DNA of 64,000 nt, taken from contig JBBHKE010001182.1 in the NCBI GenBank assembly GCA_037447655.1, positions 62,001 through 126,000 on the forward strand. Reading direction: 5' to 3'. Below, piece after piece: positions 1 to 64,000 of the stretch; the stretch's first letter is position 1, and the number at the start of each line of letters is the position of its first letter. A model generated the notes under the pieces. The model had not been told where the DNA came from. It saw only the letters and a program-made list of their open reading frames with translations, and made no database searches. The DNA comes from Zygnema cylindricum (taxonomy: Eukaryota > Streptophyta > Zygnematophyceae > Zygnematales > Zygnemataceae). The position numbers and the translations under genes were made by a program.

Positions 1-251
1 ATGCTATTCGTTCAGGTGCTAAGAATTGACTTACTCCGGGCCACTTGTTGCGAACTGAAAGTGTCAGACGATGGCATATCCAATTATGCATCCGACGGTC
101 CACGTTTACGCCCATAAACGTGGAGAATCAAATCCCTCATTTAGTAGGCTTGCTTTTGTGACATTTTAATTTTTTTAGTACGGCAATGTATGAAAGAGTA
201 CGACTTTCAGTAGACAACGACATTTTTCCCCCAATGGAACCTTACCTTTAG
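1..251 (-). repeat. Fragment of hAT-like repeat, inverted copy of 33342-33592
   Basis: The first 251 bases are, with scattered mismatches, the reverse complement of 33342-33592, which lies inside the 1.5-kb hAT-like element at 32841-34341. Base 1 pairs with 33592, so the copy very probably continues left of the window. Similarity stops near 251. Small open frames here look like chance frames; no protein family was recognised. Confidence 0.85.
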
Positions 252-412
252 TCAAAAATATTCACAAGTGAAGGAAGAAAGAATATAGTATAAAAGAAAA
301 AGATCTCTGATTAAATAAATATCTTTGGTTGGGGAACTCTGTAAACTTAATATTTCTAAACGCCTCCGCATCTTCCTCCTGTTTTTTTGAAATGATGTGA
401 TGTTCTGTACAA

Positions 413-542
413 TTGTTGGCCGTGATCTTTTTCTATCATTTGGTCTCAAAACTAGTTGAAGTCCTGTATATCCGTTGTTGGCCGTGATCTTTTTCTATCA
501 TTTGGTCTCAAAACTAGTTGAAGTCCTGTATATCCGTTGTTG
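413..542. repeat. 62-bp tandem duplication
   Basis: Two copies of a 62-bp unit (413-474 and 475-536) with no difference seen, followed by the first bases of a third (537-542). The lack of divergence suggests a recent slip or an assembly duplication. It lies just before the degenerate primer-binding site of copia remnant E and may be the end of a decayed LTR. Confidence 0.9.
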
Positions 543-833
543 TATCAGTTATTGGCAATTCAGCAGTGACTAGTAGTGTTACCATGTTAGGAAAGAAGAA
601 AAAGGTTGCACCTGCACAGTTTGCACCTCAATCTGCAATCTGACACTGCAGAGCACACTCCAAAGATGAGTTGTCAAAGCTGAGTTGCAGGGGCTTCAGT
701 GCTGCCCAATTTGGATACATTAGAGAATACAATTTTCTAAGACACGTTTCCTACAGATACATATTTACAACAAGAGGAAGAAGGAGGATCAGGGGTGTCG
801 ATCCTCAAATGTTGTTGACTGGGGTTTTTCATA

Positions 834-1580
834 GTGTATAGTGTACTCTCAGCTGGGGACAGGCTGCAAGGTGTCATTAGAGAAAGCGGATACATTGAAG
901 GAAAAACTGAAGATGACAAGAGAGAAAGAATTCGGAAAGGGAAATTTGAGGCAGAAGATGAGTTTGAATTGGAGGAGGACAATGATGAGGAAGATGACAA
1001 ACTGATACAGATGTCTGGCAAAGTCGTTCTCTTCAATGGAAGGAAATTCATTTTCTTCAATGGAACAAAAGAGATACTTTAAAGGATAACTTCTCCTTCG
1101 ACGTCTTTGAAAAATTGTTTTTGAGGGGAGCTCATGCTGATTTTTGACCGAAAGGCGAGGAATAGATGGAAACGAAGGAATGTTGCCGCTTTCACAAGAT
1201 TGATACAAACTTGTACGCCCGCAGTTCATGATTACTTTCTGACACATGATTGTTAGCAAGCCATTGAAAATGAATTTGAGAAAGGAATTCAAAACCTTAG
1301 CCAACATGCGTATACAAAAAATCTGAATTTCAAAATGAATCCGAATGAGTCGATTGAAGATGCATCGAATCGTTTCAATATAGATGCATCGAAACATTTC
1401 AATATTATTGTGGAGGGACTTGCGGCTATCGGTCAAATTATTATTTAGACGGATAAAGTGACCACCTTCCTAAATGCCTTGCAGAATAAGCTTGTCCATC
1501 TCAAAAAAAATTGAGAGCGAAAAAAAGTTAACTTACGAATTTATAATCTCATATTTAAAAGATAAAGAAGATAATTGAGT
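834..1580 (+). pseudogene. gag remnant of copia E
   Basis: The first part encodes an acidic linker rich in Glu and Asp like that of C gag. The part from about 1261 encodes a segment aligning with C gag around 'NAFEKGFEAN' and 'NESIDDGVKRFNVI'; here it reads NEFEKGI and NESIEDASNRFNI. A short internal duplication repeats 'ATGCATCGAA'. Stops and frame changes interrupt it at 1081 and about 1446. The structural capsid role is inferred from position and similarity. Confidence 0.7.
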
Positions 1581-1635
1581 GAATTCTTCTTGAAGTACTC
1601 CTCCCTCCGGTTCTTTAAATACAACCAATTCTAAT

Positions 1636-2100
1636 TTGGCAGACTTGTCTTTTCTCCGTGGTGGCAACAGTGGAGGAGGAAGGGGCGGGGGCCCACGAGG
1701 TAGAGGAAAGGGACAAGTGAAGAATGGAAATTCAAATCCCTTTCCGTCGGCCCTCGATTTGAATTCTGTTGCATGTTTTCAATGCAACAAACGTGCAACA
1801 AACTTGGGCATTTTGGGGTGTTCCGTCCCGACAATGATCAACAATGCTATTTTTGCGGCAAGTGGGCGCACTTAAGCTCTCAATGTTATGCAAAATTGGA
1901 AGGCGAAGGTGGAGGTGGTAGAGGTGGATTCAATGGTGGCCGTTGTGGCTATAATGGCGGTCGTAGAGGAGGTCCCATATACAACCAAGGATGAGGACGT
2001 TTTGGAGGCCGTGGTGGTGGCCATGGTGGTGGTTGTTTTGGCGGTCAAGGACATTTTTTCAGAGATGGTGGATATAAAGAGTGGGAGGGAGTAGGTGCTC
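1636..2100 (+). pseudogene. Gag nucleocapsid region with zinc knuckles, copia E
   Basis: Gly/Arg-rich nucleic-acid-binding tail with two CCHC-type knuckles. The first is spoiled (CFQC followed by a frameshift). The second is intact as CYFCGKWAHLSSQC (Cx2Cx4Hx4C). Glycine-rich repeats follow. Two overlapping frames are needed to read it, so it is a frameshifted remnant. Confidence 0.75.
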
Positions 2101-2159
2101 ATACATTTTCGTGTCTCAGCCTCTCGGTTTATTCATCAGCAAAATATAAATATTTTGAG

Positions 2160-2435
2160 AAGTGGGTGATTGATGCGGGAGCATCACATCATGTTTGCAC
2201 AAATGTGACACTCTTTGAAGACTTGCGGTAGTTGACGATTCCAGAGAAAACCACGGTTGCAAGCGGACAAATTATCTCTATCACCAATTTGGGAACCGTC
2301 CGTTTAGACCTTCTCACATTTAATTCCGAAGGGAGATATTACGTCACTATTACCCGTTTGGTCAATGTACTTTATATTCTCGATGGTACGGTTAATTTAC
2401 TGAATGTCCTGCAAATCCAGCGCAAGGGGTGGTAA
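2160..2435 (+). pseudogene. Retropepsin-like protease remnant, copia E
   Basis: The frame reads WVIDAGASHHVC, the aspartic-protease active-site region of copia elements, with Asp-Ala-Gly in place of the usual Asp-Ser-Gly. A stop follows shortly after (about 2229) and the domain resumes in the same style to 2435, ending with an LVNVLYI motif typical of the copia protease C-terminal part. Confidence 0.75.
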
Positions 2436-2507
2436 TGTACATGCCCTTGGGATTCAACCATTAAAATTGTTAATAAAAAAGGAGTCGTCATAAGTGAAGG
2501 GGAAGTC

Positions 2508-3420
2508 ATGGAAACTATGCATACTCCAATAGTTTGGCGGCAGCCTAAAATAGATTCACATCCGGATATAATTCTAAATCAAATCTCAGAATTTAAAGGA
2601 TGCTTCAGTCTTTGGCAACACCGGATGTGCCACACAGCCGAGGGGAGTTTAAGGCGAATGATAAAAACCGGTTTTGTGAGAGGCTTGGATTTGGCCTCGG
2701 GACAAAAAGTTAATGGATGCGAGAGGTGTATTCAAGGGAAACAAATCCAAAAACCTCATCCACTGAAAGATACTAAGTTTCGGTCATCACGTCCTCTCGG
2801 ATTAATCCACATCGATTCGTGTGGACATGTAAAACCGGAGAGTATTGGAGGGAATCGTTACATCATGGTCATTGTTGATGATTACTCTCGATTTTCATGG
2901 GTGATTCTTTAAAAAAAAAAACTGAAGCAGTAGAGAGGTTTAAAGAGTGGCATGTCATGACAAAACAACAATGTGAGAGAAAGTTGGAGTCCATTCGATC
3001 GGATAATACCTGTGAAATTATTGCTTTTGATCATTTTTGTCGAGAATGGGGAAAAAAAATCAATATACGACACGTTACTCCCCAAAATCAAATGGAGTGG
3101 TTGAACGCAAAAATCAAACATTTAAGAAATGATTTGAGCTGTGGTGCATACATCCGGTCGATCTATGTCACTTTGGGAAGATGCACTTTTAATCGCTAAC
3201 TATACATGTACTTAATGACTCATATCGATTTTGGGTAACAAAACGCATCATGATTTGTGGTACGATCAAAAACCAACTCTACAACACTTGTTGATTTGGG
3301 GATGTCACGCTACGGTGTATATAGAATCACAAAATCAGCGAGGGAAATTTCATCTAGTTGGTCCTGAATTTTATTAGGATAAAGCTCGCGAGGGAATTTT
3401 CACCTAATTTATGATCCCAC
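2508..3420 (+). pseudogene. Integrase remnant, copia E
   Basis: The pre-integrase zinc-binding motif is visible (LWQHRMCH followed by CERCIQGKQ), then the core with IHIDSCG carrying the first catalytic Asp and VDDYSRFSW. A frameshift near 2905 moves to a second frame with IRSDNT for the second Asp. The region that should hold the catalytic Glu reads MEWLNAKIKH, so the triad is damaged. The C-terminal part fades out by 3420, and 3421-4000 holds only unrecognisable linker sequence. Confidence 0.8.
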
Positions 3421-3999
3421 ACAACACGCAATTGAATCAATTATTGAATAAGAAAATGTGAATTTCAATGAGGATTTGAGATCCGCAGTTGAGTGATCGG
3501 CATAATTGCATAGAATTTTGGATTTTCGTAATGAATCCGAAATTTCCAATTTCTGAGACATTGAGGAGTCTGATGACGACAACAAGAATGCTCCAGCTTT
3601 CAATGTAAAGAGGGGGAAAAAAAATTGGACATTGAAGAAAAAAATGAAAACATCGATGTTGAATCATGACATCCAAATTCTCAAATGTCATCATAATCTC
3701 AAAATTCTACGAGTTCAAAATCATGCTCCTCAAATCAAATCTTATTGGATAAAGACAAAGAGTCAGATGTAAAATTGAGGAGTACACAAGAATCTATGGG
3801 AAGAAAAATAGGCTAGATTGTCTTAAACCAAAAAAAATGAAACATTGATAAATTCACATTACTTCATTTCGGTGACTAAAGAGGATTTCCTCCTTTAACA
3901 ATTATTTTGTGAGAACTCCGCAGGTGACCCCTGATTTTATTCTAAAGGAATAAATCCGGGTGAAAGGGAGTCAAAATGGCAATCGACTTGGAAGAAAGA

Positions 4000-5010
4000 A
4001 TATAAATCCATCGTAGAGAATCGAACATTTGAGGAAGTTGATTTGCCGGAGAGATGGTGATCGTTGGGAACTGGGTCTTCAAGACAAAAATTGGAGTTTT
4101 TGGAAGACTAATTAAGTATAAAGCTAGACTAGTATCTAAAGGTTTTCAGCAATTTGAAACAATTGATTTTATTGAGACATATACGCCACTTGTAAAATTC
4201 GACTCTCTAGGAATGATTATGGCCATTCCGGCAATTAGAAAGAAACACATACATCAAATGGATGTGGAAACCGCATTTTTGAATGGTAAACTTGAAGAAG
4301 AATTTTACATGAAAATCTTAGAGAGAGTTGCCTCGAAAAAAAGGGAGGTAAGGTGCCTGTGAAAGTCTTTGTATTGGTTGAAGCAAAGTCCGTGTACAGG
4401 TCAAAGCAGGCGCCCTATACTTTGTATCTCCGGATACATTCAGTATTAATCAATTTCAGATTTAAACGGACTACTTCAGATTCAGGAGTTTACGTCAAAG
4501 AGGAAAGAGAAGAATTTTTTTTTTCTCAATTTACGTGGAGGATTTTTTGACGACTTCTGACCTTTACAGAAAATCAACAAATTGAAGGCTTTCCTACGCC
4601 TTTATTTTAAGGTAACAGACCTCGGAGACGTCCGTTTATTTTTGGGGATAAAAGTGATAAGATATCCTAATGAAGATATCAAACTGAGTCAAGTTCAATA
4701 CTGTAAAGAAGTGTTAGAGCAGTTTGACATGTCAGATGCGAAACTACTTTCTACGCCCATGGATCCCAAATGTCACTTAAGGAAGTTTGAGGAGGAATTG
4801 TAAGTCGACACGTCATATCGAGAAGCCATTAGAAGTCTTATGAACGTGAGTGTGGGGTACTAGTCTGGATATTGCTGCGACAGTTGCGGCAGTTTCAACT
4901 TTCGGTCAGGAACCGAAGAAATCCCATTGGTAGGCCTTGAAACATATCCTTCGATATTTGGATGGTACTATTGAGGTTGGACTAACGTACAAATCGACAA
5001 GTTGTTTGGA
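4000..5010 (+). pseudogene. Reverse transcriptase and RNase H start, copia E
   Basis: Three frames must be joined to follow the domain. From 4054 the segment includes YKARLVSKGFQQ, MDVETAFLNGKLEEEFYMK and, after a break, LDKW-like and TTSDSGVYVK parts. The YVDD catalytic box is destroyed near 4530-4550. From 4582 it continues with VTDLGDVRLFLGIK and YCKEVLEQF. The RNase H start (SYREAIRSLM) ends in stops after 4850. Confidence 0.8.
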
Positions 5011-5452
5011 TTCCTTTTCAAACTTCCTTTAAGTGACACTTGGGATCCATGTGCATAGAATGTGGTTTCGCATTTGACATGCCAAACCGCACTAACACTT
5101 CTCTGCAGTATTGAGCTTGACTAGGGTTGATATTTTCGTTAGGATATATTAATAATTCGATCCCCAAAATGTAACGGTCGTCTAAAGGCGTGTTACCTTA
5201 AAATAAATGCGTAGAAAAGCCTTCAATTCGTTGTTTTTCTTTAGACGGTCGAAAGTAATCAAAGAATCGTCCACGTAAACGGAGAAAATTAGTTTTTCTT
5301 CTCCTTCCCCTTTAACGTAAATGCTCGAATCTGAAGTAGTCCATTTAAATCCGAAATCGGTTAACACTGAATGTAATTGTAGGTACCAAGTATGGGGCGC
5401 CTGCTTCAACCCGTTCAAAGACTTCTGGCGCCTTACCTTTTTATTACCTGGC
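5011..5452 (-). pseudogene. Inverted copia reverse-transcriptase fragment
   Basis: Minus-strand fragment related to, but not identical with, the plus-strand RT at 4353-4800, so the two form a large imperfect inverted repeat with a centre near 4800-5010. This copy keeps features the plus copy lost: LKQAPHTWYLQLHSVL and an intact SVYVDDS box. Reading on, it passes through KVT, ILGIELL and QAQYCREVL equivalents towards the centre, with stops. Confidence 0.75.
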
Positions 5453-5919
5453 GGGAATCAAATCCAACGAAAACCACCAAAAACTCTTTGTTGAAGAATG
5501 TGCTGTGACGCTTCCTCCACCATCCGTTGACATTTGGAATTTGCGGCACACGACAAAAACAGGAACGACAAAACATAGACAAAAAGGACAAAAAACGAAC
5601 GTACAGATTGTACATTTATGTAATTTGATTTAGCGGCTGTCTATACTAATACGAGTTCAAATATTGTGCTTTTGTCATCTTTGACAATGCTCGCCGTCAG
5701 AATAAGAACCTACGTGCATCCAATCGAAAGAAAGCACTAAGGCGATAGATTCCTTGCTGACACGACCTGATGGAGAAGTGAACCAAATATTACTGCCACT
5801 AATCGTATCCGTACGATTATTGTCGGCGCCCGATGGAGAAGAGGCCTTACTATATTTAATTCTTCGAAAGACTTCTCACTTTATTTTTTAGTGCAAACTA
5901 CAATTGCCATCCTGCCTAC
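5453..5919. other. No gene recognised
   Basis: Spacer between the inverted RT fragment and the MITE. Only short chance frames are present. I see no family signature. Confidence 0.5.
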
Positions 5920-5927
5920 GTATCATG

Positions 5928-6965
5928 CATAGTTCAAAAGTAGGTTAAAGTAGGCCCATACAATATGCCTATTGTATGCAGAACATACAATATGCCCTTA
6001 AGACCCATATTGTATTTGTCGAAAAATGAAAAATAAAAGTTACAGGATTAAGTTGCACATCGATCGATAGAGAATTAAACTTCATGTCTAAATTTTGAAA
6101 ACAAATCGGACAAAAAAAATAATTTCTGTGAGTTTTGAGGTAAAACTGTTTTAAACCGTCAGATTCAGACGATCGGACGGTCGTTGATCAAAGTAGCGAT
6201 TTAAGAAGATCACATGAAAAGCCCATAACACAACTTACGAAAGGACTATATGTCATATTAGCGTCTGCAATTTTGAACGTCCGCGTGTTTTAGTTTGCTA
6301 TAAAATTTCGTCCGTCGGCGTGCGCTGAACTATGATCATACGTCAGATTCGTATGTCCGTACAAGAGTGTCCACAGCGCACACCCATACAGTATGCCTAC
6401 TCTACGCGAGTTTAGTGCCAAGCATAGTTGTTCAAATTGCGCGATTTTTTCCTTTTTTCCGATTAAAACGTATAATTCGTGACTTCTGAATAAATTGGAA
6501 AAAAAGGCGATGTACTTTCTGTCCGGTAAACTGAACGGCTAATTCACGGAAACTGTATGGTATTTTACGATAACTGTACGGTTTTATACGGTAAATGTAC
6601 GGAATTCGACGAAAAGATACGTTGCACTTCGTAGCACTTTCTGTCCGGTAAACTGAACAGAATTTTTACGGGAATGTACGGAATTGTACCAAAAAATGTA
6701 CGGAATATTACGAAAAGATACGGAAAATGTACGAAAATGGTACAAACTGCGGTATATGTGAAATTTATTTTTGTTTACATGTACGGAATAGTACGGACGA
6801 AAACTCATTAACGATTTTTAAGATTTTTTCAAAAGGTTCAATGCGTTTGTTACGTATAATTCGTCGCGATTAAATCGTTCGCACTAAACGCCGTGAACAA
6901 CTATGGTGCCAAGTTTTGTGCGCCTACCAAAGGCCTACCATAAAAACGCCTACTTTTGAACTATG
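5928..6965. mobile_element. hAT-type MITE, outer copy, interrupted by a second MITE
   Basis: Starts and ends with the perfect terminal inverted repeat CATAGTTCAAAAGTAGG (right end reads CCTACTTTTGAACTATG). It is flanked by the exact 8-bp duplication GTATCATG (5920-5927 and 6966-6973), a target-site length typical of hAT transposons. Its left 300 bp match the MITE at 37472-37767. The extra length comes from the nested element at 6423-6905 plus about 150 bp not shared with the short copy. There is no transposase, so it is non-autonomous. Confidence 0.88.
6423..6905. mobile_element. hAT-type MITE nested in the outer MITE
   Basis: 483-bp element starting CATAGTTGTTCA and ending TGAACAACTATG, flanked by the perfect 8-bp duplication GTGCCAAG (6415-6422 and 6906-6913). 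The interior is built of repeated TGTACGGAA-like strings and contains two copies of a 20-odd-bp string beginning ACTTTCTGTCCGG (about 6515 and 6637). No coding capacity was seen. The first bases of the terminal repeat match those of the outer element, so the two may be moved by related transposases. Confidence 0.9.
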
Positions 6966-7691
6966 GTATCATGTATCATGTGACGTAAGACGATGGACTC
7001 TTGCCTGCTCTCCTGGAAACTTCGTACTCTCTGCATTTTTTGCATCTGTTCAAAGGACCGTACATAAATTCGTACACTCTTCAGCGATTCAAAGACCAGA
7101 AAAAAGGTCACGTACACAAAAACTCATTTTAGGGTTTTTTAGTGGGATGCCCTGATGGAAAGTTGCTCAATAGTTACTGCCAAGTAATGTACGGCATCCG
7201 TTTACTGGCACGTCCTAATGGAAGGCTACCATTAAATCGATTATTTAACAGATGTCGACGTGTGCAAATCGACGAATTATCTGGTTTAGATTGTGACTAT
7301 GATTCTATTTGCAAACCATTGCACAACTTGCAACATCGTTGTACTCCTCACGTGTTAGAATAGTCGAATATCCCTGTTATCAACCGCCTTGAAATGGCGG
7401 TGTTCGTACGTTTATGTACGGCGAATGTACTTAAACATAGTGCTTTTCGATTGCCATCTACGTTACGAAAGTACGAATGTAGCAAAAGATCTTGCAGCAG
7501 AGACAGTGGACTCTGACAAGGCAAACTGGCAAAGTATTGAGTTATGGCTCCTCACTGCATTACACACAATACTGCCAATGCTCGTCTACTCTATTACTGG
7601 TGCTGCGACCGCCAGCTCCCACTGCACGGTAAACTTTTTACTGTTGCAGCAGATTTCCTGACAGTGCAGTCTCTGTTCCTGCAAAGACAGA

Positions 7692-7742
7692 CCGGAATTG
7701 AATAACACCGGAATTGAATAACACCGGAACTGAATAGCACCG
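7692..7742. repeat. 16-bp tandem repeat, three units
   Basis: Three units of CCGGAATTGAATAACA, the third with two changes. Confidence 0.9.
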
Positions 7743-8270
7743 ATGCGTCAGTACGGAACATCTTTTGTAGAAACATAGTAACATACATAAACACCACCAT
7801 TGTAGCTACTACAGCAATATCTTTCCTTGCCAACTGCTTGACTCGAATATTGCTACTTTTGAAAGTAAGCAACTGGAACATCAAGCTTTAAAGCTTTGTT
7901 ATATGGAGGATCTAGATTTAGCTTTATTAATGTGGTGTGAGTTTGATAGAGTATCTTCCTGTGGAGAAGTTGTGAGGTCAAGAGTGGCGACGTTTTTGCA
8001 GATATTCAGTATCATTTGCTTACAGTGTGAGCATAAATATTCTATAAAGATGTTGTGAAGATGTGAAATGTGCTTTTTTTTTGAGTTAGAAAAACACAGT
8101 AATACTTATTTCTACTTATTTCTCGCTTCAACGGTCAAAGATGATGGATGCACATGAAAAAGTAAACATTGGTGCCACAATTTTAAGTGCATTGCGTTAA
8201 TCCTCACTTTGGCTGGAGATTTATTCCCGCTGTCTTGGTCTCAACCATGAGCTTAACCATGTAGTGACTT

Positions 8271-8346
8271 ACTTTGTCACTTTGTATTAATCCTTTTCAA
8301 TAGATGTAACTTTGTCACATTGTATTAATCCTTTTCAATAGATGTA
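8271..8346. repeat. 38-bp tandem duplication
   Basis: Two adjacent 38-bp copies (8271-8308, 8309-8346) beginning ACTTTGTCAC and differing by about one base. Confidence 0.9.
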
Positions 8347-8674
8347 ATCACAAATTACTTCTATGATGTAGTTTTACCATAGGTCCAATATGCGAAAATA
8401 ACTGGAAACCCTAAAACGCTGTAACTCCGTGTAGTATGCATACTAAAACTTCGCGTATAGTAGGCGTACTACGCAATAATGTATAGCGTTTCCAGTAGCT
8501 TCGCACATCAAACCTATGAGCTGTGCAATTTCACCGTCAAATTCCAAATTTTTATTTTAAAACTTGCAATGGAAAAACCATCTGGAACTAGCGTCTTTGC
8601 TGGTGTGTATTTTTTAGGAAAAGCAGTTGTGCTCAAAAATTGGCTGTTCTGGTTGGTTCAGCTGTGCTCCAATC

Positions 8675-11600
8675 ATGGACCGAGGTGCAGCTTGTCGGAT
8701 ATTCCTAGTAGGGGTTGCGCTCCTATACGCCCTTCCGTCTGAAGGTAAGTCCCTGAGTTCTCAATTTATTCTCACTGGTTGATTGTTTCAAATAAAAATT
8801 GTTTGATTTTGTATTGCAATGGCAATTTACTGGTTGTCTGTTTCAAATAAATATTGTTTTTCTTGTACTGCAATTGCATTTTACTGGTATTCAAATAAGT
8901 ATTGTTTTATTCTATTTTGCAAAGCCAATCTGGTTGTTTGCTTCAAATCGATGGTGTTTTATTCTGTTTTGTGAAGGCTTGAAAAACACATCGGTTTCAC
9001 AAATCAGTGCTAAAATTTAGTTTGGAGGTTTTAATCTGTATTGGAAATAGTAGGGGCGAATGGCTCGATTTTACGATCATTGTGGCCTTGCTTTCATCTT
9101 TTTAGTGTGAAATGAGAAAATAATTTGCAATTCAACTGGTATATTCTCATTTAGTTGAATATTGAAATTCCGTCATTTTTCGGTAAAAATACGGTTTTAG
9201 CAAGTCGTGTCTTTTCCAGGATGTTGCTGTCTTACGTTGTTGTTGTTTAATACAGTTCAGGTAGTTTTGCGTCGAGGATTTGTGCTTCACTTTTTTGATC
9301 CACTATTGAGTTTTCCTCATCGAATTACATGTTCCAAGAATCTGTCCAACTTCACCAGCGAGTCCATTTTGATGCGTCATCACAATTGTGACCTTGTCTT
9401 TGAAAGTAGTTGAGTTTTCTAATCCTTTTGGTTAGCATTTTAAAAACCACGTTGCAGTTTCCAATAACTGTTCTTACTTTTCCGATTCCCATTCGTTTTC
9501 CAATGATTGTAGGTATATTGTGCAATACCAGCACTGGCGAATGGGTTCTGAAGGCTGCAAAGCCCCTGTATACTGAAGCAAGTTGCCGATTCTGGTCGGA
9601 CTCCTCTAAGTGCCAGTCAAAAGGAAGGTCCAATCTCAGCTATCAGAAATATGAATGGAAGGTATGCAAGGATACATTGGTCATTACTTTATTCCATTGA
9701 AGAGCTGCTCTCGTCATGTCGGCTTCTCTATATTTTGTGTATTAATAGTTGACAGATGCAGAGAGGAAGGGAGAATGGGAAGTGTTTCAAAAAAGCAGTA
9801 AGAGTCCATCCATTCAACATGCAAAAGAGAGTTCGGTTGAAGGAATCGGCCGATAGTTTTTTTTTATGCAAAGCCACCACTAATGAATTGTCGCGGCGTT
9901 ATAGCTGCTAGCTCCCTCGTTAATTCCACATACTAATTCTTAAGTATCTATGTAAAAAATCATAACCCATGTGCTTTTGTTGCCTTGAAATTCATATGTT
10001 GTAAGGTAGTTGCTATGCAGACGTCCCACTGCTCTCTGGAGCCTTTCAGTGCTCCCAAATTGGCTCAAGTTTTAAAATCAAAGACAATTCTGATCGTGGG
10101 GGATTCAATCACATCCGAATTCAACCAAGCATTTGTGTGCATGGCAAACTCGGGCAGTGTGAAGCTGCGTGATTGGAAAGGGACTATTGCAGGAGTTAAA
10201 CTTACCGGACTTGAGGTAATGCTTAAACCCTCTCAGCCGAAATGCTTACAACCTGTCGTCTGAAATGTTTACTCTTTGGTTGCTAGTCTGTGAATACAAC
10301 AATAGATAGCAATCCTTGCAATACTGCAAATAGTTAGTACTGAAGGACGCTGTTATGCAGGATCGCTCGACCTTTGAAATAAATTGTACGCAGAGGAGCG
10401 TGGAAGAAGAAGTTTTGGGTATTGTAGCCGGACAGTTCTAATTGGTCGGGGCTTTGTTTCTTTTCTCTGTCTAGATTGCGTAGAATTACTTTGTGCACGA
10501 ACTTAATTTGCTGCTTCATTTTCTGCAGTATCCTGGTCAAAAATTTTACATTTTGAGGACCTTTTCCAACTTTTTGGTGGAAAAACTGCCGTCAGCACCG
10601 GGATCAAGAGTGAGCAGGGTGAATGTGGCCCGGGTGGATCCACGGTGGGAAAAGATGGCGAAGGCAGCCGATGTTATTATTTTCCAGGTAAGCGATAAGG
10701 GGATGGTTCCTGGTCAGATGCGCCTATGCTTTACAGTTTTAGTTTATGGTGATTGACAGCCGATGTTGGGCTTGCAGAAGTGTTTTTGCACATCATCTTT
10801 AAACAACTGCAGAAAGCTTATTCTAACCTCCAAGCATCTTGTGATTTCTCTCGGAAAGTTTAAAATGCAAATGTCTTTGCTGAATCTAAGGAAGGGAAGC
10901 AGTGTTACCCTTTATCTCTAATGTCGAAACCGTGTGTCAGGTTTTGGAGGCTCTGAATCTTGTGTGAGTAGTGCTTTTGATGATTGCAGAGCTCAAGTTG
11001 GTGGTTCACAGGCTCCAAAGAATGGTATGCCAACAAAAAAAGACTTAAGAATCTCTCAGATTGGGATGCATATGCATTGGGAATGGCAACCGTGCGAAAG
11101 TATTTAAAGTGGATGAAGTTCAGCGGCAAAGCAATTTTGCTGAGTGCATCACCGATGCATTATAGCCTTCCAGCAGGTATAGCTGATAAAGGTTCACTTT
11201 GTCGGACCTCCAAGCTCTTAAGCTACCGTGAGGTACGACTCTCACTCATGGCATAATTTTCGATTTCCTCATACATCACTGGCACAATGTTAACACAAAA
11301 AATCCTTTAAGTATGCTGCCATAAAGCCAAACTGCGGTTGTATTTTCCAGAGCCTGAGCAAATCCGTGTTTGCATTCATATTATTGATTTCTCCACACAG
11401 GGAAGAACACGTGACATTTGTCGAATGGCAAGCATATTCTCAAAGGATAAAAAGACGTTAAATGAAATGAGTTATTCGCAGGAATTTTGGCTAACTCGCT
11501 GCATTTCTATATTATTATTTTGCATGAATTGAGCAAATTGTCATTGATTCTAACAGTCCAAACACCGAAGAATGTTATAGCACGGCTATTGCAAATTTCC

Positions 11601-12413
11601 TGAGTTTCTTATCCTGAGTTTGGTTATTTTTTCTTATGGGAGCAGGTACTGAGGTGGCAACAAGGATTGGACTCATTGAAGCTTTTGAATTTCCAAAAGA
11701 ATATAACTCGTGGTACTAGGATGGCTCTGCTTGACATCACAACTATGAGTGTCCTCCGGCCCGATGGTCACATGCAAAACTGGCATGTTCAAGGTGAGAG
11801 TCGCTTTCCTTTGACTATGGATTACTGGTCTTGAGAAAGTCTCTTCTCTGAGTTGTAGTTTAAATGTGTGAAAGAATTAAAAATGCTACACGTTTCTCTG
11901 TTTCCCCGTTTCTTTTGTATTTTCTGCTTTTGAATTAGCATTTATTGTTTTTTACAATCTTGTCTTCTTTTGTAATTACTCCTTTTGACATGTCTCCTTT
12001 TGTATTTATTGCTATTGACAATCCTGTCTCTTTTGTCTTTAAGGCTTTTGATAATCCTGTCTCCATTTGTATTTACTGCTTTTGACAATCTTGTCCCTTT
12101 TTGTATTTACTGCGTTTCTAATTCTGTCTCCTTTTGTATCTACTGCGTTTGACAAATCTGTCTCCTTTTGTGTTTTTCATCTGTTGACAATCCTTTTTCT
12201 GGGTTTGACAATCCTCTCACTTTCTGTGTTTATCGCTTTTGACACCTGTCTCCTTTTGTATTTTCTGCTTTTGACCATCCTGTGGGTGTGCATGCAGGCG
12301 GAAAACTTCCTCCCGGAGCAAAAGACGACTGCACTCATTGGTGTGGTTCAGGTGTTCCGGACATGTGGGTTAAAGCGGTGTACAATTATCTACTTGGTAA
12401 GATTGCCGTATGA
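8675..12413 (+). CDS. TBL/PMR5-like PC-esterase (trichome birefringence-like), spliced
   Basis: Predicted wall-polysaccharide O-acetyltransferase of the plant TBL family, acting in the Golgi. Exons with GT...AG borders and compatible phases: 8675-8744, 9513-9661, 10021-10215, 10529-10687, 10990-11232, 11646-11793, 12298-12413 (360 codons with stop). Exon 1 encodes a hydrophobic signal/anchor (start MDRGAACRIFLVGVALL). Exon 2 holds the TBL N-terminal Cys-rich motif CNTSTGEWV...PLY. Exon 3 holds the GDS box (LIVGDSITSEF) with the nucleophilic Ser. Exon 5 holds SSWWFTGSKEWY. The last exon holds the Asp-x-x-His box in DDCTHWCGSGVPDMW. A short exon is probably missing between 11232 and 11646; a candidate starts near 11402 (GRTRDICRMASIF), but I find no GT donor in the right phase, so the gene may be misassembled, oddly spliced or damaged there. 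The stop at 12411 is reached by reading through the sequence after LL-Gly. Confidence 0.85.
8775..8979. repeat. Intronic minisatellite, four units, TBL intron 1
   Basis: Four diverged units of about 46-55 bp starting at 8775, 8830, 8884 and 8930, each beginning CTGGT and containing TTCAAAT...ATTGTTT. It lies 30 bp inside intron 1 of the TBL gene. Confidence 0.8.
11890..12290. repeat. Intronic minisatellite, about 35-bp units, last TBL intron
   Basis: Roughly eleven decayed units with the core CTGTCTCCTTTTGTATTT then ACTGCTTTTGACAATC. The array fills the intron and runs right up to the acceptor before exon 12298, supplying its pyrimidine tract. Confidence 0.8.
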
Positions 12414-12780
12414 GTTTCGAAGTTCGTTTTGGAATTCTTACCCTATCGATGGGAGGATGTTGGAGAAATAAGTGGAGGACCAAAAGTTCACAGGTGGACG
12501 TGTGGGTTGAAGAGGTGTATAATTATCTACTTGGTACGGTAGTTCTGTGAGTTTTGGAGTTCGTTTTGGAGTTCGTTTTTGAATTCGTTTTGGAGTTTGT
12601 TTTGGAATTCTTATCCTATCGACGGGAAGATGTCCGAGGAAAAAGTGGAGGACCAAAGTTAACAGGTGCACATGTAGGTTAAAGTGGTGTATAATTATAT
12701 ACTTGGTATGGTGGTTCTGTGAGTTTTTGAGTTCGTTTTGGAGTTCTTATCCTATCGATGGGAGGATGTAAGGAAATAAG
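12358..12780 (+). repeat. Tandem triplication containing the last TBL exon
   Basis: Three copies start near 12358, 12494 and 12666 (spacing 136 and 172 bp). Each contains the equivalent of the last exon segment that encodes W-V-x-x-V-Y-N-Y-L-L, followed by GAGTT(T/C)G...TTCGTTTTGGA and ATCCTATCGA(T/C)GGGA. Copy 2 could still encode VDVWVEEVYNYLLG. Copy 3 has a stop in place of Trp. An internal GAGTTCGTTTTG repeat has expanded in copy 2. Copy 1 is the functional one by phase. Confidence 0.88.
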
Positions 12781-13650
12781 TTCGCAAATAGTGTTTACTC
12801 CTCCAGATTTTGGTGTTTGACATTTGAATATTTGCGAAGCTGATAAGAAATCCTTTCAAAGCATCAAAGACGGTAGTCTCGGAGAATCCTTATCAATGTT
12901 TTGCAGTATTAGAATGTTGTTCTTTGAAGAGCTTGAATCATTTACCTTCGGCATCATTTTCAGTATTTATTGAGTTAACCGCCTTGACTCAAATTCATAA
13001 GCGGAGGAGTTCTGAAAAAGTATGGTCGAGTTGATCGACATTTTTTTTTATTTATTCTATAGTTGCATGGTAGACATACACTATATAGTTTATAAGTTAT
13101 ATAGATACTAAGCTATATAGGTTCTAAGCTTGAATAACATCAATAGACAGTTGTTACCCCTGGACTTAGATGGTTTACCATCGTGCTTTTTAATTTATCC
13201 TGCCTCTCATATTTTGGAATAGGAAATGAAGTACAACATACGATATTCCAATGTGATCGTCTTTGCCGTCCACTTTTTTGGTTCCCATGGACTCGAATGA
13301 TTTACCCTTCTTAATAAAGTCTTACGGCTGTTTGTTTTATTGACTCCTCTTGACTTTCAGAAATGGAAGCTGCCTTGGTTGGATGAATCGCATATCGTCA
13401 ATTGTTATTAGAGTTCAACCTTTTTCGGGCAGTCAAAAATGTTTTTTTCTCATCGCACAAAGCTTTTACGGGCAATTAAAACTGTTTTTTTCAGGGTGGT
13501 TGGAAGCTTCACTCTTGTACAACATTTTCAATCAATGGGATCAACACGTAAATTGCTTTCGTGTTTCAATTTTTTGGAAAGATTGCCGATGCGACGCAAT
13601 GAAGCATCTCTACTTTATTGCGATGTCCAATGTGGAAAGATTGCTGTCAC
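12781..13650. other. Intergenic DNA
   Basis: No gene or repeat family recognised. Possible downstream untranslated sequence of the TBL gene at the left side. Confidence 0.5.
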
Positions 13651-13654
13651 TCAG

Positions 13655-14560
13655 ATACTCAATCACTGTCCAATGTTGAAAGATTCTAGTCAGTAAGGCA
13701 CACCAATCAATGCACAATGATGAACGATTACTGTCACTAAAGAGACACTAATTACTATCCAAAGTAAATGATTTTTGTCAGTTAGATCACATCAATCGCT
13801 GCTTAACGTTCAAAGGTTCCTGTCAGTCACACCGATTAGGGTCCAATGTTGAAAAATTCCCGACATTAAAACAAACCGACCAATGTCCATTGTTGGAAAA
13901 CTGCCATTAGTAAGAGATACCAATCACTGTCCAATGTTGAAAGATTTCCGTCACTATGACACTTTGATCCCTGACTATGTTGAAAGATATCCACCATTCA
14001 CTATCCTATGTGAAAGATTTCCATTACTTAAAAATACCGATCAAAGTCCAATGTTGAAAGATTACCGTCACCATGACAAATCAATCCCTGTCCAATGTTG
14101 AAAGATTCCCTTTACTAAGACATAACAAGCACTAACCAATTTTAAAATATTTATGTCACTAAGACACACCAATCAATGTCTGATGTTGGGAGATGCTGCT
14201 CATTAAGAGACACCATTCACTGTCCAATGTTGAAAGATTTCTGTCACTGAAACACGCCAATCAATGTCCAACATTAAAAGATTCTGGTCACTAAGGCACA
14301 ACAGTTATTATTTAATGTTGAAATATTCTCGACACTAAGTCATGCCATTCACTGTCCGATGTTGAAAGACTCTTGTCAGTAAGACACACCGGTCATTGTA
14401 CAATGTGGAAAGATAGTTGCCACACCAATCACTGTCCAATGATGAAAGGTTAGACTCACCGCTCACTAAAACACACCAATCTCTGTGCATCTTAACAAGA
14501 TTCCTGTCGCCAAGACAATCCAATCAATGTCTAATGTTGAAAGATTGCCGTCCGTGACTT
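13655..14560. repeat. Decayed satellite, about 45-bp unit
   Basis: About 20 units of the pattern CACTGTCCAATGTTGAAAGA, then TTNCCGTCACTAAGACA and CACCAAT. Spacing between clear copies is about 44-46 bp (for example 14049 to 14093). Units are strongly diverged, so the array is old. The short frames over it are chance products of the repeat. Confidence 0.85.
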
Positions 14561-15257
14561 TCCATGACCTGAAAATATTGAGGAAATTTATTTGTCGTTG
14601 CGAAAGGTAAATTTGATTTGTCCAATATTCCAAATCTGGATGTTGTGATCCTAAAAAACTAATACGAACCTCTCAAAATTTCACACTTACACTGTTGTGT
14701 CTTAATGAAGGGAAGGTATATGTAGATATGGTGTGTCTTAGTGACGGGTATTTTTTAACTCCTGCCCCTCTCCACCCCTGTCCTCCCCTTCACCTCCCCT
14801 CCCCTCCCTCCATTCCCCCTCCCATCCCTCCCATTCCCCCTCCCCCTCCCCCCCCCTCCCTTTCCGCATCCCCTTCCCCCTCCCCCCCTCCTTCCTCCTC
14901 CCCCTTTAGAGACAATGAGACTGGCAGAGGTGTAGACAAGGCAAATAAACAGACTACACATCAATATTCAACACTAGTGAGAAACTGCGAAACATATTTT
15001 TTGTTTACTGAACATCAAAACATTTGGTAGGAGCTTGATGGATACATGACTTTACAAACAAAACAAAAACAAAAAATTGAACAGCTTTTGTCTTAAAATC
15101 TTCTACTGAACAGAAATGATTTTTTGTATGAGACTTAGATCCCCAAGTCACACACAATCAGACGTTGAGCTCTTACATTGCCTCAGCATCAAATAACGTT
15201 TCGTCCAAATCTTACTATGCAAGATTCTCAATCTCCAAAACACTAAAATGTGTTTAT
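14561..15257. other. Intergenic DNA with CCCCTCC-rich tract
   Basis: A C/T-rich tract at about 14761-14905 (CCCCTCCC and CCATTCCCCC units) yields artificial proline-rich and glycine-rich frames. The rest shows nothing recognisable up to the 3' end of the DUF674 gene. Confidence 0.6.
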
Positions 15258-16425
15258 CTAGTTGAACTTTCCAACTGTCGACACCTTTGCTTTAAAAATT
15301 TTCCCGAAGACGTCATTAAGAACTGTCTTGCTTAAATAGGCTGATCGGACAATCTCAAGAGCCTGGCAACCAACAATGCACAAACACAACACCCAAGGAA
15401 ATTGTAAAAATGTCATTTACAAATAAAATGTAAAAACTTAAAACGAGCATTTCCTACCTGAGGCGACATGCAATCATACTATGAACACAACTAAAAGTGT
15501 AAACTCCTTACCTTCTTCGCATCAATTTCAACCTCAATGCTCTCCAAATCTTCAAGCTTAGAGACTTTCATACGATTCAGCAAACTGAATGTCTTTATTG
15601 TCGAAGCAGGAAACACATCTAAGTTATCGGTGACGATGAATGTGACCGTCTCCTTTACAAAACCCTTCACTGCACCTCCTGCAGTATTCACATTTGCTAC
15701 TGGACCAGAATCGTCTACCAATGTCACTTCCACTGTCATGTTTCCGCTTTTGCAGCCCGTGCAACGAGAGTTGTAATTTGTAGATATCTTGTTGGAACAT
15801 GCATAGCCCGTAGATGGCGCATAACTATTACTGTATGAGCATCGGTAAAATTTCTGAGGGCTGTTGACTGTACTATTATTCGTCAACCGGAACATTGTTT
15901 CACTTGCAGTATTAATAGGAGGTTTCGGTGACACAAACTGCTCTTTATTTTCCAGCAAGTACAGTACTGATCTTGCAGCTTCAATATGCTGCCGTACAAG
16001 TTTATGATTCCTGGCAAATTATCCTGCCCTTGTTTGACTGTTTCATTCTCAAAGAGGACGCCGAAGGTGGTGGAAGCAGGTAGAAGGAGGAGAGAAAAAA
16101 GGAGATCCGTAAAATCCTTTCCTGCTTCCATGTACAGAACTTGTCCACTTGTCTGCAAATAAAGGTGTGAAACCAAAGCATGATTCTCGTTAAATTATTT
16201 TCCTCTTCTTACTTTATTTTATTTTGCCAAAGCAGGAAATCTGCATAAATTTGAAGTGGTTTTTTCTGCATAAACCTGAATTGGCTTCAGGAATATTTCC
16301 TGCATAAACCTGGGTCGGTATTATCTGCATTATCATACTGTCATTGGAACAAACGAAAAAATCACCTTATCTCCAAGAAGACTGATTATAATTGGAGGAA
16401 CGGGAGAAGAAGCTGAAGTAGCCAT
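15258..16425 (-). CDS. DUF674 family protein, three exons, one frameshift
   Basis: Plant DUF674 (PF05056) protein of unknown function. Exon 1 is 16425-16366 (ATG at 16425, MATSASSPVPPIIISLLGDK, donor GTGATT), exon 2 is 16152-15512 and exon 3 is 15362-15258 (stop TAG). Family landmarks: VLYMEAGKDFTDLLFSLLLLP (the usual VLFAEAGKDFVDFLFSLL), NLYGSI, a CTGC pair in place of the CPxC knuckle, GGAVKGFVKETVTFIVTDNLDV, and the end SKTVLNDVF, which matches the usual SKTVLTDVF. Exon 2 is 641 nt, not a multiple of three between two phase-0 borders: the frame changes at about 15960-16000, between NLYGSILKL and SVLYLLENKEQF. Either a recent inactivating indel or a sequencing error explains this. About 267 residues if repaired, a single-domain member. 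Confidence 0.85.
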
Positions 16426-16678
16426 AGTTCTCTGTTTCCTGGTTACACTCTTTTTTTATACGAATCCTGGCTTTTTATCTAATACGCCAATATTGTAATC
16501 AGATTTCTACAGCTCGTAGACAGCTACTTCGTCAATAAAAAAGAAGACCCCTCACTGGCAGAATATGAAATCTGGAAATCATTCCATGGAGTATACTGTC
16601 GTCATTAAGGCAATCTCCGCTGACGTCATCCGTCTCTCTTTCACCTCGGCTTTTGTGCCATCTCATCCGGTTCTGTTC

Positions 16679-16828
16679 CATAGTTCAAAAGTACGCGTTT
16701 TTATTGTAGACCTTTGGTCGGCGCCTTTATCGTAAGTTGTGTTATGGGCTTTTCATGTCATCTTCTTAGATCGCTACTTTAATCAGCCACCGTCCGATCG
16801 TCTAAATCTGACGGTGTAAATAAAAGTT
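16679..16828 (-). mobile_element. Truncated copy of the CATAGTTCAAAAGTA MITE
   Basis: Starts with CATAGTTCAAAAGTA and matches the reverse complement of the right half of the MITE at 37472-37767, up to a TAAATAAAAGTT string. The other terminus is missing. It ends near the TA-flanked element that begins at 16840. Confidence 0.8.
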
Positions 16829-16839
16829 GTACTGTACTG

Positions 16840-17660
16840 TACACCGCCAATCGTTATTAGCGTTGTGTACACTAATTCCGTCCCGTTTTTTTAAAAATTT
16901 TTCTCCATTAGCGTAGTTCATTCTATTTTTTTCTGTATTCTATTTTGGGTTAATTTTCAGGTACCGTACAAAACGTTAGTACGTCATCATGTAATTAGTG
17001 TGGTGTACGGATAGTGCCAGTCCGTACAGAATTGTACCTTTTTAAGTAAAAAGGTACAATTTATTATGTTTAATAGCCGCGGACGCATGAGAATGTGCGG
17101 TCTTAGAAGGGGTTCAATCCGGGTCCTAAAAAATTACGTTCGCACATATTTGACCAACAACCGCATGGTCAACAGTGTGAACGTCAAACATATTCGCATG
17201 TGGAAAGTCATTTTTCTAGTAAATGAACGTAACTGAATGCAATGTCGCGGCGGCGTATAACTGTAACTTTCATATATACAATTTCAACACCGAGTAGGTT
17301 CCTTGTAAGCACTTATAGTTACTAATAATGCTATTTTATGGTTATGGTCCATTTAGCGTAAAAGTTTATTGTATTAAGGTGAAAATGGTCCCATTTAGTA
17401 TAAATGTCCATTGTAATATGGTGTCGAACACAAAATAAAGTAAATGTTTATGTTAATACGGGGTTGATGTGCCAAAAAACCCTAAATTAAGGTTGTTATT
17501 CGTATTTTTTAGAATAAAACAACATCATTTGGCGTTGGTGATATTTGGGGATAGGAAACGCCAAATGCGAACAGTCCATAAAAAAAAGAATTCGTTTTTG
17601 GCGAATCACAACCATCCGTTTTTTGGTGGAATTTGTACGGCGTTATTTTGACAAATAATT
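16840..17660. mobile_element. Partial TA-flanked inverted-repeat element and adjoining spacer
   Basis: The left end reads TACACCGCCAATCGTTATTA, the terminal motif of the family found complete at 34366-35290 and 35294-35473. Interior strings such as GTACCTTTTTAAGTA and GCGGCGGCGTA are shared with the copies near 31.9-32.2 kb. I did not find the matching right terminus, so the extent is uncertain. No coding capacity. Confidence 0.5.
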
Positions 17661-17719
17661 TATTTTGTTCACCGCGAAGCAGATGAACGCTCCGCCGCCT
17701 GCTCCACATTTCATCCATG

Positions 17720-18171
17720 GATTCCTCCCTATCAGCCTACCATTTCCTCATCCAGCCACCCTGTCTATTCCATATCTCCTTAACTTTATGGTGAATAATG
17801 TTCCCTCTTCCGGTTTGTGTGTCCCTCACCTTCCCCTTGCTCCGCCTCTCCCTCCCCCCCCCTCCCTTTCCTCGCTCTCTACCTCTGCTGCACTCTCTTT
17901 ATTTTCTCCTCTCCCTCTCTCTCCTTCTCAGTGTGTGTCACTTTAATTGTTTACATGTTCTCCACTTGTATTGTTATTCCCTTTCCTTCTCCTCCTCCTC
18001 CTCTACCTCTCTGCCCTTGCCTCTTTCTCTCCCAATCTCCCTCTCCCCCTCTCTCCCTCTGAATCTGCTTCTCCCTATCCGTGAATCCCTCTCTCTCCCT
18101 ATATTCTTATATCTTTCCCTCTTTCCCACACCGAAGGTGCCTATCACACCCCTCTCAATGTGTCTACCTTC

Positions 18172-18202
<31 letters not shown>

Positions 18203-18230
18203 TTTAAATGCCGCCCCTTCGCCCTCAATA
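17720..18230. repeat. Pyrimidine-rich tract with 30-C homopolymer
   Basis: Plus strand almost entirely C/T with CTCTCC and CCTCCC units. 18173-18202 is an uninterrupted run of 30 C. The long open frame here (Leu/Pro/Ser-rich) is a composition artefact, not a gene. Confidence 0.9.
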
Positions 18231-19289
18231 TATTTCATTCCCTTTTCGTAGCTCTCTCGAATTTGTTTCTACGTAGCTGTTTTTTTTTTAACCTTTTGTT
18301 GTATTTTGTTTTATTTGTTTGTTTTGCTGTCGTTCGAATTATGTTGGTTGTGGTCGCTAATTTCTCATCGATTCACGTTTTTTTTTTTGTCTAATTTGTA
18401 GTTGTGACATATGTAATATTCCTTTTACAAATGGAGATAACGGGCATACTATTAAAGTATAAAAGAATATTTTTGAACGATAGGGGGAAAGTGAGGGAGG
18501 AGAGGAAAGAGGGAAGGCGAGGAAAGGAAGAGAGTACAGGTGAGGGAGGAAAGGGGGGAAAGAAAATAAGAGAGATTTTAAAAGAGGTAGGGTATGGGTT
18601 GCTTTGATGTTTATTGAGTTTAGTTTTTTACTACAGAAATGACAAAAATAACTAAAATATGGAGAAATGTAGGTAAGAATAATATTTCGTGTTTTTCTTA
18701 GGGTTGTACATTCGGTAATTATCCGACATAGGATTTCGTTTGTTCAATTTTGAATTATTTTATACATACACTTCCAACTTTTGCACAATTGTTATGTGCC
18801 CCATGAAAGCAATATAAAACAAAAGAATCGGTTGTTTATGGTTTTAATTTATGTTATCCATATTTATGTTTATGTTTATTATTTGTGTTTTTTGATTTTT
18901 GTATCTTATATATTAGTTTGCTCTACGTTTCTAAAATGTGCCTTTTCTTGTTAAAAAGTTATGATCCGAGGTTATTCTGATAACGAGATAAAAAAAATAA
19001 AAAACATTTTAGGACCGATAATGAAATAAGAAAATACAGGAAACAAAAATGAATTCTGATTCTTGTTTGTGATTTCGGTGGACCAAGCTTAAGAGGAGAA
19101 GTGTATAATTTTTATACTATTAATGAAGAAAAAAATAACTTAAGATTACATTTTATTTGTTTGGTCAAAAAATTCGCGATATGCGCGTGACACACAAGTA
19201 ATTTATGGGATATAACTTTTAATACGACTATGTATACCTTCTATCTATATTAGAATCAAAGTTGTATCATTCAGCCACGATATATTTTC
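18231..19289. other. AT-rich spacer
   Basis: No gene recognised. A purine-rich stretch (18480-18600) resembles a decayed GGGAGG microsatellite. Confidence 0.5.
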
Positions 19290-19640
19290 GTCGTTGAATG
19301 TTAGAACTTAGTTTACCATCAAAATTACCATTCAGTGACGAGACGTTCTCGTCGCTGGATTATCGTGTCGACTTTCTACACTTCAGCGACGAAACTGTGT
19401 TGTCGCTAAAACTGTCTGAAGCCGGGACTGACATAATAATGGACTGTTTTTTTTGCCATCCGCAGAATTAAACATGTAACTGACGAAGCCCTAAACACAT
19501 TGAAAACATCTATGCCGAATTTGTGCACTTCAGCGATGAGAATGTGTCGTCGCTAAAACTGCCTAATGCCGAAAAAGAGCTAGCAATCAACTGTATTTAT
19601 CGCCATCTCGGGAATATAACGTGTAATCGACGAAGCCTTA
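19290..19640. repeat. GCGACGA hairpin repeats on the left flank of the pogo-like element
   Basis: Several short palindromes of the form CAGCGACGA-N-TCGTCGCTG, for example CAGTGACGAGACG...TCTCGTCGCTGGAT at about 19330-19360 and CAGCGACGAAACTG...TTGTCGCTAAA at about 19385-19410. They resemble subterminal repeats of plant DNA transposons. Confidence 0.7.
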
Positions 19641-20117
19641 AACACATTGAATACATGTGTAACATCTAATGTCATCAAATTATTTTTCCATACATCATTT
19701 TCAGTAACAAACTTCAAAACGAAAAACAAAGAAGAAGACATTTATATTCAATTCATAAAGGATACAATTTATCCGACATACTTTGACAAACGTTAAGTCA
19801 TCAAAGTTTTTCTCAATACATCATTATCAGTAACAAACTTCAAAATGAAACACCAAGAAGGATACGATTATATTGAAATCATCAAGGATACAATTTTCCC
19901 AACATTCTTTGACAAACGCTAAATATAATTACCACACTAACCATCCAAAATTACTAATAAAAAACTATAAGAAATCAACACTAGTTCTATAATTTTATGA
20001 TAAACCTTGTCCTATTTTCACACACTACACCACTTCTCTATGAAATGACTCAAAATCTTTGGTCTCCCATTCAGCGTCCGTGTCATCGGGGACTACATCC
20101 TCCCGAGTGTTGGCATC

Positions 20118-21782
20118 TTAAATGCCTTCGACAAAATCTCGTGCCACTATAGAGGGAATTGGCACCTCATCGCCTTCGAAATGGCAACGCCATTTCATGA
20201 TGATAACTTGTAAATCCGGGGTGAGCATGCTCTCCTCCCATTTCCCATCCTTTAATGACAATCCACACAGAATCATAGCTTTACATGTGTAACCCATCCC
20301 ATTCTTGTCCTTCATTGCGTTGACTTCGCGAATTGAATCGCGAGCCAGCGTAAGGAAGAAAGCCTTCCCGGGCCCGACAAGCTTCCTAGACCAACCCTTG
20401 TCACTCGGTTGGGACCATGCATGCTTCTCGATGCCGTTCATTTTCCAATCCTCCCATTTCCGCGACCAAACCTCTTTAATTTTCGAAATGACGAAGGAGT
20501 CGGCGGGTTGCACGAGGTGAATCGCGCAAGGAGGGAAGAAGTTTAGTATAGTCCTCTTGGCGAGTAAGACTCGGTTCAACTCCTCAGAATTGTTGTGACC
20601 GCCACAATTGTCGAGGAATATTATTTTTTCACGTCCTTCGCGGTCTCCTTCGTAAGACCTCGGCTCTTCTATCCATTGCGGGAATACAATTTTATCCTTC
20701 TATCCTTTGGGGCCGGTTTGGTAGCAAACTCATACAATAGGAAAAAACAAAGGATAGGGGGAAGGGGTGAATTACGTGAGGGGGAGATAATGAGGAAAGG
20801 AGAGGGGGGGAAGAGGGAGAAATATTGAATGACGGGGAAAGGGACGAGGAGGGAGCATTAAGAACCAATTGGAAAGGGCAAAACATGTATTCATGGAGAG
20901 GATTACGTAAAGATTAGAGGAAACTGAGGGAGATGAACAAAATGTCAAGGATTTAAAATTTAATGAAACTTACCCGGTACATCGTCGTGAAGGCCCTTTA
21001 TCGGGGAATTTCGAGCGCGGTTCGTTAATATTTCGGGCGTTCACCCCCCCCGTGACTCCTACCATCAATGTCATGGACTCTGCGCCGCCCGCAACGTCCG
21101 TGTATATAAGAACCTCGTCGCTGCGAAAGCCTAAAGTCTTTTTGTTGTCCATATTTACAATCAAATGCGTCTCGTCCATGTTCTCCACCAAATCCTTGTT
21201 AAAAATACCTATTATCCACCATAAAAATAGAGAAACGCAAAAGAAAATAAAACACAAGTAAGTACAATGAAAGGGGAAACAAAATACAAAACTTTATATG
21301 ATAAGAAACAAGAAATAGAATGGAAATATGAAGCTTACCTGATTGGAATCCCCTTTTTAGTATGCCAATGTGATATGCCACGGTCTTTCAATGTATTCCT
21401 CCTTCTCTGGACTAAGTTGTAGTTTCCCTTTTTGAGCTCGGGCGACGATGCTATGCTTTTCAAAAAAGTGTTGAATCCAACATCGACTGATTTTTGCCTT
21501 GATCTCTTCACCATTCTCGTCGGTATATTCTGGCGCACCCTCCTTATTCATATCCACGATAATGTGATTTGCCATTTTTCCCACATTGACAGTCGACATT
21601 TTCAATCTGGCCTTTTGGAATCGGAAGAATTCGTCCACTAGTTCCTCGTGAACCTTAACAACCCATGGTAACTCTGTCCTTTCCTTTCTCGGTAACGCCT
21701 TCGTGACCGCCACACTTCTCTTTCCAAATCTCGCGGAAGATAAGGTGAGAGTAGTCTCCCTTATCCCTTTGAGTAGCGCCAC
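20118..21782 (-). pseudogene. Pogo/CENP-B-like DDE transposase, interrupted
   Basis: Cut-and-paste transposase remnant. Exon-like blocks on the minus strand: 21782-21339, 21208-20974 and 20704-20118, joined by GTAAGC and GTAAGT donors. The N-terminal block has a CENP-B-type helix-turn-helix (SRCWIQHFFEKHSIVAR) after a Lys/Arg-rich stretch. Block 2 has NMDETHLIVNMD with the first catalytic Asp and GGAESMTLMVGVTGG. Block 3 has FLDNCGGHNNSEE with the second Asp and HLVQPADSFVISKIKEVW with the third. Two frame changes are visible: near 21380, between EEYIE and VAYHIGILKRGFQSG, and at a G run near 21043-21050. The catalytic residues are kept but the reading frame is not. Confidence 0.8.
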
Positions 21783-21894
21783 CCTTTTTACCCACCACCG
21801 CCTCGTCTTCTGGAACTTTGCGATTGGAGTAAGGAAAGAAAAAAAAATTAGTGACTGAATTATTATGAAGATGAATAACTAAATTAGGCTGGTC

Positions 21895-22165
21895 CTCGCA
21901 GAATTAGCGACAGTAGATTGTCATCGCCTAATTCAGCGACGACAGATGCTCGTCGTTGAATTAGGCGAGTCACCTAATTCACCGACGACAGATGCTCGGC
22001 GCTTAATTAGGCGACGACAATCTGTCGTCGCTAATTCAACGATGACCATCTATCGTGGCTAAATGGCGTAAAACACGACTCCCCTAAGAATCATGGTTCA
22101 ACGACGACTAAAATTTGTCGCTGCTTATGGATGAACCTCTGTCGTCGCTATGTTAAACATGCCCG
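21895..22165. repeat. GCGACGA hairpin repeats on the right flank of the pogo-like element
   Basis: Dense array of GCGACGACA and TGTCGTCGC half-sites in alternating orientation with AATTAGGCGA spacers, mirroring the block at 19290-19640. Together they suggest subterminal transposase-binding repeats of one element spanning roughly 19.3-22.2 kb. Exact termini and target duplication were not identified. Confidence 0.7.
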
Positions 22166-22400
22166 ACTAATTAAAAAAAAAACTTTGTGAGTGTGTGGCG
22201 ACGACAAGATAAGAATACAAAGAAAGAAAATTAATTTGCAAATCACATACATATTGATTTGCGCATTTTTTTTTGAGACAACTCCCGAGTGAGCATCGCC
22301 ACTTGTTCTTGATGGGCGACCAATTGCTTAGTGAGTGCCTCAATTGTTCGTGGCCATTCCTCTTCTGTTAGTGGTGGAGGTGGGGTCAATGGACGCCGAA
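22166..22400. other. Spacer beside the B2 LTR
   Basis: Short minus-strand frame with a Pro run and a heptad-like Glu/Leu/Gln stretch (LTKQLVAHQEQVAMLTREL). It could be an upstream piece of the transposon or unrelated target sequence. Function not assigned. Confidence 0.35.
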
Positions 22401-23468
22401 TGCAACTCTGAGACCTCCATAGGTTTTCAGAAAGGGCAGCTTGCAAGAAGCCTTTTGGATAACCCTGACCCGTTTGTGTTTCGGCAAGAATAACTGCCAC
22501 CTTGGTAGAAAAAAACTGTGACCACCTTGACCTTTGTGAAGGAAAGACTCCCTTGAGTGGATAGCAAAAAAAATCTCTAAATTTGCTCCCCTGAGCAGTA
22601 AGTTATGGAGGGTCAAAGTTGACCTTGTGCACAAAAGCTCTCTTAGAGAGAGGGTCCTATCTACCAAATTTTCTAAGTCCTATCTCTCTCTAAAACTCTA
22701 TCTACTGACGTACGGCACCAATCATATTACTGTGTCGTATAGAAAGGTACATGTGCCAGCGTACTTTTTGTACGGACATTGTACGACATGGCGAAAAAGT
22801 CGACAAATGTTATAACCGGAGTTGTTTCCGTAATCCTTGGAGATGCCAAAATCCAATGTCATGGTGCCACGTGTCATCCGATGTGGCGATGACCATAAAC
22901 CGCCGAAATCCTCTTCCGCGATCTCGACATTCATTTCGGCCGTCTGATTAAATCTAGATTTCAATCTTAGCCGTCATAAATAAATGCGCGATATTCGTTT
23001 CGCTATCGAAAAAAATGCGTGGTACTTGTTTCTTATCCGTACCTAAATCCGTTTTTTATATAACTGAATCTATGTATCCAATAAATAGTTACCGTTAAAT
23101 GAATTAGTCGATGTGGAAACATTTATAAATTTATCAAATCATATATTTCCTAACACTAGTCTTAGACTAAACGACTAAAGCTACCGACTATCGGCAGTTT
23201 GACGGAAGGTAGGTACCACGATAAAATCTTGGTTCCGACCGGTACTCTTTTAGTAAATCAACAAATCTACTACTCGTATATCAACTAATCTACTACCCGT
23301 AAATCTCCGAATAGCATAGGCAGCCATGGCTCTAGCTTCTTCTCCAACTTTCAGTGACTGCAACAAGTGTGGGAGTTGAAGAGAGGAGTTAGAGGCAGAT
23401 TGCCTCGGCTTCTTTTCTACATTATATTTTAGACCTAGAAAATACTAAAAGAACCATCAATTTCTACA
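22401..23468 (-). repeat. LTR of copia B2
   Basis: Minus-strand LTR beginning TGTAGAAATTG at 23468 and ending GTTGCA at 22401 (TG...CA). It is preceded by a purine tract (AATAAGAGGAG). Similarity with the LTR of B1 (56903-57952) stops exactly at these ends, which is how the borders were set. The ATG that opens gag in B1 is also present near the LTR end. Confidence 0.85.
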
Positions 23469-23970
23469 CTCCTCTTATTTTCTAGTCACTCTTTAATTTC
23501 AGACCACACTTTTCCTTGCAAAAAATTAGCTTAGGGGAAGGCACAGGTTTGGTCATCATATTTGCTACCATCTCGCTACCTGGTCGGTACTCTAAACTGA
23601 TTTTTTTTTTCCTACTTTCTCTCTAACAAAGATGATTCTAATGTCCATGTGTTTAGCTTTAAAATGATTATAAGATTGGAAGAAATAGCGATAGCTGCCT
23701 GATTATCACAAAAAAAATTCTGCACACCACTCTTAAGGTAACCAAGCTCACCAAGCAAAGACTTCACCCACATCAATTCTTTTACAGCAAAGCAAGAGGC
23801 CATATACTCAACCTCAATGGTGGAGTGAGCAATAACCTTTTGCTGTTTGCTACTCCAACAACAAGCCCCATTACCCACATATATTGCATATCCAGAAGTA
23901 CATCTCCTCATCGGAGCATCACCATAACTGGTATCACTCTAAGTAGTGATGTCAGTATTCTCCCCACCCA
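23469..23970 (-). pseudogene. RNase H end of copia B2
   Basis: Minus-strand RNase H C-terminal half with the copia landmarks CTSGYAIYVGNGACCWSSKQ, VEYMASC and FFCDNQAAIAIS. It is truncated at 23970-23975 by insertion of element A, whose LTR starts at 23976. The upstream remainder of B2 is not found on the other side of A. Confidence 0.85.
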
Positions 23971-23975
23971 AATGC

Positions 23976-24942
23976 TGTTGGTTTCAAAGCTTTATCCTCA
24001 GTAGATAAGGCTGTGAGGGGAGGTTTATAACTTAGAATATTTTTGGGTCTTTGAAGTTTAATACTTACCTTGTATAGTGTGACAGTGGATGAGTAACTCT
24101 TGAGTGTAGTGTACGGTCTGATAGACACGCGTCAGTATGAGGGACAATACAGAAAAGGTGGAATGAATCTTTTCCACATGTAACACATTGGAAGAAGTCA
24201 AACCGGTGCATCGGACGGACGAAAAGGAATACCGGACATCTGGGAAAATAAGTGTGAAGAATAAATACAGGACGTCGATTTGAACTAAACTAACGGTTAC
24301 GATTTGAGTGTGGACCACAGGTGACGAAGTACTCCGTAAGCACTCCAAATATTCGTACAAGATTAACCACAGCCGGTTGGACTTATTTAACTACAACTGA
24401 CTAAGCAGCAACATTGTGTGTACGGTGCCAAATGAAGAAAACCTGAACAAACCGTTTCTGGAGTTTAGTGAATTTAAATTTAGTGTGAGAATGCTTGATT
24501 AAGGTTAGTGGCAAACATGTTTTTTTTTGAAGTACATTAGGTACACTGTCGTACTATAATACAATACAACTATTCAGATACTACAATCTGAATGGTCAAA
24601 AGGATCAGTAGATAGACACTCAGTGTATAAAAGTTTAGGACTTAGATATATTTTGGTAACCAGTTTTGAGATAATGCAAATCTGAATGCAGTTTTTGTGA
24701 AACTTGGAGATGTCATATCTTATGGTTTACTGGTTCAATTGTGCTGTAATTTTGGGAATTGACAGTGTGTATGATGGTGATATTCTGTGCTAAATTTGGT
24801 GTAATTTGTACTTGTAGATCAGGTTTTATAGTGAGTGAAACATCACTGTTTGATTGGTTTCTTGGTTAGTTACTGTGTAAGTTATGTCTACTTCTACCAC
24901 TACTGCTGCAGCTCCACTTGTACCGGTATTCATAGATTAACA
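23976..24942 (+). repeat. 5' LTR of copia A
   Basis: 967 bp, TGTTGG...TTAACA. The gag start codon (24884) lies inside it. Relative to the 3' LTR it carries three extra bases just before its end, which create a TAA stop in the gag frame. Confidence 0.85.
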
Positions 24943-25720
24943 CGTTATGGGCCTGTCTCCAAGAATACTAGTCTTTAATGGGCAGAAGTATGTTTACTGG
25001 GCGGATATGTTTGAGTCATATTTTGAAACTGCAGGTTTGCTGGAAGTGATAGATAGATCTCTTGATGAAGCTGATCCATCATGGGCGAAGAAAAATTCGT
25101 CAGCCCGGAACGCTCTGAAGCTTTGCCTTTCGGAGAACATGGTTATGTCTTGAATCAAAATGAAGAAGGCGATTGATATTTGGACTTCCCTCAAATTGTC
25201 TTATGAGAAGGCGAATGTCCAGGAGGAGCTTTTGTTGGTAGGAAAAATCTGGGATTACAAATACTCGGGGGGAACGATGACGGAATATACTGACAACTTT
25301 CGAACTCTTATTGATTCTCATGCGTGTGCTGGTTGCTCTTTCCCAAAGCTTCAGCAGGGTGCTTTAATCATTAGAGGTCTTCCAAGCAGTATGAAAGATG
25401 CATCTGCTGAATTGAAAAAGCATGATAAGTCTAGCTGGACACTTCAGTTAGCCATCAATATTATTTTGGAAGAAGAGTCTACCTCAAAAATGCTAAATGG
25501 AGAAAAGCAACTAGAAGCTTTTATCACAGACTTTGAGAGAAGAGGACAGTTTAATCAATCAAAGAATCAGTTTAATCAGCTTATAAATCAGGGTAATAGG
25601 AATCCAGGACAATTTAGTCAGTTTAATCAAGGGCAAAATAGGCAGTCTTTTACTACATGCTTTTAGTGTTCAGAGAAAGGTCATGGATATTGGTATTTTC
25701 ATAAGCTCAAAAAGGCAAAT
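24884..25720 (+). pseudogene. gag of copia A
   Basis: Starts in the LTR (MSTSTTTAAAP) and crosses the primer-binding site into LVFNGQKYVYWADMFES, the standard copia gag opening. It continues with capsid-like sequence (IWTSLKLSYEKANVQEELLL, EYTDNFRTL) to a Gln/Asn-rich tail and a knuckle written CF-stop-CSEKGHGYWYF, where the last Cys is lost. Stops occur before HVMGL, at about 25151 and inside the knuckle. Confidence 0.8.
24944..24953 (+). promoter_or_regulatory. Primer-binding site, half-tRNA type, copia A
   Basis: GTTATGGGCC directly after the LTR is complementary to GGCCCAUAAC, the anticodon loop region of plant initiator tRNA-Met (anticodon CAU). The site normally expected, TGGTATCAGAGC, is absent. 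Confidence 0.7.
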
Positions 25721-25876
25721 GAAACTAGTTTATATAGGCCAGGGTGTCAGCAAAGTCAGTTTAATCAGGGCTTTTCTGGTAATCGTTTACAAAACAACTC
25801 ACTGTTTTCTTCATATGTAACTTAGGAAGCTGAGTCATCTGGTCTCGATGAGCAAGATACATCGGATATATTTGCC

Positions 25877-26188
25877 ATGGCGGCGGCGATGGAAGGGTCA
25901 AAGGACGCCGGGTGGATCATGGACACGGGAGCTTCGGCTCACATGTGTTGGAACAAAGCCCTTTTTACTACTCTTCAGAATACACCTGCAAAGAATATAT
26001 ACTATGCCTGTGGCATGAGTGTCCAAACTTCTGCTCAGGGTGATGTTTCGTTGCTGGTAGATATAAGAGGCAAGTCGGTTGAAAGAACTTTACACAATGT
26101 CCTGTATGTTCCAAAGTTCAAAAAAAATCTGTTTTCTACGTCTCTAGTTGAAAGCAAAGGATTTGAAGTAACCCTTAAGGGGGGTTAG
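25877..26188 (+). pseudogene. Protease of copia A
   Basis: Contains WIMDTGASAHMC, an intact copia aspartic-protease active site (Asp-Thr-Gly), and LHNVLYVPKFKKNLFS, the usual end of the domain. A stop follows at 26186-26188. Confidence 0.85.
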
Positions 26189-26246
26189 ACATGTTGTCAG
26201 CAAGCTAGGAAAAGTAGCACTCACAGGAACTACAGATATAAGCAAA

Positions 26247-27509
26247 ATGTATTGTATGGATATGACAAATTCTAAGGAAAATGATGTTCTCTATTCAACT
26301 GTAATGTATGAGAATGAGTTATGGCATAAAAGGCTAGGACATGTTAATTATGACAGCTTGAACAAAATGGTGAAAACTGGTAAAATAGAGGGTTTTACTT
26401 TAACAGATCAGCCAGTTAAAACGTGTGATGGCTGCTATTTGGGGAAGATTCACAAGCTGCCTTTTCCAGAAGAATCGGAGCACAGATCAACGAAGGTCTT
26501 ACAGCTCGTTCATTCTGATGTGTTGGGCCCGACTTAGATACCATTTGCGGGGGGGGTCCGCTTCATGGTGACTTTTACTGATGATTTTTCCAGATATACT
26601 AAAGTGTATTTCATGAAAGAGAAAAGTGAGGTTTTTTCACACTTCAAACACTACAAAGCTTGGGCGGAAAAGCTACATGGTACTTCTATTTTGGAAACCA
26701 GATCGGATAATGGAGGCGAGTATATGTCAAATGAATTTAAAAAGTTTCTTTTGGATGAAGGCATCAGTCGTCAGCTGACAGTTCCTTACACACCTCAACG
26801 AAATGGTGTTTCGGAGAGGTTAAATGGAACAGTTACAGAGTGTGCTAGATTTATGCTTGCTGATAAAAGTATAGATATAAAATTGTGGGTTGAGGCCCAA
26901 AATTGTGCAGTGTATGTCAAAAATAGACTTGGGTCCAGATCAGTTAGCACAACACCTTTTGAACTATGGACAAGTAGAAAACCACAGGTCGGTCATTTTA
27001 AAGTGTTTGGGAGTAAATGCTTTATCTTAAATACTTTTCAGTCTACGTGGAAAATGAAGCCAAAAGGGTTACCGAGAATCCTCATGGGTTATGATGATTA
27101 TTCAAAAGGGTATAGGGTATATGTTGAAGAAAAGGACAAGATTGTGGTGTCCAGAAATGTTATTGTAAAAGATGAAGGAGATTCAACAGATCTATTTACA
27201 ATGACTGACAAACAGGCTGAAATGAAATCTCAGGAATATGTCATTTTTGATACTCTGAAAACCACTTACTTTCAAGTGGTTCAGCAACCTATTGCAGAGC
27301 AAGTTTTTTCTGATCAGCAAGATCATGTACAGCCTCAACATGAGCAAGCTGAGAGGCTGAAGGAGCAACCATGGCAGATTATAAGACAGACAAGAAACGC
27401 ACGACAGCCATCGGTCTCCGCCTCAGAATTTCGAGGGGAAGGAGATCTAGCAGCCATCTGCAATAAGGTTCCCACTTTGCATTTTCTTCAACTTCAAGAG
27501 AACCTCTGA
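26247..27509 (+). pseudogene. Integrase of copia A
   Basis: HHCC zinc finger (LWHKRLGHVN ... CDGCYLGK), then the DDE core: HSDVLGP, RSDNGGEY, and NGVSERLNGT with the catalytic Glu. One stop (26535-26537) falls just after the first Asp. The C-terminal part contains the typical PRILMGYDDYSKGYRVY segment. Apart from that stop the frame is open for 314 codons. Confidence 0.88.
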
Positions 27510-27547
27510 CCATCCGGGAGGCCTTCTCATCAACCGAAAGAACTCAC

Positions 27548-28560
27548 TTGATTGAGGCAGCAAATGACGAGATGAAATCGATAATGGAGGCTCAAACGTG
27601 GGAGTTAGTTGATCTTCCTCCGGACCGGAAAGTTATTGGCAGCAAATGGGTGTTCAAAGTTAAGTTAAATCCATATGGAACAATCGAGAGATACAAAGCC
27701 AGACTTGTGGCAAAGGGTTACAATCAGAAGGAGGGAATTGATTTTGAGGAAACCTTCTCTCCGGTGGTAAGGTTTCCAACGGTTAGAATTCCGTTAAGTC
27801 TAACTGCAATTGAAAATATGGAAGTTCATCAAATGGATGTTAAGACAGCTTTTCTTCATGGAGAGCTTGAAGAAACTATCTATATGAAGCAACCAAAAAT
27901 GTATGAAAAGACACGAAAGGAAAGACTAGTCTGTAAACTGCTGAAATCTTTGTATGGGCTGAAACAAGCCCCTAGACAATGGAACTTGATGTTGGATGAG
28001 TTCCTAACTGGACTAGGCTTTAAAAGATTAAGTTCAGATCATTCTATGTATATTCTACAAGGAAATGATGGGATACTCTATATTGCTGTATATGTAGATG
28101 ATCTGCTGCTTATCAGCAAATCTATAGATGAAATAAATCGTATTAAGAGAGCCTTAAACTCCAGATTTGAGATGAAGGATCTTAGTGAAGCCAAATATAT
28201 ATTAGGGATACAAGTAGAGAGAGATACAAATAAGAGACATATAATGTTAATTCAAAAGGAAGCCATAGGTTCCATGCTTGAAAAATTTGAAATGAAGTAA
28301 GTAAAAGGGTGTGTAACTCCTTTGGAATTCCGGAAAAAATTAGAGGAAAGTGACCCTGATTCAGGAATTCTAGTCAGTGAGAGCCTAGAGTTGGGGAAGG
28401 AGGACTTTATGGCATCAAAACCATACAGGCAGGTAGTCGGTAGCCTCATATATTTTATGAACTCCACGAGGCCTGACATTGCAGCTGCTGTTGGCTCTTT
28501 AAGTAGAAGTCTGCATAATCTGAAAAAGGCAGATGGGAGGCTGCAAAGAGAGTTCTGAGA
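27548..28560 (+). pseudogene. Reverse transcriptase of copia A
   Basis: Intact frame 27548-28300 with KWVFKVKLNPYG, YKARLVAKGYNQKEGIDF, MDVKTAFLHGELEE, SLYGLKQAPRQW and the catalytic AVYVDDLLLIS. After a stop at 28298 the connection domain continues with PYRQVVGSLIYFMNSTRPDI to a frame break at 28556. Confidence 0.9.
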
Positions 28561-29063
28561 TACCTGCCAAGAACTCGAAATCTCAAGTTTGTTCTTGGAG
28601 GAGGAGAAGTAAAACTGCAAACTAGGAGCGATGCTAGCTATGGTGACATGCCTAGCAGAAAATCTACTAAAGGTTTAATTTTGCAGATTGGAAATGGAAC
28701 TTGCTGCTGGAGCAGCAAACTTCAAAAAGTCACAGCTCAGTCAACAATAGAATCAGAAAATATGGTAGGAAGCTCTGCCCTCATGGAACTCCTATGGGGG
28801 AAGGTACTTTTGCAAGAATTGGGATACATGCACACTAGTCCTCAGGTGATCTGGTGTGACAACGAAGCAGCAATTGCAATCACCTACAATCCCATCCACC
28901 ACTTCAAGAGTTAGCACATGGATATCAGACTTCATTTTGTCACAGATAAGGTTCTTGCTAGAATCATAAAACTGTGTTATTTGCCTGATGAAAACATGTA
29001 CTAAAGCTCTGCCTGCACCTAAATTACAGTTCTGTAGACAAGCTATTGGTCTGAGTGAATAGC
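28561..29063 (+). pseudogene. RNase H of copia A
   Basis: RDLKF-like start, SDASYGDMPSRKSTKG, GNGTCCWSSKLQKVTAQSTIESE and WCDNEAAIAI, the copia RNase H landmarks. The Asp/Glu set is mostly kept but stops occur after 28911. Confidence 0.85.
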
Positions 29064-29070
29064 TGAGTCT

Positions 29071-29085
29071 AAACCTTTAGGGGAG
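29071..29085 (+). promoter_or_regulatory. Polypurine tract of copia A
   Basis: TTTAGGGGAG directly abuts the TG of the 3' LTR at 29086, as expected for the plus-strand primer. Confidence 0.8.
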
Positions 29086-30046
29086 TGTTGGTTTCAAAGC
29101 TTTATCCTCAGTTGATAAGGCTGTGAGGGGAGGTTTATAACTGAGAATATTTTTGAGTCTTTGAAGTTGTAATACTTACCTTGTATAGTGTGACAGTGGA
29201 TAAGTAACTCTGGAGTGTAGTGTACGGTTTGATAGACACGCGTCTGTATGAGGGACAATACAAAAAAAGCGGAGTGAATCTTGACACATGTAACACATCG
29301 AACAAAGTCAAACCGGCGCATCGGACGGACAAAAAGGAATAACGGACATCTGGGAAAACAAGTGTGAAGAATAAATACAGGACGTCGATTTGAACTGAAC
29401 TAACGGTTACGATTTGAGTGTGGAAGATAGGTGACGAAGTACTCCGTAAGCACTCCAAATATTCGTACAAGATTAACCACAGCCGGTTAGATTTATTTGA
29501 CTACTGCTGACTAAGCAGCAACATTGTGTGTACGGCGCCAAATGAAGAAAACCTGAACAAACGGTTTATGGAGTTTAGTGAATTTAAATTTAGTGTGACA
29601 CTACTTCATTTAGGTTAGTGGCAAACGAGATTTTTGGAAGTACATTAGGTACTCTGTCGTACTATAGTACAGTACGACTATTCAGATACTACAATCTGAT
29701 TGGTCAAAAGGATCAGTAGATAGACACTTAGTGTATAAAAGTTTAGGACTTAGAAATATTTTGTTAACCAGTTTTGAGATAATGCAAATCTGAATGCAGT
29801 TTTTGTGAAACTGCAGATGTCATATCTTATGGTTTACTGGTTCAATTGTGCTGTAATTTTGGGAGTTGACAGTGTGTATGCTGGTGATATTCTATGCTGA
29901 ATTTGGTGTAATTTGTACCTGTAGATCAGGTTTTATAGTGAGTGAAACATCAGTGTTTGATTGGTTTCTTGGTTAGCTTATTTGTAAGTTATGTCTACTT
30001 CTACCACTACTGCTACAGCTCCACCTGTACCGGTAGTCATAGAACA
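29086..30046 (+). repeat. 3' LTR of copia A
   Basis: 961 bp, TGTTGG...GAACA. It carries the same gag start as the 5' LTR, but without the three extra bases, so its version of the frame would be open across the LTR/internal border. Confidence 0.85.
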
Positions 30047-30079
30047 AAAGAAACTGACAGGCGTTAGCGGGATAACCAT

Positions 30080-30345
30080 ACTGTACCATGGTCGTACAAG
30101 AAGTATAGCGGCACTTGTACCTTTTTGTACCTTACAATCTTGTGATTGGTTAGGTACAATTGTAGTAGGAGGTTGAGAGAGTGATTTAGAAGTTAGACAA
30201 TTTTTGAGGCGCCTCTCTCTAAGAGACGTTTTGTATTTATAGGCCATCTTTGGCCAGCCATAACTTACTGCTCAGAGGGGCAAATCTGAAAATTCTTTCT
30301 GCGTTTGACTCAAGGGAGTGGGGCCTCTACTGGGCTAATTCTTTT
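30080..30345 (+). repeat. LTR fragment related to the B family, plus orientation
   Basis: Matches the reverse complement of the middle of the B LTRs (landmarks GTCGTACAA, GATTGGT, CCATAACTTACTGCTCAG, TTTGACTCAAGGGAGT). Both ends are missing. Confidence 0.7.
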
Positions 30346-30385
30346 TGCGTTTGACTCAAAGGAGTGGGGCCTCTACAGGGCTGAA
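30295..30385. repeat. About 49-bp tandem duplication
   Basis: Two units starting ATTCTTT(C/T)TGCGTTTGAC and ending GGGGCCTCTAC, inside the LTR fragment. Confidence 0.8.
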
Positions 30386-30471
30386 GTCGGTTAGAACTCT
30401 TGTCAGACCGTGTGGCTTTTATTTTGTCTGAAAGTCATAGGGGCAAATATTATCCTAGAAGCTTCATATAA

Positions 30472-30818
30472 GTTGGACATTATGTGGACCATTGGAGGTC
30501 ACAGAATTACAAGTCTCACTGATAGGCTCTATATCAATTTCCACATTATTTCAAACTTTTTATTATATGTGGATGCTATTATTGTTGTCTCGTAACATAT
30601 ATGAAGAGGCAGGAAAACACGGCTAGGGAAGGTAATGACATACCTGTTGGACATTATGTGGACCATTGGAGGTCACAGAATTACAAGTCTCACTGATAGG
30701 CTCTATATCAATTTCCACATTATTTCAAACTTTTTATTATATGTGGATGCTATTATTGTTGTCTCGTAACATATATGAAGAGGCAGGAAAACACGGCTAG
30801 GGAAGGTAATGACATACC
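30472..30818. repeat. 174-bp exact tandem duplication
   Basis: Copy 1 is 30472-30645 and copy 2 is 30646-30818. I see no difference between them. They begin GTTGGACATTATGTGGACC and end GACATACC. The identity implies a very recent event or an assembly artefact. Confidence 0.95.
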
Positions 30819-31757
30819 GGAGTGCAACCTTGTTGAATGTTTATGGAAAAAAATTGTTTCCTGCATGCTTTTGGTGATACCCTTTTCTTGCACTGCCATA
30901 CCATTTCAACAAAGAAAATTCCTCTTCATTACCACACCGAAGTTCGGCATTCTATTCGAGCATCAAATTGAGCACAACAAAAATCATCAAGTTATAAATA
31001 CTAACACCACTGGGTGACTCAAAGTCATGACTAATATACGAAGACATGGTTACTTGACATGTTAACCTTAACCATAAAGACTTTGGTTGACAAATTGTAC
31101 GTACACAAAAGCCAAAAAATAAACATGTACACGTACGGTAGTGATGTATAAATACCCTCAAACTTATAAACGGCATGAACTATTTAAAGAGATACCCACA
31201 TGAAAAACATGGGTCCAATATATTTTTATCGGAAATACCAACAATTTATGAAGATGTTTACTATTACAATAACTGATAAAACTACGTCTATGCGGAGTAT
31301 TGCACGGTAACGGAATACAACACCTGTTTATTGACCGTACATTATATTTCACTCACGTAAATTGTGTACCCGCATAGAATTGTTGGTGAACTTAGGTACA
31401 TTCAAGTGAGAAGTATAATTCACCAATTATAGCACCAACATTTCATATTATACTTTAGGGTACATATTTTTCACGTTTTTACTACGAGGAACCAGATCTC
31501 AATGCGCTTCCATGTGCTAACGCATGCACTTTCTATTGTTGACGTCGTTATTTGCCACTTTTTTTGTACAATTGTACGAAATAGTGAGCAGTGTCGGACG
31601 AATTAACACATTTTGTACACTACACTATTTATAAATGCCAAAATTATTGTAAATGACACTAATTAAAACGTATCAACAATATCTCAAAGATAACTGCTTA
31701 ATCTATTCTAGATTCGATGGTCCAAATTTAGGCGCGCCAAAATAGTGTTATTAACAC
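30819..31757. other. Spacer without recognised gene
   Basis: AT-rich, with short frames only. The right side leads into the TA-flanked element. Confidence 0.5.
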
Positions 31758-32835
31758 TACACCTTGAATTGTTATTAGCGCTACTAACGCTATATCGACG
31801 CTTCCAAATTTTGACCCTAAAACCTAAAATACAATTAACAACACTAATTTTTCTTTTACGTTGATTACGTATTTGGTGAATTAGCGTTAATAATTACAAT
31901 TTATGATCTTTTTGATTAGTGTGGTGTGCGAGCGTGTCATTCCGTACAAAATGGTACCTTGGTAATTAAAAAAGTACAAAACGTGGATTGAAATAATCGC
32001 GATCGAACGTAAAACTGCGCTGAAAATGAAAGGCAGAATGAGATCATATCTATTTGAGTGTATAAATATTGATCGCGTACTAATTATATGGGAAAAAACA
32101 CAAATTAGAGTTATGAATCAATTAGATTAAAATGACGCGGCGGTGTACGATTTGTCAAATTTTGTACTAGTACCTATTTTAGTGTAAAGATCTTGATGGT
32201 AGATCCATTTTAGGCGAAATGTGCCCTAATTATAATTATGGATAGATTAGAGTAAAATGTTTTTTCCAAAGTTGTGAAAAATCAAAATTAGCAGTGTTGT
32301 GTATCGGGAAGAATATATTGCGATAACGCCGACACCGATAGTTATCAGTTATTGAACGGTCAGGCGTCTATATATATCGCTCCGAGACCAACAAATTCTT
32401 TATCGACGATAAATGGAAAAAATATAGTACGCTATATAACAATACTTTATAAAATAATGTATTATATTTTTCACTGTATACAGCGTGGCATGCCACCTTT
32501 AACAATTTGTTCCGTACTTTGTGTAACGGGACAACGACGGCTCAGTACGACGAAAGTAACCGTACACCCGTACAGTTTGAATCGTACAGTTATCACCGAT
32601 AGTTATTGGTACTGGTGTTATCGCGATAAAATACCGATATTATCGGTTTTTTATCGGCGATAACACCGGTGTCGATATATCGTGCCAATATATCGATTAT
32701 CGGCAAGCCAAAAAAATGTACATATCGATTTTCGGCAAAACCTTGCTTATACAAAACACTACAAATTAGAGTTAATAACGCTAACTAATGTTTTACACTA
32801 ATTATTTATTAATGCTACTAGCGATTCAAGGTGTA
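31758..32835. mobile_element. TA-flanked inverted-repeat element (Tc1/mariner-like MITE), interrupted
   Basis: The left end TACACCTTGAATTGTTATTA and the right end (reverse complement TACACCTTGAATCGCTAGTA) form an imperfect inverted repeat flanked by TA. It is interrupted by the hAT-like element 32292-32761, and its right edge carries the second hAT-like element at 32841. No transposase. Confidence 0.7.
32292..32761. mobile_element. hAT-like non-autonomous element, 470 bp
   Basis: Ends CAGTGTTGTGTATCGG and (reverse complement) TAGTGTTTTGTATAAG. It is flanked by AAAATTAG (32284-32291) and CAAATTAG (32762-32769), an 8-bp target duplication with one mismatch. The interior is rich in CGATATATCG-like palindromes. 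Confidence 0.75.
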
Positions 32836-32840
32836 GTAGC

Positions 32841-34341
32841 TAGTGTTGGGTATCGGGTAAATTCATATCGCGATATTTCGATATTCGATACATCGAATAT
32901 CGATCGAGGAGAATCCTCGATATATATCGTACCGAGATCAACATAAACTGTCGAGATATATAGAATTTTTTACATTTTATATTTTAATATAATATGTTAT
33001 TTTAGCGAAAAAACAAATTGTATGATACGCCACATACGACGTGATTTCCCTTCCGTGACTTAAAGGTAGACGTCGCAAAATGTAACCGACAAAAAAATAA
33101 AAATTATGTAATTCATATAATTACTTATTTGGGGTATGGTTACATGAGGAGGTCTCTATAATAGTACGGACAACAAAATTTAGGCTAGGTTAACATCGCG
33201 TATCTTCTGGAAACAATTTTTTATATACGTGTTTTGATTTGAGTGGTTCATTGTAAGTTGACGATCAAATCTCTAAAATCGTCAAAAATTTGAGAACCGA
33301 CCATTTTCGTATGGAAATCCGTACTTGCGTATGATGTACGTGTAAGGGTAAGGTTCCATTAAGGGAAAAATGTCGTTGTCTACTGAAAGCCGTACTCTTT
33401 CGTACAGTGCCGTACCTATAAAAATAAAATGTCAGAAAAACAAGCCTACTGAATGAGGGATTTGATTCTCCGCGTTTATAGGCGTAAATGTGGACCGTCG
33501 GATGCATAATCGCATACGCCATCGTCTGACACTTTCAGTTCGCAACAAGTGACCCGGAGTAGGTCAATTCTTAGCGCCTGAACGAATAGCATCGTGCCTC
33601 GTGGAAAAGTGAACAAATATCCACGACGGTCGCGCGACCAGGTGGGTACACGTTGTATATGACATGTGCTTTCCGCCAGGGAGGATGCGAAGCCACCGGA
33701 AGACGCAATAAAATCTTTGACGGAGGATATTGTTTCACGCGTCGGTTGCCATCCACTAGACATTTTCGTACGCTTTTTAAAAATCTTAAGTTTCGTCCGT
33801 CCGTACAGATTTTATTCAATACGTCGGACGAGTCACTTTTTACCTTCGCTGGTAAGTATATGTGGTCAAAATTTGTTGTCAGAGATTCTTTGAAGATTTC
33901 TAGAATCGCATTAATCTATTGGGTGGACCAATCAAATTTTGCAACGCAAATAAAATGTCGGTTACTGACCCGACACAATAGAACGATGGCTTCAGCAAGC
34001 GATTTTTTGACGTTTACTGAGACCGCCTAATGGAACAACGCTCTAATTCGCAAGTGTACCCCATTAATGTACCTCAAAGATCTCCTTCACTCTACTGACT
34101 TTCAAGAAAAAACCGTATTTCTTTTCGGCAAGAATTTTATGGTCACCTTGTCCGAAGGCACGTGACTTTGGAAACTTGTGATTTTTTTTTTTGAATGCCT
34201 CGATATATCGGCGATATGATATATTGGCGATATATCGCGATATTTTGGCATTCGATATATCGAAGCGATAAATCGATTATTGGGTACCTGAAATTCGATA
34301 TATACCGAATATCGGCAAAAGGTCGTCGATACCCAACACTA
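32841..34341. mobile_element. hAT-like non-autonomous element, 1.5 kb
   Basis: Terminal inverted repeat TAGTGTTGGGTATCG at 32841 and its complement at 34327-34341. Flanks GTAGTAGC (32833-32840) and GCAGTAGC (34342-34349) form an 8-bp duplication with one mismatch. Subterminal regions carry many CGATAT/ATATCG palindromes. No transposase motif was recognised in the frames inside. Bases 33342-33592 are repeated, inverted, at the very start of the window. Confidence 0.82.
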
Positions 34342-34365
34342 GCAGTAGCGATTCACGGTGTACTG

Positions 34366-35290
34366 TACACCGCGAATCGTAATTAGAGTAAAAACAAAAT
34401 TAGAGTAAAAAAAAAAAACAATTAGAGTTATGAACGCTAATTTTTGTGATAGAGCTTTTTCACAGAGGAAGTTTACCAGGGGTCTTCCAGTCCTTCCGCC
34501 AAGGGACCCTGATCACATCCATGATCTCCGTGGTTGTGGACCTTAGTTTGCCTAAGGGTAGTCTAGTCTTGGCTTTTTCATTTTGTGGGCGGTCTCAGTC
34601 TGTTACTGTTTTGTTTTTGTTCTTTGCTCTTGTTAGTTTTGTGGTCTTTCATTTTTGTTTTTAGGCGTAGATTACTTTTTTGTGACTCTTGTAGTCTCCA
34701 AATGTTTTTTTTTCAGTTCTACCTTTTTTGTACTAAGATGGTTTCCCATCGCAATTTTTGCAATAAAAAACTTTGGGAAGTTTACTCTAATTTATTCAAG
34801 TACTCTATATTGGGTTATGTCGGCAATAATCATCCGCGTTGTAATTCTGAACGCTAAATTACGTAGACGTACAAAATTTGTCAGTTCTTATATAACTTTG
34901 ACGTCATTATGACGTTATTACCATTTGTCGCACTGAATGTCAGTTAATGTTCACACTGACGACGATGCTGTCGACGGACGAGAGTTATGCAAACGGTTTT
35001 TTTTCGATGTGATTAATTTTTTTGTTTAGTGCGATTTCACGTGCGAGCGCGATTCTATTAAATCATTATTTGTACCTTTTTACTTATAAAAGTACAATTT
35101 TGCACGGTCGGACGTCGTCCGTACTCCACAATATTAAAAAAAACTATATTAGTATTTTTTACGCTCATTAAACCTTACATTAAATAGAATAATGAAAAAT
35201 TTAGAATCATTTACTCTATTTAAGGTGAGTGAGTCGAAATCTAGGGCGACCGAATTAGCGTTATTTACTCTAATTACGATTCGCGGTGTA
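34366..35290. mobile_element. TA-flanked inverted-repeat element, 925 bp
   Basis: Both ends carry the same repeat: CACCGCGAATCGTAATTAG continues identically for about 25 bases, preceded by TA. The perfect terminal match suggests it is the youngest family member here. The interior (34446-34860) looks unrelated to other copies and could be captured sequence; no protein family recognised. Confidence 0.8.
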
Positions 35291-35293
35291 CTA

Positions 35294-35473
35294 TACACCG
35301 TGAATCGTTATTAGCCTTATGTACGCTATATCGGCACCCCAAAATTTTGACATTGATATCTTAATTTTAATAAATTACATCTGCCACGTCTCCTGGCACT
35401 AAATTAGAATGAATGACGCTAATTTTTTCTTTACACTAATAATTTCTATACGCTAATAACGATTCAAGGTGTA
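35294..35473. mobile_element. TA-flanked MITE, 180 bp
   Basis: Left TACACCGTGAATCGTTATTA and right (reverse complement) TACACCTTGAATCGTTATTA. It starts three bases after the end of the previous element, so the two lie head to tail across the string GGTGTACTATACACC. Confidence 0.8.
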
Positions 35474-35494
35474 GTTCCACACGCCAGGCAGAGG

Positions 35495-35575
35495 GTAGAG
35501 CCACTCCTGGCATCCGGAGTGGCTCCAAAGTCCTTGGGGGAATATCGTCATCATGTCACATTGATATAAGGGTGC
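35495..35575. repeat. 80-bp direct repeat, copy 1
   Basis: Begins GTAGAGCCACTCCTGGCATC and matches 36311-36390 with few changes. Confidence 0.85.
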
Positions 35576-35897
35576 GTCTCCATGTGCCTAAGTAAGGGTT
35601 TTTTTCTGTCGTTTTCCTCTAAAACTTAGCGCCGTACCGCGTAAGTGTCAACCGTACAAAAAAATAGAAAAAAGGAGAAGTACATTTTGCGTCATCATCG
35701 AATTTAAAATGTACTACATGTTGTCGTCTTGTGCTCTTCGACCCACGGCCACGCCAAAAAACGTCATCTTCAAATTTTTCTTTAAAAAACAGGGAAGATG
35801 TTTTTTAAAACAAAGTATTTCCGCTAAACAAATTATAACACGTATTCACACGTGTAGTAATTTTTCAAGCGACGACGAAAAAGACACAATTCGGTAT

Positions 35898-36015
35898 GTT
35901 TTGTCCTTTTGCGTCCATCAAAGTACATAATTTGTTTCGTTTTGTCAATTTTCGTTCAGTACGTTTTGTCCGTTTGCGTCCATCAAAGTACATAATTTGT
36001 TTCGTTTTCAGTACG
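35898..36015. repeat. 65-bp tandem duplication
   Basis: Copies begin GTTTTGTCC at 35898 and 35963 and share GCGTCCATCAAAGTACATAA. The second copy is slightly shortened. Confidence 0.88.
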
Positions 36016-36310
36016 GATTTCTTCATTTCAGGGGATCTGAAGATTCCGATGCTTAGGGAACGCGACAAATCGTAATTATTGGCTTATTCCGTCGTACATT
36101 GATTAATTTTGTACTTTTTCGGTTACGGGCGGGCACGGTTAGTCGCGAAAATCAAGATTCGGTTATTTTTTTTTTCGCAAACGACGGTCGGTTAACGGTT
36201 AACAGTTTTGGAGCGTGACAAAACTCGGTCAGGCGTCGGTTACTCACATTTTGAATAAAAAAAAACGGTCGGTTTCGGTATGAAATATTTTGACTTTTGC
36301 GACCTCTGGT

Positions 36311-36390
36311 GTAGAGCCAGTCCTGGCATCCGGAGTGGTTCCAAAGTCCTTGTGGAATATCGTCATCACGTCACATGGATATAAAAGTGC
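36311..36390. repeat. 80-bp direct repeat, copy 2
   Basis: GTAGAGCCAGTCCTGGCATC, same orientation as copy 1 at 35495. The roughly 740 bp between the copies shows no terminal repeats. Confidence 0.85.
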
Positions 36391-37463
36391 CTATAAAAGA
36401 AGAATCTCCTACATGGCAGTTATTAAGTGGGCAATAGCTGTCTCCTAGATGCCATGTGGACATCCCAAGGAATGTACAGTAGCTGCAAAAATGACGCTCA
36501 CCGACCATCTATTGTCCAGCTCGGTGATCACCATATTCACCCTGCTGACTCAGCGAAGAAAGTAACTATTAGTTACATCACTCTTTGTCTACGATGATGT
36601 TTACGATCAGCAGCTGCATATGTGGCCTGCAGCATAGGTATGACGCAGCTCAGGACAAGCAGGGGCTCGTTCGCTGTCGGCTAAACTCGAACGGCCGTAT
36701 TGTCTCAAAAGTGTACTTTATGAGCTGTGGTTTGAGAAACCCAGAAGCTGAAATCGCGGTGCTTAAAGTACGGCACCTTTCATTATGTGATGTACAAATA
36801 TACATGCTTAATTATTACTCTACATTGGTCAGAGACATCGAGCTGAATTTTAAATCAATATAATCCAGTTTCGCAGGTATGTAAAACAAAAATCTAGAGA
36901 TTCTTAATTTTTTACGATAAATAATTAAATATACATACAATATATATAATATACCTATATTTTTTTTCCTTACCGCGTTTAACACAGAAATAAAGCCCTA
37001 ACTGTGTATATCGAACGAATTCATAAACGATATACTGCGATGGTTGTTTTTATCAATATCGCCACCTAGGAATTTTGATATTTATTGCATTTGCGATAAA
37101 TGTAAATAGTTCGACAGCTGACAGTTTCTGGCCGATATTCGTACGGTAATTTGTACCTAAATCTTTACCGGGCAAATAACATATTTCGGCAAATCTTCAC
37201 GAGCACCTTTGTTGGCCCGAGATTTTGCATGCAAAATCTGAAAGGTTCAAAGTCGAGGTTCAATGTCACACGTTCGGTGCAGAACTGACAATTTTTTCTC
37301 AGCCTCGACGTCGTACAAAAAAAGCGGAATAGGACGAAAATGATGGTACGAATATCGAATATTCTAGTTGATATACCTTTGGCGATATAATCTCTGTCCG
37401 ATATATCAATTGCCGAATCCACCAAAAAAGTGCGTATTCAATGATCGGCACAACTTGCTCCCC
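36391..37463. other. Spacer without recognised gene
   Basis: Short frames only. CGATAT-rich strings around 37010-37060 and 37370-37410 recall the hAT-like elements, but no termini were found. Confidence 0.45.
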
Positions 37464-37471
37464 CTACGAGA

Positions 37472-37767
37472 CATAGTTCAAAAGTAGGTGAAAGTAGGCC
37501 CATACAATATGGCAAAACATACAATATGACCTTAAGACCCATATTGTATTCGGACCTATTCGGACCAATTAAAACATTCAAATCAAATATTGGACCAATT
37601 AAAACACTCGGACCAAAAACTTTTATTTACACCGTCAGATTCGGGTGATCGGACGGTCTCTGATCAAAGTAGCGATCTAAGAAGATCACATGAAAAGCCC
37701 ATAACACAGCTTACGATAAAGGCGCCGACCAAAGGCGTACCATAAAAACGCCTACTTTTGAACTATG
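37472..37767. mobile_element. hAT-type MITE, 296 bp
   Basis: Complete short copy of the CATAGTTCAAAAGTAGG family with perfect 17-bp terminal inverted repeats. Flanks CTACGAGA (37464-37471) and CTACGACC (37768-37775) form an 8-bp duplication with two mismatches. The internal strings GTCAGATTC, GATCGGACGG and GATCACATGAAAAGCCCATA are shared with 5928-6965 and 16679-16828. Confidence 0.88.
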
Positions 37768-37775
37768 CTACGACC

Positions 37776-39108
37776 TACGAGACATTACGCGACATACGAA
37801 TGAAGGGGAACATACGAACACAGTATGTAGCCGGGCGTTGCAGGGGATGGCAAGTTCACAAGTTCACATCAGTGTGCCGGCCAGGTGATTCATTGCTGTA
37901 GTACCTTCACTCAAAAACTTGAACCAAACATGGTCTTTCACAGAATTGGACCTTGCCTTTCAATGTGCGTTGTGTAGGGCCCTGAATTCTTGCAGAGAAT
38001 CTCATATCTGCTTCGCGTAATTTTGCACACTGTCTATACGTACGGTTTCGCAAAACTTAGACATTTAAAGTGAGCATGTTGTTTCACCACATTCTTCGGC
38101 ATCGGCCTCAGGTCAGCTCTTTATGCCTTTTTTTGTTCATCCCGTTTGCAGCTCATGAGCCGTGGCTAAAATTGCCATACCTCATGCATTAACACAATGA
38201 CTTAGAAAATAGCCGTATGTATAACAATTGGCTTGTTGTTTGAGTAACAGATGGCTTTTGTTATGTGAGTAACCAAGTGGTTTTTGCAGTATGAATCACA
38301 TATGCTTTTTGCTGTATGATTAACAAATGATTTTCGTTGATATGATTTTAGGTGTATGAGCGTCAACGGAAGAACGTTGTTGTATGAACAACAAATGATT
38401 TTAGTTTGTTGCACTTTGACTGTCCTTCTTTTGTCATATTACATGTGCCGCTTATTATTTATTTCCTGGTAAAATATCCGTTATTTTTGTCTATATAATA
38501 AAGACTTTAATTTCATTTCTTTGTCCTCAGAAATTCGGAGTCAGTTTGGTTTACGAGCCGGCGTGAGAGCATAACACAAATATCTAATAATAACAATAAT
38601 AATAATTTTCTAGTAATTTATCTTATAATACTGCCTTTAATCATATTATAGGCATCATTAAAATTGCCTGTATATGTGTAGACTTTATTTATGATGCCTA
38701 TATCATCATTGATGGCATCAGTGATAACAAAGTGATCTTAACGAATTACAACTGAATGTAAAACTTTTTGTAAAAATGTTCATTTTAGTTTTTGAACCTT
38801 TTATTCGGTTGGTGCCACTTGCTGGACTTCGGTAACAAAGTAATTGATAAATTCAGCTTTGTCTTGCAAGGAAGTTACAAACAATGTAGTTTTGGTGTAA
38901 CTGGGACCTAAAAATTTGAGCTATATTTGGTGTAAATGGGTCCGAAAATCGTGTATCTGCCCCCCTAAGAAACTTGGACATAAACTATGTAGTTTTTGTA
39001 GAAATCGGTCTGAAAATCTCTAGTTATAAACTGTGTAATTTTGGTGTAAATGGCTCCTAAAAGACTTAGTCAAGCTCACTTCAGGTAAATTGGTCTTGAC
39101 AAAAGCAG
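37776..39108. other. Region upstream of methylmalonyl-CoA mutase
   Basis: Should contain the promoter and the first exon (start codon and beginning of the transit peptide) of the mutase gene, but I cannot identify them. A decayed minisatellite of about 28 bp (TATGA(G/T)TAACAAATGGCTTT-like units) lies at about 38205-38400. A loose repeat of GTGTAAATGGGTCC-like strings lies at 38890-39060. Confidence 0.45.
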
Positions 39109-42100
39109 GTTGGCAAGAGTTTCTGTCGACCGTGCCCCTCGAGGAGATTTCTTTCAAGTCAGGCAGTCAAAGAGGAGTGGGAGAAGAGAGCAGGGAAGGA
39201 ATGTGGAGGAGGAGATCCATGGAAGACTCTTGAAACTGTGACACCTGAGGTAGGAGACACTCTACTTGTCCTTTTGACTACAGCCTTCTGGCCGGTTTGT
39301 TTTGTAAAAAGGGGTGTATAGGGAGTTGTTTAACTGATGGTTATTTCATTGGGGGTTCATTAATTAGATGCCATTTCATTCGGGCCAATCCACGCGTTTG
39401 AAGGTAAATCCGAAGAAGATTGTTCTTTCTCGTCTGATTTTTTAAGCGATTATTGTGGTCAGATTTATTAGATTTGTGTTAGATATTTGTTGAGATATTT
39501 TGGACAATCAATCTGATCTAATCAACCGTGATTTAGCTGGTACCTTTAGAAATCACCTATTTTCTAAGAATGTGGGCCTACTCTTTTGTCCCGGTATTGG
39601 TCTTTCCGAAATCTTTCGTCTTGTGTGCATAGGAGAATCTGGTTGTTGCTTATTACCAAACCGTACAAATGATTAACACAGGGAATATTCACATGTGTAT
39701 CACCCAAGAGAGAAACCGAGGGAGGAAGAAAGAAAAGCAGAAATTATTGAGTATGTTTATTGTCGGAGAAGGAAATTAGTGAGGCAAGAAGAGGAAAGGA
39801 GGGAAATCAGGGCGAGTTTTTTTCTAAAGCCTTTTTTGGAATTTGTCGAATCTTATATTGAAGAACTTGCTTTTGAAACCTTCCTTCAAAACGTGCAAAT
39901 CGCCATATTGGTTTTGGCCTTCTTCATCTTGGTCACCTTGTAAAAAACAAACCAAAAGTGGTTGTATTCTGTCACAGGGCATTCACGTGAAACCGGTTTA
40001 TGCACCGGAGGACATTCCCGAGGGTGTGGAAGATGAATTGCCTGGAGTTTGGCCTTTCACTCGAGGGCCTTATGCCAGCATGTACACACAAAGGCCTTGG
40101 ACAATTCGCCAGTATGCCGGGTACAGGTAAAATCACACATAATCACCACAGGAATCATTGCTTGTGTCCCACGCATGGATGTATGTGAAAATTTCATGTG
40201 TATATATGTAAAAAATGTATGTTTAAATATGAATATATCTATGTGTGTGTGTGTGTGTGTGTTTGCTATATGAGGTATAATATTGGTGAAATGGACAGTA
40301 TCACTTTTTACGCTAACAAATGATCAATCCGTACTGAATTTAACTAAGACAAATGTCATAAGGTTTTCGTTGGCGGCTTAAAATTCACCAAATTCACATA
40401 CGGTGAGTTTTAAGTTATTGCATATATGCTAAATTTCATGTGGGAAAATTTGTTCTTCATCGCACCTGAAAGCATCGGAGGTTGATGCAAGCATTGAGAT
40501 AGCTAGAGTTCTTAATGAAAATCTTTTATATTCTTTGCTATTGCAAGAGCGCTATAGGTGTTGTTTCCCGTCATATGACATTTGGAAAGGGAATCCTTTG
40601 GTTTTGTGTTTCAAGCACCTGTAAAACTTTTGTTGTCTTCGCTTTCGACTAGTACCCTTGTGCATTTTGGTGACTGTTGTTGCAAAGCGGGAAAGGAATG
40701 TGTGACTGTTGTTGCAAAGTGGGAAAGGAATGTACTTGTCGGGAATTTTTGAAAGGTTTCATATAAATGCAATTATCTGGAAGGGATTAGTTTTATTTCC
40801 ATCCTGGATTCTAAAGACTGCTGGACTGCAACTTAGTTTTAGTAATGTTCTCAAGTGGAAATATGTTATGCTTTGTTCCATAAAGCTAATTTGATCTTTA
40901 TTTTTTTGTTATCTGACAGCACAGCGGAAGAATCAAATGCTTTTTATCGACGGAATCTGGCAGCAGGACAGAAGGGCCTCAGTATTGCTTTTGATCTTGC
41001 GACACACAGAGGGTGAGTGGAGTCGAACATTCACTTTTGAGACAAGAATTTGGTCAACATCAGTCTTTTTAAGTCTTACGGTGTTTGGAAGGGCAACTAA
41101 TGTAACAAACAAACTCCAAAACGGTCGATTTTTGAGCTGATTGTTTGTTTGGCGCAACTTTTTTTTCAAATGAAGGTACGATTAGGAATTTCATTTGAAC
41201 TGAACTCTTTGAACATTTCAAAACATAGATCTGAAGTACTGTATTTTTCGCCGTATTAAACACACAAAAAGTGTAAGGGCTAATTCTTCCAGGGGACTGC
41301 GACTATTTTACCCTTTTTGCCTTTAATACGATGAAAAATGCGTTACTTTTGATCTATGGCCTAAAACAATGGCCACCTTTTTTCCAATTTTTGCAATGTG
41401 TTACAAGAAAACTATATTATTTTATTTAAACACTTTCATGGGGCTAAGTTTCTGCACTGAGGTTTGATCAGTTAATCCAAGGTCTTAGTAGTACTGATGA
41501 CCGCTAAATAACAAAATGAGATGGGAAATTTATAGCAAATGTCATTCAATAGGAACCCAAGAGTTTTATGTCTTAATTGTTTTGCCCAAGATCTGGATGC
41601 ATACATGATAATTTCAAAAGGTCTGTACCTTAATCCATACACTTTCTGCGTTCCTTCTCTGGGCTATAGTTGTCTGACAAATTTCCAGTTAACGGTCCTG
41701 TTTTCACAATGTTCTAAACCAAGAGACAAATATGGTGTAATTGAATTGCCTCGAACTCGGAGCTTATTCTTGGCATGAGGGAAGGAAATTTAATTGAAAA
41801 CGAAGTCATAAAATGTGTGTTTATCCGATCAAGAGCAAAGTCGTGGTTCAAAAATGAGCATTTATTTGATAAAGAGCGAAGAACAACGAGCGTCCTCTGT
41901 ATGTATGCAGGTATGACTCGGACCATCCTCGTGTTTCGGGAGATGTGGGCATGGCAGGCGTGGCGGTGGACTCGGTGGAGGATATGAAACGTCTTTTCGA
42001 GGGAATTCCTTTGGACAAAATGAGTGTCAGTATGACCATGAATGGAGCTGTTTTGCCTATTATGGCCTTTTATGTCGCAGCTGCCCAAGAGCAAGGTCAG

Positions 42101-43617
42101 GGGACAACGACAAGTAAAATTGTTAAATCAAATGAGTTCACTGTTTTTGTTTAGTTTTTTTCGGAGTTTGATTTAAGATTGTGTTTGACATCTATTATAT
42201 GGTTACTTTTATGTTTGTTTGTTTTGATGTTTTTTTGTTATTTGAAAAGTCTTATCTTTGTAAATTGTCGGAAGTGAGATTATCGAAGATGCTGTATTTT
42301 AAACTACCATATTGGATAAACCGGTAATAGTCTTGATTTATGGCGAACTGTCATGTTGGGCCGTCATGCTTTTTTTTCTCCTTCCTGTGGACATTCTCGT
42401 TTCAGCGAAGTAGACATTGGTAGGTCTCTCGAATCTTAAAGAATCTTCAAGAAAAAGCTGAATCGTGTTACCTCTCTGGGAGTTACATGTTGAGATTTTT
42501 CCGAGCGATTGAATGGACCAAGCTATTGAAACGTTTTTCTTTGAAGGATGTTAAAGAAAGAAAATAGTGAGTCCTTGTTTTTATCAACTACCTGTGATAT
42601 GTTTCTGTCTATTTTTCTTGTAGGTGCCGATAATTGTATAGACACAATTTACTCTTGCTGTAATTTTTTCCTTTTCATCGCACTAGTCCAAAAATGATCA
42701 ACCATGCTTGCTGAACAGAGTGTCTATTTTGCGATATGCACTTTCTATGTTCTTTTTTTTAGACTACGGAAAGCTGTTAACTTAAAGATTCTTCTGTTGT
42801 ACTTTTCCCATCAGGTGTTCCAATTCATAAGTTGCAAGGAACTATTCAAAATGACATTTTGAAAGAGTATATGGTGCGCAATACGTACATTTATCCGCCT
42901 GAACCCAGTATGCGGATTGTGGGAGACATTATGGCGTACATGTCACGTCACATGCCTCGATTTAATTCAATTTCCATTTCCGGTTACCACATGCAGGAGG
43001 CCGGGGCTGACTGGTGAGGGCACCAGTCTTGTCCCTAATAAAAGACATCATGGAAACACTTTGGAAAAATTGAGGATGGACCTAGGAACTTTCTTCCACT
43101 GTTTTGTGACTTGGCATGGCGTAAAGGGGAATAGGTTGATACGAACACAATACTATATATCTAGTTATGTAACTGAGAAGAAGCCAATTTGCTTTACTGT
43201 TGTGTTGTGACCACAAAAGGCTGTAACTAATGCAATAACACTTGCTACAGCACACAAAGTTACTTAATAATTCTGAAGTGTATACTCCCTCTCCCTCTCC
43301 CTCTCCCTCTCCCTCTCCCTCTCCTGTTGGTGTTGCCCTGGCTTCAGTGCGGTGGAGTTGGCCTTCACCATAGCGGATGGGCTCGAGTACATCCGATGCG
43401 GACAGCTGGCGGGCCTCGGAGTCGATGACCTGGCACCGAGGTTCTCGTTCTTCTGGGCGATAGGAATGAACTTCTATATGGAGGTCAGTGGGGGTTGGGG
43501 ATGTGGTGCCAGGTAGGCTTGGCAAAAGGCAATGAGCGGACAGTAGAGTTCAGTACGAGGAGAGTGTTAGTAGTTTCAGTTTGGATTTCTGGTTTGAGAG
43601 ATGGCTGGAGCGCTCGC

Positions 43618-43699
<82 letters not shown>

Positions 43700-46600
43700 C
43701 TCTGAACTTCAAAAGCACTTTTGTGGCCTGCAGATAGCAAAAATGAGAGCAGCTCGGCGACTTTGGGCTAAGCTAGTGAAGGTACTGTTTTGCTTTCCTT
43801 CATTTGCCTCCACTTCACCTGTCTTGATTTACTATTTGTCGCCAGATTCTGAAGGCGGATTTCTGCTCAATCCCAGGTGTATGTTTGGCAAAGACACTGT
43901 CAATTTATGCCATCTTTCTCCTTTTTGGACATGTTGAATTTACGATGTAGTGGGCCGCGTGTTTGAGTCGGGACAGCGTCCAATGACGATGGTTTGTTTA
44001 GGCATAGACACTTTACATGAAGGGCCTACCAGAACTGTAGACGATGGGCATTCCTATGCCAGTCTTTTCCTTATTTCCTTTTTTTTCTCTCAATTGCAGA
44101 GGGAGGGAGGGAAGAAGGGAGGGAGGGAGGGAGGCTGGGAGGGAGGGAGGGGGAGTGGGAGAGAGATAGAGAGTCATTCTTCGGTATGGTAGTATGTCTT
44201 TTGCAAAAACTGAAACTGTGAATCTTCGATGCATTCTACGGTATTTCAATTTTGGAGTGTTTTAGCGCTTAAAATGTTTTATGTTAAACGATGTGTTGTT
44301 TTATCGGTTTGTCATTCAGTTCTCCTTGGAGTTTGTGATGCTTATGTCTGTTTGCATTTTTGGGGATGGAACAGGAAAAATTTGACCCGAAGAACGATAA
44401 GTCGATGGCTCTGAGAACTCATTGCCAGGTTGGTGAACTTGTCTCCGTGGTCATTTATGGAACTTAAAATTTGACCGAGGATCTAATATTGGAGCCAAAA
44501 TGTTTGAGTTAAGATTAGTCTCTTGTTAGAGGGCTGAAATTTTGGACCTATTAGATATTTGACAAGTATTTTCTTCTGTTATTTAGATCCTGCAGTCAGA
44601 TGAATTGAATGTTTCTTGTTAAACCCGAGGAGGAGAGTAAACTGTTGCCTTTCGGTATACTGTTTTAATCATCTTTTACTTCTGTGTAGTTTTGTAATTT
44701 TGTAAATCAGACTTTGCTGATATTTTTGGATGTAATTAATCTCATTCTGGGGTACACTTTGATTGTTTATCTGAGATCGTTGTGCGGAAAGGTTGCGTGA
44801 CCCCTGTCTCTGTTTCACTTTTTATCTTTGGTCTGGTAGACCTCAGGTTACAGTTTAACGGAACAGGATCCGTTCAACAATATTGTACGGACGACCGTGG
44901 AAGCCATGGCTGCAGTTTTGGGAGGAACTCAGTCTCTCCACACTAATTCCTACGACGAGGTTGAAACCCACTTTTCTTAAAATCCCAACTAAATATGTCA
45001 GGGTTGTGAATTGTGTGATGGTTATTTTGAACGGAATTTTAAAGTTCTTTACGGATTCTTTGGTATCGAACGATGGAAAAATGATGGTTTGTGCCACAAG
45101 TTTCACTGCTGAGTACAAGTTGAATATCTTTCTTTTTCTTTCTCATCCAGGCAACATTCAACATTTTCTATTTGCATGCCCTTGTAATCTCTGACATCGT
45201 TAAATTCTCAGCTATCTCCCCACCTTTTTTTTCTTTTTGTTTCTCTTTTTTTTTTTTTCTTAAGAATCACCGACATGTGACGATTTTATTCTTTTATCAT
45301 TTATCTCAGGCTCTTGCCCTTCCAACCGAACAAAGTGCCAGAATCGCTCGAAATACACAACTGATTCTCCAAGAGGAAACAGGTCTCACAAATGTAAGGA
45401 AGGAAGAAAAAACCATCTCTTGTGAACATTTCTGTTGCCATGTCTTTCATTTATTGTTTTTCATTTCAAAATCTTAAGACTGACTCTTGAGTTTTCAACT
45501 TTATGTTCCCCAGCTTATTGACTTCTTATCCTCATCTGTGTGAATACCGTAACTGTCATTTTTTTAAACTTTCCCGAGTGTCCGAATCTCTCATAACTCG
45601 ATATCCCAAGCATATAAACCTTTTTTAATATACTGCAATTTCCTTTTCTTTCACAAATATCTACATCCTGTTCAAGTCCATGACACTTTCTTGAGACCGT
45701 GAAGCACTATCAGCATTAAGAAATAATTAGTATTCGGCCTGTCTTATTGTTAATGCTTATATTTCCGGTTCAAATGGCGTGGACAATCGTGAACCGCAAA
45801 AGTGTTAAGAAAAAAACAGTTTTAATAACACGATTTTGTGTTCAGAGGGTAAAAAGAACCGGGGACGACATAGTGTTATTGACGATAATAGCCATTGACG
45901 GTGTACTTTTAAAGCTCACTTTGCCTGTGTGTTTGAAGCTCTATTTGCTCTTTTTGAGTTCTAGAAATTGCAGCCAATGACAGGCATATAGGGGAGGACA
46001 GGTGGCAGATCCTTGGGGCGGGTCCTATATGATGGAAGCTCTTACGGCGGAACTGGAAAGCAAAGCTTTGGCCATGATTGAAGAAATAGAAAGCCACGGA
46101 GGGATGACAAAAGCCATAGCCTCTGGAATGCCGAAACTCCGGATCGAGGAATGTGCTGCTCGCAAACAGGTGAGACCCACACCATGTAAGAGACACATTT
46201 TACTGTTATTACTTGTGCGACATAATTTTACTGGAATTACTTGTTCTGTGAGGCAGATATTATTGCAATTTCTTTTTCTGTGTAGGAATGTAAATGTATC
46301 ACTGTGCAAAGGAATATAACTTGCGAGCAAAGCGAAGTGTCGTCATTAGTGCGGTTAAAACTGACTTTTGTCCAAGTCTTTGTTGATTCTTTAAAGTGAA
46401 ATTAGGTAGCTCTGGCCGGTAAAATAAAAGGAGCCGTTGTGGATACAGCAACTTTTCTGGAAAAAAGTTAAATAGAACTGTCTATCGCTATTAGAGTTAA
46501 TCACTCTAATTTGAGTGTGTACTTTTGACCGGAAATCAATTAGTGTTAATAACACTATCCAATAGAGTGGTCCTAAACGAAAAGGAGAATCTACTGTAGT

Positions 46601-49404
46601 TAATTATAATAGAGTGTTAACGTTAATAATTACTAACTCTAATAGCGACGGATGGTGTAGTGCGGATTAAAAGCCACTTTTGTGAGCTTCATCAACCTGT
46701 GGCAACGGACCAATATTTTATGATTGTGTTTCTTAAACTCTTATATGTTTATGGAAAATTGTTTCTCTTAATGCGTGAAAGTTGTTGATTATAGGCAAGA
46801 ATCGACAGCGGGAAGGATGTGGTGGTGGGAGTGAACAAATACCGACTGCAAAAAGAGGAGAAGGTGGAGGTTCGCACAATTGACAATAAAGCTGTTCTCA
46901 AATCTCAGATCGAACAACTTAACAACATTCGGGCATCCCGGGATGAGACAAAGTTCGATTTTAACCCTAATCCGCATGAAAATTATCATGGAAAAAGCTT
47001 CAATTTATGTCATAATATGGTTTTGATTATTAACTCTCCTTCTGAATATGAGAAAAGAAAAAAATTGTGTGTTGATTGATACGTGGAGTAGTAGTACTCA
47101 CTTAGTCATTCAAAAAAATTGTAGACTTGTTTCTATACCCGTTTGTTGCTCGGAAATTGTAACAGGCTTCCTCTTCCTTCATTGTAAGCACAGGAAAAAA
47201 GTGCAAGTTTTGGTTTTCACAAAACATTTGATTCTCCTGTTCCCACTTCTTTGACTCTCTTCTTCGTCTTCCCTAAAATCCTGTTTCCTTTCCCCTTTTT
47301 TTCTCCCTTCCCTTCTCTTCCACGCTCTTTTTTTTTTAAGAAGACGTACAGGTAACTGAGGTGTATGGTTTTTCGTCTGAACAGAGTCTATTCCTGCTTC
47401 TCCGCCTCTGCTCCTCGCCTTCCCCATAATCCTTTTTTCTCTCCCTTTTTCCGAAACAAAGATGTAGCAAAAGCCCTAAAAAGCCCTAAAACTGAGACGT
47501 ATGGTTCCTTGTCTCAACAGAGTCCAGGCAGCCATGGATGCCCTCACAGAAGCTGCGAGAAGCACGGAGAGGACGAAGGAGAACAATCTTTTGGATCTTG
47601 CAGTTAAAGCCGCCCAGGAGAGATGTACCGTGGGAGAGATAACTTATGCTTTGGAGAAGGTTTGGGGAAGACATCGAGCCACGAGCCAGGTGGTTAGTGG
47701 GGCGTATAGGTAAATAATACACCTAATAGCACAATTATGTAGTACATGCAGTAGATTTTGACATACTGTAATTGTCTTTACGGTAAATTTTGACTTTATC
47801 GATAAATTTGTGTCTTTATTAACGATTGAAGTTATGTTTGTAAGAAAATGGTTCAGGATTCCCAGTTAAGTTGACCTTGTTTTGAGAGAGTTAGGAACAG
47901 GTAAAGAGGGGTCATGGCTGACTGGACTTTATCGTTTCAAGATTTTTGTAAAGGAGAATCTTATAAATGACCATTATGTCGGAGCCGACCAAGTCATTCT
48001 GTCATTCGCTTTGATTGAACATTTCTATATTCTGTACTTGCAGAGTAGTTATGACTCACTCTCTTCTGACCTTTCTTGTGAATCATTGAACATATGTCAC
48101 TTTTATAATCTAAAACAATTTTCCTTAATGTTTCTTACGACTGAGGATTGACCATGTTTGCACTCCATTTCTCTCCTATCTTCCCTGTTTTCTGTCATTT
48201 TTACATTATTTTTCCGTTTTGATTCCCTGTATCGTATGCAGTGGAGAATACGGTGGTGATTCAGACGACATTGATAAAGCGAAAAGCGAGGTGGAGTCGT
48301 TTTCCGAGAGGGCCGGGAGACGGCCTCGAATCCTGGTCGCAAAGATGGGCCAGGATGGCCATGACAGAGGAGCCAAGGTCAGCCCTGCATCCCTCCTCTT
48401 GCATTCTGAGAAGGCAAGCGATCCGCGATTTTATGTCGCCTTGATCGATCTTCCAATGTCACGGCTGTCAATACTATGGTTTGCAAGAAAATGGTTTGGT
48501 TTGGTTTGGTTTACAAGAAAATGGTTTGGATTTTGTCAGGTGGAATTGGCTGTTTACTTCCGTCTCCATGTGCTCGAGTTGGGAATTTCGGGAATCTGGT
48601 TTTGCTCTTTCGGAATTCTGTTAAAAACTCGAGATTGAGCTCTCAGTCGTATACTGTTGCCCGTTTCTGATTTATTCTGGTTTCCTTGGAGGTTTATGTT
48701 TTGGTGCCAGGTGATTGCGACTGGCCTCGCAGATCTGGGCTTTGATGTGGATATTGGACCTCTCTTTCAGACTCCGGCCGAAGTCGCACGTCACGCTATG
48801 GAAGCAGACGTGCACTGTGTGGGCATCAGTTCACAGGTAAATGCGATCCTACGTTTGAGTTTTTCGGTATGATTTTATACGTATGAGTTTTGTTCCTCCT
48901 GTGTAGATTCAAACAAGTCTCTATTGTGTTTCTGTAGGAGTTTTGCTTTTATCCCTATGCTACACCATCGGTCGCTATTAGAGTCGGTGAAATTGTTAGC
49001 GTCAATGCTTCACTAGGATTAGCTACTCTACATTATGTTTTGTTTTGTGTTTTTCATGAGCCACTGAATCTAAAGTCCACTCACTCGAATTAGAGTGGCT
49101 TAACTCTACGAGCGGTGGGCGATGTAGTGGAGCACCAGTCATCTGTTAACTGTCTTTGTGTGGTTCTTGACAGGCGGCCGGACATCGAACCCTAATCCCT
49201 GCCTTGATGGAGGAGCTTAAGAAGCAAAAAATGGATGATGTGTTGGTGGTGGTGGGCGGTGTCATTCCGCCCGACGACTACGACTTTTTGTATGGCAGTG
49301 GAGTGGGAGCCATTTTTGGACCAGGGACTCGGATTCCCTTGGCGGCTCTCGACATCCTTTCCAAGATCTCCAGCGGTCCCGAGCTTCAAGAGAGTGTCAA
49401 TTAG
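39109..49404 (+). CDS. MUT: Methylmalonyl-CoA mutase, mitochondrial, B12-dependent
   Basis: Converts (R)-methylmalonyl-CoA to succinyl-CoA with adenosylcobalamin, the last step of propionyl-CoA breakdown in mitochondria. Sixteen exons with GT...AG borders and matching phases: 39109-39249, 39978-40126, 40920-41012, 41911-42095, 42815-43013, 43348-43483, 43734-43781, 44375-44428, 44840-44959, 45310-45393, 46002-46169, 46795-46952, 47521-47709, 48242-48377, 48711-48836, 49174-49404 (739 codons with stop; the human protein has 750 residues). The first recognised exon has an Arg/Ser-rich presequence ([12 protein letters not shown]). An upstream exon with the ATG is missing. Landmarks: [20 protein letters not shown] and the substrate-site Tyr in [40 protein letters not shown] with the catalytic His; [22 protein letters not shown]; the cobalamin-binding [11 protein letters not shown] (Asp-x-His-x-x-Gly); and the C-terminal FGPGTRIP. 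No frameshift was seen, so it appears functional. Confidence 0.95.
40242..40262. repeat. (GT)n microsatellite in mutase intron
   Basis: About ten GT units after exon 39978-40126. Confidence 0.95.
43286..43324. repeat. (CCCTCT)n hexanucleotide repeat next to a mutase acceptor
   Basis: About six CCCTCT units ending some 20 bases before exon 43348-43483. They may act as its polypyrimidine tract. Confidence 0.95.
43617..43696. repeat. (CT)n microsatellite next to a mutase acceptor
   Basis: About 40 CT units ending 37 bases before exon 43734-43781. Open frames across it are repeat artefacts. Confidence 0.95.
44100..44165. repeat. (GGGA)n purine repeat in mutase intron
   Basis: GGGAGGGAGG-type tract on the plus strand, interrupted by GAAG and GCTG. 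Confidence 0.9.
46478..46659. mobile_element. TA-flanked MITE in mutase intron
   Basis: The right end (reverse complement TACACCATCCGTCGCTATTA) and the left end CTGTCTATCGCTATTAGAGT form a diverged inverted repeat. It lies in the intron between exons 46002-46169 and 46795-46952. The right end matches the start of the MITE at 48961. Confidence 0.65.
47345..47535. repeat. Duplicated splice-acceptor region in mutase intron
   Basis: The stretch ACTGAG..GTATGGTT..T.GTCT.AACAG|AGTC at 47356-47391 is repeated at 47491-47525, where it forms the acceptor of exon 47521-47709. Only the second copy leads into coding sequence. Confidence 0.75.
48961..49126. mobile_element. TA-flanked MITE in last mutase intron
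   Basis: Starts TACACCATCGGTCGCTATTA and ends (reverse complement) TACATCGCCCACCGCTCG. The inverted repeat is imperfect. It sits 47 bases before the last exon. Confidence 0.7.
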
Positions 49405-50860
49405 ACCTTCGTTTCATGGCTTACACGCCTGTTTTCAGGACTGTCTCGTTGATTTCATCTTTTGACAAAGGAGGCTTGGATAACACCAGCATTAATGCCA
49501 TAGACAGGCTTTTGTCGTCTACCATGGTCACTGCGGATCTTGGTAAATATTGTATTTACTTTTGTGTAAATGTATAGCAACCGGTGAGGATTTTGTCTTA
49601 GTAAAGAAGATATAGTTCTGAGGAAAGATAGGAAATGTTAGAGAGTGAACATTCTTCAAGTCTTTTATAAGATGTCACCTTTATCTTTTTGTGACATTTG
49701 TTCTTTATGATGAACTCATTTTCATGTTTGTTCAAATACAAGTTCTTTACGGATATCGTAGAATCTGCATTGTTGTCACCTCCAAGTTAAACGTTGTTTG
49801 AACGATAGTCTGAACATTTATGTTTTTTGTGAATATAACCAAGTATTATTTAACGGTAGGTACGAAAATATGAATAATTCAAAATCCATTATTTTTGAAC
49901 TCATACATTTCTGAAAAATGTAATAATGCTGTGAACTCGGAGTTGGAAGTTTTGCTCTTGATAGGGTAATTACACTATCAAAGTTTTTCCCTCATTTTAA
50001 GGGCAAATCGTTTAGTTTGTAAATTTTTTGGATGAACCTACACACGGTTTGCCTTAAAGCCGTACAATTCACTGTCGACATTGGGCAAGTTTCTTTAATT
50101 ACCTTTAGAGTTGAAAATTTAGGAATTTAAATCTTTGACCTTGAATATTCCTAATGACATTTTGCGGGTTTAGCTTATTTGTCCCTTTTGCCTGCTTTTG
50201 TTGGCGAACTCAATAATTGCGGTCTTGTCACTGGCTTGCGGTGTACTGCTTTAATTTAAGTAGCTTTGCATTTTTTGTACCAAATTTTCATATATCCTAT
50301 ATGTATATCGACACGATAATCCTTAACCGGGCATCCCAGGTTACCGACTGACGATCAGCCAAAGCTTGTACTAACCTCGAAATCCCTTAGTCAAAACGTA
50401 ATGGATGTTTTCAAAGTTCACAATTTTTGTGAGGATTTTTTTATTGGAACTAGCAATTTGGGGTGTCCATATAGCAAGTCTCATTACATTTTGTTCCAAT
50501 ATAGAAATTGTGCTACACAGCGTGACAATTATTAAAACGTTTTTGAAACTTGGTGAGAGATGCTCGACAATGCGTGAACATGTTCCCTCGGCGTGGTTTC
50601 TCTCATTATGCGACCCACTGTTTATGGGGAACCTGAACTAGTGAGGAATTTAGGGTGTAGCTTGTTTCTTCCAGATTTTGCGGGAGTTAGAATCGAGATC
50701 GTCATGAGCTGACTTGATGCCATTATTAGTCTTTTGGAATATTTTTGAACTTTGGTTCTCTTAGAACTTTTTTTATGCTCACTTTTGGATATAGCTAGAT
50801 TTTATATTTTACCTGTTCAAGGAAATACATTATAAAGCATAATAGAGCTATGAACAGATT
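49405..50860. other. Intergenic DNA downstream of the mutase gene
   Basis: Contains the 3' untranslated region of the mutase and AT-rich spacer. No further gene recognised. Confidence 0.55.
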
Positions 50861-50879
50861 GTAATGGCTGGGCTGTTCT

Positions 50880-51084
50880 TTCTCGCTCTCTCCCTCTCTC
50901 CCTCTCTCTCTCTCTTACTCCCTTCTGTCTCTCTCGCAATCTCTTTCTCTTTTTTGTTTTGCTCTCTCTCTCTCTCTCTCTCTCCCTCCCTCCCTCCCTC
51001 CCTCCCTCCCTCCCTCCCTCCCTCCCTCCCTCCCTCCCTCCCTCCCTCCCTCCTCCCTCCCTCCCTCCCTCCTTCCCTCCCTCC
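50880..51084. repeat. (CT)n and (TCCC)n microsatellite
   Basis: CT-rich tract passing into about 25 TCCC units. The 5' LTR of element C begins at the next base, so C appears to have inserted into the microsatellite. Confidence 0.95.
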
Positions 51085-51645
51085 TGTTAGGATTTGGTAC
51101 CGAGAACTCCTTTAGGGACGCGTCATTTTCGTAGCTAAAGCAGCGACGACCAGTGACGAAGTAGTTTCGTTGCTGGATATTTGAAGTGCCAGCGATGAAG
51201 TAGTTTCGTCGCTGGATAATTGAAGTGACGTAGAAATCAAATGTTCGTTTCGTTTCACGTATGTTTGAATAGTACAATAGAAGTGACGTGGAAATTGCTT
51301 GGTAGATTCGGTTCACGTAAGTTCAAGTCGTACCGTGTGATTCAAGTTGGTTCGTGGTTGACTTTTCTAGTCGTACCGTGTTGTTCAAGTCGGTTCAACT
51401 TGTCGGTCGTTCATTTCACCACGTTGACTCTTACGCGTTTCTAGTCGTGTACCTATATATATATTGGTTGAGACTTCGTGGTAGTATTATCTTTTTGGAG
51501 GCGTAGCTTATTAAGGAGGCGTTGAAAGGTCAGAAGTAAAAGAAAGGAAGAAAATGGGTTGTATTTGCATTGTGCTTAATATATTGAATGCTTTTGGAGG
51601 AACACCATTGTTGTGTGTATATTTTATTTGGCTTGTAATTTTTCA
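51085..51645 (+). repeat. 5' LTR of copia C
   Basis: 561 bp, TGTTAGGATT...TTTTTCA. It contains a 39-bp tandem duplication (about 51147-51225), each unit holding a hairpin of the form CAGCGATGAAGTAG-TTTCGTCGCTGG. The borders are set by TG/CA and by the primer-binding site two bases downstream. Confidence 0.88.
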
Positions 51646-51647
51646 AT

Positions 51648-51659
51648 TGGTATCAGAGA
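51648..51659 (+). promoter_or_regulatory. Primer-binding site of copia C, tRNA-Met 3' end type
   Basis: TGGTATCAGAGA, complementary to the 3' acceptor end of initiator tRNA-Met (canonical TGGTATCAGAGC). Confidence 0.92.
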
Positions 51660-51683
51660 AGGTTACTGGCAACAATTGCCGGT

Positions 51684-52985
51684 ATGGCGGAGAAAGGGAA
51701 ATCCCCGGCGGAACCTAGTGGAGGAGTTAGTGGGGGAGCTGTGGAGGAGGAGTTACAAGGACACAATATGATGAGTATGACCAATGGGGGGAGAAAAATG
51801 TGAAGATGGACGAGGGAACGTTTGAACGCTTTCAAGAGTTTCTCAAAACACAAGAAGATGATAGAGATGGAGTAAGTGGAGACTCACACAAATCTAAGAA
51901 AATAAAGAAAAAGAAGGGGAAATCTAAACTTTATGAGGAAGAGGAGGAGAGCGAATATGATGATTTTAAAGTGTTTAATAAAACCATCGTCTTTACGGGT
52001 TCCAACTATGCAATTTGGAAGAGATACATTCGAGGAGCGTTCACACCGAAAAAACTTTGGGACATCGTTAACGGGGAAGAAACACGACCAGATCCTTCCG
52101 TGGATCCAGCCGGAGCACATAAGTGGGACAAGAAAGATATGGCGGCCTCCACCGCACTTATACAAAGTTGTGCTAGTTCTATGCATGAACATCTTCTAAC
52201 TCATGATAGGGCTTTTGATTGTTCGACCGTTTTGCAAAATGCGTTTGAAAAGGGGTTTGAGGCAAATGAAAATTATCTCTTTGAAAAATATATTGGGTTT
52301 AGAATGAAGGAGAATGAGTCCATTGATGATGGAGTCAAAAGGTTCAATGTCATCATAGAACAACTTAACTCACTCAATAACTTCCCCACAGAAAAAAGAA
52401 AGGTTGTTTGTCTTTATGAGGAGTCTTCCAAGCAAGTTTGCGGTAGCGAAAGAGGTCATCAAGGGGCGAGAGAAATCGACAATGGCATACGCTATCAATC
52501 ACTTGAAGAGTACGGAGAAGGAGAAAGCAACACCGAAGGAGGAAAACAAGGGGTCATCTTATCTGAGTTATCAAGAGGAGGATGACGGAGGAGCTTACAG
52601 CTTTAGGGGATCTAAGGGGAGAGGAGGTGGACATCGTGGACGAGGAGGCAGGTCACAGGGCCTAGGGAGAGGCTCATATCAACGTGATACCTCTCAGATG
52701 ACTTGTTACAATTGTAACAAGATTGGGCATGGCTCTTTTGAATGCCCAGACAAAAGTAAACAGTGTAACATTTGTTATAAATGGGGACCCACTGGTCGCG
52801 GTTCTTATCAAAACAAGGGAAACAATCGCGAAGGGGGAAAAGTTAGAGGCGGAGGAAATGGAGGAATTGGTTCATCAAGCAGAGGGGATTTTGTTGGGGA
52901 TGGGCCAGTGGGACATGATCAAGAGTTATTCGTTTCACTCATGGAGGAATCACAGGAAAAAGATGATATCCTATTTCACACATGA
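51684..52985 (+). pseudogene. gag of copia C
   Basis: Three frames. 51684-51803 is the N-terminal leader (MAEKGKSPAEP). 51800-52405 is the capsid part with FTGSNYAIWKRYIRGAF, LWDIVNGEE and FEKYIGFRMKENESI. After a frameshift near 52400, 52404-52985 has RSLPSKFAVAKEVIKG, an Arg/Gly-rich stretch and a perfect zinc knuckle CYNCNKIGHGSFEC. A second knuckle starts CNICYKWGP but has lost its His and last Cys. Confidence 0.88.
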
Positions 52986-53009
52986 GGCAAAGAGAGTAAA
53001 GGAAAATTT

Positions 53010-53330
53010 AACAATTAGATCATACACTCAGGTGCTACCCATTACATGTGTTCAGACCCAGGACTATTCAATGATATTAGAAAACCCACTATACCAAAAT
53101 CCATCATAGTGGCTAACGGTTTGATGATGGTTATTGATACAGTGGGAACAGTACGATTGCATCTACTAACACAAGATAGGGAAGGGAAAACTAGAGTCAA
53201 TAGAGTACGTTTTAATAATGTGCTTTATAATCCGGGGGGGGTGCATCAATCTCTTAAGTGTGCCACAACTTCAGATGAAAGGTGGAAGAGCCACATGCAT
53301 GGAAGGGGGTTGAATCATTTTGAGCAGTAA
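53010..53330 (+). pseudogene. Protease of copia C, active-site Asp replaced
   Basis: Reads IIHSGATHYMCSD where copia proteases have a D-S-G-A motif: the catalytic Asp codon is now His. The rest of the domain follows (KSIIVANG, VRFNNVLYNPGG), with a frameshift at a run of G near 53233-53240. It is preceded by a stop at about 53010. Confidence 0.8.
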
Positions 53331-55560
53331 AACAAGACCATTTGCAGTGGGGGTTGTAACTGAAAATATGCAAAGTAGGTTGATTTGGAGAAAACCAAAA
53401 AATATGAACGCGGACGAAGAAGGGCACCTTCATTCGGCAGAGGTCAACAAAGAGGATCTCAAGTTGTGGCATCATCGTATGTGTCACACTTCAGAGAGTA
53501 ATATCAAAGAGATGATTCGTCATGGTGCGGTTCGGGGACTAGACGTGACGACAGGAGAAAAGGTTATCGGATGTGTAGGATGCACAAAGGGAAGCATAAA
53601 AGGAAGCCTCATCAGGTGAAAGACCTTCAAGTCAAGGCGAATGCCCTTTTAGACCGAGTTCATGTAGACCTTTGTGGTGACATACATCTAGAAACCATTG
53701 GAAAAAATAAATACATTATGGTGATAGTTGATGATTTCAGCAGGAAGACATGGGTGTACCTTTTAAAGGCAAAGTCAGAAGCATTAGAGACATTTAAAGA
53801 TTTTGTGGTTTTGGTTGATAGGGAAAGTGGGAGGCAGGTAAAAGCAATACGATCGGACCGTGGAGGTGAATTTCTTGCCTTCGCCGAATATTGTAAGGAG
53901 ACGGGGATTAACCAACAGTTCATGGCTCCTTATTCCCCACAATTAAATGGAATAGCGGAGAGGAAAAATCGAACATTGCAAGAGATGGTGAGGGCCATGC
54001 TCCACACGACAAAACTCACTCATCGTCTTTGGGGAGAGGCAATCATGGCGGCTAATCATGTTACCAACCGGAGAATAAACTCGGCTTCAGGTAACAAAAC
54101 ACCGGAAGAACTTTGGAGTGGACAAGTGCTTACGGTAAAACATTTAAGGATTCGGGGATGTGAGGCTATGGGGTATGTAGAGGAAAGAAACCGGGAGTGG
54201 AAGTTTGCAGCACAGTCATGGGAAGGATACTTTGTGGTGTATAGTGAAAACTCAATGCAGTATTGTTGTCCATAGCCTATTTCAGCCATGGATTACTCAC
54301 GGAAACACCCACAGACTACCTCAAAACCAGCTGTGTTACAGACAACACAGTTTACTCCAAAATAAAAAGAATCACCTCAAACTTCACCAATATGCAGTAT
54401 ACCATATACACTGTAAACTCTAAAAGTAACAGCCAAATCCACCATGGCATATAGAAGATATAAGGTCCAGAGTTTCCCAAAAATAGGTGACAGCTTCACA
54501 AACTAACCACTTAGACTGTTCACAGAATCTTACAGAGATATTGGATTACAATGAAACTTCACAAACATATAGATTCTATATCATAGAACAACTCCACAAA
54601 GTTTCACATGAAAGAACCAAACAGAGTGATCACACCAACAGGTCAAAGATGCACAAAACAGTGTGCCATTGCTTTGATAAACTTGACTGCGATCCTCAAA
54701 ATATTCTAAGTCCTACAAGTTATACTCAGAGAGTTCACTACTGAATGTACGGAGGCATACCAGCCGTACGGTATCTACCATCTACTTAAACTATTGTAAG
54801 TATACCCGAATAGTTCGAGGTATGTCAGACCGAACAAATCTACACTAATAATTAATTAGCAAAAAGACAAACCTATGTTGTACATAATATTTACACCGAC
54901 ATCTCCACAATCTTCGTACGTCAAAAACCAAGCTACCACTAAGTAAATATCATTACTCACAATCTATACTAGTCATATTATTCGCAGCTGCGTCAGCTGC
55001 TTTGTCCGTGCGGATCGTATCAGGGTAACCGCAGGTGCGTTGACTCGTCTGCGTCGCAGTTGCTCCGTACCGGCGGCGCATATTCATCCAAAATAACCGC
55101 AGTTGCGTTGTCCTGTTTGCGTCGCAACTGCGCTGTACCGGCGGTGCCTGTTTCAACATTTCGTTTATTCCACATCGGATCGCTTCGCGATCCGCCGTCC
55201 TTTTGTCAATGATTGTACCCGCCACTCAGTGAGTCTTTTACATCACATAAATTATATTCGTTCGTTCGCTCCCCCACTCCATGAATCCATTCAAATCTCC
55301 ACATTAAATTCCACAGCGCACTAAGTGTCGCGTACGCACGAAACAAACTTTTCAAAACAACAAGTATCGGATTTATAACCCCGTTACTAGGAGGGTCCGA
55401 GAGTCTAGAAATGTGGAGTTTAATGAAAATTTGGAATGGATGGTGAAAAGAGCTAATGAGTCTAAACGGGCCCAAGATTACAAGGAGGATAGTCATTATG
55501 GAAAATTTAAGGAGAGGAAAAGGAAGAAGAAGAAGACTTGACAGAGGTAGGGACAAAGAA
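53320..55560 (+). pseudogene. Integrase of copia C, split by solo LTR D2
   Basis: Zinc finger LWHHRMCH ... CVGCTKG, a frameshift near 53575, then the catalytic core: HVDLCGD, IRSDRGGEF and NGIAERKNRTLQEM supply Asp, Asp and Glu. The C-terminal domain is cut at 54263 (ENSMQY) by D2 and resumes in frame at 55368 with RIYNPVTRRVRESRNVEF. Confidence 0.9.
54264..55362 (-). mobile_element. Solo LTR D2, minus orientation
   Basis: 1099 bp. On the plus strand it starts TGTTGTCC and ends AACAACA, flanked by the perfect 5-bp duplication AGTAT (54259-54263 and 55363-55367). It is the reverse-complement relative of D1 (62243-63374). It contains the palindrome CGGATCGCTTCGCGATCCG and a tandem duplication of about 70 bp (GCGTCGCA...CGTACCGGCGG). 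Removing it with one duplicate restores the integrase frame of C. Confidence 0.92.
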
Positions 55561-56588
55561 AAAAATGCGATTTGTAGAGAAAACTTCGGAGAAAGTTGAA
55601 AAACCTAAGCCCACCAACAACGAATCACAAGGGGACAAGGTCATTAGAGAATCATCTACTCACACAAACAACGTGACACCAGAAGAGACACCTTTAGAGA
55701 ATATGGTCGATGACAAGATTGAGAGTAGTGATTCGGATAAGGAATTTGCAGAGGACGTACGGAGAAGTAAGAGATCAACAAAAAAAAAGGCACCGGAACG
55801 ATTCTCACTAGGACAGTCATATTAAAAGCAAACTAGAACCCAGAGGACAATTTTTGAACTTAGAGAAGGTAGGTCGGAATCCTTCTTCTTATGAAAGGCA
55901 ATTACAGATTATCGTCTGGCCGATCCTCAATCATATGAAGAGGCTAGAGACTTTGACGAATGGGAGGAGAAGTAGAAATCGACATTTATAAATGAGTTTA
56001 ATTCTGTGAAATCAAATGGATGTTTTGAAGAAGTAGACTTACCAGTTGGTAAGAAGGCGATTGGCTCGAAGTGGGATTTTAAGACAAAGACGAAGCCTGG
56101 GAGAAATTCTTAAATATAAGGCACGGTTGGTATGTAAAGGATTTCAACAGAAAGAGGGTATTGACTATTCACAGACCTTTGCTCTTGTGGTTAAGTTCGA
56201 TTCTTTGCGAGCAATTATTACAATGGCGGCGGCGAAAGGAATGCATATCGAACAGATGGATGTAGAGACAGCTTTCTTAAATGGTGAATTACAAGAGGAG
56301 GTGTACATGAAAATTCGAGAAGGAGTTCCTAGAAAGAAAGGTAAAGTATGGAGGTTGTGGAAGGCGTTGTATGGTTTGAAGCAAGCACCAAGAACGTGGA
56401 ACCATAAGCTTCACACGGTTTTACTAATCTTGAGATTTAAGAGGCTTACTGTAGATTGTGGAGTGTATATTCGGGGAGAAGGTTCGGATCTCATAATTTT
56501 CAGTGTATACGTAGATGATTTCATTTCTATCTCTCACAACTTGGATTTACTTGGAGAATTAAAGATTGAATTTCATAAGTATTATCAC
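55538..56588 (+). pseudogene. Reverse transcriptase of copia C, first part
   Basis: A charged linker (55538-55825) precedes RT proper: KYKARLVCKGFQQKEGIDY, MDVETAFLNGELQEEVYMK, ALYGLKQAPRTW and the catalytic SVYVDDFISIS. The domain is cut after FHKY at 56588 by B1. A stop and frameshift at about 56113 separate the region from the upstream linker. Confidence 0.9.
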
Positions 56589-56920
56589 TATCATTCTCCT
56601 CGTTCCTCGGGATAGGTGACATGAATGCTAAACCAGTTGTTATTCGTGTGGTTGTCTCCTTCTCCGTTCTTTTGTCCACCACCTCTCCTTCCTTTGTCTC
56701 CTCCGTTAAAGATGGATTTGCTTTCCTTGTGAATCCGCTTCCTCCAAACCCTGGAGGGATTCTAAGACTTGATGGACGCCCCACTTGTCCACTCACTATC
56801 CCCCAAAACCTTTTCTCGCATAGAGCTCCTATCATCATACTTTCCCAGTATATGAAGCCAGTTCCATTAAAGATGGGTACCCTAAAGGGTGGGCCTATAA
56901 CCTGCAACTCTGAGACCTCC
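56589..56920 (-). pseudogene. N-terminal gag of B1
   Basis: The start codon at 56922-56920 lies in the LTR (MEVSELQ). The frame crosses the primer-binding site into VPIFNGTGFIYWESMM and FWGIVSGQ, the standard copia gag opening, then a charged linker. It stops at the border with C. The rest of gag is at 61972 and below. Confidence 0.85.
56888..56902 (-). promoter_or_regulatory. Primer-binding site, half-tRNA type, B1
   Basis: Minus strand GGTTATAGGCCCACC, immediately after the LTR. The plant initiator tRNA-Met anticodon arm (GGUGGGCCCAUAACC) is complementary to it at 14 of 15 positions. Confidence 0.78.
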
Positions 56921-57952
56921 ATAGGTCCTCAGAATGGACAGCTTGCAAGAAGCCTGTAGGATAACCCTGACCCCTTTGTGTTTTAGGAAGAATAACTACC
57001 ACTTGGCAGACAAAAATATTGACCACCTGCACCTTTAGGAATGCAAGACTCCTTTGAGTCGATAGCAAAAAGAATCTATAAATTTTCTCTCCTGAGAAGT
57101 AAGTTATGGAGGGTCAAATATGACCTTTTGTACAGAAGCTCTTTGGGAGAGACGGTCCTATCTACCAAATTTTTATAAGTCCTATCTCTATCTAAAACTC
57201 TATCTATTGGCGTACGGCACCAATCATTTTATTATACTGTACAGAAAGGTACACCTAACGGTGTGCTTTATGTATGAACATTGTACGACATGACCAAAAT
57301 GTCGACACGTGTCTTATCAAGATTCGTTTCCGTAATCCCTGGAGATGTCGAAACCCAATGTCGTGGTGCCACGTGTCATTCGATGTAGCGGCGACCATAA
57401 ACCGCCGAAATCTTTTTCTGCGATCTCGACATTCTTTCCGGTTGTTCGATTGAATGTCGATTTCAATCATAGCCGTCATAAATATTTGTGATGTATTTGT
57501 TTCGCTATCGAAACAAATTCGCGGTACTTATTTCTTCTCCGTACTCGTAATCCGTACTTTTCATAACTGACTCTATGTATCCCGTATATAGTTGTCGTTA
57601 AATGAATTAGCCTATATGTTAACGTTTATATATTTGTTAAACCCTATATTGTCTACCACTGATCCTACAATAAATGGATGAGGCTACCGGCTACCGACGG
57701 CATTATCTATCCGTAGGTACTAAGATCAAGTCCTGTAACCGACAGCTCTCATTTTAGTAAATCAACTACTTTACTACCCCGTAAATCTTTGGATAGCATA
57801 GGCATCCATGGCAATATCTTCCTCTCTAACTTCTCACTGACTCCAACAAGTGTGGGAGTTGGAGAGAGAAGTTAGAGACAAACTGCCTCGGCTTCTTTTT
57901 CTGCACTTTATTTTAGACCTAGAAAATACTAAAAAAACCATCAATTTCTACA
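56903..57952 (-). repeat. Single LTR of B1
   Basis: 1050 bp on the minus strand, TGTAGAAATTG...GAGTTGCA, colinear with the B2 LTR (22401-23468). A polypurine tract AATAAGGGGAG (57953-57963) abuts its start and the primer-binding site abuts its end, so it serves as 3' and 5' LTR at once. Confidence 0.88.
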
Positions 57953-57965
57953 CTCCCCTTATTTT

Positions 57966-59942
57966 CTAGTCACTCTTTAATTTCAGACCACACTTCTCTT
58001 TGCAGAAAATTAGCTTAAGAGAAGGCACAGGTTTGGTCATCATATATGCTACCATCTCGCTACTTCGTGAATACTCTAAACTGATTATTTTGTTTTCTAC
58101 TTTCTTTCTAACAAAGCTGAGTCTAATATCCATGTAATTGACTTTAAAATGATGTTTAGGATTGGCAGAAATAGCGATCGCTGCCTGATTATCACAAAAA
58201 AAATTATGCACACCACTCTTAAGGTGACCTAGCTCACCAAACAAAGACTTGACCCACATCAATACTGTTACAACAGAGCAAGAGGCCATATACTCAGCCT
58301 CCATGGTAGACTGAGCAATAACCTTTCGCTGTTTGCTACTCCAACAACAAGCCCCATCACCCACATATAATACATATCCAGAAGTGCATCTCCTCATCGG
58401 AGCATCACCATAACTAGCATCACTCCAAGTAGTGATGTCAGTATTCTCCCCACCCAAATGCAACCATAGATCCCTAGTTCCTATCAAGTATTTAAGAACT
58501 CTCTTAGCTGCCTCCCAATCTTTCTTAGTGGGAGCATTTAGACTTCTACTCAGCACTCCTACAGTTGCAGCTAAATCCGGCCGGGTACAATTCATAAAAT
58601 CGATTAGACTTCCCACTACTTGCCTGTAAGGAATAGTCTGCATGAACTTTTGTTTTTCATAACTTAATTCCTCATCTAAGACTATGACTCCTTCTTCGTT
58701 ACTTTCCTCACTTCCCTTCTTTAACTCCATTGAAGTTGTATAACTATTAGCTTTATCCATCTGAAATTTTTCTAACATGTTCCCTATTGGTTTTTTTTGA
58801 TTCAATCTTATAATCTTTCTTTCTCGGTCTCTTTCTACTTGAATTCCCAAAATATATTTTCCTTCCCCTATATCCTTCATTTCAAATCTCCCCTTAAGAT
58901 CAGTTTTTAGTTTGTTAATTTTTTCCATTGATTTACTTAAAACAACCAAATCATCAACGTAAATTGCAAAAAATATAACACCTTCCTCATCATCAAAAAC
59001 ATAGGTTGAGTGATCTGGGTTGATCCAAATTTATCCCAGACTAGTAAGAAATTCATCAAGCTTTTTATTCCACTGTGGTGGCGCCTGTTTCAAACCATAA
59101 AGAGATTTAATCAGCCGTTATACCTTACTCTCGTCTCCTTCCTCCACAAATCCTTCGGGATGTAGCATGAAGATCTCCTTTTGCAAATCTGCATGCAAAA
59201 AGGCTGTCTTGATGTCTATCTGGTGCACCTCCATGTCTTCCGCTGCTGCCAGAGTGAGAAGTATGCGGTCACAGGGAAATCTGACGACCGGGGCAAAGGT
59301 TTCCTCCTAGTCGATTCCTTCTTTCTCTGTAAATCCATTTGCCACTAATCGAGCTTTGTAACGCTCAATGGTGTTATCCGGGTTCAGTTTTAATTTGAAA
59401 ACCCACTTACAACCGATTGGTTTTCGGTTAGGTGGACAATCCACCAGCTCCCAAGTATCGGCTGCCATAATTGAGGACATCTCCTCATTGATGGCTGTCT
59501 TCAACCGGTTCCTTTCTCGACAAGTCATCGCCTTTCCAAAAGTTTGAGGTTCATCTTGATGAGATAGTTTTGTTACCTTGTTATTAACCTGTTTTTCTTG
59601 CAATATTTTGCTACTTCTCCTTCCCCCCTCAAAATCTTTGGTCAGAATAGATGGTTCTCGTGGGTTCTTTCGAACAATCTCGGCTTCTCCCCTATCCCTT
59701 GGTTCCGAATCAATTTCCACCACGTCTTCCGCTCCAGGTAAAGTTGTCACTGGAGTTTCCGCAGCCGAGTCTTTTTCGGTGTGATTTGTACCTACAAGAA
59801 TGTCATCTTCTCTAAAACCTGGATAGTTAGGAAGCTCAAAATCATCTGAATTTTTTGACTTGAATCTGACTTTTACTGACTTTGTATACTTGAAGGGATC
59901 CACAGACTTTCCTTCATCTATAACTACTAGATGCTTTACCAA
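57966..59942 (-). pseudogene. RT and RNase H of B1
   Basis: RT starts with KWVFKLKLNPDNTIERYKAR and RLVANGFTEKEGID, meets a stop at 59307-59309, and continues through FLHADLQKE and SLYGLKQAP to AIYVDDLVVLS. An open frame 57966-58949 then holds PYRQVVGSLIDFMNCTRP and RNase H landmarks SDASYGDAPMRRCTSG, ACCWSSKQRKV, STMEAEYMAS and FFCDNQAAIAIS. Two further in-frame stops lie between 58950 and 59306. Overall well preserved. Confidence 0.9.
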
Positions 59943-60038
59943 GATTATATCTTCCCATTTTATATTGTAAACACTATATCCTTTAACATCCTCATCATAT
60001 CCTAATTAGAATCTCAGTTTTCCTTCAGGATCTAACTT

Positions 60039-61150
60039 CTAATTAGACCGATCTGTATCTAGACTAAATACTTGACTATCGAAAGCCTTTAAGTGAGATA
60101 TGTCTAGTTTTCGGTTGGTCCATCTCTCATAAGGTGTGTGATCTTTGATAGCTAAGGTAAAAACTCTATTTTTGAGGTAATTAGCACAGTTCATTGCTTC
60201 TACCCAAAACCTTTTTCCTATCTTCTTATCTGACAACATACTTCTAGCACTATCACCTAGTTTACCATTTAATCGTTTAGCTACCCCATTATGTTCCGAG
60301 TTTTCTGGAACTGTCTTTTGGTGTTAAACTCTATCTTCCCTCTGATAATCCTCAAACTGGTTAAAAATATACTCTCCACCATTGTCACTCCTTACTCTCT
60401 TGATTGGAGTTTCATGGAGTTTTTCGCTCCAAGCTTTATATTGTCTAAAACAATCATGAGCTTTTGACTTGTTTTTCAAAAAATACACCCTGGAATACCG
60501 AGACCAATAATCAATGATAGTCATCATAAATCTCCCCCCCCCCGGTGAGGGCACTTTGGCAGGTCCCCAAATATCTGTGTGTACTAAATCTAGAATTTTT
60601 TCTCCCCTATAGGTGGCTGTTTTGGGAAAGGGCAATTTGTGCGCTTAACTTGAGCACATCCACTACAATCACTTAGATTCTCACTCTCACTGAATTGAAT
60701 TCCTTCCACCACTCCCATCTTTTTCATCTCTTTTAACTTATCTAGATTCACATGCCCAAGCCTCTTATGCCACATCATTATATCATGAACACTAGCATAA
60801 TAAAGTTTCTTCTTTTCATTGCTTAAAATCAGCCTAAACATCCCTTGGCTACCTTTTTCAGCAGTGAAATAAACTTTCTCCTCAAAACTAGCAGTAAAGA
60901 CTCCTTTCCTAGTGCTAGTATCAAAACCCTTATCATCTAATACAGACGTAGAGATGAGGTTTTTGTTCAGCTCCGGAATAAACAATACATCAGAGAATGT
61001 AACTATGGATGTCTTTCCTTCTACTAACACTTTCAGATCTACCGATCCTACAAGAGTAGTAGTGACTATCCTCCTATCCCCGTACTCTATCTCTATGGTG
61101 GGAATCTTTCTTATCTTAGTGAACATGTGTTTATCCTTACACATGTGCAT
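60039..61150 (-). pseudogene. Integrase of B1
   Basis: Zinc finger MWHKRLGHVN ... CSGCAQVK, first Asp in VHTDIWGP, second in VRSDNGGEY. A stop region (60240-60323) precedes the C-terminal portion RFWVEAMNCANYLKNR. A frame change occurs between 60590 and 60635, and a run of C at about 60533-60543 is a slip-prone site. Confidence 0.88.
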
Positions 61151-61972
61151 GGAGGCACCTGAATCTACAATCCAGCCTGCTTCACCTTTCTATCCACCGA
61201 ATGCACATTTCTGCTTTCGTGGAATTTCTACCTCGTTTGTCGCTTCCAACTCCTCATCCAATAGGAGCTCATCGTCTTCGTCTTCGGATTCTACCTCATG
61301 TACCTGTGTCACAAGGGCCTTTTTCTTTCCTGCCGCGGTTCCACTTGTCTGCCCCTCCTTTAAACGAAGCTTGGTTAGCTTAGTGCACTTCGCCATATAG
61401 TGCCCTGGTTTCTTATTAACCATTGGAAGCCCTTGGTCCGAACTCGTCGGTCTGATTTTTTTGCTCCCCCCCTCCGTATTTTCCAACCGGTCTCCGGGAA
61501 TCCTTATTCCTCCAATCGGTCCTAGCTGCCAAGGCTTGCCCACTCTTTCCTCCCCTTCGGATCTCAATCGTATTCTCTCGAAAGAGAATCATTCCTACCA
61601 CTAAGTTATATATCCACGTTGAGTCTGGCAAGTCCTGCACACGGTTGACTATGTTCTCGAACTCATCGGGTAACTTCATCTGTAAACAATTAACCTTTTC
61701 TTTTTCACTAAAGTCTTTTCTAGCACTCTATAGCTCCATGAAAAGTGTAGCAAGCTCATTGCAAAAGTCTAACATCTTCCCCGCTTTGTATACATACTCC
61801 TTAACTTTCTGATCAACCAACTGTTGTTGCTGAATCGTACCACTTTGGTGCATCTCTATGAGAGCCATCGAAAGATCGGATGCCTTTTTTACTTGCAAAT
61901 GAGGAAATGCAAGTCCTTGAGTAAGATGGCGGAGGATGAAGTGCTTTGCCGCCATATTGTTGAAGTCCCAGA
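61140..61972 (-). pseudogene. Middle and C-terminal gag plus protease start of B1
   Basis: From the border at 61972 gag continues with WDFNNMAAKHFILRHLTQG, MLDFCNELATLF and KLPDEFENIVNRVQDLP. The zinc knuckle is degenerate: GHYMAKC remains but the first two Cys are gone. Protease begins with GWIVDSGASMHMCKDKHMF (Asp-Ser-Gly intact), just after a stop near 61190. Confidence 0.85.
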
Positions 61973-61977
61973 ATCAC

Positions 61978-62242
61978 AGACTTAGGAGATGCACAATACA
62001 TTGTGGGAATTCAAATTTAGAGGACGAGGAATAGAGACATTAAGTTGAGCTAACAACAATATGCAAAAGAGGTACTGGAAAGATTTGGGTTTTTACATTG
62101 TAAGCCATTTGGAACTCCCCTTCATCCTCGTGATAAGCTTTCTAATTTTATTAAAAGTACCGAGGTTGATGTTCCTTATAAAGAGGCGGTCGAAAGCTTG
62201 ATGTATTTGAGTGTCGGAACAAGGCCAGACATTAGTGCCGCA
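61978..62242 (+). pseudogene. Reverse transcriptase of copia C, second part
   Basis: Resumes directly after the ATCAC duplicate with TDLGDAQYIVGIQI, YAKEVLERFGF and YKEAVESLMYLSVGTRPDI. Two stops occur before YAKEV. Relative to the first part (ending 56588) the frame is off by one, so a small indel accompanied or followed the B1 insertion. Confidence 0.88.
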
Positions 62243-63374
62243 TGTTGGTTTTCGGAAACCTTTAGTCCTCTCTGTATCACATTGTTATGCTGCCATGCTG
62301 CGCTGATTACATCGCAGCCATAGCAGCGTGTGTGATAAAGATATTTTGCTGCCATACTGCGCTAGTCACATTGCAGTCATAGCAGCTTGTGTACTAGGTA
62401 CTAAGTGTATTGAGACGTATGGATCTAATTGAGTGGCGCGAACAAACATAAGTCAAATGAGCGGCGGATCGCGAAGCGATCCGATTTGGAATATTGTTGA
62501 AAGGTACACTGCAAGTACGAATCATAATGATGACGAAAGGGATTCAAACTGAAAGTTGCGTGAGAGGCATTGAGTGGAAAGGACGCCACGTGTATGGATT
62601 AATTTTGGTGAGGTGGCATCAGTTCGTCAAGTGATTGTGTGACTGTGTGACATGACATCAAGTATGCGGAAAAAGAGCTACGGACGGCGGCGCCGTCAGT
62701 TTGGTGAGGGACGCGAAATTGCGTCCGTCACAAGATACTTATTTTGGACGGTCCCGATTCAATTGACGGAATTAGTAAGATTTGTAAATATCTAACGATG
62801 TTTTGTCCTGTGTATTATTTTTTAGTGTAGGTTTCAGGTACACTCACATTAATAGAGGTAGTTTATTGATTACGAACGGCTGGTATGCCTCCGTACAGTT
62901 AGTAGTAAGCTGTAGTGTATATTTGTAGGACTTAGTCATTTTTGACTCAGGAACTTTTTGGACAGAAACTGTTTCTGCTCCTTTTTGGGATTTTCATCTG
63001 AGAATTGCTCTCAGTTTTATTGGCAAAATTATCTGAAATTTTGCATGTGTGTTCCTCTTTGTATTGGCAATATTGTGGCGAATTTGCAGACCTATTGTGT
63101 GTCTGGTTTGCTTGGGGCTTCATTGTGAAGTTGGTCATATTTATTAAAGTTCTGGCAGGCTGCAACTTTGACTGAGTGTTGTGATTATTCGGTTTGGTAT
63201 TATTATATGAAATTTGGTGGGAATACTTAGTGGACTAGGAAATATCCGGTTGAGTAGTTTCATCTTGGTTTGGTTATTCTGTAGAATTCTGAGTGGAATC
63301 AAAGGAGGCTGTTTTGGGGTAGTCTGTGGTGCTTCCGAGGGTACATTCATGGCTGAAAAGGGCTATGAACAACA
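62243..63374 (+). mobile_element. Solo LTR D1, plus orientation
   Basis: 1132 bp, TGTTGGTT...GAACAACA, flanked by the perfect 5-bp duplication CCGCA (62238-62242 and 63375-63379). Removing it with one duplicate restores the frame of C (ISAA then VSVVNQ). It contains the hairpin CGGATCGCGAAGCGATCCG (about 62465-62483) and a tandem duplication with GCTGCCAT(G/A)CTGCGCT. It is related to D2 in inverted orientation. Confidence 0.93.
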
Positions 63375-63379
63375 CCGCA

Positions 63380-63967
63380 GTGAGTGTAGTTAATCAGTAT
63401 TGTAGTTATCCAAAAAAGGTTCATTGGGAGGCAGTAAATTTTTTTTTTCGATATTTGGCTGGATTCCTTAGTCTTGGAATTATTTATAGAAAGAATGAGA
63501 GCTTGAGTTGTTATGGCTATTGCGATGTCGACTATGGAGGGGACCATGATACAGGAACGTCTACGTCAAGATATATGTTTTTACTTGCAGGAGGAGCCAT
63601 CTCGTGGAATTCCCGTTTGCAACCTACTGTGGCACTTTCATCTATGGAGGCGGAGTATATGGCTGCCTGTCATGCTGCAAAGAATGATGTGTGGATTAAA
63701 GAATTTCTATTGGAGGTAGGAGTTGAAAAAGAATGCATGCAAATATTAAGTGATAACATGTCCTCCATTGTACTTAGTAAAAATCATATTTAACTTAAGC
63801 GCACTAAACACATTAAAATTCAGTGGCATTTTGTTCAAGATTTGGTTTTGGAAAAAGAAGTTGAATTTCCGTTTGTACCCACAGAAGAACAAGCTGCTGA
63901 TATATTAACCAAAGCAGCATTAAAAGAATTTTATGAGATAGGAAAGAAATTAGCTAGCATGGAGTAA
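63380..63967 (+). pseudogene. RNase H of copia C
   Basis: Continues with CSYPKKVHWEAV, GYCDVDYGGDHDTGTSTSRY, SSMEAEYMAACHAAKN and ILSDNMSSIVLSKN, the copia RNase H landmarks, to ADILTKAAL near the end. One stop (63791-63793) interrupts it after KNHI. The frame ends with TAA at 63965-63967. Confidence 0.9.
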
Positions 63968-63989
63968 GAGGGATCTTTGAGTATCTCTA

Positions 63990-64000
63990 TAAGAGGGGGA
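63990..64000 (+). promoter_or_regulatory. Polypurine tract of copia C
   Basis: AAGAGGGGGA at the very end of the window. The 3' LTR is expected to start with TGTTAGG at the next base. Confidence 0.8.

Follow-up and report, generated by a model that had tools for sequence, protein, structure and literature searches.

Results

We identified, in the reverse transcriptase of a resident copia element of Zygnema cylindricum (host A), a second copia unit, B1, which is permuted: one minus-strand unit with both ends within gag and a single internal LTR. It lies in the 64,000-nt window analysed here, the whole stretch of contig JBBHKE010001182.1 to which our coordinates refer, at about 56584-61971 (5388 bp). 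B1 is probably a one-LTR circle of element B that was opened in gag and end-joined into a double-strand break in the A reverse transcriptase, without integrase or target duplication, with the junctions read from the assembly.

The gag-like translation and the family copies bear out the initial annotation in that B1 starts and stops inside gag on the minus strand. That annotation gave no LTR coordinates; other copies put the LTR (1050 bp, minus strand) at 56903-57952, with 25 of 46 matches starting at most 6 bases from query position 204 (56903) and running to at most 10 bases from the query end, and nine of the 46 starting at query 1-3 and ending at 1253-1257 (1253 being 57952). An earlier placement of both primer site and LTR end within the LTR itself was dropped, the other copies setting the edges elsewhere. 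As had been claimed, the LTR has a polypurine tract at one side (57953-57960, minus strand, read directly and abutting the LTR edge) and at the other a plausible primer-binding site. This probable site (56888-56902, minus strand) directly follows the LTR inner edge set by the other copies, and its sequence presumably resembles the internal, half-molecule initiator-tRNA type.

The remaining minus-strand parts of B1 make up the rest of a Ty1/copia unit, with gag_pre-integrs before the reverse transcriptase. The 5' part of gag occupies 56584-56887 (gag-like translation; continuity in copies L002-L028), and the 3' part, from the break point on, 61390-61971 (lower limit approximate; read from its translation, and adjoining the other gag half in 27/27 copies). 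The Pol_BBD beta-barrel and gag_pre-integrs lie at 60590-61150 (PF22936, E 1.4e-16; PF13976, E 5.6e-12), the start of the reverse transcriptase at 59307-59942 (PF07727 N-terminal part, E 1.4e-11), and the end of the reverse transcriptase with the RNase H region, the latter by position only, at 57966-58949 (PF07727 C-terminal part, E 1.1e-9). Assignment of B to Ty1/copia follows from PF07727 (in two pieces), PF13976 and PF22936, all above cut-off; gag was recognised solely through a weak, sub-threshold PF14244 match (E 0.014) in its 5' part; a Pfam scan of two 3'-gag pieces gave no match. The length of B1 is that of one family unit: a B copy on C346 (124237-130669, 6433 bp), minus one LTR (its 5' LTR is about 1046 bp), leaves about 5387 bp. 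B1 is thus exactly one unit, permuted, with one LTR, as expected of a one-LTR circle.

Host A lies on the plus strand. Its 5' LTR (51085-51645; 91.3% identical to L059:1503-2063 across 561 bases) has TG...CA edges and CCTCC on both sides, but inside a CCCT repeat; its 3' LTR is just beyond the window, at the equivalent of 64002-64562, and the pair differ by a K2P distance of 0.093. Between them are gag (51800-52585; PF14223 Retrotran_gag_2, E 6.5e-18), integrase (53571-54275; PF00665 rve, E 1e-13), the left part of the reverse transcriptase, which ends at the B1 junction (55363-56583; PF07727 RVT_2, E 5.5e-49), its right part (61972-62242), which by comparison with A copies begins with A's own AATCACAGAC, and a 3' part (63375-64000) that is the RNase H region by position, where A similarity resumes at 63375-63377 in 8/8 copies printed; the single ORF scanned there had no Pfam match.

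Two solo LTRs within A serve as controls for target duplication. One, into which the last bases of the integrase run (54264-55362), has TG..CA edges and AGTAT on both sides, and A similarity resumes at 55363 in 8/8 copies printed; the other (62243-63374) has CCGCA on both sides, where 4/4 A copies printed have a single CCGCA. Both carry 5-bp duplications, and the empty-site comparison covers the CCGCA one. Among ordinary B copies, two LTRs with a 5-bp duplication were found in one of the three examined: the C346 copy has an LTR at either end and is flanked by GGTAG on each side, and those on C1800 and C1744 have no duplication at the edges examined. B1 is therefore not alone in lacking one.

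Uninterrupted sites are present in both families. In 29/29 other fetched A copies the reverse transcriptase is uninterrupted at the B1 site, with the two host parts adjacent, and in 27/27 other fetched B copies gag is uninterrupted across the B1 break point. In each of these two independent multi-copy families the two breakpoints lie no more than about 5 bases apart, which is more than chance. An assembly artefact fusing A and B reads is very improbable: both elements are multi-copy and the junctions are read from the assembly, but an artefact needs two independent false joins that happen to hit neighbouring bases of A and likewise of B, there is no N nearby (none within 55500-63000), and the left junction is not a common chimera, being fully matched by 0/39 other scored places, of which 37 stop matching at 56583 and two at 56593.

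Of the 40 gag-LTR-RNase H places that were scored, B1 alone proved to be a permuted copy of a single unit. Two other full-span places, C534 and C2217, look tandem: of 20 probes of 201 bases, 16 matched B1, and as far as sampled the two places contain another LTR and an adjoining unit. Three other candidates were rejected. A second B copy, at 22401-23975, begins exactly at the outer edge of the LTR, continues into RNase H, and is an ordinary 3' end truncated by element C; element C, considered as a tandem, has two repeats that look like ordinary LTRs, with no duplication established; and the C1744 copy has 48 extra bases beyond its 5' LTR, yet a 3' LTR is present too, and its flanks are without duplication.

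We then compared the bases flanking B1 with the two families. The initial annotation had proposed a 5-bp target duplication, and ATCAC does stand where it was placed, at 56584-56588 and 61973-61977. Base 61972 and the right ATCAC, however, are host rather than B1. The left copy (minus strand) is, from the B-copy comparison, element B's own gag; the B break point reads ATCA plus A, C or G in 20/24 scannable B copies, three of them with ATCAC. The right copy is A reverse transcriptase, with ATCAC at this position in 27/29 A copies. Because the two copies come from two different elements, the target duplication is refuted. That an opened circle entered a staggered 5-bp break, or was inserted by integrase, with a true ATCAC duplication is accordingly scarcely credible. 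The pre-insertion A allele would have to read ATTATCACAGAC, but 0/29 A copies have ATCAC directly after ATT, where a duplication needs it, and in 23/29 ATCAC is preceded by TTA[A/G]A; A would have to have lost about 5 bases and B 6, at exactly the right places; and the insert termini are not TG...CA, both ends lying in gag rather than at the LTR tips of an integrase-type insertion.

The joins themselves have the footprint of end joining, with overlaps that are short or absent and few bases deleted. Base 56583 (T) can be assigned to A or B1 alike, as can 61970-61971 (AG) in some A variants, giving overlaps of 1 bp at the left junction and 0-2 bp at the right. Six bases are lost in total at the joins, A accounting for 2-5 of them and B for 1-4, depending on the assignment. 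The gap between aligned gag pieces is 7-18 bases in the 27 other B copies, 7 in most, versus 1 in B1. Joining the ends thus restores the frame of gag as claimed, but continuity is incomplete: with the boundaries originally drawn, 6 bases are missing at the join relative to most other copies, the very kind of loss that the initial annotation had named as speaking against its reading.

Homology between element and target is confined to the 5-bp match, which is out of register with the right join. A single crossover between the B circle and A at this shared ATCAC could draw on the presence of ATCAC or ATCA at the site in both families, but the left ATCAC should then be preceded by TTA[A/G]A from A and the right one by GGT from B, and neither is present in the window; a crossover fits the two junctions poorly unless a pair of additional small changes is allowed, and is most unlikely. 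A shared 5-mer near the break is expected in 5.6% of random break pairs, and in 0.8% at the offsets seen. The match itself is not far beyond chance and is a mild coincidence, although ATCAC, 0-3 bp from both breaks, could have provided short-homology guidance.

The 0-2 bp overlaps and small losses would also fit template-switch repair, in which a broken A end copied one lap of a B circle, or of a chromosomal B tandem, and rejoined the other A end; tandem-like copies such as C534 and C2217 exist. We regard such synthesis-dependent repair as unlikely, because copying should end at an arbitrary point, and only a unit-length opened circle as source would lead one to expect an end so close (1-4 bases) to a full lap.

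End joining of an opened circle would proceed as follows. One B unit with one LTR would have formed a circle; the circle would have been opened by a break inside gag; a double-strand break would have occurred in the A reverse transcriptase; and the two circle ends would have been joined into it by classical or alternative end joining, with integrase playing no part and no duplication arising. Family copies and empty sites of the same genome thus give good support to the core of the original proposal, a one-LTR circle opened in gag and inserted, and of the two routes it offered, integrase-independent joining is favoured over a staggered break with filled-in duplication. The circle could have come from fresh cDNA or from a chromosomal copy by recombination between its LTRs. 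B1 has terminal branches of 0.050 and 0.067 (two pieces), versus 0.047 per lineage for the A LTRs; these are compatible with capture soon after A landed, and fit fresh cDNA and an older, excised copy alike.

Discussion

In plants, retrotransposon circles are commonly regarded both as a sign of activity and as dead ends (PMC5338827, PMC10462705), and transposable-element eccDNAs are generally held to be a dead end, with suggested exceptions in yeast, cattle and cancer cells (PMC10462705, 2023). For the Arabidopsis copia element EVD, eccDNA with one or two LTRs has been reported (PMC10462705). B1 resembles such Ty1/copia one-LTR extrachromosomal circles in its unit length and one LTR, but differs in being chromosomal. 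Drosophila mdg4 and mouse IAP one-LTR circles, formed by alternative end joining, have been linked to new insertions (cited in PMC12786077); B1 is alike in pointing to a one-LTR circle, and has its ends in gag.

Integrase-independent retrotransposition has been described for Tf1, through Rad52 and single-strand annealing, a route that favours homologous targets (the PBS, the PPT and other copies) and tandem products (PMC12786077). B1 would share insertion without integrase, but its target belongs to another copia family, and the overlap is 0-2 bp. The capture of yeast Ty1 cDNA at double-strand breaks is an experimental system, mostly involving pieces of linear cDNA, in which, as in B1, retrotransposon DNA is joined into a break. 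Caulimovirids are viruses that are not known to have an integrase. Endogenous caulimovirids act as filler DNA in break repair: NHEJ or microhomology repair is thought to capture their circular reverse-transcribed DNA in plant genomes (PMC10377300). Capture of a reverse-transcribed circle would be common to both, but B's family normally inserts by its LTR tips. Among titles and the opening parts of abstracts, we found no base-resolved re-inserted circle of a plant LTR retrotransposon, and B1 is apparently a clean natural case of copia-circle capture.

This case carries a caution: family copies, and not flanking repeats, should be used to judge target duplication, as five matching bases are insufficient and here gave a false one. 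It also provides a simple test for any genome, continuity of gag, LTR and RNase H in a single-unit insert. We speculate, with considerable doubt, that one-LTR circles are a rare heritable second route of spread for copia here, through break repair, possibly at sites of very short homology such as ATCAC, and including some tandem-like copies (C534, C2217). As a fossil of a circle back in the chromosome, resolved to single bases and with uninterrupted sites known for both partners, B1 would indicate that the dead end can leak.

Structure of B1 and its host

B1 is a copia unit on the minus strand (56584-61971) that sits inside the RT gene of A, a plus-strand copia element in which gag, integrase and RT domains were found. 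The LTRs of A occupy 51085-51645 and the equivalent of 64002-64562 (plus strand), with TGGTATCAGAG directly downstream of the 5' LTR. Read on the minus strand, from high to low coordinates, B1 opens with the 3' portion of gag, followed by the Pol_BBD and gag_pre-integrs domains and segments of RT; a purine tract then leads to a single LTR, and the 5' portion of gag closes the unit. The initial annotation had described a permuted element with a single internal LTR, flanked by a 5-bp target duplication; the permutation and the single LTR are borne out, but the duplication is not.

The window corresponds to C886:62001-126000 of an assembly (352.8 Mb, 2689 contigs) whose repeats look plant-like. 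We compared B1 with its relatives (family B) elsewhere in this assembly, using a 1001-base query from the left end of B1, for which the best 40 of 10641 candidates were scored. The gag halves split in B1 adjoin each other in all 27 other B copies fetched, with the aligned pieces spaced 7 to 18 bases apart. A motif scan of the break site was readable in 24 of the 27 (L011, L012 and L026 fell outside the pattern) and found ATCA followed by A, C or G immediately before TATCATT in 20, three of which carry exact ATCAC. Because these 20 of 24 copies share this reading, the left ATCAC (56584-56588) is B's own gag sequence and not that of the host. With the boundaries first proposed, six gag bases are absent at the join by comparison with most of the B family, an outcome that the initial annotation had itself named as refuting, so those boundaries do not hold.

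To survey permuted copies we used the gag-LTR-RNase H span, which gave 46 matches from the best 40 of 13082 candidates. Matches of the 3'-LTR kind (25, starting at query position 204 or at most 6 bases off) and of the 5'-LTR kind (nine, ending at 1253-1257) fix the LTR of B1 at 56903-57952. The bases right after it are similar to the primer site, on the anticodon side of the initiator tRNA, that copia elements primed by a half-tRNA use, and we take them to be a putative primer site. The entire query was covered by three matches (B1 and copies on contigs C534 and C2217), and one, on C1744, extends 48 bases beyond the LTR edge; the remainder comprised one LTR-only match, one truncated match, and six weak side matches.

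On C534 (G000:C534:20200-27800) and C2217 (G000:C2217:140200-149800) the order is tandem-like as far as the probes sampled: a partial unit, an LTR, a further, neighbouring unit, and another LTR. A C2217 probe at 148600-148800 matched B in the opposite direction (76%). The C1744 copy has both LTRs; ahead of its 5' LTR stand 48 bases from the 3' internal region (L063:3644, L086:384), and its flanks do not match. It may be what is left of a tandem, or a further insertion of an unusual kind. Among the best 40 of 13082 candidates, no single-unit permuted copy other than B1 was found; this count is a lower bound, since 40 candidates were scored and one LTR family was covered.

The junctions of B1

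The site of B1 is empty in the other A copies fetched. The RT is uninterrupted there in 29/29 fetched copies; ATCAC occurs within a short stretch after ATT in 27, with four or five other bases ahead of it, and immediately after ATT in none of the 29. The right ATCAC (61973-61977) is therefore A's own RT sequence; the left one comes from B gag, so the pair is not a target duplication. A 350-base query that reached as far as the left edge of B1 (best 40 of 387 candidates scored) found 39 other places, with similarity up to query base 345 and in none into ATCAC. A 160-base left-junction query matched at full length in the window alone among 40 scored places; of the other 39, 36 cover bases 1-80, one 5-80, and two 1-90.

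At the left junction, A continues up to ...AAGTATT and B starts from (T)ATCACTATC, an overlap of one base. At the right junction, B continues up to ...GTCCCAG and A resumes from AATCACAGAC; the overlap is two bases if AG stood ahead of AATCAC in this A copy (6/29 A copies have it), and otherwise none. Six bases in total were lost at the joins: A gave up 2-5 of them and B 1-4, according to the element to which the shared bases are assigned. Judged from sequence, such short overlaps and small losses are marks of end joining. In a simulation with real A (L032) and B (L003) sequence, a common 5-mer turned up close to the breaks for 5.6% of random break pairs, and at the observed offsets for 0.8%; the shared ATCAC is thus either mildly coincidental or suggestive of guidance by short homology.

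Normal insertions served as controls. A contains two solo LTRs, both from another family and in opposite orientations, at 54264-55362 (AGTAT on each side) and 62243-63374 (CCGCA on each side); at the latter site CCGCA is single in 4/4 A copies printed. GGTAG borders the full-length B copy on C346. Counting against this, the B copies on C1800 and C1744 showed no target duplication at the edges examined, so that one of the three B copies examined has one.

Other repeats in the window

A second B copy (22401-23975) has an ordinary 3' end, with RNase H and an LTR whose outer edge is at 22401. It is interrupted at about 23975 by another copia element, C (23975-30047; LTRs about 960 bp, K2P 0.071). 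Its expected continuation past C was not found within the window, so a flank seems lost. Beside C, a near-identical tandem duplication of about 174 bp (30465-30812) looks recent; an imperfect-repeat array of 44-bp period lies at 13660-14557.

Age and origin of B1

B1 has to postdate the insertion of A. The A LTR pair has diverged by K2P 0.093, or 0.047 per lineage, and the terminal branch of B1 measures 0.050 for the right gag piece (26 sequences including B1) and 0.067 for the left (28 sequences). These figures would fit capture of B1 not long after A landed; they would also accommodate an older source or unequal rates.

Length bears on how B1 arose. On C346 the B copy measures 6433 bases (124237-130669) and its 5' LTR about 1046, so that one B unit comes to about 5387 bases; B1 measures 5388. 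Opening a one-LTR circle yields a permuted insert of unit length, whereas a copied or deleted tandem would be expected to end at arbitrary places.

Published accounts touch on several steps. Formation routes of one-LTR circles are treated in passages of PMC9694575, which also state that circle reinsertion is thought to create structural variants; passages of PMC12786077 describe integrase-independent insertion driven by homology and cite a study in fly and mouse that links one-LTR circles with new insertions. In part of PMC10377300, caulimovirids are described as inserting as filler DNA via NHEJ or microhomology. Re-integration of plant eccDNAs is said to lack evidence in the relevant part of PMC5338827, truncated new insertions all carried two LTRs in that of PMC10462705, and a permuted rotifer scaffold is interpreted as a circle, not an insertion, in that of PMC5408684; excerpts of PMC9258317 and PMC3648361 add nothing further on the point. 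Given gag continuity in 27/27 B copies and the match to unit length, the opened one-LTR circle that the initial annotation proposed is the most likely source. On this sequence evidence, B1 is a natural example, resolved in detail, of a one-LTR copia circle that was most likely captured by break repair.
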